Assembly: GCA_020443325.1 (NCBI GenBank)
Contig: JAGRIK010000180.1
Span: 1 to 36,736, forward strand
Source: Halioglobus sp.
GTDB taxonomy: Bacteria; Pseudomonadota; Gammaproteobacteria; Pseudomonadales; Halieaceae
DNA length: 36,736 bases
Reading direction: 5' to 3'
Of this stretch, positions 1 through 36,736 are shown piece by piece. The position numbers and the translations under genes were made by a program. The notes under the pieces were generated by a model. That model ran no database searches and was not told where the DNA came from. It saw nothing but the letters and a program-made list of their open reading frames with translations. Position 1 is the stretch's first letter. The number at the start of each line of letters is the position of its first letter.

Positions 1-107
1 TCATAAACTGAAGGTTCGAATGCTGCTTCTTGTACAAAAAATCTTGAAGTAATAACAGCCAAACTTAGGAGTAATATTATCGGCGAAATCCACCATATCT
101 TTTTCAT
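1..107 (-). CDS. N-terminal part of an unknown membrane-anchored or secreted protein, cut by the window edge
   Basis: Seen in sequence: an ATG at 107-105 is preceded by a GGAAG ribosome binding site 5 bases upstream, and the frame stays open for 35 codons to the window edge. The protein starts MKKIWWISPIILLLSLAV, a short positive N-terminus followed by one hydrophobic stretch (about residues 5-20), as in a signal peptide or signal anchor. The coding sequence is much AT-richer than the rest of the window, which suggests acquired DNA. A perfect inverted repeat lies upstream at 151-171. The family cannot be recognised from this fragment. Confidence 0.55.
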   Translation of the reverse strand, partial: MKKIWWISPIILLLSLAVITSRFFVQEAAFEPSVY

Positions 108-150
108 ACTATCTTCCGAAATTTAACAGTTTAGTATGTGTTGTAGTCGA

Positions 151-171
151 ATGTAGACATTCTGTCTACAT
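151..171. promoter_or_regulatory. Perfect 9-bp inverted repeat, candidate operator
   Basis: ATGTAGACA (151-159) and TGTCTACAT (163-171) are exact reverse complements separated by TTC. The repeat lies 44 bases upstream of the start codon of the minus-strand gene at the left edge, a normal place for a dimeric repressor site. More TGTAG/CTACA motifs occur nearby (142-146 and 181-185). No regulator is named; the operator role is inferred from symmetry and position. There is no T-run, so a terminator is less likely. Confidence 0.4.
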
Positions 172-231
172 CTGGCTATGTGTAGGCGAATATAGCTATG
201 AATTCTGGATCGACATGTACATATCTGGATA

Positions 232-624
232 TTAGTCAAAGAAAAGCTCCACATCAGCGCACTTCTCAGCCAGTCCCTCGATAATCCTGTTTTGTACGCC
301 CAGGGCAACTGCAGTGTTGTATGGCATCACCCATACCTTTTTCCGGACGCTCCACATAGCCTTGTTCTGCTTTGCTACCGCTCGCAACGCTCGTTCTTCA
401 AATGCGATGGGTATGGCTACGAGCTGTCGTCGCTTGAAGGCGTGCACGCCATTGAGTGAGACGCCGGAAGGAGGTTGATCGCGCTCGTCAACGACGATCT
501 CAATGGTTGTGTAGAGTTTTCTGGCATCGCGCCGGTAACGGACGGCGATCAGGTTATCGCCCCAGTGTTTCTGAAAACGCCGGGTGCCAGGCAGGCCGGG
601 CCTTATTGTGCGAATGACTTCCAT
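232..624 (-). CDS. Conserved-looking small protein of unknown function, 130 aa
   Basis: Complete reading frame starting at ATG 624, with GGGAGAG about 7 bases upstream. The N-terminal half contains a G-T-R-R-F-Q-K-H-W-G-D-N-L-I-A-V-R-Y-R-R-D stretch (residues 14-34) and then an acidic V-V-D-E-R-D segment. This resembles small proteins I recall from accessory regions of proteobacteria, but I cannot assign a function. It is basic, has no membrane segment and no signal peptide. It sits between an AT-rich partial gene and a sequence resembling an IS21-type end, so it probably belongs to the accessory edge and not to the lipid operon downstream. Confidence 0.6.
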   Translation of the reverse strand: MEVIRTIRPGLPGTRRFQKHWGDNLIAVRYRRDARKLYTTIEIVVDERDQPPSGVSLNGVHAFKRRQLVAIPIAFEERALRAVAKQNKAMWSVRKKVWVMPYNTAVALGVQNRIIEGLAEKCADVELFFD

Positions 625-697
625 GTCGTCTCTCCCACTCTCTTGACGTCCAAGACTAGCACAGTCGTTTTTGGGTGATGGTTTATATTAGGTAAAG

Positions 698-727
698 TTG
701 GCCACAAATGAGGAAAATCGGTCACAG
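698..727. other. Sequence resembling an IS21-family terminal repeat
   Basis: The stretch contains GGCCACAAATGAGGAAAATC followed by GGTCAC. It resembles from memory the repeated GGCCAC...TGAGGAAAA...CGGCCAC ends of IS21-type elements. No transposase gene (istA/istB) is present and only one unit is visible, so at most it is a remnant. It lies between the small unknown gene and the lipid operon, where composition changes. Low confidence; a comparison with IS ends would settle it. Confidence 0.25.
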
Positions 728-792
728 CCGTCGACAAACTGACCCTCGCGATCGTTTCGCAAAACCAAACAGCTTCTTCACGGTTCCATGCA

Positions 793-1668
793 TTAATCCC
801 ACCAGGGGTAGAAGTCGGGCATATCGGTAGATGTCCGATCCTCAAACACCGGTGCCCGTTTCTCGAGGAAGGATTGCACGCCCTCCTTGCCACTTTTCTG
901 GCTCGCGTAGTAGATCGCCAGTGAATCCACCTTGTGTGCCTCGATGGGATGCGCCTGCGCTGAGCAGCGGTACATCATCTGTCGTGTCATGGCGATGGCT
1001 ACCGGGCTGTGCTGCGCGATGCGCCGGGCGATTTTATAGGCTTCCTCAAGTAGTTGATCTGCTGGAACAACGGCGCTGACAAAACGCCCAGCGAGCGCCT
1101 GCTCTGCCTTGAGTATCTCTGCGCTGTACACCCATTCCAGTGCCTGGGAGATGCCGACGATGCGCGGCAGGAACCAGCTGGAGCAGGCTTCGGGAGTAAT
1201 GCCGATCTTGTTGAAGACGAAACCGATCCGTGCGTGTTCGGAGGCGAGGCGAATATCCATCGCGCAGGTCATGGTGGCGCCGATACCGACGGCGGCGCCG
1301 TTGATGGCGGCGATCACCGGTTTGTTGCAGTCGTAAATTGCCAGTGTTACGCGGCCTCCTGTGTCGCGCACACCCTTGATCATTTCCGGGTCGTCGAGGC
1401 GGTTCTCCATATCATCCATGGTCGGGTGCAGGGCTTCGTTCAAACCGAATACATTGCCGCCCACCGAAAGATCCATGCCGGCGCAGAACGCGCGGCCTTC
1501 ACCCGTCACTACCACTGCGCGGACCTCATCGTCATCGCTGGCGCGGGTGAACGCATCAATGAGTTCTCCGGCCATCTCCACGGTGAACGCATTCAGGTGG
1601 TCGGGGCGATTCAGGGTCAGGGTCAGGATGTTGTCAGCGACTTCATAGCGCAGCGTGGTGTAGTTCAT
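793..1668 (-). CDS. Enoyl-CoA hydratase/isomerase family protein (crotonase fold), 291 aa
   Basis: Crotonase superfamily protein acting on acyl-CoA thioesters in the cytoplasm. The two oxyanion-hole segments are visible: F-C-A-G-M-D-L-S (residues 61-68) and N-G-A-A-V-G-I-G-A-T (123-132). The two catalytic glutamates of classical enoyl-CoA hydratase are not in their usual places. Instead there is a glutamate in I-T-P-E-A-C-S-S-W (E160), as in peroxisomal-type delta3-delta2-enoyl-CoA isomerases (P-E-G-C-S-S). An isomerase role in unsaturated fatty acid breakdown is therefore at least as likely as hydratase. The start at ATG 1668 is chosen because AGGAG lies 7 bases upstream; the frame is open further upstream without similarity. 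It is the last gene of the operon 4646-793. Confidence 0.85.
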   Translation of the reverse strand: MNYTTLRYEVADNILTLTLNRPDHLNAFTVEMAGELIDAFTRASDDDEVRAVVVTGEGRAFCAGMDLSVGGNVFGLNEALHPTMDDMENRLDDPEMIKGVRDTGGRVTLAIYDCNKPVIAAINGAAVGIGATMTCAMDIRLASEHARIGFVFNKIGITPEACSSWFLPRIVGISQALEWVYSAEILKAEQALAGRFVSAVVPADQLLEEAYKIARRIAQHSPVAIAMTRQMMYRCSAQAHPIEAHKVDSLAIYYASQKSGKEGVQSFLEKRAPVFEDRTSTDMPDFYPWWD

Positions 1669-1741
1669 GTGGGTCTCCTGTTGTCGATGGGTCTTGGTGT
1701 CTGCGGGGCGATCTGGCAAAAAGTGCGGGCGCAACGTGCGA

Positions 1742-2452
1742 CTACTTTCTACCCCATACGCCAACGGTCTCCTGCACTCGTTCCGCGTAGGCGCGCAGGT
1801 CAGGATAGTCGTTGGCGATGTCGGTTACCCACGTAGCGGGTTGATTGTCATAGATACCGGCCAGCATTGCCGCGATGGTGAAATCGAACACGCACGGCTG
1901 CTCGGAAAACAGGAATCCCTGCATGGGGATGGCGCCTTGCAGCGCATCCAGGTCGCGACGCGCAAAGCCTTTTTGCTCTTCGAGGGTGTGGCGACCGAGT
2001 CCGTGCAGGTTGTAGGTTTTCGCCACTTGTTTGCGCGCCAGCCCCGCCACAAAACCGCGTAGTACTCCCGGCACGAAGCCAAAAAAGCCGTCCACGATAT
2101 TCGGCCACCACGCGTCGTCCAGCCAGCGGCTGGCGACCATCAGCCAGTACAGGTGATCCTCCGCCAGTCGGCTCAGTGCGACGCCGCTGCCTTTTTGTTG
2201 GGGGCTGAGGCCTGCGAACACTTTGCCGCCAGTGGTTTCATCCAGGTATTCAACGATCAATTCGGAGTCCGCAATGCGTTTGCCATCGACGATGACAAAC
2301 GGCAGTTTACCCTTGGGGGCTTTACGCGGATCCTTCTCGCTGGACACTGTGTAGGGCAGTTCAAGCGCAGCGAGCAGCATTTCGACCTTGAGACAGAACG
2401 GGCTGACGTTGCGCATACCAAACGCGGGTGGCAGTGTGACCAGTTCCATCAT
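1742..2452 (-). CDS. Glutathione S-transferase family protein, 236 aa
   Basis: The N-terminal thioredoxin-like half contains N-V-S-P-F-C-L-K-V (residues 15-23), the usual S/C-P-[FY]-C-x-[RK] start of a GST domain. It continues with F-V-I-V-D-G-K-R-I-A-D-S-E-L-I-V-E-Y-L (cis-Pro/SE region, binding the glutathione gamma-glutamyl group), then an all-helical C-terminal half. The substrate is unknown; the operon context (WS/DGAT, lipase-like hydrolase, crotonase) suggests lipid metabolism or detoxification of lipid products. Two adjacent ATG codons (2452 and 2449) are possible starts; GAGG is 8 bases from the first. Confidence 0.85.
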   Translation of the reverse strand: MMELVTLPPAFGMRNVSPFCLKVEMLLAALELPYTVSSEKDPRKAPKGKLPFVIVDGKRIADSELIVEYLDETTGGKVFAGLSPQQKGSGVALSRLAEDHLYWLMVASRWLDDAWWPNIVDGFFGFVPGVLRGFVAGLARKQVAKTYNLHGLGRHTLEEQKGFARRDLDALQGAIPMQGFLFSEQPCVFDFTIAAMLAGIYDNQPATWVTDIANDYPDLRAYAERVQETVGVWGRK

Positions 2453-2472
2453 GTGAGTATCCTCGTGGCGCG

Positions 2473-3162
2473 CTACGCGGCGAGCTTCTTCGCCACCCAG
2501 TACCACACGGCGGCGTTCAGGTTCAGGCCGATATGGCTGCCCGGCACTTCAATGTTATGCACATTGTGATTCCCGCCCGTCTGCAGTGACGTGCGCCAGT
2601 TCACCACGCCATCAGCCTTGGTATAGATAGCGGTTGTGGGTACCGGCGGCGGGATGGCCAGCGTGTCTTCACTGTCGCGACCGTCCGGTCGAGGATTGAG
2701 ACGCTGGTAAAGGCGGTTGGCATGTGAGGCATTGTGACGGCCCTTGCCGAACGGACTACCCAGTGTAATGACCTGGGCGATCCGCTCGGGATCAGCGCGG
2801 GCAATTTCACGCGCATAAATCCCGCCGAGGGAATGTCCGATCAGTGAAACCTTGCCATTACCTGCTGAGATCAACGGTTCCATGGCCGCGCGCAGGCTGT
2901 CTTCAGAAAAACTCTGGGTGCCGAGATTGCGACCCTGGCCCCAGCCAGTGGCCGTGTATCCCAAGTGTCTCAGAAACCGGATCAGCGGTCCGTTACCCTT
3001 GTCGTCTCCCAGGAAGCCAGGAATCACCATAACGCTCTGTGGGCGCCGTGCGGAGGGCAACTTTCGCAGCAACGGTGCCGCCATCGTGAGGAATGCCACA
3101 TCCGTCAGTGCCCGCGGTGCGTCGCTGAGGGCCAGCAGAAGATTGGGCGGCTTCATGCTCAT
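2473..3162 (-). CDS. Alpha/beta hydrolase, lipase-like, 229 aa
   Basis: Serine hydrolase with the nucleophile elbow G-H-S-L-G-G (residues 109-114, Ser111). The early oxyanion segment V-M-V-I-P-G-F-L-G-D (44-53) and a C-terminal G-S-H-I-G-L (catalytic His) are typical of small lipases/esterases related to the PGAP1/triacylglycerol-lipase type. No signal peptide, so it probably acts inside the cell. Its ATG overlaps the stop of the upstream WS/DGAT gene by four bases (ATGA), indicating translational coupling. A lipase paired with a storage-lipid synthase suggests turnover of wax ester or triacylglycerol; this is inference. Confidence 0.85.
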   Translation of the reverse strand: MSMKPPNLLLALSDAPRALTDVAFLTMAAPLLRKLPSARRPQSVMVIPGFLGDDKGNGPLIRFLRHLGYTATGWGQGRNLGTQSFSEDSLRAAMEPLISAGNGKVSLIGHSLGGIYAREIARADPERIAQVITLGSPFGKGRHNASHANRLYQRLNPRPDGRDSEDTLAIPPPVPTTAIYTKADGVVNWRTSLQTGGNHNVHNIEVPGSHIGLNLNAAVWYWVAKKLAA

Positions 3163-4646
3163 GCGGCCTTCCTGGTCCTCGCGCGCGCGGATTTTTTGGG
3201 CTTTGGTTTTTTCGGCTTGGGTTTTTTCGTGGTCGCGGTTGCTGTTGCAGCCGCCAGCAGCTCGTCAAAGCTGGCCTGCAGGCATTCCCGGTAGAAGGCG
3301 GGGTCGGGCATCATGACCCGGCAACTGGTTGCGCTGATCACAAACTGGCCGCAGTAGCTGCTGATAACGTGGAACAGGCCGAGGCCGTCCTGAACCGGTC
3401 CGGTGCCGTAATTGGCAACCATTCTGGCGCCGGTGTTGTACAGCGGAATGGGGGGGCCGGGAACGTTGGTGATGACACAGTTAAACTGCGGGCTCATGCG
3501 GTTCATCAACCCCCAGCGGCTGGCGAGCCGCGCCGCCTGGGCGGTGAGCGCGGCGGGAATGAACTGGGAATAATCGGTCATGGTCTTGGCGCCGATTGCA
3601 TTGGTCAGTTCCTTGGCCTTGCTGCTGCTTTCGTGCACCGCCTGCAGTCGCTCCAGTGGATTCTCCACGTCGCTGCGCACCTGCACCGTCATGGTGGCGA
3701 CGATATTGCCGCCTGTCTTGTCCTTGTCCGAGCGCACATTGACCGGCGCCATGGCGGCCAGCGATTCTGCGGGCAGTTCGTTGTGCGCCTGCAGGTACTT
3801 GCGCAGGGCGCCGCCGACTATGGTGATGGCCACATCGTTTACCGTGGCGCCGGGGATCGCGTTCTTGATCTTCTTCACATCGTCCAGCGGCACGTTGATC
3901 GCATCGAAGACGCGGTGGGGCGAGACACTGTCGTTAAATCGTGTGCGCGGTATGTCCTTGATCCTGCTCAACCGGCCCTTCGACAGGCCGGCCACAACTT
4001 TGGCCAGGCCCGGCACGGTGTTTCGGGCAACGCTGACAAAGTGGAAGGGCTTGCGGATGTTGTTGAGCTGCGAACGGAGCACCATTTCAAGCGCTGAGGG
4101 CTCGCTGTCTACACTGATGGTGGCTGCCGTGTGGGTGCGTTTGTAATCCGGCGACAGGTCGTGTGTTGCCGCCGTCAATTCCATCCCGGAGGTGCCGTCG
4201 ATCGCGGCGTGGTGGGTCTTGGAAAACATCGCGAAGCTGCCTTTTGGCACACCCTTGACGTTATCCAGGCCCTCGATGATATACAGCTCCCACAGCGGGT
4301 GGGCCCTGTCCAGTGGCCGTGCCTGTAGCCGGGAGATGAGAATACACAGCTGGCGCCAGTCACCGGGTTTGGGCAGGGCGATGTGGCGGATATGGAATTC
4401 CGGGTCGTAGGCCCCGTCGGTCACCCAGTAAGGGTGATCCAGGTTCATCGGTACGTTCACCAGCTTCTGTGTCATGACGGGCAGGCCCATCAGGCGATTG
4501 TTGGTGTTCTCGATGATGTCCTTGAATCGCACCTTGCCACCGGGCGCGGTGGACTGATCGTAGATAGACAGTCCCGAAATGTGCATCGGGGCGTTGGCGG
4601 TTTCCAGGTACAGGAAGGAGGCGTCGAGCCCGGTGAGTTGTTTCAT
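3159..4646 (-). CDS. Wax ester synthase / diacylglycerol O-acyltransferase (WS/DGAT), 495 aa
   Basis: Bifunctional acyltransferase that esterifies fatty alcohols or diacylglycerol with acyl-CoA to make storage lipid. The start M-K-Q-L-T-G-L-D-A-S-F-L-Y-L-E-T and the catalytic H-H-A-A-I-D-G motif (residues 145-151, HHxxxDG) are diagnostic. The C-terminal P-G-P-x-x-P-L-Y block (N-V-P-G-P-P-I-P-L-Y) is also present. The last ~25 residues are an odd K-P-K-P-K-K-rich tail, probably for membrane or polyanion contact. ATG 4646 fits the family N-terminus; upstream residues in the open frame do not. It is the first gene of a four-gene minus-strand operon. Confidence 0.93.
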   Translation of the reverse strand: MKQLTGLDASFLYLETANAPMHISGLSIYDQSTAPGGKVRFKDIIENTNNRLMGLPVMTQKLVNVPMNLDHPYWVTDGAYDPEFHIRHIALPKPGDWRQLCILISRLQARPLDRAHPLWELYIIEGLDNVKGVPKGSFAMFSKTHHAAIDGTSGMELTAATHDLSPDYKRTHTAATISVDSEPSALEMVLRSQLNNIRKPFHFVSVARNTVPGLAKVVAGLSKGRLSRIKDIPRTRFNDSVSPHRVFDAINVPLDDVKKIKNAIPGATVNDVAITIVGGALRKYLQAHNELPAESLAAMAPVNVRSDKDKTGGNIVATMTVQVRSDVENPLERLQAVHESSSKAKELTNAIGAKTMTDYSQFIPAALTAQAARLASRWGLMNRMSPQFNCVITNVPGPPIPLYNTGARMVANYGTGPVQDGLGLFHVISSYCGQFVISATSCRVMMPDPAFYRECLQASFDELLAAATATATTKKPKPKKPKPKKSARARTRKAA

Positions 4647-4790
4647 GGGTGTTGATCCCTGGCAGGTAAACGGATCGCGAGCGGGGCCGCAGGCGGCTGC
4701 GCGCGAATTCAGTCGGTCAGGCTGACCCAACTCACCTGCTCCGTCAAGTGTTTACCGCCCGGGAGACCGGGTGCCCGCAGGGTCGGCGAT

Positions 4791-4819
4791 TTTCGATGCC
4801 AGACATGCTAGCCTAGATT
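4791..4819 (+). promoter_or_regulatory. Candidate sigma-70 promoter of the glycine-zipper lipoprotein gene
   Basis: TTTCGA (4791-4796) and TAGATT (4814-4819) are separated by 17 bases and lie about 30 bases upstream of the ATG at 4848. The hexamers match the consensus only partly. The 201-base gap between this gene and the divergent WS/DGAT operon must hold promoters for both; none stands out on the minus strand. Confidence 0.35.
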
Positions 4820-4847
4820 CTGCGATTCGATAGCGGAGTTCCCGATC

Positions 4848-5207
4848 ATGAAATATACAGCCACCGCCCTGATGGCGCTGTTTGTGCTCACGGCCTGTAC
4901 CACGACGGATGAAATCATCATCGACCAGAAAGGCGTCAATATGTCCGCCTACCAGAAGGACCTGGCGGAGTGCAAAAGCTACTCTGAATCCGTGAAGACA
5001 GGGGAGAAAGCGGCCACGGGCGCTGCCTCTGGTGCGGTGGTGGGCGGTTTGATCGGGGCCATTACCGGCGGCACCTCGGGCGCGGCCAAAGGCGCCGGCG
5101 TCGGTGCCGTTGGCGGCGGTGCCAAGGGTGCCAGCCAGGGAGTCGAAACCGAGGTGCAGGTGGTCAAGAACTGCCTCCGCGGGCGGGGTTACCGGGTACT
5201 GAACTAG
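4848..5207 (+). CDS. Glycine-zipper lipoprotein, 119 aa
   Basis: The N-terminus has a signal peptide ending in the lipobox L-T-A-C (Cys17), so the mature protein should be lipid-anchored. Residues about 55-100 are a run of G/A-x3-G repeats (A-S-G-A-V-V-G-G-L-I-G-A-I-T-G-G and further), the glycine-zipper pattern of envelope proteins that associate with or insert in membranes. A conserved-looking C-L-R-G-R-G-Y-R-V-L-N tail follows, as in other members of this lipoprotein type. It has its own promoter-like sequence and is followed by a terminator-like hairpin, so it is probably monocistronic. The biochemical role is unknown. Confidence 0.85.
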   Translation: MKYTATALMALFVLTACTTTDEIIIDQKGVNMSAYQKDLAECKSYSESVKTGEKAATGAASGAVVGGLIGAITGGTSGAAKGAGVGAVGGGAKGASQGVETEVQVVKNCLRGRGYRVLN

Positions 5208-5231
5208 CGGCACCCATTTTCCGCTGTACAT

Positions 5232-5250
5232 CCGGCCTTTTGCCGGTTTT
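5232..5250 (+). terminator. Probable Rho-independent terminator of the lipoprotein gene
   Basis: CCGGC (5232-5236) pairs with GCCGG (5242-5246) around a CTTTT loop and is followed directly by TTTT. It lies 25 bases after the stop codon of the lipoprotein gene. The stem is short, so efficiency may be modest. Confidence 0.5.
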
Positions 5251-5285
5251 CGTTCCGGCCTCCAACTGTGGTATGTTTTGGCTAA

Positions 5286-5301
5286 GACAATGCCAATTGT
5301 C
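5286..5301. promoter_or_regulatory. Inverted repeat upstream of the serine hydrolase gene
   Basis: GACAAT (5286-5291) and ATTGTC (5296-5301) are exact reverse complements separated by GCCA, 35 bases upstream of the ATG at 5337. The position fits an operator for a dimeric regulator. No regulator gene is nearby, and a 6-bp arm can occur by chance. Confidence 0.3.
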
Positions 5302-5336
5302 GTCTCAATAACAATACGGAACAGGTGGGGCTCGCC

Positions 5337-6617
5337 ATGACGCTAAAATTACTACGTTCTCGCAAAGAGCATCTGGACGGTCGCATCCACCCGGATTTCG
5401 CGCCGGTGGAAGCCACATTGCGCGACCTGCTGCGCAACTACCGTGGCGGTGCGGCGGTCAGTGTCTACCACCGTGGCGAGTGTGTGGTCGATTTGTGGGG
5501 CGGCTACAAGGACGATCAGGGCACGCTCTGGAACCGCGACACCATGGCCCCGAGTTTTTCCACCACCAAGGGCGTGGCCGCTACCCTGCTGCATATCTAC
5601 GCCGATCGCGGTCTCATCGATTACGACGCCCGGGTGGCAGACTACTGGCCGGAATTTGGCCAGGCGGGCAAGGAGGACATCACTGTGCGGCAGGTGATGG
5701 CGCACCAGTCGGGCCTGTACCACATCCGGCAGATGATCGATCATGTGGACCGTATGCTGGATTGGAAGTATATGATCCGCTCGATCGAGCAGGCGAGGCC
5801 CGCGCACACACCCGGGACCCGCACGGGCTACCACGGGCTGACCTTCGGGTTTCTGGTCGGGGAGATTATCCAGCGCGTCACGGGCAGGAAGTTTTCCGAT
5901 CTCGTGCAGAAGGAAATAGCCCGGCCATTGCAGCTGGATGGCCTGTACATCGGCACCCCGGAGCGAGAGATACCGCGGGCCGCGCAGTTGATCTTTCCCG
6001 ATTCAACGCGGCGGCTGACGCAGACCTCGCTGGGCAGCAAGCTGGAGGTTAGTGCCAGTCGTCTCAGCGGCCTGTTGCAACGTGTGGGTGTCGACTCCGA
6101 TCTGTCCAGCATCTTTGATGCGCTCGCGCCACGCGGGGTGAGCGACTTTGATTTTGGCTCGCCGGAGTCATTGCGCGTGGCCATTCCGGCCGCCAATGGC
6201 CTGTTTACGGCCCGCTCGCTTGCAAAACTCTACGCGCTGCTGGCGAATGGCGGGGAACTGGACGGGGTGCGCCTGTTGTCCGAGGACAGCATGGAGCGGG
6301 CGACGACTCTGCAGAAACCGACCGGCAAGCTTTCAGTGATTCCCTTCGACATGCGCTGGCGGCTGGGGTACCACGGCGTCGCGACCACGCAGGGTTTCCC
6401 GCGCGCGGCCTTTGGCCACTTTGGCTTTGGCGGTTCCGGTGCGTGGGCCGACCCGAAGCGCGGCCTGTCGGTGGCGCTGATTGTCAACAGCGGCCTGGGT
6501 ACGCCCTTTGGTGACCTGCGCACCGCGCGTATTGGCGGCGCCGCATTGCGCTGTGTCAATGCGCGCTCCAGGCCCGCGGGCCTGCTGAAGGAGCAGGTGG
6601 CGATCGGGGCCTCCTGA
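5337..6617 (+). CDS. Serine hydrolase, beta-lactamase/EstB family, 426 aa
   Basis: Class C beta-lactamase-like fold used by many esterases and D-aminopeptidases. The nucleophile motif S-T-T-K (Ser75-Lys78) sits in A-P-S-F-S-T-T-K-G. The second motif is Y-H-G (Tyr165) and a third H-F-G-F-G-G-S-G region lies near the C-terminus. This set and the V-D-L-W-G-G sequence are typical of EstB-like carboxylesterases. No signal peptide is visible, so it is probably cytoplasmic and not a resistance enzyme. An in-frame GTG at 5325 is an alternative start; ATG 5337 is preferred because AGGTGG lies at a usable distance. Confidence 0.88.
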   Translation: MTLKLLRSRKEHLDGRIHPDFAPVEATLRDLLRNYRGGAAVSVYHRGECVVDLWGGYKDDQGTLWNRDTMAPSFSTTKGVAATLLHIYADRGLIDYDARVADYWPEFGQAGKEDITVRQVMAHQSGLYHIRQMIDHVDRMLDWKYMIRSIEQARPAHTPGTRTGYHGLTFGFLVGEIIQRVTGRKFSDLVQKEIARPLQLDGLYIGTPEREIPRAAQLIFPDSTRRLTQTSLGSKLEVSASRLSGLLQRVGVDSDLSSIFDALAPRGVSDFDFGSPESLRVAIPAANGLFTARSLAKLYALLANGGELDGVRLLSEDSMERATTLQKPTGKLSVIPFDMRWRLGYHGVATTQGFPRAAFGHFGFGGSGAWADPKRGLSVALIVNSGLGTPFGDLRTARIGGAALRCVNARSRPAGLLKEQVAIGAS

Positions 6618-6675
6618 TACGCGCTCGCTGGCCAGGGCTGCAAAACGGGCCGCAATTCCTACACAAAATCGCGCC

Positions 6676-6704
6676 TGTCCCTGTCATCACGGGAATCGTA
6701 TACT
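6676..6704 (+). promoter_or_regulatory. Candidate promoter of the 2OG-Fe(II) oxygenase gene
   Basis: A good -10 box TATACT (6699-6704) lies 17 bases after a weak -35 TGTCCC (6676-6681), with the ATG 25 bases downstream at 6730. The rest of the 112-base gap shows no clear terminator for the serine hydrolase gene. Confidence 0.35.
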
Positions 6705-6729
6705 GGCCTCTTTTAGCCGTAGTGAGCCG

Positions 6730-7485
6730 ATGCCTAGCAAACCCTACCTGAATCCTGCCGTACTGGACGCAATAGACCCTGCGGCGTTCCAGTCACAGAC
6801 GCCTTTCCCGTGGGTGAATCCACAGGGCTTCATTGTTCCCGAACGTTATACCGAGTTGCTGCAAAACATGCCGGATCTGGCGCAGTTCAACGCGTTTTTT
6901 GGCAAGCAGCGCAAGCACGGCCAGGCCAGCCACGATCGCTATATCCTGGACTATGAGCGGGGGATGGAACTGGCGCCGGTGTGGCGCGATTTTGTGGAGG
7001 AGTTGTGCAGCGACAGCTATCGCGCCTTCATCTGCCGGCTGCTGGACGTCTCCAATGTGCGCTTTCGCTTTCACTGGCACTTCACGCCCAACGGCGGCGA
7101 GGTATCGCCGCACTGTGATTCCAAGGGGAAGATCGGCTCGCAGATTTTCTACCTGAACACCGAGGACGATTGGGACTGGAGCTGGGGTGGGGAGACGGTC
7201 ATCCTGGACGACAAGGGGCGCATCTCATCGGATAATGCACCGGCATTTGAGGATTTTGATGCCGAATACCCGGCCGAGACCAAAGACAATCGCAGCATTC
7301 TTTTCGGTCGCCGCGGCAATTCCTGGCACGGCGTGCGGCGCATCAACTGTCCTGAGAACTACTACCGCAAGGTGTTTATCGTGGTGTTTGAGGAGTATCG
7401 GCCACTGCGTATGGCGGTGAAGAAAGCCCGGCGCCTGTTTACCGGCTCACCGCTGGTGACAGAGAAAGAACGCCTGATGTACTGA
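6730..7485 (+). CDS. 2-oxoglutarate/Fe(II)-dependent oxygenase, 251 aa
   Basis: Double-stranded beta-helix oxygenase of the prolyl-4-hydroxylase-like type. The iron ligands are visible as H-C-D (His128, Asp130) and S-W-H-G-V (His200), and Arg213 in Y-Y-R-K-V-F is placed to bind the 2-oxoglutarate carboxylate. The F-Y-L-N-T-E-D-D-W-D-W-S-W-G-G-E-T block is the typical strand after the HxD motif. The substrate is not deducible; relatives hydroxylate amino acid residues or small molecules, and some occur in surface polysaccharide or lipid loci. It ends 20 bases from the convergent end of the glycosyltransferase cluster. Confidence 0.85.
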   Translation: MPSKPYLNPAVLDAIDPAAFQSQTPFPWVNPQGFIVPERYTELLQNMPDLAQFNAFFGKQRKHGQASHDRYILDYERGMELAPVWRDFVEELCSDSYRAFICRLLDVSNVRFRFHWHFTPNGGEVSPHCDSKGKIGSQIFYLNTEDDWDWSWGGETVILDDKGRISSDNAPAFEDFDAEYPAETKDNRSILFGRRGNSWHGVRRINCPENYYRKVFIVVFEEYRPLRMAVKKARRLFTGSPLVTEKERLMY

Positions 7486-7505
7486 TCGCGCTCCCCGGCG
7501 ACGCG

Positions 7506-8819
7506 CTAGCGCCGCTGTGCTGCAGCCGCGAGTTCCTGGTACAGCGCAACGTAGCGATCGAGGCTCAGTTGCTGGTCCACATTGTCCACCACGTAGCGCT
7601 GCCCACGCTCTGCGTAAGCTGTTGCCAGCGTGTCGTTTTGCAGCAGGCCGGTGAGCGCAGCGGCGATGGCCTCGGGCTCGCGCTCCACCAGTTGATAATG
7701 CTCACCGGGCTGGCCGATTCCCGCAGAAATACCGAGGAAGGGTGTGACCAGGCACGGCAGCCCGGTTGCCATCGCCTCCAGCACCGAGTTGGGTGTGCCC
7801 TCGCGGTTTGATGCGAGTATGAAGACATCGGCGGCGCGCAGATAGTTTTCGACATCGTCCACAATGCCAGTGAAATGCACCTGGTGTGCCGCCCCGGAAC
7901 CTGCCACCAGCGCCTCAATCTCCTCGCCGAATTTTTGCAGCTTGGGGTCGTGGGTATCGGCGCGCGGGCCAACAAACATCACATGGGTGTCAGGCAGGTG
8001 CGGCAGGATCCGGCGCCAGGCCTGCAGGATTTTGTCGGGCCCCTTGCGCGGCATGATGGCGCCCACCGCCACGATCACTTTGTGTTCCGCCGGGATACCG
8101 AATTTTTCGCGCAGCGCGGTGCTGGCCTCGCGTTCGGCCGCGGTAGTTGACGGGTGGAAACGTTGTAAATTGACGCCATTGGGAATGTATTCGATGCGCG
8201 TGGTGACGCCGATACTGCGCAGGAACTCTTCGATCGCCTGGCTGTTGGTGACCAGGGCATCGAAGGCGTTGTAGACCTGCTGGTAACCGCGTCGTCGCAG
8301 AATCCGTTTGACCGGCTTTTGTTGCCAGGTGGGGAACTGGGATACCGAATACACGGTGGCGACACCGCTGTCCTTGAGGCGGCGCAGCCACGGCAGTGCC
8401 TGCGGCCGCATATTGGTCAGCAGCTGTGCGACAGTGGGCCCCTGCCGCTCGCGCTGGCAGACATCGAGCAGGGCGTCGTAATAGATTTGCGTGCGCGTGC
8501 GGTTCTTGCTGTCGGGCAGGCGTATGCGTTCCAGCGGTGCGCCGTCCAGCGTGATCTGTGGCAGCCACGTCCCCGGCGCAGCGTCATACCAGCTCTTGTC
8601 CGAATCGGCTTCGCTGCGCTCCTGGATCTGCGGGGTACCCGTCATGACGCGCACATCCAGGCCGCGCGCCAGCAGGCCCGGGATATAGCTCCTGTAGCGG
8701 TTCTGGGCCCCGCCATACGTGGGATAGAAATGGGGCGACGTCAGCCAGAGTCTCGTGGCTTTGTGTTGGTTGGACGAGATGGGACGTACTCCTGAGGTGA
8801 CTGGGTGAAGCCCGTGCAT
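7506..8819 (-). CDS. GT4-family glycosyltransferase, 437 aa
   Basis: GT-B fold glycosyltransferase that moves a sugar from a nucleotide donor, here presumably onto a lipid. Visible parts: N-terminal P-H-F-Y-P-T-Y-G-G-A-Q (acceptor-side glycine loop), I-V-A-V-G-A-I-M-P-R-K-G-P-D (start of the C-terminal donor domain), and the EX7E motif E-G-T-P-N-S-V-L-E (E340 and E348) typical of retaining GT4 enzymes. It is the last gene of the long minus-strand cluster, 35 bases after the O-antigen-ligase-like gene. Start choice is uncertain: ATG 8819 is the only canonical codon near the domain start but lacks a good ribosome site; AGGAG sits 8 bases before an ATC codon at 8780. Confidence 0.88.
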   Translation of the reverse strand: MHGLHPVTSGVRPISSNQHKATRLWLTSPHFYPTYGGAQNRYRSYIPGLLARGLDVRVMTGTPQIQERSEADSDKSWYDAAPGTWLPQITLDGAPLERIRLPDSKNRTRTQIYYDALLDVCQRERQGPTVAQLLTNMRPQALPWLRRLKDSGVATVYSVSQFPTWQQKPVKRILRRRGYQQVYNAFDALVTNSQAIEEFLRSIGVTTRIEYIPNGVNLQRFHPSTTAAEREASTALREKFGIPAEHKVIVAVGAIMPRKGPDKILQAWRRILPHLPDTHVMFVGPRADTHDPKLQKFGEEIEALVAGSGAAHQVHFTGIVDDVENYLRAADVFILASNREGTPNSVLEAMATGLPCLVTPFLGISAGIGQPGEHYQLVEREPEAIAAALTGLLQNDTLATAYAERGQRYVVDNVDQQLSLDRYVALYQELAAAAQRR

Positions 8820-8854
8820 TCTAGCGGAATGCGCGCGTGTGGAAAACTCTGCGC

Positions 8855-10027
8855 CTACACCTGACGGGGAGGCACAACCGTTCGGTAACTCAGCAACAGC
8901 GCCAGGGGCAACCAGAACAGCATCCATTTGTCCCTGGGCCGGTCGATCAGCGTATCCACACCCGTCATCATCGTAGCGGCGGCGAACAGGAGCAGACAAA
9001 AAACGGTGTAGTCTCCTCCCCGATACCCCAGTGCCATGGCCAGGCGAAGCGCGACTGCAAGCAACAGCAGCAGCAAGCCGAGCCCGATGATTCCCCCGTG
9101 CCAAAAGGTTTGCAGATAGGCATTGTGCGTGGTTTCGAAAAGGTCCCTGCCTATCACCACCGATATGTTCGACGTCAGCCCGTGTCCAAAGATGGGCGCC
9201 AGGCGGGCCTCGCTCCAGGTTGCCTCCCAGATCAGTGGCCGCGGGCCCATACCCCGGAGAAATGCCTGCTCAACGGTATCGGGAAAAATAACGGCAAGGG
9301 CCGCACCAAACACCAGCAAAGCGACCATCGCCGTATAAAAACTTCGCCTTCGTTTCAGCGTCATACCTGTCTGGATAACCAGAACGATAAACAGCGAGAC
9401 CAAGCCTGTCCTGCTCTGGCCAAACCAGGCGTGGGAGATAAAAACGGCAATTGCCAGGAACAGCACTATTCGCCAGGAGAGCAGCCGCGTGCGCAGCGCA
9501 AACCCCATCGCGAGCACGCCGAACACGCCGTAGACATTGGTGAATTCATTGACATTGGTCAGCGCTCCCACACCCATCAGGCGGGTTCCGGGAATCGCGT
9601 TGTCGCGGTAGAACAGCGCCAGGCTGATCAACGCTGTCGCAGCGGCAACCAGGATGCAAAACTGCAACATGCGCTCAAACAGGGCGCGATTCCAGTGCAC
9701 CAGGTAGTACGTAATCGCAATGAAGGTCAGGATATAAACGGATATCGTCGCCTTCTGGCCCAGGCGGAACCAGTCTATCGGCTGGTGCCAGAATCCGCTG
9801 AGTAGCAGGTAGATCATATAGAGGGCGATTATCCGAAACAGCGGTTGCCGGTAGTTTTCCCTGACACCGCTGGCGATGACAAACAGCCCCACGAAAAACA
9901 CGAAACGGGCAAAAAGTCGGTAGTGGCTACTGTAATTGTCCAGAAAAAAGTAACCACAGGTGAAGAGTCCGTAAGCGAACAACAGTAGAAACGGGTAAGC
10001 TCGCTTTAAAGTGTCTGGAAAATTCAA
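8855..10027 (-). CDS. O-antigen ligase/polymerase-like membrane protein (Wzy_C/WaaL type), 390 aa
   Basis: Hydrophobic protein with roughly ten membrane segments and a large periplasmic loop holding W-S-E-A-R-L-A-P-I-F-G-H-G and T-T-H-N-A-Y-L-Q-T-F-W-H-G-G. The H-N-x-Y/F-L-x and G-x-G-x-G blocks are hallmarks of the Wzy_C family, which joins undecaprenyl-linked glycans to lipid A core or to each other in the periplasm. Start is TTG at 10027; the ribosome site is weak. In this sphingolipid locus it may ligate or polymerise sugars on an exported glycolipid (inference). No Wzx flippase is visible in the window. Confidence 0.82.
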   Translation of the reverse strand: MNFPDTLKRAYPFLLLFAYGLFTCGYFFLDNYSSHYRLFARFVFFVGLFVIASGVRENYRQPLFRIIALYMIYLLLSGFWHQPIDWFRLGQKATISVYILTFIAITYYLVHWNRALFERMLQFCILVAAATALISLALFYRDNAIPGTRLMGVGALTNVNEFTNVYGVFGVLAMGFALRTRLLSWRIVLFLAIAVFISHAWFGQSRTGLVSLFIVLVIQTGMTLKRRRSFYTAMVALLVFGAALAVIFPDTVEQAFLRGMGPRPLIWEATWSEARLAPIFGHGLTSNISVVIGRDLFETTHNAYLQTFWHGGIIGLGLLLLLLAVALRLAMALGYRGGDYTVFCLLLFAAATMMTGVDTLIDRPRDKWMLFWLPLALLLSYRTVVPPRQV

Positions 10028-10097
10028 TGTTCTGCTCTGATAGCTTTGTGCTGGAGTTCGTAGTCTTATCGTAGTGCCTGGTCGCGTGGTGCCGTGC

Positions 10098-11030
10098 CTA
10101 GAGCTTATGTGCCTTCGGCCAGCGCCGCTTCAGGCAGACCCATTGCTCTGGATACTCCCTGATCCAGTCTTCAAAATGCCGGTGGACGATTTCAGTTACC
10201 GCAACGGCCTGGTCCTTGACGGGGGCATCGGGAATGGGGCTGACCAGGGGGTCGTAAACGGTTATCCGGTAGCGTCCCCCGGGCAGGCGCTCGGCGCGCG
10301 ATACGACGATCGCTGCATCCGTGCGCAGTGCCAGTCCGACCGCGCTGGTGTTGGTGAGCGCATCCACACCGAAAAAGGGAATCAGCTTGCCGGTATCGGG
10401 CCGCGTGTCGATCGCCATGATAATACTTTCGCCCGCATTCAACGCCTTGAGCAACGGGCGCGGTCCTGCGTCGGCGGGTATCAACTGCTCCCCGAAAGAT
10501 CGACGAAGGCCCAGCATCAGCTCCTGCATGATCGGATTGGACTCCGGCGCATAGATGGTGTTTATCGTGAAGCCGAACTGCCGGGTCACCAGTGCGGCGA
10601 CCTGCCATGCACCCACATGTGCGGTCATAAAAACCGTCGGGCGCTTGCTCTGCATGTGTTTGAGTGCCTCTGGTTCGAGCACGAACTCGATGCGTTGCTC
10701 GCGCTGTTCCCAGATCTGCTCCAGCTTGAGCAGTTCTGCGGCGGAGTAGCCGAGGTGGCGGAATATCTGCCGGGTCGTCTGCTCTCGCCATTCCGGCGAT
10801 TTATCGGGGAAGGCGATGGCCAGGTTTTCGCGGGCTTTCGCCGCCTTGTCTGACACCGAACCGACCAGTCCGAATGCAAACGCGGACAGCCGCAGGGCAT
10901 GCTCGATGCTCAGCTTGCTCATCAGCCAGAAAATAGACCGGAATACTGCGGCTTCCACCCGCTGCGTGGCCGCAGCCAGAATCGGCGCCTTCCGCGCCAG
11001 GCGCTTTGGAATCAGGTAAAACTCGGGCAC
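10098..11030 (-). CDS. LpxL/HtrB-like lysophospholipid acyltransferase with altered active site, 310 aa
   Basis: Member of the lipid A late-acyltransferase family: A-R-E-N-L-A-I-A-F-P-D-K-S, P-T-V-F-M-T-A-H-V-G-A-W, and P-E-Q-W-V-C-L-K-R-R-W near the C-terminus match it throughout. The catalytic HX4(D/E) motif reads H-V-G-A-W-Q (His138, Gln143): the acidic residue is glutamine, read directly from CAG. It may be inactive, weaker or specialised. GTG 11030 is chosen as start (10 bases after the hydroxylase stop); an ATG at 11114 would overlap that gene by 74 bases. Its partner at 11642-12628 keeps the normal motif. Confidence 0.82.
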   Translation of the reverse strand: MPEFYLIPKRLARKAPILAAATQRVEAAVFRSIFWLMSKLSIEHALRLSAFAFGLVGSVSDKAAKARENLAIAFPDKSPEWREQTTRQIFRHLGYSAAELLKLEQIWEQREQRIEFVLEPEALKHMQSKRPTVFMTAHVGAWQVAALVTRQFGFTINTIYAPESNPIMQELMLGLRRSFGEQLIPADAGPRPLLKALNAGESIIMAIDTRPDTGKLIPFFGVDALTNTSAVGLALRTDAAIVVSRAERLPGGRYRITVYDPLVSPIPDAPVKDQAVAVTEIVHRHFEDWIREYPEQWVCLKRRWPKAHKL

Positions 11031-11040
11031 CCCGGGTGAC

Positions 11041-11652
11041 TCAACCCTGGCCCGGGTCTGAACCGAATACGCGGTCCCACAGCGGTGAGCTGACGCCATA
11101 GCGACCGCCCTCACCGGAGTAGTGGTGTTTCAGGTGATAGTGCTTGAGAAACCTGGCGACCTTGTTGCGCATTGGGAAGTGATGTGTCGAATAGTGGATA
11201 TAGTCGTAGATCAGGTACCCGATGATAAAAAACGCACAAAAGGGCTGTATCCAGGGCTGGGGGATAAACAGGCCAAACAGCAGGTACAGCACCAGCATGA
11301 TGGGTATCGCGCCAGCCGGCGGCATCACCAGCCGGGTCTTGTCTTTTGGATCCTCATGGTGGTTGCCGTGAAAGAGGAATACCAGCCACTTGCCCAGTTT
11401 GCTGGTGGCAGGGAAGTGAAACAGGTAGCGGTGCAGGCAGTATTCGGTGAGGGACCAGGTGGCGACGCCCGCCACCCCGATGGCCAGCACGGGAAGCAAA
11501 GGGAGCTGGTATACCGCGAGGCTGCGCCAGATCAGCCAGCCGGCGATAGGCCCCCACATCAGCAGCGGCGTAATGGGGTGAACGTGGGATAACCGCTCCA
11601 GAAAATCGTTCTCGAACAGGCGTATGGACTGGTGTTGATTCTCAGGCTGCAT
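11041..11652 (-). CDS. Fatty acid 2-hydroxylase, Scs7/FA2H-like di-iron membrane enzyme, 203 aa
   Basis: The histidine clusters H-R-Y-L-F-H, H-G-N-H-H-E, H-Y-S-T-H-H and H-L-K-H-H-Y form a di-metal site. The surrounding text (D-K-T-R-L-V-M-P-P, Y-D-Y-I-H-Y, G-V-S-S-P-L-W-D-R-V-F-G) matches the yeast Scs7 / mammalian FA2H family, which adds the 2-hydroxyl to the N-acyl chain of ceramides. The cytochrome b5 domain of the eukaryotic enzymes is absent, so electrons come from another carrier. At least three or four membrane segments. The ATG at 11652 overlaps the end of the acyltransferase gene by 11 bases. In this locus, 2-hydroxylation of a ceramide is the natural reading. Confidence 0.87.
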   Translation of the reverse strand: MQPENQHQSIRLFENDFLERLSHVHPITPLLMWGPIAGWLIWRSLAVYQLPLLPVLAIGVAGVATWSLTEYCLHRYLFHFPATSKLGKWLVFLFHGNHHEDPKDKTRLVMPPAGAIPIMLVLYLLFGLFIPQPWIQPFCAFFIIGYLIYDYIHYSTHHFPMRNKVARFLKHYHLKHHYSGEGGRYGVSSPLWDRVFGSDPGQG

Positions 11653-12628
11653 AGGAATTGGTGTCGGCGTCACGGCCGCTCTCCTCAGGTTTGTCGGGTT
11701 TATCTTTGGACCACAGGCGTTTCGAGCAGAACCAGTCTTCCGGTTGCTGGCGGATCCAGTCTTCAAACTGGTGGTGAACCTGCTGGATCATATCGATGGC
11801 CTGTGCGGTCTCGTCCGCGCTGGTATCGCGGGGACGGACAGGGGCGTGGAAGGTCACGCGATAATGCGCGTCCTTAAGTCGTTCAACCTGCACGGGCACC
11901 AGGTCGCAGTCGAATTTCAGGGCCAGCTTTGCCGGCATGATGGTCGAGGACTTGTCGTGCCCGAAAAACTCTACCGGTTTGCCTTCATCGACCCGTCGAT
12001 CCATCACCATGGCCACCGTGCGGCCCTGTTTCAGCGCGCGCATTAACAGGCGGGCGCTGTTCTCTGCCGGCAGCAGTTCGCAGTTCAGGGCGCGGCGCGA
12101 ATCCAGCAGCATACGATCCAGCAGGGGATTCGTGGGCGGCGAGTAAAGGCTGGCGTTGGGGATATTCAGCTTCGCCATCGCAGAGCACACCACTTCCCAG
12201 TTGCTCTGGTGAGCCGTCACGATGACGCACGGCCTGGCGGGATTCTCGTAAGTCTCGATGGGCTCACGTATGTCGATCTGCAGGCGATCGTCCTCAGCGA
12301 GAATCGTGGCCAGGTGCGGATACTCTGCCATCACGCGCCCCGAACTTCCCCACGCACGGGTCACCAGCGCGTCCAGTTCGGCGCTGCTCAATTCGGGAAA
12401 CGCGATCGCCAGGTTGGTGCGGTAGATCGCCGTTTTATTGGCGAGCCTCGGGCCTATCCAGCTCCCGATTTTTTCACCGAATCGGGAAGCGGTATCGATC
12501 GGAAGCAGGCGTGCGAGTTTGGTAATCACCCACACGAGGACAAAATCCAGCCGCCACAACGCCTCGCGGAGCAGGCGATGATTGCGTGCCCATTTGCGCA
12601 GTGGATTGCCGACAATAAATTCTGCCAC
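11642..12628 (-). CDS. LpxL/HtrB-like acyltransferase, 328 aa
   Basis: Same family as the gene at 10098-11030 and clearly related to it: T-N-L-A-I-A-F-P-E-L, C-V-I-V-T-A-H-Q-S-N-W-E, P-E-D-W-F-C-S-K-R-L-W. The catalytic HX4E motif is intact (His140, Glu145). Family enzymes transfer acyl chains from acyl-ACP to hydroxyl groups of lipid A precursors at the inner membrane; here a sphingolipid or other glycolipid acceptor is equally possible. Start is GTG 12628 with AGG about 13 bases upstream. The C-terminal ~25 residues are a charged extension beyond the domain. It lies 75 bases after the CerR-like gene and overlaps the hydroxylase gene. Confidence 0.87.
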   Translation of the reverse strand: MAEFIVGNPLRKWARNHRLLREALWRLDFVLVWVITKLARLLPIDTASRFGEKIGSWIGPRLANKTAIYRTNLAIAFPELSSAELDALVTRAWGSSGRVMAEYPHLATILAEDDRLQIDIREPIETYENPARPCVIVTAHQSNWEVVCSAMAKLNIPNASLYSPPTNPLLDRMLLDSRRALNCELLPAENSARLLMRALKQGRTVAMVMDRRVDEGKPVEFFGHDKSSTIMPAKLALKFDCDLVPVQVERLKDAHYRVTFHAPVRPRDTSADETAQAIDMIQQVHHQFEDWIRQQPEDWFCSKRLWSKDKPDKPEESGRDADTNSYAA

Positions 12629-12703
12629 GGGTAGAGCTGCCTGGAATCAGTGGATTTAAGTACAGGGGCGGATTATATCGCACTATCGCCGCGTTATTCG
12701 CGG

Positions 12704-13642
12704 TCAAAGTGGTGGTAATTTGAGCAGTTGAAGTCCTTCGCGCAGCCCCACGGCGGGCGTCCAGCCCGTGGCCGCAGTGATCGCAGTGTTGTCTGCCACC
12801 CAGTCGTCGTGGCGCAGTTCACGCAGCTTGGGCGGTGTCAGCATGGGTGCGCTGCCAGTGATGCTCGCAAGCCTGCTGTTCAGTGCGGCTGCGGTGTCCA
12901 GGAGCCAGCGCGGTATGCGCAACAGGCGAACCCGGCGCGACCAGTGCTGCGCGGCAATAGCGGCCAATTCGTGCCAGTTGTAGCCGTTGGGCCTGCCGTC
13001 ACAGAGGGTCAGGGTCTGCCCGCTGGCCGCGTCACTCTGCAGGCAGGCAATAATGGCGTCCACCAGGTCTGAGACGTGGATCAGGGACATGCGCACCTCG
13101 GGCGAACCCGGCACCACGGCGATGCCGCGCCGCATCAACTGGAAGATCGGCAGCATCTCCTTGTCACCGGGGCCGTAAACCGCCGGTGGTCGAATCACGG
13201 TGCGGTTGATATCCGCAAATCCTTCCAGCTGTTGCTCGCCCTCCCACTTGCTGTGGGAGTACCAGGACAAATTCGGCTCGCGCGCGACGATGGACGAGAG
13301 CAGCAGCAGCCGGGGCGGGCGGGGCTGCGCCGTTATCGCGCGCAGCACGGCGGCGGTTCCGGCGACGTTGACGCGATCGAAGTCTGCCTGTGAATTTCCC
13401 CGGACGGCACCGGCACCGTGTACCACGGCGTCACAGTGTTCAAGGAGTTGTTGCAGTGCGGTGTGGTTGGCGAGATCTCCCTCTATGAGGGTGACACCGA
13501 GTTCGGCCAGGTGTGTGGCTTTGGTTGTATCCCTGACCAGTGCACGGACGCGGTAGCCCCGCTCCAGCAGGCGCTGGCACAGGGTGGAACCGATAAAACC
13601 GGTGGCGCCGGTAACAGCAATGAGGCTGCCGTCGACGATCAG
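12704..13642 (-). CDS. cerR: NAD-dependent epimerase/dehydratase-family reductase, CerR-like, about 312 aa
   Basis: Extended short-chain dehydrogenase. The cofactor loop G-A-T-G-F-I-G (residues 12-18) and the catalytic Y-S-H-S-K (Tyr128, Lys132) with Ser116 are present. In Caulobacter a protein of this class (CerR) reduces the 3-keto group during ceramide synthesis. It directly follows an acyl-activating enzyme and the locus has serine palmitoyltransferase, so CerR is the best call. The gene has no ATG, GTG or TTG between the upstream in-frame stop (ending at 13670) and the cofactor loop. The likely start is CTG at 13642, in a CTGA overlap with the ligase stop and with AGGG 10 bases upstream. 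A shorter start at GTG 13426 would delete the cofactor loop. Confidence 0.78.
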   Translation of the reverse strand: MIVDGSLIAVTGATGFIGSTLCQRLLERGYRVRALVRDTTKATHLAELGVTLIEGDLANHTALQQLLEHCDAVVHGAGAVRGNSQADFDRVNVAGTAAVLRAITAQPRPPRLLLLSSIVAREPNLSWYSHSKWEGEQQLEGFADINRTVIRPPAVYGPGDKEMLPIFQLMRRGIAVVPGSPEVRMSLIHVSDLVDAIIACLQSDAASGQTLTLCDGRPNGYNWHELAAIAAQHWSRRVRLLRIPRWLLDTAAALNSRLASITGSAPMLTPPKLRELRHDDWVADNTAITAATGWTPAVGLREGLQLLKLPPL

Positions 13643-15417
13643 GCTGAAGCCACCCTCAGGCGCACTTCTTCAGCGGCGGCGTCGAGCCTATCCAGGTCGT
13701 TGCCGTTGATGAAGTCCAGACGCGCCTTGGCGCGTGACAACTTGCCGGACGACGTGCGCGGCAGCGAGTGAATGGGGACCAGTTCGACATAGCAGTCCAG
13801 GCTCATCTCCATGCGCACTAGTGCCGTCAGGCGACGCACGAGGTTATTGCGCTTGACGTGGTCTGTTTCGCGACACTGGACCATCAGCACGCAGAGTTCC
13901 TCGCCCTCACTGTTGGGCGCTGAGAATGCCACCGCATCGCCAGCGCGCACTTCGGGCTGGGTTTCAGCGACATGCTCAAGATCCTGCGGCCAGATGTTGC
14001 GGCCGTGAATAATGATCAGGTCTTTTTTGCGGCCGGTGATCGTGAGTACACCGTCCACGAGGTAACCGATGTCACCGGTATTCAGCCAGCCGTCTTCACA
14101 CAGTGCGTGGCTGGTTTCTTCGGGCAGGTTGAAGTAGCCGGACATCACACTCGGGCCGCGCAGATAGACCACGCCACTCTGCCAGTCGTCCAGTACGCGG
14201 TTGTCGTCGCGGATTTCGACTTCAAAGTTGGGCATCGGGATACCGCAGTTAACAAAATGCCGACCTCGGCCCTGGGTGTCGTCTTCCTCCATCAGTACCG
14301 CTTCATGGTGATCGGAGAGATGGTCGCTGTCGATGTAGTGTGTCGTGAAGCCCGTCCACAGCGGTGAAAAACTGACGCCCAGCGTGCATTCCGCCATACC
14401 GTAACAGGCCAGGAATGCGCGGCGATCAAAGCCGGCGGGCTCCATCATCTCGGCGAAGTACTCAAGTGTCTGCGGGCGGATCATCTCTGCGCCGATACCC
14501 GCGACACGCCAGTTGCTGAGGTCGTAGGTTTCAATGTCATTGGGCCTTACCCGGCGCGCGCACAGGTCATAGCCGAAAGAGGGGGCGAAGGAGATGGTTG
14601 CCCGGGTCTGCGTCATCAGCGTGAGCCATTGTCGCGGCCGCATCGCGAACTCGCGGGTATCCAGGTAATCGATGGACACCTGTGCAGCCATTGGCACCAG
14701 CACGAAGCCGACCAGGCCCATATCGTGGTAGAACGGCAGCCAGGACATCATCCGGTCTTCTGCATTCATCTGCAGGCCGTGGGAGATGATGCCCTGCAGG
14801 TTAGCCATCGCCGTGAAGTGTTTGATCACCACGCCCCGCGGGAAGCGCGTGCTGCCGGAGGTGTACTGTATATAGGCGATATCGTCGGGGTCGACGACCG
14901 GCAATTCCTGTGTGGATGCGGGAAGTGCATAAAACGATTCAGGTGTTTCCACCATACGGATATTCAGGCCCTCGCTGGCTTCCTGCAGGAAGGGCAGGTA
15001 ACCCTCGGAGGCGACACCGATGGCGGCATCGCTGGCTTCCAGCAGGAGGTGCAACTGCGCGACATAGGCACAGTGCGCGCCGACCTTGACGGAGGCGGGC
15101 AGTGCAACTGGAATCAGGCCCGCGTACTGGCAGGCGTAAAAGAAGCGAATGAAGTCCGGATTGGTTTCCGCGACGAGTGCAACGCGGTCACCCTTCGCAA
15201 GTCCGAGTCCCAGCAATTTGTGAGCCAGCGCAAGCGCTTCTGTGCGCAGCTCGGCATACGAGATGCTGGCGTAGATGGCGCCGCGACCAGTGTAGAAGTT
15301 GGAGCCGGTTTCACCCAGGGCTGCATAGTCAAGAGCCTCGGTCAGGGTGGCAAAGTCGGCTGGCCGAAAGGGTAGTCCGTGGTGGGTTGGCGTGGTATTT
15401 ACGTTAGCATTTGGCAA
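13639..15417 (-). CDS. Fatty acyl-AMP ligase / acyl-ACP synthetase, 592 aa
   Basis: Adenylate-forming enzyme (ANL superfamily) that activates a fatty acid with ATP and passes it to a carrier protein or CoA. The A3 phosphate loop Y-T-S-G-S-T-R-F-P-R-G-V (residues 185-196), the A8 hinge G-R-K-K-D-L-I-I-I-H-G-R-N-I and the A10 lysine in S-S-G-K-L-S-R (Lys559) are all present. The overall sequence is of the FAAL branch. In Caulobacter an acyl-ACP synthetase loads the dedicated acyl carrier protein of the ceramide pathway, and this gene is the candidate for that role. TTG 15417 is a well-supported start: AGGA lies 7 bases upstream. First gene after a long leader; coupled to the CerR-like gene. Confidence 0.88.
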   Translation of the reverse strand: MPNANVNTTPTHHGLPFRPADFATLTEALDYAALGETGSNFYTGRGAIYASISYAELRTEALALAHKLLGLGLAKGDRVALVAETNPDFIRFFYACQYAGLIPVALPASVKVGAHCAYVAQLHLLLEASDAAIGVASEGYLPFLQEASEGLNIRMVETPESFYALPASTQELPVVDPDDIAYIQYTSGSTRFPRGVVIKHFTAMANLQGIISHGLQMNAEDRMMSWLPFYHDMGLVGFVLVPMAAQVSIDYLDTREFAMRPRQWLTLMTQTRATISFAPSFGYDLCARRVRPNDIETYDLSNWRVAGIGAEMIRPQTLEYFAEMMEPAGFDRRAFLACYGMAECTLGVSFSPLWTGFTTHYIDSDHLSDHHEAVLMEEDDTQGRGRHFVNCGIPMPNFEVEIRDDNRVLDDWQSGVVYLRGPSVMSGYFNLPEETSHALCEDGWLNTGDIGYLVDGVLTITGRKKDLIIIHGRNIWPQDLEHVAETQPEVRAGDAVAFSAPNSEGEELCVLMVQCRETDHVKRNNLVRRLTALVRMEMSLDCYVELVPIHSLPRTSSGKLSRAKARLDFINGNDLDRLDAAAEEVRLRVASA

Positions 15418-15483
15418 TGTAGATTCCTCGTTTTCGACGATCTCTCCGCCGGTGTACCAATTTCCAGAGCACAGGTCTCGCTC

Positions 15484-15502
15484 ACCCCTTCAATCAAGGG
15501 GT
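15484..15502. promoter_or_regulatory. 7-bp inverted repeat in the ligase leader
   Basis: ACCCCTT (15484-15490) and AAGGGGT (15496-15502) are exact reverse complements around a CAATC loop. The repeat lies 66-85 bases upstream of the TTG start at 15417. It could be an operator or an RNA hairpin in the 5' untranslated region. Confidence 0.35.
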
Positions 15503-15560
15503 ATGACGCGCAATTCAATAATTCCCCTGTGAGCCTGTGGGCCGCTTATCAGTCATTTGC

Positions 15561-15572
15561 ACAAGTACTTGT
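15561..15572. promoter_or_regulatory. Perfect 12-bp palindrome in the ligase leader
   Basis: ACAAGTACTTGT reads identically on both strands with no spacer. It lies about 145 bases upstream of the acyl-AMP ligase start, a plausible place for a dimeric regulator such as a TetR-family repressor. No regulator is encoded nearby; function is inferred from symmetry only. Confidence 0.35.
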
Positions 15573-15985
15573 ACATGGGAAGGCCCTTTGCCCAGACCCT
15601 GGAAATAGGGTTATCTGATGAGGCGTAATCCTAGCATTCAGGGCTTTGCGGCTTATAGGAAATAATACCAAGGGCCGGCGTGAACTATGCCAAAGAAAGG
15701 GCATGCTTTCCGTGGCAGAAAACTTGCCGGCCGCACGAATGCAGCGAGGAGACGGCGTTTCCCGAGGATTTTTTCTCCGGTTATTTTACTTCCGGTTAGA
15801 TTTATAAGTATCTGATATATATAGATAATATTGATAAGGGTTGAGGTTGGCTCCAGGGGCTGGCTGCTCGCCTACTGATTCGGGGATTTGTCAAGATGGC
15901 GTTATCGCGTGTGGTATCCAGCTGCTAAATGGTGTGTATAAGTGCCAATTATCGGCCCGTCTGGGGCGCGAATCCGGCGCTTGCG

Positions 15986-17932
15986 CTACTGCGCCTTCCA
16001 CCAGGCCTGGAACATCAGTATCGACCACATCAGTTCCGAGTGGTTGGCCCAGCCGTACAGGTGCTGCTGCCACGCATTGCGCACATTTTCGACGTCAAAA
16101 ATGCCCTGTTCCCGCAACGCCTGTTCTGATACCAGGTCTTCCGCCCAGTCCCGCAGCGGGCCGACCAGCCACTCCTTTATCGGCACACTGAACCCGCGCT
16201 TGGGACGGTCTATCAGCTCGCGCGGCACATACTGCGTGAGCAGGTCCCGCAGCACGCGCTTGCCTGTTTTACCGTCAAACAGGTAATCGGTTGGCAGCGA
16301 CCAGGCGAGTTCCAGAACCCGGTGGTCCAGCAGCGGTGCGCGCGCTTCCAGCCCTACTGCCATGCTTGCGCGATCGACTTTCACGAGAATATCGTCTGGC
16401 AGGTAGCCGCAGTAATCGTAGTGGAGCATCGCGAGCAGCGGGTCCTGGACGTCCGCCCAGTAGGACGGATCCGTCAGCGGTGTTGCGGGGTCCACCGCAC
16501 CGGACACGAACTGGTCCACCGCCAGGCATTTGTTGAATTTATTGGCCAGGATTTCCTGCGGTGTATTGGCTGCCCAATTGCAGGATCGCTGGCTCACCTT
16601 CCCCAGCTTGCGGGTCCAGCGTGGCACGGTTTTGCCCTGGTTGGCGTATTTCTGCGCGAAGCGCCAGCTGCCGCTGCCCAGTGCCTCTGCAACGGGCTGC
16701 ACAATGCTCCTGGCGCTGCCGGGGATGCGCTGCACGTTGCGCCAGTGGCTCAGGCAATCGCGGTAGCGGCGGTAACCGGCCATCTGCTCATCCCCGCCAT
16801 CGCCGGTGAGTACCACCTTCAACTGCTGCCGGGCCAGTTTGCACACCAGGTAGGTGGGAATCTGTGAAGAGTCGGCGAAGGGCTCGTCGTAAATGTGTGG
16901 CAGCTGCGCAACGACATCCAGCGCCTGGTCGGGTGTGACGTAAATCTCGTGGTGGTCGGTTTTCAGGTGGTGGGCCACGGCCGCTGCGTATTCGGCCTCG
17001 TTGTACTTTTCCTCGGAGAAGCCGATGGAGAATGTCTTCACCGGGCGGTCGGACTGCTTCTGCATCAGCGAGACGATCATGGAGGAATCAATACCGCCCG
17101 AGAGCAGTGCGCCAAGCTCCACATCGGCCACCATGCGATCGCCGACGGCCTGTGCAAGCACGTCATCGAGCTCCCGGATGGCATCCTCGTAGCTGCCGCT
17201 GAAGCGATTGCGCTCGCCGCGTTCCGCCACCTCCCGGGCAGACCAGAACTCGGCGGGAGAGGCACTCCAGGGCTTGCAGTCCTGCGCTACCCTGAGCAGG
17301 CTACCCGGCGGTAGCTTGCGAACGCTACTGTAAATGGAGCGCGGTTGTGAAACCCAGCCGTACTGCAGGTACTGGCCCAGCGCGTCGCGGTCCAGGTCGC
17401 GTTCGAAATCCGGATGCTGCCGCAGGGCCTTCAGCTCTGAACCGAACAGGAAACTATTGCCGCACCAGCCGTAGTAGAGCGGTTTCTTGCCCACCCGGTC
17501 GCGCGCGAGCCACAGGCAGCGCTCTTCCCTGTCCCACAGCGCCAGCGCGAACATGCCCTCCAGCATGCTGACCGCTTTCTCGACGCCCAGGTGGTTTACC
17601 GCGGCCAGGATCACCTCGGTGTCGGAATGCCCTCGAAACGGGTAGGCAGACACCCCCGCTTCCCGGCGCAGCCTGGCGAAGTTGTACACCTCACCGTTGA
17701 ACGACAGCACGTAGCGGCCGGACGCCGATACCATGGGCTGGGCGCCCGCGTCCGACAGGTCGATAATGGAAAGGCGGCGGTGTCCGAGCGCTACCGGGAA
17801 GGCGGGATCCACCCAGACACCGTCTGCATCGGGCCCACGGTGAACAATGGTGTCCGCCATGCCCTGGCAGCGACGCGCCAGGTCCTCGGGAGAACCGCCG
17901 CTGTACTGTATAAAACCGGTAATTCCGCACAT
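15986..17932 (-). CDS. Asparagine synthetase-type glutamine amidotransferase, 648 aa
   Basis: Two-domain enzyme. The N-terminal glutaminase has the nucleophile Cys2 (M-C-G-I-T-G-F) and R-L-S-I-I-D-L-S-D-A-G-A-Q-P-M. The C-terminal ATP-binding domain has the PP-loop L-S-G-G-I-D-S-S (residues 277-284) and G-D-G-G-D-E. It amidates a carboxylate using glutamine and ATP. At 648 aa it is longer than housekeeping AsnB (about 550) and matches the paralogues found in polysaccharide and glycolipid clusters, where the target may be a sugar acid and not aspartate. It starts 14 bases after the upstream glycosyltransferase gene. An amidated uronic acid head group is an inference from context. Confidence 0.88.
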   Translation of the reverse strand: MCGITGFIQYSGGSPEDLARRCQGMADTIVHRGPDADGVWVDPAFPVALGHRRLSIIDLSDAGAQPMVSASGRYVLSFNGEVYNFARLRREAGVSAYPFRGHSDTEVILAAVNHLGVEKAVSMLEGMFALALWDREERCLWLARDRVGKKPLYYGWCGNSFLFGSELKALRQHPDFERDLDRDALGQYLQYGWVSQPRSIYSSVRKLPPGSLLRVAQDCKPWSASPAEFWSAREVAERGERNRFSGSYEDAIRELDDVLAQAVGDRMVADVELGALLSGGIDSSMIVSLMQKQSDRPVKTFSIGFSEEKYNEAEYAAAVAHHLKTDHHEIYVTPDQALDVVAQLPHIYDEPFADSSQIPTYLVCKLARQQLKVVLTGDGGDEQMAGYRRYRDCLSHWRNVQRIPGSARSIVQPVAEALGSGSWRFAQKYANQGKTVPRWTRKLGKVSQRSCNWAANTPQEILANKFNKCLAVDQFVSGAVDPATPLTDPSYWADVQDPLLAMLHYDYCGYLPDDILVKVDRASMAVGLEARAPLLDHRVLELAWSLPTDYLFDGKTGKRVLRDLLTQYVPRELIDRPKRGFSVPIKEWLVGPLRDWAEDLVSEQALREQGIFDVENVRNAWQQHLYGWANHSELMWSILMFQAWWKAQ

Positions 17933-17946
17933 CGTAAATCTGCCTG

Positions 17947-19200
17947 TTATCGTCGAGCTTCAGCTCGGGTGACCACGGAATCGAGCAAGGCGAGATAGTT
18001 GTCGACAGCCCGTTCGACGGAGAAATCCCGTGCGCGGGCCAGCAACAGGGCCCTGTCTATCGGGTCGTCCAGTTCCGCCTGCATCGCGTTGGCCATCGCG
18101 TCCACATCGCCGACGGCAACCAGCGCGCCGTATTTGCCGTCCGCAAGAATCTCCCTGGAGCCGCCGGGGCAATCGGTACTGACCACAGGGCAGCCACACG
18201 CCAGCGCCTGTATGAGCACGCCCGGCAGGCCCTCGTACAGGGAAGACAGCACCAGCAGCGACGCGTGCGCCATAAACTGGAAGGGGTTCCCGACAAATCC
18301 GGGCATATCCACGTCGGCCTGGATGCCGAGGTCGTTCGCCAGTTGCTGCAAATCGGGTCGCAGTCGCCCCTCGCCCAGAATAACCAGGCGCACCGGTCTC
18401 TGTGCATGCACGAGAGCGAACGCCCGCATGAGCGTTGGAAAATCCTTTTGTTCCGTCAGCCTGCCCGCCGCCAGGATGACGGGCGGGCTACCCGGCGTAA
18501 ACCAGGGGTGCTCCAGCGGCTGTTTCGCACCGTTGTGCAGCATACTGTCGACAACCGGATTGTGGATGGTCGCGACCAACTGCCGATCGACGCCCACCCG
18601 CGTGACCAGTTCCTCTGCCGCGTCGTGCGAGACGGCGACCACGGCGTCGGCGCCCGGGTACGTCCGGTTCACCAGTGCCGGCAGGTAGCGCCATTTCCAT
18701 TTGCGGTAATTGGACGGCGCGGCGCAATAGGTGGACAGCGCAATACGTTCGCTGACCACAACCGGCACCGTGGACCCGGACATCTGTTTCGCCCAGATGC
18801 CGATGAGGTTCGCGTAGGTAATGGCCGACAGCACCACATCGGGCTTGGCCGTCGCCAGGTACCGTTGCAGCGATGCAATACAGGCGATTTCCGGGGCCAC
18901 TTTTTTCGCCAGCAGGACGGGCCGCAGCAGCACTGGGAAATGCCGGATATTGCCCAGCAGCGTACCCCAGCGTGCCCGCAGGCCGCTGACGGCCTCCAGC
19001 TCGATCAGGTTTACGCCGGCCGGAACGTCCGCGAGATAGGCCCCTTTTGCCCGGCACACCACCAGATCAACGGCGCGGCCCTGTGCGAGAAAACCCCTGA
19101 TCAGGTTCAGCATCGAGCGCTCTGCGCCACCGCCCTCCAGCGAGGGCAGTAGAACCGCTATCCTGGCAGCGGATGCCCCTGCGGGTGATTTGTCGTTCAT
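17947..19200 (-). CDS. GT4-family glycosyltransferase, 417 aa
   Basis: GT-B glycosyltransferase with N-terminal L-L-P-S-L-E-G-G-G-A-E-R-S (acceptor-side glycine loop), the donor-domain start I-L-A-A-G-R-L-T-E-Q-K-D-F, and the motif E-G-L-P-G-V-L-I-Q-A-L-A-C-G (E323). The second glutamate of EX7E is glutamine (Q331), a variant I recall from other surface-glycan enzymes, so activity is still likely. ATG 19200 fits the domain start; its AAGGA site is almost adjacent, so initiation may be weak or the true start may differ. It is the first gene of the minus-strand cluster, back to back with the GNAT-like gene. Confidence 0.86.
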   Translation of the reverse strand: MNDKSPAGASAARIAVLLPSLEGGGAERSMLNLIRGFLAQGRAVDLVVCRAKGAYLADVPAGVNLIELEAVSGLRARWGTLLGNIRHFPVLLRPVLLAKKVAPEIACIASLQRYLATAKPDVVLSAITYANLIGIWAKQMSGSTVPVVVSERIALSTYCAAPSNYRKWKWRYLPALVNRTYPGADAVVAVSHDAAEELVTRVGVDRQLVATIHNPVVDSMLHNGAKQPLEHPWFTPGSPPVILAAGRLTEQKDFPTLMRAFALVHAQRPVRLVILGEGRLRPDLQQLANDLGIQADVDMPGFVGNPFQFMAHASLLVLSSLYEGLPGVLIQALACGCPVVSTDCPGGSREILADGKYGALVAVGDVDAMANAMQAELDDPIDRALLLARARDFSVERAVDNYLALLDSVVTRAEARR

Positions 19201-19349
19201 TCCTTCAGTCTCTGGTTTGCTGGGTATCCACGAGCGGCGCTGTACACCGGTTTCCCGGCGCGAGTGGGTTGAGGCGAGCAAGCGCGTAGTATACACCGAA
19301 GGGATTGGGCCACTATCGGCCCTGCCCCAGCGGCGGCGCGTGGCGCTGA

Positions 19350-19378
19350 TTTCTCAGGGGGTGAATTCAACGGTATAC
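19350..19378 (+). promoter_or_regulatory. Candidate promoter of the GNAT-nucleotidyltransferase operon
   Basis: TTCTCA (19350-19355) and TATACT (19373-19378) are separated by exactly 17 bases, with the ATG 33 bases further at 19412. It lies in the 211-base gap between divergent genes. A second TATAC-containing sequence at 19288-19295 could serve the minus-strand glycosyltransferase operon, but its -35 is poor. Confidence 0.42.
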
Positions 19379-19411
19379 TTGCGGCCCCTTTCGTGGATAC
19401 AGCGCACACGC

Positions 19412-20560
19412 ATGACAGCTGATACCGATTCCAAAGCGCCAATCTCGGTAGAGGTTGTCACCAGGCCTGACCAGATGCGTCAGTTTCTGGCGCTGCCGCA
19501 CCGGATTTATGCCTCCGATCCGGCCTGGATAGCCCCGCTCGACTTTATGAAGCGCGAGCAGATGTCCCCGAAGAACCATTTTTTTGAACATGCCCGCTGG
19601 CGTGCCTGGGTGGCCTGCCGGAACGGCCAGCCCGTGGGGCGTATCACCGCCCAGATCGACGCCATGCACCTGCAGCAACACGGTGACGATACAGGCTATT
19701 TCGGCATGCTGGAGGCAGAGGACGATCCCGCTGTATTCGCGGCACTCTTCAGCGCGGCGGAAGACTGGCTGCGCGGCGAGGGAATGCAGCGGGTGCGCGG
19801 TCCGTTCAATTTACATGTGAACGAGGAAGTCGGCCTGCTGGTCGAGGGCTTCGCCACTCCGCCCTATGTGCTCATGGGCCACGCGCGCCCCTGGTATGGC
19901 CCCGCCGTCGAGGCGCAGGGGTACGCCGGGGCAAAAGACCTGCTGGCCTACCATGTGCGGCCGGATTTCGAGGCGCCGCGGGTGATGGAGCGCCTGGCGC
20001 AGCGCGTCTCGGATCGCGTAGTGGTGCGGCCCGTGCGGCGCGACAAACTGCTGGAGGATGCCGACATCATGCTGGAGATCTTCAATGATGCCTGGCAGAA
20101 CAACTGGGGCTTCGTGCCGCTGGCGCGGGCCGACTGGGCCGAGACCGTGTCGACCCTCAGCAAACTGATGCCCGATGACTACATCCAGATCGCGGAGTAC
20201 GACGGCGAACCCGTCGCCTTCATCGTCGCGTTGCCGAATCTCAACGAGGCCGCTCGCGATCTCAACGGCCGCCTATTACCGTTCGGCTGGGCCAAACTGT
20301 TGTGGCGCCTGAAAGTGCGCCATCCCAAAACGGCCCGGGTGCCGCTGATGGGTGTCAGGCAGGGCTTCCAGCACTCGCGGCTGGGACCCACACTGGCCTT
20401 TATGGTGATCGATGCGGTACGCAAGGCGCTGCATGCGCGCGGCGTACGCGATGTGGAAATGGGCTGGATACTTGAGGATAACGACGGCATGCGCAATATC
20501 ATTGAAACCATAGGCGGCGTGGCGTATAAACGCTACCGCGTCTACCAGAAAGAATTATAG
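19412..20560 (+). CDS. GNAT-like N-acyltransferase, candidate bacterial ceramide synthase, 382 aa
   Basis: Large GNAT-fold protein. N-terminal part: H-R-I-Y-A-S-D-P-A-W-I-A-P-L and R-V-R-G-P-F-N-L-H-V-N-E-E-V-G-L-L-V; C-terminal part: A-V-R-K-A-L-H-A-R-G, then G-W-I-L-E-D-N-D-G-M-R-N-I-I-E-T-I-G-G, typical of the acyl-CoA-binding half of GNAT enzymes. In Caulobacter an unusual GNAT-type protein of similar size (bCerS) N-acylates the sphingoid base. Size, architecture and the serine palmitoyltransferase 4 kb away support the same role. Direct sequence identity could not be measured. ATG 19412 is used because the open frame upstream runs through the promoter region. The nucleotidyltransferase gene starts 2 bases after its stop. 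Confidence 0.75.
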   Translation: MTADTDSKAPISVEVVTRPDQMRQFLALPHRIYASDPAWIAPLDFMKREQMSPKNHFFEHARWRAWVACRNGQPVGRITAQIDAMHLQQHGDDTGYFGMLEAEDDPAVFAALFSAAEDWLRGEGMQRVRGPFNLHVNEEVGLLVEGFATPPYVLMGHARPWYGPAVEAQGYAGAKDLLAYHVRPDFEAPRVMERLAQRVSDRVVVRPVRRDKLLEDADIMLEIFNDAWQNNWGFVPLARADWAETVSTLSKLMPDDYIQIAEYDGEPVAFIVALPNLNEAARDLNGRLLPFGWAKLLWRLKVRHPKTARVPLMGVRQGFQHSRLGPTLAFMVIDAVRKALHARGVRDVEMGWILEDNDGMRNIIETIGGVAYKRYRVYQKEL

Positions 20561-20562
20561 TA

Positions 20563-21381
20563 ATGCACCTGGATCCCGAAACGCACCAAATAACGGCTAT
20601 TGTACTGGCGGGTGATCGCACCAAGGCGGACTCACTCATCAATCACACCAAAGCCGGCAGCAAGGCCATGATAGACCTCGATGGCACGCCCATGGTGCGC
20701 AGGGTGCTCAATTCCCTGCGTTCATCCAAGGTCGTCCGCAAGATCTGCCTGGCCGGGCCCGAGGCGAGCGAAGTGGCCACGGACGCGGCGCTGCAAAAAT
20801 GGATCGACGATGGCGAGATCAGCTGGACCGAGCCAGGCGTCAGCCCGAGTACCAGTGCCTACGAGGCGATGCAGGCACTCGCGCCGGAAGAAGCCGTGCT
20901 GCTGACCACAGCGGATCACCCGCTGCTGACATCGGACATCGTCGACGCCTTCGGCCGCCAGAGCCTGGCAGACGACGTCGACGTCACCGTGGGACTCGCC
21001 CCCTATGCACTGGTAGCAGAGGCCTATCCCGGCATCCGTAAAACAGTATTGCGCTTCAGCGACGGCGATTTCTGCGGGTGCAACCTGTTCGCCTTCATCA
21101 CCCCGGAAGGCCGCCGCGCCGCCAAGTTCTGGCGCAAAATCGAACAGCAACGCAAAAAACCGCTAGTCGTCATCGGCCTCCTCGGCTGGTGGGCAGTCAT
21201 TCGCTACCGCCTTGGCCTGCTCTCCTTAGAAGAAGCACTCGCCAAGCTCAGCAAACGGCTGGGACTGCGTATGCGCGCGGTGATCCTACCTTACGCCAAC
21301 GCTGCGATTGATGTCGATTCCATTGCCGACCTGATGTTGGTCAAGGGTGCTCTGGAGAAAGCTGCGGCTGAGGATGCTTAG
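20563..21381 (+). CDS. MobA-like NTP transferase domain protein, 272 aa
   Basis: Nucleotidyltransferase fold: starts with I-T-A-I-V-L-A-G-D-R, where the nucleotide loop is an atypical L-A-G-D-R-T-K in place of L-A-G-G-x-G-x-R/S. It continues with S-K-A-M-I-D-L-D-G-T-P-M-V-R-R-V-L and the metal-binding L-T-T-A-D-H-P-L-L-T. Relatives make activated sugars or CDP-alcohols. A hydrophobic stretch V-V-I-G-L-L-G-W-W-A-V near residue 205 could touch the membrane. Tight linkage to the GNAT gene (2-base gap) suggests a role in activating or attaching a sphingolipid head group; that is inference. It ends in the repeat-rich convergent region. Confidence 0.78.
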   Translation: MHLDPETHQITAIVLAGDRTKADSLINHTKAGSKAMIDLDGTPMVRRVLNSLRSSKVVRKICLAGPEASEVATDAALQKWIDDGEISWTEPGVSPSTSAYEAMQALAPEEAVLLTTADHPLLTSDIVDAFGRQSLADDVDVTVGLAPYALVAEAYPGIRKTVLRFSDGDFCGCNLFAFITPEGRRAAKFWRKIEQQRKKPLVVIGLLGWWAVIRYRLGLLSLEEALAKLSKRLGLRMRAVILPYANAAIDVDSIADLMLVKGALEKAAAEDA

Positions 21382-21434
21382 GGTTTTCCTAGTTTGAACG
21401 CGGGTTAGAGTGTTTCGGCTTGAAACGGTGGTCA

Positions 21435-21511
21435 CTTCGGGGTCGGGTCTGCTCGCGTAACCGGTTTTCAGTCGCTCCCGGGATGCCGGACCAACGTGAT
21501 TCGCTTGGTGA
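21435..21511. repeat. Repeat element copy A (degenerate palindromic repeat)
   Basis: Shares with copy B a 44-base left part (21435-21478 versus 21515-21558, three differences; period 80) ending in TTTTCAGTCGCTCC. The constant loop is interrupted by 15 extra bases (21479-21493) and resumes as ACGTGATTCGCTTGGTGA (21494-21511). The right arm complementary to its left arm is missing, because copy B's flank begins immediately. It appears to be a decayed or partly deleted member of the same family. Confidence 0.7.
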
Positions 21512-21532
21512 TTTCTTCGGGGTCGGGTCTGC

Positions 21533-21591
21533 TCGGATAAGCGGTTTTCAGTCGCTCCACGTGATTCGCTTGGTGAAAACCGCTTATCCGA
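21533..21591. repeat. Repeat element copy B: 18-bp perfect inverted repeat with constant 23-base loop
   Basis: Arms 21533-21550 and 21574-21591 are exact reverse complements; pairing continues outward for about seven more bases with two mismatches. The loop (21551-21573) begins GTCGCTCCACGTGATTCG and ends CTTGG, framed by TTTCA and TGAAA. The loop agrees with copy C at 22 of 23 positions, whereas the arms beyond TTTCA/TGAAA are different. It lies between the convergent 3' ends of the nucleotidyltransferase and phosphoesterase genes. Confidence 0.85.
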
Positions 21592-21699
21592 ACAGCCCCT
21601 CCCTCGAATATCGCGCGTATTTCAGTGGCATGCGGCCAGCTTCCAGAGCAACCCCCATAGAACTTTCAACTGCGGAAGACCGTCCGGGCCGGAGACAAA

Positions 21700-21778
21700 G
21701 GTTTCAGGAAGGCGATAGGCCATTTCACAAAGCGAATCACGTGGAGCGACTGAAATGGCCTATCGCCTTCCTGAAACC
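21700..21778. repeat. Repeat element copy C: 28-bp perfect inverted repeat with constant 23-base loop, opposite orientation
   Basis: Arms 21700-21727 and 21751-21778 are exact reverse complements over 28 bases. The loop 21728-21750 is the reverse complement of the copy B loop with one difference. The right arm is also the first 28 bases of a 74-base tandem unit (21751-21824) repeated at 21825-21898. The right arm therefore looks like resident sequence and the left arm like an inverted copy of it. Confidence 0.87.
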
Positions 21779-21898
21779 GCCCCCACCCAACGCCATAACC
21801 CCAAAGGCCTAAAACCGATCCATCTGAAATGGCCTACCACCTTCCTGAAACCGCCCCCACCCAACGCCATAACCCCAAACGCCTAAACCCGATCCAAC
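21751..21898. repeat. Tandem duplication of 74 bases including the phosphoesterase 3' tail
   Basis: Unit 1 (21751-21824) and unit 2 (21825-21898) differ at five positions. Unit 2 contains the stop codon and last codons of the minus-strand phosphoesterase (stop at 21883-21885), so unit 1 is a non-coding copy of that gene end and its downstream flank. Copy C of the palindromic repeat sits exactly at the outer end of unit 1. Confidence 0.85.
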
Positions 21899-22800
21899 TG
21901 CAACGTTTCCCTGTCGCCCTCAACAAACTCACCCAAGTCAGGCCGATAGCGTCTAGGCTCAACGCTCAACTCCCAGCCCGCAGCATTGCGCTCCACCTCA
22001 TAGCGATTGTACGCCGCGACATCCGCCCCATGCAGCCCCAGCGCAGAGGCTGAGGGAACCGCGATCACCGGCACGATGCCATGGCGGCTGTGGAGTTCGT
22101 TGAAATGGGCGCGGTGCCCGTGGCCGTGTAATACCAGTTCTGCGCCGTGTTCTTCCAGCAACGCCTGAACCTGCGGGGCATCGGTGAGGCGCTTGCGCCA
22201 TTTTTCCTTTCCGGCCACCGGGCAGTGATGCAGGTAGACCACCCGGAACAGCCCTTGATCAGCCGCGTCCTGCAGCAGCGCCGGTAGTCGGCTCAACTGC
22301 GCCTTGCCGAGTGTGCCGGTGGCCATTAGGGGGGGCTTGGGACAGCCGGTGGACAGCCCGATGAACGCGATGTTGCCGCGCACTCTCAGGCTGGGGAAGG
22401 TCGAGGCCTCTGTGGGAAAGTCGCGGTTGTTATCCGACGCCATGTAATCCTGCCACAGTGCGAAGGTGTCGTGCCACGGTGCTGCGACGCAGGCGTCGTG
22501 GTTGCCCGGCACCAGGGCGATATCGGTGGGATCACCCAGTGCGTGCAGCCAGGTTTCGGCCTGCCTGAATTCGTCCGGGAGGCCGATATGCGTGAGGTCG
22601 CCGGTGACGAGTAACTGGTCCAGGGCCACTCCCGCGAGGTCGCGTTGCAGCGCCTCGAGGACTTCCGGGCGGTGCTCGAAACGACGCTTGCGGCGCCAGG
22701 ACAGGTAGCCCAGTGCGCGCTTGTTGAGGAGGTCACGGGCGCGCACATCGTCCAGAGAACTCAGGTGGGGGTCAGAGAGTTGGGCGAAACACTGCGGCAT
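21883..22800 (-). CDS. Calcineurin-like metallophosphoesterase, 305 aa
   Basis: All metal-binding motifs of the family are present in order: D-P-H-L (Asp10, His12), G-D-L-T-H, G-N-H-D, H-H-C-P and G-H-G-H. Family members hydrolyse phosphomonoesters, phosphodiesters or pyrophosphates; LpxH of lipid A synthesis belongs to the same superfamily, but this is not clearly LpxH. No signal peptide, so cytoplasmic. It is the last gene of the acyl carrier protein-Spt-MurA operon, 32 bases after murA. A role in removing phosphate or a nucleotide from a sphingolipid intermediate is possible but unproven. ATG 22800 has GAGG about 11 bases upstream. Its 3' end is duplicated downstream. Confidence 0.86.
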   Translation of the reverse strand: MPQCFAQLSDPHLSSLDDVRARDLLNKRALGYLSWRRKRRFEHRPEVLEALQRDLAGVALDQLLVTGDLTHIGLPDEFRQAETWLHALGDPTDIALVPGNHDACVAAPWHDTFALWQDYMASDNNRDFPTEASTFPSLRVRGNIAFIGLSTGCPKPPLMATGTLGKAQLSRLPALLQDAADQGLFRVVYLHHCPVAGKEKWRKRLTDAPQVQALLEEHGAELVLHGHGHRAHFNELHSRHGIVPVIAVPSASALGLHGADVAAYNRYEVERNAAGWELSVEPRRYRPDLGEFVEGDRETLQLDRV

Positions 22801-22832
22801 GGTGTCGTGATCCTCTCGCTGTGCGGGCGTCG

Positions 22833-25288
<2,456 letters not shown>

Positions 25289-25334
25289 GAAGTTATCTAC
25301 CTCTTAACGTGCAGGGTGACCTGCGGGGCGACTT

Positions 25335-25577
25335 TCAGAGGTTGAGTTCGCGGACCTTCTTCGCCAGATCGCCAATCGTGTTAACGTCCGGGAGAATATT
25401 CAGGGGAATGGAAATATCGAAGTGATCCTCGATCTTCTCAATAAATTCCATCACCTCGAGAGAACTGAGTCCCATATCAGCCACCAGTGCGGTGTCTTCA
25501 GACAACACCAACTGCTTTTTGTTCTGGAATGCCAGGGCGCTATAGAGGAAGTCCAGGTATTCCTGATAGTCGGTCAT
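25335..25577 (-). CDS. acpR: Dedicated acyl carrier protein, 80 aa
   Basis: Small acidic four-helix protein. The phosphopantetheine site is D-M-G-L-S-S-L-E-V-M-E, with Ser39 in the position of the DSL serine. It differs strongly from a housekeeping AcpP (which has D-S-L-D). An ACP directly upstream of spt is the arrangement seen in several sphingolipid producers, where it presents the acyl chain to Spt. It is probably loaded by the acyl-AMP ligase at 13639-15417 (inference). First gene of the operon acpR-spt-murA-phosphoesterase; divergent from the ELM1-like gene. Confidence 0.88.
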   Translation of the reverse strand: MTDYQEYLDFLYSALAFQNKKQLVLSEDTALVADMGLSSLEVMEFIEKIEDHFDISIPLNILPDVNTIGDLAKKVRELNL

Positions 25578-25590
25578 GTTAAAGCCGCCC

Positions 25591-25661
25591 TTGCGTCGGT
25601 CAAGGTAAGTCGCTAGATTTCAAAGGCTTGAACTATACCCACGGAAGTATGCTAATGCCAG
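25591..25661. promoter_or_regulatory. Divergent promoters between the acpR-spt operon and the ELM1-like gene
   Basis: Plus strand: TTGCGT (25591-25596), 17 bases, TAGATT (25614-25619), 36 bases before ATG 25655. Minus strand: CTGGCA (complement of 25656-25661), 18 bases, TATAGT (complement of 25632-25637), about 55 bases before the acpR start. The minus-strand -35 would overlap the start of the ELM1-like gene. Both are matches by eye. Confidence 0.38.
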
Positions 25662-26701
25662 TAATTTGGTTGATCGACGCCTATCGTGCAGGCGAGCGTG
25701 GACAGGTGAACGCCCTGGTCGACGCGCTGGGCTGGCCCTGCGAGACCAAGGTGTTGAGCTATCGCAGCCATGTGTTCCTGCCGCATGTCCTCGGCCAGTC
25801 GACCCTGCGCGGCATCCGCCCGGAATCCGCCGCCCTGTTGCAGCCACCGTGGCCGGACCTGGTGATCAGCAGCGGTGTGCGCAATGAGCCGGTTTGCCGC
25901 TGGATTCGCGAGCAATCGGGTGGCCGCACACGCTATGTCCACGTCGGGCGCCCCTGGGCATCACTGGATTCCTTCGATCTCGTAATCACGACACCCCAGT
26001 ACCGGGTGCCCGATCACCCCAAGGTGCTGAACAATATGCTGACCCTGCACAGCGTCACGGAGGAGCGTCTCGCGCAGGCTCGCGCGCAGTGGGAGGACAC
26101 GTTTGCCGCATTGCCCAGACCCCGTTTTGCCGTGATGGTGGGCGGTGATAGCGGCCCCTATACGCTGGGAGAGAAGGCGGCTGCGCGCCTGGGAAGAGAG
26201 GCATCGCAGCTGGCGCGCGCCAAGGGTGGTTCGCTGTTGATCTCCACCAGTTCCCGCACTCGCCCCGCGGCGGTCGATGCGCTGCAGGCCGCCATCACGG
26301 CGCCGAATTACTTCTATCGCTGGTCGGATGCGAATGCGGATAACCCCTACCAGGGCATCCTGGCGTGGGCCGACCGCCTGATTGTTACCGGCGACAGTAT
26401 CGCGATGTTGTCGGAGGCCTGCGCCACGGGCAAGCCGGTCACAATGTTCGATCTGGGGGGTATGCGCGACAGCAACGATGAGTCCGCGCGGGATTTTCGT
26501 CTCGGGGGTACCCTGTACGCGCTGTTAATGCGCTGGTTCTGGCGCCCGTTGAGCCGGGATATCACGCTGGTTCATCGCCGCCTGCGCGAGGCGGGTTGCG
26601 TTTCATGGGTCGAGGACGTGTTGGTGACGGCCATGGTGCCCGCAGAAACCGATATGCACCGCGCGGTGGCTGCGGTGCACAGGCTATTTGGCGACACCTG
26701 A
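25655..26701 (+). CDS. ELM1-like protein (Mito_fiss_Elm1 family), probable GT-B enzyme, 348 aa
   Basis: Starts I-W-L-I-D-A-Y-R-A-G-E-R-G-Q-V-N-A-L-V-D-A-L, then P-P-W-P-D-L-V-I-S-S-G, M-V-G-G-D-S-G-P-Y, S-T-S-S-R-T-R-P, and D-N-P-Y-Q-G-I-L-A-W-A-D-R-L-I-V-T-G-D-S-I-A-M-L-S-E. These blocks mark the family named after plant ELM1, which in bacteria occurs with lipid A and surface-lipid genes and has the layout of a GT-B glycosyltransferase. The enzymatic activity is not established. ATG 25655 is chosen (GGAAG 7 bases upstream); ATG 25649 and TTG 25628 are alternatives. Its 3' end overlaps the convergent ABC transporter gene by 18 bases. A paralogue lies at 31675-32769. Confidence 0.78.
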   Translation: MPVIWLIDAYRAGERGQVNALVDALGWPCETKVLSYRSHVFLPHVLGQSTLRGIRPESAALLQPPWPDLVISSGVRNEPVCRWIREQSGGRTRYVHVGRPWASLDSFDLVITTPQYRVPDHPKVLNNMLTLHSVTEERLAQARAQWEDTFAALPRPRFAVMVGGDSGPYTLGEKAAARLGREASQLARAKGGSLLISTSSRTRPAAVDALQAAITAPNYFYRWSDANADNPYQGILAWADRLIVTGDSIAMLSEACATGKPVTMFDLGGMRDSNDESARDFRLGGTLYALLMRWFWRPLSRDITLVHRRLREAGCVSWVEDVLVTAMVPAETDMHRAVAAVHRLFGDT

Positions 26702-28426
26702 ATGGCTGGCAGCATCCGAGCGCTCCGCGCTGCCATCGCCCAATCGATACACAGTGTCAGCGCCCGCCACCAGGGCCTGGTTGTGTGAAATTGCGAGGAT
26801 AGTGAGCTGGCCTTTCAACGCGTCCAGCGCCTGTGTGACCGCTTCCTCGGTATCCTTGTCCAGTGCGCTGGTGGCCTCATCGAGAATCAGTAGCCTGGGC
26901 TGGTTGATCAGTGCGCGGGCGATCACAATGCGCTGTCGCTGGCCGCCCGAGAGTTTACCCCCGCGCTCCCCGACAACGGTATCCAGCCCCTGTGCCAGCT
27001 TGTTCACAAACTCCCAGGCTCCGGCCGCCCGCAGCGCGCGCTCCACATCGTCACTGGTCAGTGAAGGCTCCCCCAGTGTGACATTGTGGAGAATGGTGTC
27101 GTGCAGCAGGATAGTGTCCTGCGGCACGTAGCCAATCATTTTTCGCCACTGGCTGATGTCGATGTCCGCCAGCGGGATGCCGTCCAGCAGCACTTCCCCG
27201 CTCTGTGGTCGCAGCAGGCCGATAGCCAAATCGATGATGGTCGTCTTGCCCGCCCCGGAGGGGCCCACCAGCGTCGTGAGCGAGCCCGCTTCAATCTGCA
27301 ACGACAAGCCCTGGAAAACGGCGTGCTTGTCGTAGGAAAAGTGCACATTCTCCAGCGTGAGGCATTTATCGAACGTGGGTGTTATCCCGCCTTCCAGGTC
27401 CTCCCGGGCGGTTGCAGCGGCGTTGATCGAGTCGGTCAGTGACCAGTAGGCGCTCTCGCCCTCCGCCAGTTTCTGGTACTGCTTCTGTACTTTCCCGAAG
27501 TAGGAGAAGGCCCGTCCGAGCGCGACCACCAGCACCATAACGGTGGTCAGGGCCATGTCGAATTTTTCCATCGCGACATAGATGCCCAGGCAGATAAAAG
27601 CCGTGAACATAAGCTCCTGGCCCGAATTCAGCAGGGCCGCGCTGAGGACCTGTTTGCGCTGGGATTTGTTCAGCAGGTTGGTATCGTGCGCCAGCACCTG
27701 GTCCGCCAGGTATTCACGGGACATCGCCTTCAGGGGCTTCACTGATTGCAGGGTGTCGGTGAGATTCGCCATCAGTGATGTCATCAGCCGTGTTTGCTTC
27801 ATGCCCGCCTTGCGGGTGATGTTCACCAGGAAATGGGACAGCCCGATCACCACTGTCCCGGCTGCAATGGCCACCAGCGATGCGCGCCAGGACAATGCAA
27901 AGGCAACGCCGGCGTAGATGACGCCGGGAATAAGAAAGGTGAGGGCGGTCGTGCCGTTGACAAACGCCGTCGCTGCGCGCTGCGCCTCAGACGCCATCGC
28001 ATTGGTCAGCTTGCCGACGGGCTGGTGTAAAAAATACTCCCACTTGCTGCGCAGTATCGCGCGGAGCAATTGCAGTCGCAGGTCGGTGCTGACCTGCGCT
28101 GCGGTATACCCCACCTGTCGATTGGCGAGCAACAGGAACACCGTTTTGAAGGCGACACCGCCGAGGACAATGAGCAGCATGCTGCCGATTGTTGGCGCGA
28201 TGCCAAAAAACGCCAGCACGCTGAGAATTGTCTCTTCAAACGCGCTCTGGCCCTCGGCACTGGCGCCGGGAATCGCATCGGTGGCTTCAGGGCCCAGCGC
28301 GATATTCAGCAGTGGCAGCAACGCCGACACTCCGACACCCTCCGCAATACCCGACAGCAGAAGGGCCAGCATCATCAGCACGGTTTGCCAGCGATAGGCG
28401 CGGAAAAAAGCGAGCATCAGCCCCAT
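26684..28426 (-). CDS. ABC exporter, MsbA/lipid-flippase type, 580 aa
   Basis: Fused type I exporter half-transporter: six membrane segments in residues about 1-310, then the ATPase domain with Walker A G-P-S-G-A-G-K-T-T (388-396), signature L-S-G-G-Q (492-496), Walker B L-L-I-L-D-E (about 512-517) and the H-loop S-H (547-548). Proteins of this design (MsbA, PglK) flip lipids or lipid-linked sugars across the inner membrane. It is the last gene of an operon with LptF/LptG-like permeases, next to spt, so the cargo may be the sphingolipid made here (inference). Start ATG 28426 has GGAGG 9 bases upstream. Confidence 0.87.
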   Translation of the reverse strand: MGLMLAFFRAYRWQTVLMMLALLLSGIAEGVGVSALLPLLNIALGPEATDAIPGASAEGQSAFEETILSVLAFFGIAPTIGSMLLIVLGGVAFKTVFLLLANRQVGYTAAQVSTDLRLQLLRAILRSKWEYFLHQPVGKLTNAMASEAQRAATAFVNGTTALTFLIPGVIYAGVAFALSWRASLVAIAAGTVVIGLSHFLVNITRKAGMKQTRLMTSLMANLTDTLQSVKPLKAMSREYLADQVLAHDTNLLNKSQRKQVLSAALLNSGQELMFTAFICLGIYVAMEKFDMALTTVMVLVVALGRAFSYFGKVQKQYQKLAEGESAYWSLTDSINAAATAREDLEGGITPTFDKCLTLENVHFSYDKHAVFQGLSLQIEAGSLTTLVGPSGAGKTTIIDLAIGLLRPQSGEVLLDGIPLADIDISQWRKMIGYVPQDTILLHDTILHNVTLGEPSLTSDDVERALRAAGAWEFVNKLAQGLDTVVGERGGKLSGGQRQRIVIARALINQPRLLILDEATSALDKDTEEAVTQALDALKGQLTILAISHNQALVAGADTVYRLGDGSAERSDAASHSGVAK

Positions 28427-28464
28427 CGGACGGTGCCTCCCTGTGCGCTAAAGGCCATGCTGGC

Positions 28465-29535
28465 TCACCATCGCATGCGGCGCATCAGAAACAGTGCGCA
28501 CGTCAAAATGATCAGTGTGGGGAGGAGGGCGACAAACGGGATGTTCCATTGCAGCAGTTGCCCCAGCGCGAAAATTATCTGCGTGCCCAGGTAAAAGAGA
28601 ATCCCCAGCACGGCACCTATACCGATATTGATACCAAAACTGCGATCGCGCCCGGCCGTCGCCCCGGCACTGATGGAGGTGGCAAGCAATACCATCGCGA
28701 GTACTGTAAGCGGCATCAGCAGCCTCTGCCAGAAGGCGTTGAGATACTTATCCGGAGGCTGCCCGTTGTTCGCGAGGAACTGGCTGTACCTGTAGAGTAT
28801 TGACAGGTTCATGCTGTCGTCCTTGAGCGTCAGCGTGGGCAGCTCGTCGGGGGACCACAGGTTCGCAACTTCCAGTTCCTTGTGCCCCCGTGTCCGGAAC
28901 TCGCCATTGACGAGGACCTTCTCCCGCACCTGCTGGAACAGCCAGCTCCGGTCCTCGCGGACCTGCGCCGTTTGTGCCCACAGTGCGCGAACCAGTTCAT
29001 TGGATTCGTCGAATTCAAAGAGTTTGATTATCCCCGGTATTTTGCCTTCGGATATCATCGACAGGTGAATGTAACGCCGTCCATCGGTCGACCAGACCCC
29101 GCCGGGGATCCACTCATCATCGCCGCCTCCGCGCAACGCTTTTCGCTCCTGTTCCGCGGACTGCTGTAGTTGTGGTGTCACGTATTCCATGCACAGCCAG
29201 AGCCCTGTCATCAGCAGCACGGTGGGCAGGGCGAGTGCCGTGAGCAATTTGGTGGGCGGAAAACCGGTACAGCTGATAATGGTCAGTTCGTTGTATCGGT
29301 CGAGGTTGGCCAGTGCCACGATGCTGCCCAGTAACGCGATCACCGGCGCCAGGCTGACCAGTTGGTTGGGCAGGATCAGCAATGTGTAGCGGGCGACGTC
29401 GATCGCGCTGTAATCCATCTCCGTGTGATCGAGCTCCTGGGTGAAGCCGATCAGCCCGAACACGGCGGCCAGCACAAGAAGTACCAGCAACCAGCCCTTG
29501 GCCACGCTGACGCCAATATAACGCTGCAGGATCAT
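28465..29535 (-). CDS. LptG-like permease (YjgP/YjgQ family), 356 aa
   Basis: Three N-terminal membrane segments (about residues 12-125), a periplasmic beta-rich domain (about 130-260), and three C-terminal segments (about 270-350): the topology of LptF/LptG, the membrane subunits that lift LPS out of the inner membrane with the ATPase LptB. R-Y-N-E-L-T-I-I-S-C-T-G (79-90) is the coupling-helix region that meets LptB. Its ATG overlaps the LptF-like stop by four bases. No LptB, LptC or LptA is in the window. It could be the housekeeping copy or a sphingolipid-dedicated one; location favours the latter. Confidence 0.86.
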   Translation of the reverse strand: MILQRYIGVSVAKGWLLVLLVLAAVFGLIGFTQELDHTEMDYSAIDVARYTLLILPNQLVSLAPVIALLGSIVALANLDRYNELTIISCTGFPPTKLLTALALPTVLLMTGLWLCMEYVTPQLQQSAEQERKALRGGGDDEWIPGGVWSTDGRRYIHLSMISEGKIPGIIKLFEFDESNELVRALWAQTAQVREDRSWLFQQVREKVLVNGEFRTRGHKELEVANLWSPDELPTLTLKDDSMNLSILYRYSQFLANNGQPPDKYLNAFWQRLLMPLTVLAMVLLATSISAGATAGRDRSFGINIGIGAVLGILFYLGTQIIFALGQLLQWNIPFVALLPTLIILTCALFLMRRMRW

Positions 29536-30599
29536 CGACGTTTAAGCCTCGGTTGCGTGACCAGGATTATCAGCAGCCCCACCTGTAGAACGTAGGCCGT
29601 CCACAGGCCCGGTATTGCCCCGAGTTTGTCCTGTTCCATAAATGTGCGCAGTACGCTCACCATAGCGAACAGTGCGATATACGCCAACAGTGCGATGCTG
29701 AAATTGCGGAAGCGCGACTCGCGCGGCGCTGAGCGTGCCAGCGGAACTGCGATCAGTGCCAGCAGGACGGTCGCGAGCGGTATCGTGATACGCCACTGGT
29801 ATTCGGCGATGTCCTTGGGGTCGGACGAGTTCGAAAGATTCGCCGTTGTCTCGGCCTTGCGCCGGTATTTTTCCTCGGCCTCCTCGTTGGGGAGGTGCAC
29901 GATCAGCCGATTGAATTTCAGCGTCACATCGCGCTGCCTGCGCTTGTCCAGTAAATAGTTGTAGCCGTTGTAGAAAGTGGCTTGCGAGGCCTGGTTGGGG
30001 TTGAGCGTGGGCATGGCGGCGGATTCTGCAACGATGATCTCGGCGCGGCCTTTGCTGTCGTAGTTTTTCTGCAGGAATACGCCCTTGTGCAGACCGTGCT
30101 CAATATCGACATCGTTGGCAATGAAGGTGTAGTCGCTGCCACCCATTGTGACGAATTCCTTCGCGGACATCTGCTTCAGGTCAAACTGCGCAGCCGCCTG
30201 TGATTCGAGCGCGTAGCTGGTGCGAAAAGCCCAGGGCCTGCCCAGTACGGAAATCAGGCCGGTGAGAAGCGCCACGACCAGCGCCAGCTTGAACACCGCT
30301 CCCAGAATGCGGGCGCGACTCACGCCCGCGGCGTAGAACGCGCGCATTTCAGAGTCGCGGTACAGGCGGCCAATGGCCGACAGTACGGAAAAGAAGAATG
30401 CCGAGGGCAGCAGAATCTCCAGGGTGATGAGCGTGTTGAGGCCGACGAGCTTGAAAGCAGTCAGCATATCGAGCTTGCCCTCGGCTGCGAGGGAAAGCTG
30501 GCTGGCAGCAGAAAAACCGATGAAAACCAGTACCAGAAGCCCCAACCCGGTGCAAAAGGGACGAAGGATTTCAAAGCTGATGTGGCGATCGATGATCAA
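29532..30599 (-). CDS. LptF-like permease (YjgP/YjgQ family), 355 aa
   Basis: Same topology as the neighbouring LptG-like protein. The start of TTG-coded I-I-D-R-H-I-S-F-E-I-L aligns with the M-I-I-x-R-Y start of LptF. R-L-Y-R-D-S-E-M-R-A-F-Y-A-A-G-V-S is the LptB-contact region. TTG 30599 is preferred: it fits the family, AAGGA lies 10 bases upstream, and a good -10 box (TACAAT) covers 30628-30633, which would put an alternative ATG at 30638 upstream of the transcript start. Counting from that ATG would add 13 residues. First gene of the operon lptF-lptG-ABC exporter. Confidence 0.85.
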   Translation of the reverse strand: MIIDRHISFEILRPFCTGLGLLVLVFIGFSAASQLSLAAEGKLDMLTAFKLVGLNTLITLEILLPSAFFFSVLSAIGRLYRDSEMRAFYAAGVSRARILGAVFKLALVVALLTGLISVLGRPWAFRTSYALESQAAAQFDLKQMSAKEFVTMGGSDYTFIANDVDIEHGLHKGVFLQKNYDSKGRAEIIVAESAAMPTLNPNQASQATFYNGYNYLLDKRRQRDVTLKFNRLIVHLPNEEAEEKYRRKAETTANLSNSSDPKDIAEYQWRITIPLATVLLALIAVPLARSAPRESRFRNFSIALLAYIALFAMVSVLRTFMEQDKLGAIPGLWTAYVLQVGLLIILVTQPRLKRR

Positions 30600-30627
30600 G
30601 CGGTACGTTTCCTTTGGAGACTGGCCG

Positions 30628-30682
30628 GCATTGTACATGAAGCGCCAGTCGTCTGGTCATTTTGACCCGCATCGCGCATAAT
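30628..30682. promoter_or_regulatory. Divergent promoter region, lptF-like operon and sulfotransferase operon
   Basis: Plus strand: TGGTCA (30654-30659), 17 bases, CATAAT (30677-30682), 40 bases before ATG 30722. Minus strand: -10 TACAAT (complement of 30628-30633) with only a weak -35 (TGACCA) 18 bases before it. The minus -10 overlaps the ATG at 30638, an argument for the downstream TTG start of the LptF-like gene. Confidence 0.38.
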
Positions 30683-30721
30683 TGCACGCTTTGCGCATGT
30701 AGCCGCACCCTTCAGTGAGTA

Positions 30722-31672
30722 ATGACATACATGTTAAATCTGAGTGATGGCGTCAAGAAAGCGCTTATTCTCATTCCGACGCAACCGCTGCCGGCCACCA
30801 CGCGCGTTGCCCTGCGTCGCAAATATCTCGCGCGCCTGGAACTGGCGAAGGCGCACCGCGCCAATTTCCTGATTATCGGCCACCCGAAAAGCGGCAATAC
30901 CTGGCTGAAAGTAATGATTTCACGGCTTTACCAGTTACGGTACAACCTGCCGGAATCAAAGCTGATCAACACCGACGAGTTTGCCCGAAAAATCCCCGAA
31001 ATTCCCCGGCTGGCAGCGACCAATGGCTATTACAGTTACGAGGGAGAAGTGGGCCGGCTGTTGGCCTGCGGTGCCCCCGACAACCCGCTGCGGCACAAGC
31101 CGGTGCTGTTTCTCGCGCGCAACCCGATCGATATCGCCGTGTCCTGGTTTCACCAGTTCACCAAACGGCAGTCGCGCGCGAAGCAGGAATTGATCAACCA
31201 CTTTATCGAGCATCCCATCGATCGCCGCACCGTACAGATGTGGGATTTCGTTCGCTACTCGGATATCGGCCTGCCCAGTCTTATCGAGTACCAGAATACC
31301 TGGGCGCGCAACGTCGCCGAACTGGAGCACGGTATGCTGGCGCGGTACGAGGATTTGCGCTCGGAGCCCGTGCCGACACTGCACAGGATTACCCAGCTGA
31401 TGGGCGAGAATTTCAGTGAGGACGAGGTGCGCGCCGCCGTGGAGTGGGGCTCGTTCGACAATTTGCAGAAGCTGGAAACCAGCGGCACCTTCAGCCAGGG
31501 TGGCATGAAGCTGGTCAACGCCAGCGATCCCAGTACGTTCAAAGTACGCCGCGGCAAGGTCGGTGGCTATCGCGACGATTTCAACGCGGAGCAGGTCGCG
31601 GAACTCGAGGCGCTGGTCCGCGAGAATATCCTGCCCGAACTGGGCTACTGCCAGGGCAACACGGACACCTGA
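30722..31672 (+). CDS. PAPS-dependent sulfotransferase, 316 aa
   Basis: Transfers sulfate from 3'-phosphoadenylyl sulfate to a hydroxyl. The 5'-phosphosulfate loop G-H-P-K-S-G-N-T-W (residues 53-61) and the 3'-phosphate site F-L-A-R-N-P-I-D-I-A-V-S-W-F (about 138-151) are clear. R-R-G-K-V-G-G-Y near residue 285 matches the R-K-G-x-x-G-D-W block of cytosolic sulfotransferases. No signal peptide, so it works on the cytoplasmic side. It is followed after 2 bases by the second ELM1-like gene, suggesting sugar addition and sulfation of the same lipid. An ATG at 30731 is an alternative start. Confidence 0.88.
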   Translation: MTYMLNLSDGVKKALILIPTQPLPATTRVALRRKYLARLELAKAHRANFLIIGHPKSGNTWLKVMISRLYQLRYNLPESKLINTDEFARKIPEIPRLAATNGYYSYEGEVGRLLACGAPDNPLRHKPVLFLARNPIDIAVSWFHQFTKRQSRAKQELINHFIEHPIDRRTVQMWDFVRYSDIGLPSLIEYQNTWARNVAELEHGMLARYEDLRSEPVPTLHRITQLMGENFSEDEVRAAVEWGSFDNLQKLETSGTFSQGGMKLVNASDPSTFKVRRGKVGGYRDDFNAEQVAELEALVRENILPELGYCQGNTDT

Positions 31673-31674
31673 AC

Positions 31675-32769
31675 GTGACTCCCCGTACCTGGGTTATCCT
31701 CAGTGACAAGCGAGGCGACAACGGCCAGGTGGAAACTATCGTCGACGCGCTGCCGTGGCCGGTGGAGCACAAATACGTGCATATGCGGCCCGAGTTTGTG
31801 CTGGGGAAACCGCGCTACAAGCCCTCCCTCGATCACCTGGATCACAGCCGCAGCGACCCGCTGGAGGCGCCGTGGCCCGACCTGATTCTCACGGTGGGGC
31901 GGCGTCCGTCGATGGTGGCGCTATGGGTGCGCAAGCAGTCCGGGAACAAGACCAAAATTGTACTGGTGGGCAAGCCGTCGGGGTATATGCTCGATTTCTC
32001 GCTGGTGATTGCCAGTGCGGAAAACCAGATGCCGCCGATGCACAATTTTGTGCCCACAACATTGCCGCTGATGCGCGTTGCCGCCGGAGAGGTAGCCAGC
32101 GAGGCGCTCGCCTGGGAGGCGCGATTCGCGCCACTGCGCAAACCGCTGATTGCGATGCTGATCGGCGGCGAGACCAACCCCTTTATTATGAATCGCAAGG
32201 TCGCTGATGAGCTGGTGGCGACCGCGCGCTGGATCGTCGATGAGCTGGGCGGCACGCCTTATGTCACCACCAGTCGGCGCACGACACCCGAGGTTGTCGA
32301 GGTGCTGCGACAGGAGTTGCCACCCGAGGCGGTTTTCTATCAGTGGACAGCAGGCGCCACCGACAACCCCTACCGCGCACTGCTGGGGAGTGCTGACGGT
32401 TTTATCGTCACCGCAGACAGTGTCTCGATGATGGTGGAAGTCATCTACCTGCACAAACCGCTGGCGATATTCCCACTTCCGGGCGGTTGGCTGGGCAGTA
32501 TCGACCAGTGGCGCCGCTCGTTGGCACACTGGTTGTTCAATCCCCGGCAGGACTCGCTGTGGGACCGCTGGCGCCATCGAATCGCGCGGGGCGTTTACTA
32601 TATTGATGTGTTCAAGGTGCTGTGTGCCACGCGGGATTTCCGCGCTTTCCACCGCCTTCTTGTGGACGAGGGTCTGGCGGTCTGGTCGGGCCAGCCCTTT
32701 GAGCAACCGGTTGCCCAGTTGCCGGATGATGTCAGCGTGGTGATCAGGCGCATCGAGGCACTCTTCTGA
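31675..32769 (+). CDS. Second ELM1-like protein, probable GT-B enzyme, 364 aa
   Basis: Clear paralogue of the gene at 25655-26701, with the same order of blocks: W-V-I-L-S-D-K-R-G-D-N-G-Q-V, A-P-W-P-D-L-I-L-T-V-G-R-R, M-L-I-G-G-E-T-N-P-F, T-T-S-R-R-T-T-P and D-N-P-Y-R-A-L-L-G-S-A-D-G-F-I-V-T-A-D-S-V-S-M-M-V-E. Start is GTG at 31675, two bases after the sulfotransferase stop; the open frame continues further upstream inside that gene but without similarity. Two ELM1-like proteins may add two sugars, or act on different acceptors (inference). Confidence 0.78.
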   Translation: MTPRTWVILSDKRGDNGQVETIVDALPWPVEHKYVHMRPEFVLGKPRYKPSLDHLDHSRSDPLEAPWPDLILTVGRRPSMVALWVRKQSGNKTKIVLVGKPSGYMLDFSLVIASAENQMPPMHNFVPTTLPLMRVAAGEVASEALAWEARFAPLRKPLIAMLIGGETNPFIMNRKVADELVATARWIVDELGGTPYVTTSRRTTPEVVEVLRQELPPEAVFYQWTAGATDNPYRALLGSADGFIVTADSVSMMVEVIYLHKPLAIFPLPGGWLGSIDQWRRSLAHWLFNPRQDSLWDRWRHRIARGVYYIDVFKVLCATRDFRAFHRLLVDEGLAVWSGQPFEQPVAQLPDDVSVVIRRIEALF

Positions 32770-32901
32770 CGAGGGGCCTGATTACCGCTTCCCTGGAAAC
32801 ACTCTAACCACGATTTCCGCTTTTTTCTTTCTCCCGCGCGTGTAGTGTGTGTTCCGGGAATAATAAACAAGACACAGAGAGCAAGACACCGCGAGGTCCA
32901 G

Positions 32902-34692
32902 TTGTCGGTCAACAAAGGTGGTGCAGGCATATCCAGGGCGCGGCAGGGAGCGGCAGTATTGCTGGCGTGCCTGCTGTGGCTCCCCATGGCTGTGGCCGGC
33001 GCGCGCCCCAATATCGTACTGATTGTTGCGGATGATATCGGCTACTCGGATTTCGGTGCCTTCGGCGGTGAAATTGAGACACCCCATATTGATGCGCTGG
33101 CCCGGGAGGGCGTGCGCTTTGCAAACTTCCACGCCGCCTCCAGTTGCGCGCCTACCAGGGCGATGCTGCTGACGGGTGTGGATAATCACCGGGCCGGCAT
33201 CGGGAGCATGCGGGAATTGATGCCGCTGGCGCATCGCGGTGAACCCGGCTACGACGGTGTACTGAATGCGAGTGTGCAGACCATCGCCAGCCTGTTACAG
33301 GGGCTTGGGTATCGCACCTCGGTTGCCGGCAAGTGGCACGTGGGTATCGAGGACGAGAACCTGCCTCCCGCCAGGGGGTTTGACCGTTCCGTGATCCAGG
33401 CCGACAGCGGGTCTGACAATTTCGAGATGCGTCCCTACCTGCCGATGTATCCCGAAGCGCGTTGGTTCAGGAACGGCGAACGCATGCTCGCCCTTCCCGA
33501 AGGGTTTTATTCGTCGACTTTCTTTGTCGATGAAACGATCGATTTCCTGGAATCCACGCGGTCCGAGGGCAAGCCTTTTTTCGCCTATGTCGCCTTCCAG
33601 GCCAATCACCTGCCCATCCAGGCGCCCGCGCAGTTTATCGACGCTTACCGGGGCCGCTTTACCGAGGGGTGGGCAAAAATTCGGGAAGCGCGCGTGCAAA
33701 AAATCAGGGCGTCCGGGTTGCTGGACAGTGCGGCAACCCTCGCCCCCGGCCCAACGCAGGCGCAGTGGGATGCCCTGACACCCCAGGAGCAATACTTTGA
33801 GGCTCGCCGCATGCAGGCCTACGCCGGCATGGCCACCGCGATGGATTATGAGATCGGCCGCCTGGTCCGTTACCTGCGTGAGTCGGGCCAGTATGAGAAT
33901 ACTGTCTTTGTGGTGTTCTCGGACAACGGGGCGACCGCCGCCGAGCCCTACGACAATGCCTACGGGCGGCGCTGGTTGGAGAGCAATTATCATCGCGACG
34001 TTGAGACCCTGGGGGAGAAGGGCAGCTGGGTGGCCGCCGGGAGCCACTGGGGCAGGGTGTCGAATACGCCCCTCGACGGTACCAAGTTTTCTGCCGGCGA
34101 GGGCGGAGTGCGTGTTCCGCTGATTGTCTCGGGGTTGCCCGCGATCGCTGCCGGAACGGTGAATCGCGAGTTTGCCTACATCACGGACCTTGCGCCTACC
34201 TTGCTAGAGATCGCGGGAATGGCGTTGCCCGTGGTTGTGGACGGCGGGCAGACGATGACGGGCAGGAGCCTGTTACCGGCCCTGACAGGCGGTTCTGCTC
34301 CCGTGTACAGTAGCGGCGAAGCGATTGGTTACGAGTTCTCAGGCAATTCTGCGTTGTATCGCGGCCCCTACAAACTGGTGCGCAACCAGCCGCCAGACGG
34401 TGACCGGCAGTGGCGCCTGTACAACATCAGCGAGGATCCCGGCGAGACGCTGGATCTGCGTGAGCAGTTGCCTGATCTGTACCAGGACATGTTGCAGGAC
34501 TACGAGGATTATGCGCGCGACAACGGTGTGTTGCCGATGCCGGAGAACTACTCGCTTGCGCAGCAGGTGATGATCAATACGATAGTATTTTTCTACCTGC
34601 CAAAATACCTGCCCTACCTCGGGATTTTCCTGATGCTGGCAGTCGCTGTGTATTACTACCGCCGCTTTACCCGGCACAGGCAAAAGAGATGA
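32902..34692 (+). CDS. Type I sulfatase with C-terminal membrane anchor, 596 aa
   Basis: Arylsulfatase family. N-I-V-L-I-V-A-D-D-I-G-Y-S-D-F-G (metal-binding Asp pair) and S-S-C-A-P-T-R-A-M-L-L-T-G, in which C-x-P-x-R (Cys82) is the formylglycine site, are both intact. A signal peptide (about residues 10-33, ending A-V-A-G-A) directs it to the periplasm. Unusually, it ends with a membrane segment (about 565-588) and a basic tail, so it should be membrane-tethered. TTG 32902 is chosen because GAGG lies 5 bases upstream and it gives a normal signal peptide; GTG 32845 is also possible. A formylglycine-generating enzyme is not in the window. It may act on sulfated lipid or glycan. Confidence 0.88.
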   Translation: MSVNKGGAGISRARQGAAVLLACLLWLPMAVAGARPNIVLIVADDIGYSDFGAFGGEIETPHIDALAREGVRFANFHAASSCAPTRAMLLTGVDNHRAGIGSMRELMPLAHRGEPGYDGVLNASVQTIASLLQGLGYRTSVAGKWHVGIEDENLPPARGFDRSVIQADSGSDNFEMRPYLPMYPEARWFRNGERMLALPEGFYSSTFFVDETIDFLESTRSEGKPFFAYVAFQANHLPIQAPAQFIDAYRGRFTEGWAKIREARVQKIRASGLLDSAATLAPGPTQAQWDALTPQEQYFEARRMQAYAGMATAMDYEIGRLVRYLRESGQYENTVFVVFSDNGATAAEPYDNAYGRRWLESNYHRDVETLGEKGSWVAAGSHWGRVSNTPLDGTKFSAGEGGVRVPLIVSGLPAIAAGTVNREFAYITDLAPTLLEIAGMALPVVVDGGQTMTGRSLLPALTGGSAPVYSSGEAIGYEFSGNSALYRGPYKLVRNQPPDGDRQWRLYNISEDPGETLDLREQLPDLYQDMLQDYEDYARDNGVLPMPENYSLAQQVMINTIVFFYLPKYLPYLGIFLMLAVAVYYYRRFTRHRQKR

Positions 34693-34699
34693 ATACGCT

Positions 34700-36574
34700 A
34701 TGACATCGATGTTGAAACCGGTCCTCTTCGGGCTGGGTGGTATCGCGCTGGCCGCCTGTGGCCCGGTAGAGGACCCTACACTTTTTCCCGCGTATGACCC
34801 GGCTAAAGCCGAGCCCCCCCCGGCCAAGCCTGCAGTCGCATTTAATCCCACCCGACACCTGCTGTGGGGCGATCTTCATATTCACACCAGTTACTCAACA
34901 GATGCCTACAGCATGGGCGTGAAGGCGACGCCTGACGACGCCTATATCTTCACCCGCGGTGGCACCATCGAACACGGTGCGGGTTATGCGATCCGGATAG
35001 ACCGGCCGCTGGATTTCGCCGCCGTTACCGATCACTCGGAATATATGGGTGCCGCCCGCGCCGATGACAGCATTGTTTTACCCTTTGAGGAGCGCAGCCT
35101 GCGCGAGCGACTGCTCAATGACAGCCCGTTGTCGATGAGCATTGTGCTGGGGAAAATCGCGAGTAACGTCAAGGGCTTTGACAGCTACGGCGATGATCCG
35201 GGGACGCGGGCGATTACGCTCAATGCCTGGAAGCTGATGGTCGATACCGCCAACGCGCACTACGAGCCCGGTGTCTTCACCACGCTGGTGGGCTACGAGT
35301 GGACGTCGATGCCGGAAGAACAGAACCTGCACCGCAACGTGATCTACCGCGACGACAACGTGCCTGAATTTCCCTACACCTCTTTGGACTCGGACAACCC
35401 GGAGGATCTCTGGGATGCCCTGGACAAGCAGCGGGCCGCGGGCAAAACGGTGCTGGCTATCCCGCACAACGGCAATGTCTCCAATGGCCTGATGTATGAC
35501 CGCGTGCAGTACGATGGCAGCCCGATGACGGCCGACTATGCCGCACAGCGTCTGCGCAATGAGCCGATCAGCGAGATTATGCAGATAAAGGGCACCTCCG
35601 ATACACACCCGGTGTTGTCGCCCGAGGACGAGTTCGCCGATTTTGAGATCATGAACGCAATGCTGAGCCCCGCGGGAGAGTACAGTGAACCGCGTGGCAG
35701 CTATTCCCGCGACGCATTGCGCACGGGTATCGAGTTCTCCCATGCGGAGGGCTTCAACCCCTATCGCTTCGGCGTCATTGGCAGCAGCGACAGCCACAAT
35801 GCGAGCACGCCGGTGGAAGAAGATAATTTCACCGGAAAGCTGCCGCTGATGGACGGCACCGCGGGGCTTAGGCTGGGAGAGTCCATCCTGTTGCCGGAGT
35901 CGATGCAGCGTTCGCGCAAATGGGGCGCGGCCGGCCTCGCCGCCGTTTGGGCCCAGGAGAATACCCGGGAGTCCATCTACGACGCATTGCTGCGCAAGGA
36001 AACCTATGCCACCTCCGGCCCGCGTATCAGCCTGCGCTTTTTTGGCAGCTTCGACTACAGCGCTGACATGATGGAGAGCGTTGAATTACTCGAGCAAGCC
36101 TATGCCCGCGGCGTACCCATGGGCGGGACGCTCCCCGCCGCTGGCAAAGCGCCATCGGCGCCGACATTTGCACTCTGGGCAGCCAAGGACCCGGAGGGGG
36201 CCAACCTCGATCGCCTGCAGGTCATCAAGGGCTGGGTTGACGCCGATGGTGCTTCTCACGAAAAGGTTTTTGATGTGGCGCTCTCCGATGGCCGCAAACC
36301 GGGCGCAAACGGCAAGGTACCCCCGGTAGGTAACACTGTGGATGTCGCCAAAGCCACATATACCAACAACATAGGTGCAACCCAGCTCAGCGCGTTCTGG
36401 CAGGACCCGGCGTTCGATCCGGCGCAGGAGGCGTTCTACTACGCCCGCGCGATCGAGATTCCAACACCGCGCTGGTCCACCTATGACGCCATGCGCCTCG
36501 GGGTCGAGGCACCTGAGCCTACAACTCTTCAGGAGCGTGCGATAAGTTCAGCTATCTGGTACAAGGCCGAGTGA
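34700..36574 (+). CDS. DUF3604 lipoprotein, PHP-like metal hydrolase, 624 aa
   Basis: Signal peptide with lipobox L-A-A-C (Cys20), so lipid-anchored. The domain begins G-D-L-H-I-H-T-S-Y-S-T-D-A-Y (His60, His62), followed by A-V-T-D-H-S-E-Y-M-G and, later, G-S-S-D-S-H-N: metal-binding motifs of the PHP phosphoesterase fold as found in DUF3604 proteins. The function of the family is not known to me. The gene starts 7 bases after the sulfatase stop, so the two are co-expressed and probably act on the same periplasmic substrate. Length is usual for the family. Confidence 0.86.
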   Translation: MTSMLKPVLFGLGGIALAACGPVEDPTLFPAYDPAKAEPPPAKPAVAFNPTRHLLWGDLHIHTSYSTDAYSMGVKATPDDAYIFTRGGTIEHGAGYAIRIDRPLDFAAVTDHSEYMGAARADDSIVLPFEERSLRERLLNDSPLSMSIVLGKIASNVKGFDSYGDDPGTRAITLNAWKLMVDTANAHYEPGVFTTLVGYEWTSMPEEQNLHRNVIYRDDNVPEFPYTSLDSDNPEDLWDALDKQRAAGKTVLAIPHNGNVSNGLMYDRVQYDGSPMTADYAAQRLRNEPISEIMQIKGTSDTHPVLSPEDEFADFEIMNAMLSPAGEYSEPRGSYSRDALRTGIEFSHAEGFNPYRFGVIGSSDSHNASTPVEEDNFTGKLPLMDGTAGLRLGESILLPESMQRSRKWGAAGLAAVWAQENTRESIYDALLRKETYATSGPRISLRFFGSFDYSADMMESVELLEQAYARGVPMGGTLPAAGKAPSAPTFALWAAKDPEGANLDRLQVIKGWVDADGASHEKVFDVALSDGRKPGANGKVPPVGNTVDVAKATYTNNIGATQLSAFWQDPAFDPAQEAFYYARAIEIPTPRWSTYDAMRLGVEAPEPTTLQERAISSAIWYKAE

Positions 36575-36722
36575 CCTGTGCGGATATTGAAATCTAGCAG
36601 CGTGTTGAAAGAAGTTTTTCTGACATCTTGGCTTGTTTTCTTCTTGAATAGCAGCGAGATGAATTTTTCGTAGCGCTGTCGGGGGGGTAGTCGTGGGCGA
36701 CGGGCTAGTGCCCCAGCAGGCG
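36575..36722. other. Non-coding region after the DUF3604 gene
   Basis: No plausible gene. The part around 36599-36650 is AT-richer and contains G-T-T-G-A-A-A-G-A-A-G near 36604 and CTTCTTGAA near 36640, a weak inverted relation. No T-run terminator was identified. A G-run (36681-36687) follows. It leads into the cut repeat copy D. Confidence 0.4.
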
Positions 36723-36736
36723 TTTCAGTCGCTCCA
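36709..36736. repeat. Repeat element copy D, left half, cut by the window edge
   Basis: TTTCAGTCGCTCCA (36723-36736) is identical to the start of the constant core in copy B, and the window stops inside the loop. The preceding arm (36709-36722) differs from the arms of A, B and C. As with the other copies, it lies just after the 3' end of a gene. The complementary right arm would lie outside the window. Confidence 0.65.

Follow-up and report, generated by a model that had tools for sequence, protein, structure and literature searches.

Genes of the window

The window (the whole stretch of 36,736 nucleotides of Halioglobus sp. DNA that was analysed) carries each of the five genes of the proteobacterial ceramide pathway, aasR, acpR, spt, cerS and cerR, all with Caulobacter counterparts (5/5) at the identities listed in Table 1 and all in a single neighbourhood. 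An earlier note on this DNA had matched these parts to Caulobacter, distributed them over three neighbouring transcription units and assigned the DNA to a gammaproteobacterium. Match, arrangement and origin all stand: every ORF named there is open at the coordinates of Table 1, and the labels on the closest named contigs are Halioglobus, Haliea, Halieaceae or Gammaproteobacteria. The range that it delimited, 12704-25577, ends short of several members of the block that is conserved in the corresponding stretches of relatives, namely LptF/LptG, the ELM1-family proteins and the ABC transporter. A tRNA scan of the stretch found none.

Table 1. Features of the window, with predicted functions (identities are to Caulobacter proteins; model scores are given against their cut-offs)
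Feature	Coordinates	Strand	Basis and remarks
GT4-family glycosyltransferase, start assumed	7506..8768	-	PF13692/PF00534; only some relatives have one
O-antigen ligase/polymerase-like membrane protein (Wzy_C)	8855..10027	-	PF04932, 39.3 bits vs 31.7
LpxL-like acyltransferase B, start assumed	10098..11054	-	PF03279; HX4Q motif
FA2H/Scs7-like fatty acid 2-hydroxylase	11041..11652	-	PF04116, sole domain match
LpxL-like acyltransferase A	11642..12628	-	PF03279; HX4E motif
CerR, ceramide reductase	12704..13642	-	35% to CerR; same gene order
AasR, acyl-ACP synthetase / fatty acyl-AMP ligase	13639..15417	-	NF006624, 777.8 vs 600; 45%
AsnB-like amidotransferase, variable island	15986..17932	-	PF00733; only some relatives have one
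GT4-family glycosyltransferase, variable island, start assumed	17947..19200	-	PF13692; varies among relatives
bCerS, bacterial ceramide synthase (N-acyltransferase)	19412..20560	+	47% over 379/384 to bCerS
Nucleotidyltransferase like CC_1153	20563..21381	+	PF12804; 34% over 259/260 to protein adjoining bCerS
Metallophosphoesterase like CC_1158, start assumed	21883..22812	-	PF00149; 41% over 299/305
MurA, within spt transcription unit	22833..24083	-	NF006873/TIGR01072 above cut-off
Spt, serine palmitoyltransferase	24083..25288	-	NF047599, 595.7 bits vs 500; 58%
AcpR, dedicated acyl carrier protein	25335..25577	-	PF00550; 48% over 46/80 residues
ELM1-family protein, predicted GT-B fold	25628..26701	+	PF06258
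ABC transporter half, MsbA-like	26684..28426	-	PF00005/PF00664; adjoins LptG in relatives
LptG, ceramide-cluster type	28465..29535	-	TIGR04408, 252.3 vs 240
LptF, ceramide-cluster type	29532..30638	-	TIGR04407, 270.9 vs 230
Sulfotransferase	30722..31672	+	PF00685
Second ELM1-family protein, start assumed	31669..32769	+	PF06258

The closest PDB relatives of Spt are serine palmitoyltransferases (2x8u, 2jgt), and its TFSKS motif, which we take to be the PLP-lysine motif, is kept across the 20 sequences compared. An assignment to BioF or Kbl, which would have counted against the earlier note, can be dismissed: Spt scores under the cut-offs of both the BioF model (TIGR00858, 322 vs 426) and the glycine C-acetyltransferase model (291 vs 460). 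The GNAT protein and the reductase that had been proposed as bCerS and CerR likewise have their Caulobacter counterparts in the same neighbourhood and do not group with unrelated families. A PDB search with bCerS returned one weak match only; its match in Caulobacter vibrioides adjoins LptG2. CerR is, by domain match, an epimerase-type SDR, and its PDB relatives include the NDUFA9 subunit of complex I, homology to which has been reported for Caulobacter CerR (PMC11087976, the accessible part). No ATG, GTG or TTG lies upstream of its Rossmann motif (the first listed start is at 13426), and translation probably starts at a CTG that overlaps the stop codon of aasR (CTGA).

Relatives differ in the variable island and in the Wzy_C-type protein, whose position and identity (27-47%) both change among them. 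The sulfotransferase adjoins LptF, and the second ELM1-family protein is kept, in the genus stretches that are long enough to include the locus. A structural model of the first ELM1-family protein (pLDDT 85) has GT-B glycosyltransferases and epimerases as its top fold matches. In one relative, G016, no bCerS/AasR half turned up within the 40 kb examined.

Outside the window, the host genome (G000, C27) encodes a CC_1161-like protein (32-35%) and, adjoining it, a CC_1160-like one (26% over 304), so that the ceramide kinase CpgB and CpgC of the ceramide (di)phosphoglycerate pathway appear, on sequence grounds, to be present in the host. Of 17 genus genomes, 16 encode the CpgC-like protein; G025, a genome of another family, also has it, and the eight compared genomes of other families do not. 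A ceramide-kinase-like gene adjoins its gene in all seven stretches examined. Neither the window nor the examined stretches of the genus yielded a CpgA-like protein (CC_1159).

The hydroxylase and its flanking acyltransferases

The FA2H-like protein lies between two LpxL-like genes. At E <= 0.01 a PDB search finds two structures for it and no others, both of Scs7 (4zr1, 5e-23; 4zr0, 1e-22); its histidine motifs align with those of Scs7 and are kept in relatives, and a domain search found no cytochrome b5 domain. The earlier note's identification of an Scs7/FA2H-like hydroxylase is thereby borne out, and the alignment supports a role as 2-hydroxylase. LpxL enzymes carry HX4D/E; the motifs of A and B (Table 1) were also compared in relatives. 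Both proteins score under the listed NCBIfam lipid A acyltransferase cut-offs, with best scores of 178 vs 273 for A and 149 vs 273 for B.

LptF, LptG, LptD and the ABC transporter

The only PF03739 matches in the host genome are the LptF and LptG of the cluster. Of 17 genus genomes, 14 have exactly two such matches; G001 and G009 have extra ones. In trees of LptF and LptG, the window's pair groups with the ceramide-cluster LptFG of other gammaproteobacteria, which rules out that it is the canonical pair of the order; the pair of the Caulobacter cluster falls outside this cluster-type group, and a non-cluster copy from G166 lies at its base. The cluster LptFG is also the sole intact pair in six genomes that carry LpxC (G013, G015, G144, G160, G259 and G137), and thus does not by itself imply a carrier dedicated to sphingolipid. 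Among the 17 genus genomes, only G001 yielded no LptD in the search; the other 16 keep it, as does G025. The MsbA-like ABC protein scores under the MsbA cut-off (TIGR02203, 251 vs 602) and is a candidate for the flippase of the lipid.

Loss of lipid A genes

The main news lies in the surroundings of the cluster: its host lineage appears to have lost its lipid A genes. LpxC and LpxB were sought genome-wide in 17 genus genomes (G017 being left out) and in G025, lpxD and lpxA at their ancestral locus. No match to LpxC or LpxB exists anywhere in the host genome; LpxC is absent from 14 of the 17, LpxB from 13, both together from 13, and G025 has neither. All eight genomes from other families that were compared carry both. 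The ftsZ locus reads ftsZ-M23-secA, without lpxC, in 8/8 lipid-A-less genomes examined, the host included, while in G013 and G015 lpxC still separates ftsZ from M23. The bamA-skp-fabZ-dnaE locus is without lpxD, lpxA and lpxB in 9/9 lipid-A-less genomes examined; where these are cleanly gone the order is skp-fabZ-rnhB-dnaE, with rnhB kept, and no lpx remnant with E < 0.1 was detected in these stretches. The same locus holds all three genes in G013, G014 and G015, and in G011 it holds lpxD, lpxA and the beginning of lpxB, where the contig ends. In the lipid-A-less genomes examined, lpxC, lpxD, lpxA and lpxB are gone from both ancestral loci. G014, in which LpxC was also not found, does not belong with them: ftsZ is missing there too and lpxD, lpxA and lpxB are present, so that its lack of lpxC is an assembly gap.

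The lipid-A-less genomes of the genus form one clade in two trees (support 96 and 100), apart from the four relatives that keep lipid A genes (G011, G013, G014 and G015). Spt is found in 18/18 genus genomes. LpxC is retained by every one of the 16 remaining Spt-bearing genomes of the class sample (16/16), and possession of sphingolipid genes is therefore not usually coupled to loss of LPS.

A probable sphingolipid substitute for lipid A

The preferred reading, which we consider probable, is that the window holds the gene cluster for making and exporting a sphingolipid that replaced lipid A in a Halieaceae-like outer membrane. AasR would load a fatty acid onto AcpR, Spt would condense the bound fatty acid with serine, bCerS would N-acylate the condensation product, which CerR would then reduce, and the FA2H-like enzyme would hydroxylate the N-acyl chain. 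Decoration of the lipid may involve the LpxL-like pair, the GT4 and ELM1/GT-B glycosyltransferases, the ceramide kinase/CpgC-like pair and the sulfotransferase, for which modification of the lipid head group is a possible role. The MsbA-like ABC protein would provide the flippase step, and LptF/LptG together with the retained LptD would deliver the sphingolipid to the cell surface. The lineage is then likely to be a natural case of sphingolipids substituting for lipopolysaccharide.

That this is an ordinary Caulobacter-type ceramide cluster in an organism with normal LPS, the lpx genes being merely absent from draft assemblies, is highly improbable. The genomes are indeed mostly drafts or metagenome assemblies (the host is 89.96% complete in 365 contigs, G002 and G010 are 74% complete, and G010 also lacks ftsZ), a gap does hide lpxC in G014, where lpxB is present, and the class sample offers 16 Spt-bearing genomes that have kept LpxC. 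However, the assembly runs unbroken through both lpx loci, with the neighbours present, the lpx genes missing and no remnant at E < 0.1, in the host and in the near-complete G003 (99%, 8 contigs) and G012 (99%), which contradicts an artefact wherever the junctions are spanned. Lipid A might also have been lost without a sphingolipid taking its place, leaving a glycerophospholipid outer leaflet, with the sphingolipid a minor or inner-membrane component and LptF/G/D serving another glycolipid. In favor of this second alternative, Acinetobacter mutants are viable without lipid A (PMC10964400). Sphingolipid is not known from Acinetobacter. The occurrence of the genome's sole LptFG pair, of cluster type, within the ceramide cluster, the presence of Spt throughout the genus, and the recurrence of Spt and cluster LptFG without LpxC or LpxB in G025 make it distinctly unlikely.

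The nature of the lipid invites a bolder and only tentatively held suggestion, namely a ceramide-based analogue of LPS, similar in build to lipid A, that would have permitted the loss of the latter. The 2-hydroxyl placed on the N-acyl chain by the FA2H-like enzyme would be esterified by the flanking LpxL-like enzymes to yield an acyloxyacyl ceramide, glycosyltransferases and the O-antigen-ligase-like protein of the variable island would attach an O-antigen-like glycan, and the MsbA-like flippase and the LptFG-LptD line would export the product. The LpxL-FA2H-LpxL trio is present in the lipid A-bearing G011, G013, G014 and G015 and in the LpxC-bearing G137, and is accordingly not an adaptation to LPS loss. 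The FA2H-like enzyme may instead act on C4 of the sphingoid base, or on another lipid, and not at position 2 of the N-acyl chain: C4 and sterol enzymes also belong to the PF04116 superfamily. Acyl hydroxylation in Caulobacter, moreover, is assigned to the DesA-family CC_0202 instead of an FA2H (PMC11324152, the available part). The enzyme's sole PDB relatives and its aligned histidine motifs nonetheless point to Scs7, which hydroxylates the fatty acid of ceramide, and a different target is rather unlikely.

Why most diderms need lipid A has been called an unanswered question (PMC10964400). The accessible text of PMC11087976 states that no bacterial sphingolipid flippase or transporter has been identified, and that of PMC11324152 only proposes second Lpt versions for sphingolipid. 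A genus whose members differ in lpxA, lpxC, lpxD and lpxB and all have Spt is a natural experiment that bears on both the essentiality of lipid A and the route of sphingolipid to the outer membrane, and suggests that the Lpt machine can operate on sphingolipid alone. The prediction is that LpxC inhibitors will be harmless to the lipid-A-less species, but not to their close relatives.

Comparison with known systems

Among the nearest described counterparts is the Caulobacter crescentus cluster CC_1168-CC_1152 (PMC11324152, as far as its available part goes), with which the window shares the five ceramide genes, the CC_1153- and CC_1158-like genes and an LptF/LptG pair within the cluster. The CpgB-/CpgC-like pair is also common to both organisms, but here lies outside the window. 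The window in turn has an additional MsbA-like ABC protein, ELM1/GT-B proteins, MurA, the LpxL-FA2H-LpxL trio and a glycosyltransferase island; counterparts of LptC2 and of the CC_1166 flippase were not found in it. The Caulobacter cluster LptF/G, described as second versions (PMC11324152, same portion), stand apart from the window's pair in trees, and Caulobacter vibrioides, a control in the searches, has LpxC, unlike the window's host. Relative to Scs7/FA2H (4zr0, 4zr1), the window's hydroxylase shares the catalytic domain with its histidine motifs, and differs in its single-domain form and in its genetic setting.

A complete gammaproteobacterial ceramide gene set is already known: the part of PMC11324152 at hand describes one in Azotobacter vinelandii and Pseudomonas luteola, together with transport genes in one genomic region, as in the window, and expects these species to produce CPG and CPG2. 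Among the literature matches listed (titles and the beginnings of abstracts, with subscription papers mostly uncovered), none concerned a gammaproteobacterium with sphingolipids and without lipid A. Laboratory-made Caulobacter mutants without lipid A survive with the aid of anionic sphingolipids (Zik et al. 2022, via PMC10964400 and the accessible part of PMC12275187), whereas the lineage described here is a natural one in which the lpx genes are gone. The LPS-free Sphingomonas (PMC10964400) are likewise naturally without lipid A and equipped with sphingolipids. These are Alphaproteobacteria, whereas the present case, read from genes alone, is a gammaproteobacterial genus in which some relatives still carry the lipid A genes.

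The ceramide genes and their distribution

Replacement of lipid A by a sphingolipid would best explain the gene content set out below, and we hold it to be quite probable. The open reading frames named in the earlier note are all open where it had placed them. Its reading of Spt as serine palmitoyltransferase rather than BioF/Kbl also stands: the protein passes the curated model and falls under the cut-offs of both the BioF and the glycine C-acetyltransferase models, which disposes of those two assignments. The Scs7/FA2H-like hydroxylase that it had proposed has histidine motifs that align with Scs7, and two Scs7 entries are its sole PDB relatives at E <= 0.01. The probable start of cerR is a CTG that shares bases with the aasR stop as CTGA, a context found in seven of eight relatives inspected (the exception is G012).

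Features of the window and the basis of their assignment
Feature	Position	Basis
2OG-Fe(II) oxygenase-like	6730-7485	
Glycosyltransferase, O-antigen-ligase-like and AsnB genes	7506-10027 and 15986-19200	
LpxL-like B	10098-11054	HX4Q
FA2H-like hydroxylase	11041-11652	PF04116
LpxL-like A	11642-12628	HX4E
CerR	12704-13642	SDR, epimerase-type
cerR start/aasR stop	13580-13680, minus strand	CTGA
AasR	13639-15417	fatty acyl-AMP ligase model NF006624, 777.8 (cut-off 600)
bCerS	19412-20560	
MurA	22833-24083	
Spt	24083-25288	NF047599, 595.7 bits (cut-off 500)
AcpR (the ACP)	25335-25577	PF00550; attachment-site Ser in GLSSLEVM
LptG and LptF	28465-30638	equivalog models: LptG 252.3 (cut-off 240), LptF 270.9 (cut-off 230)
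Sulfotransferase, sulfatase, large DUF3604 protein	30722-36574	

The window is contig C107 of its host genome (G000; 4.7 Mb, 89.96% complete). The closest named contigs are labelled Halioglobus japonicus isolate BC5_1, Gammaproteobacteria bacterium, Haliea sp., Halioglobus sp. and Halieaceae; one close named contig (77%) is labelled Ectothiorhodospiraceae. Spt occurs at 80% identity or above in 18 of 18 genomes of the genus. Among 10 genomes from other families of the order it is close only in G025 (61%; the remainder <= 38%), and in a class-wide sample close Spt (E <= 1e-100) is found in 17 of 276 genomes, G000 counted. A contig (L249) deposited as Klebsiella pneumoniae isolate MH-08apr19-278, equal in length to contig C13 of G025, looks like a mislabelled metagenome-assembled genome of a different family.

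Loss of the lipid A genes

LpxC was sought in 26 genomes (17 of the genus, with G017 left out, G025, and eight from other families); E. coli, Caulobacter, Synechococcus and Bacteroides were positive controls. No match was found in 14 of the 17 genus genomes or in G025; for LpxB the corresponding figure is 13 of 17, again with G025. Each protein is present in all eight genomes of other families. G014 is without LpxC and ftsZ and has lpxD, lpxA and lpxB, so it is counted as lipid A-bearing with a gap; the absence from G010 (74% complete) weighs little because ftsZ is missing there too. In the class sample LpxC is present in 262 of 276 genomes, including all 16 Spt-bearing genomes other than G000; the combination of Spt without LpxC is therefore peculiar to this genus and G025 within these data.

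Both ancestral loci of the missing genes are assembled. At the first, the order ftsZ-lpxC-M23-secA of G013 and G015 becomes ftsZ-M23-secA in 8/8 genomes examined that are without the lpx genes (lipid-A-less: G000, G001, G003, G004, G008, G012, G016 and G025), with neighbor order unchanged as far as each contig or stretch reaches. At the second, bamA-skp-lpxD-fabZ-lpxA-lpxB-dnaE is intact in G013, G014 and G015, and in G011 runs to the start of lpxB, where the contig ends; in the same eight lipid-A-less genomes and G006 (9/9) the order is skp-fabZ-rnhB-dnaE: rnhB is retained, and lpxD, lpxA and lpxB are absent. No lpx remnant was detected at this locus in lipid-A-less genomes below E 0.1 (lowest, 0.12). 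Since the neighbors are assembled across the missing genes, with both G000 junctions internal to contigs (C229 and C286), an assembly gap is excluded as the cause in the genomes examined here.

The lipid-A-less genomes of the genus form one separate clade both in a cluster tree, built from 11 proteins of the cluster in 31 rows of which many are incomplete (support 100), and in a second tree, of FtsZ, FtsA, BamA, Dxr, RseP, SecA and DnaE, with genes missing in many rows (support 96). G017 lies within this clade of the cluster tree, though it was left out of the lpx searches. G011, G013, G014 and G015 form one clade in the cluster tree and a grade, with weak deep nodes, in the second tree. Because ceramide genes occur on both sides, in lipid-A-less and lipid A-bearing genomes, the ceramide cluster likely came first and lpx loss followed, once in the sampled genus and independently in G025; the lpx evidence for this order leaves out the basal named genomes L221, L224, L225, L228, L230, L231 and L232.

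LptF, LptG and LptD

The LptF and LptG of the window are the sole PF03739 (LptF/LptG family) matches in G000. LptF/LptG, or as much of the pair as precedes a contig end, adjoins the ABC transporter, ELM1, AcpR and Spt genes in 11/11 cluster stretches of relatives, and LptF/LptG lies near Spt in 15 of 16 Spt-bearing class-sample genomes (not G274). In trees rooted at the midpoint and built from 40 sequences each of LptF and LptG (42 sources), the genus copies join the cluster copies of the gammaproteobacteria G137, G025, L240, G210 and G096 (supports 96-100), apart from the LptFG of eight other families of the same order. The picture is not a simple one, however: the Caulobacter cluster pair falls outside this cluster-type group on long branches, a non-cluster copy from G166 lies at its base, deeper supports are lower, and single extra copies (LptF of G001, LptG of G009) lie inside or beside it. 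G013 and G015, which are lipid A-bearing (each 99% complete), hold the cluster LptFG as their only intact copies, which argues that this pair probably carried LPS before LPS was lost. A short sub-threshold LptF/LptG match with an internal stop (G013:C1:208888-209112) may be a relic of a second pair since lost. Of the 17 genus genomes, 16 have LptD (among them G000, and G007 with the gene in two pieces), as does G025; only in G001, among these 18 searched, was it not found.

Other cluster members and the head group

In the window, as in 8/11 cluster stretches of relatives, an LpxL-like gene lies on either side of the FA2H-like gene (the G009 contig ends and is not among the eight). This trio was not found in G025, nor the bCerS/AasR/FA2H half in G016, within the 40 kb fetched of each; the trio is present in LpxC-bearing G137 of another family (FA2H, 64%). 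The catalytic motif of LpxL-type acyltransferases is HX4D/E. LpxL-like A has HX4E in 14/15 sequences (exception, G274) and B has HX4Q in 14/15 (exception, L232); both exceptions look like best matches to the opposite copy. Neither protein reaches a lipid A acyltransferase cut-off, and B may be altered or inactive as an acyltransferase.

For the ELM1-family protein next to the ABC transporter, the closest folds to the predicted structure (pLDDT 85) are those of GT-B glycosyltransferases and epimerases, though TM-scores reach only some 0.4-0.5. The genes of the bCerS-AasR interval (GT4, O-antigen-ligase-like, AsnB) differ between relatives, as is common for surface-glycan genes; together with those of the second tract they show O-antigen-island-like variability. 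MurA lies within the spt transcription unit, as in G210 and G096, and the cell wall and the envelope lipid may be regulated together. The sulfotransferase, sulfatase and DUF3604 genes beyond the LptF end recur in G001, G008 and G016.

All genus genomes searched except G010 (16 of 17) encode a CpgC-like protein, as does G025, and 0/8 genomes of other families do; a ceramide-kinase-like gene adjoins it in 7/7 stretches fetched. This pair, on contig C27 in G000, lies ~9-14 kb past the cluster's LptF end in G003, G012, G013 and G015, and farther in G001. The presence of both genes makes a phosphorylated ceramide a likely product. Relatives of the 2OG-Fe(II) oxygenase-like protein that adjoins the cluster occur near the pair in 5/7 stretches.

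Comparison with known systems

The five ceramide parts that the earlier note had likened to those of Caulobacter have counterparts in Caulobacter vibrioides DSM 9893 (L258): AasR (45%), CerR (35%), AcpR (48%) and Spt (58%), which occur there in that order along the DNA, and bCerS (47% across 379/384 residues). The ceramide set of the window is accordingly genuine and of an already known type, and such a set has already been described in two gammaproteobacteria (PMC11324152). Matching L258 gene order to the Caulobacter crescentus cluster in that paper, the nucleotidyltransferase after bCerS (34%) corresponds by position to CC_1153, and the metallophosphoesterase (41%) to CC_1158, both in its position and in the phosphoesterase domain that the paper names (PMC11324152). 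Counterparts of CC_1159, CC_1160, CC_1161, LptC2 and CC_1166 were not found within the window at E <= 1e-4. No earlier report of such a lipid-A-less sphingolipid gammaproteobacterium was found within the collection searched, which most subscription papers lie outside. Set beside the Sphingomonas-type envelope, the lineage of the window would be a new variant: it has a single cluster-type LptFG pair and keeps LptD, while lpxC, lpxD, lpxA and lpxB are cleanly gone, and it belongs to a gammaproteobacterial genus in which some relatives are still lipid A-bearing.
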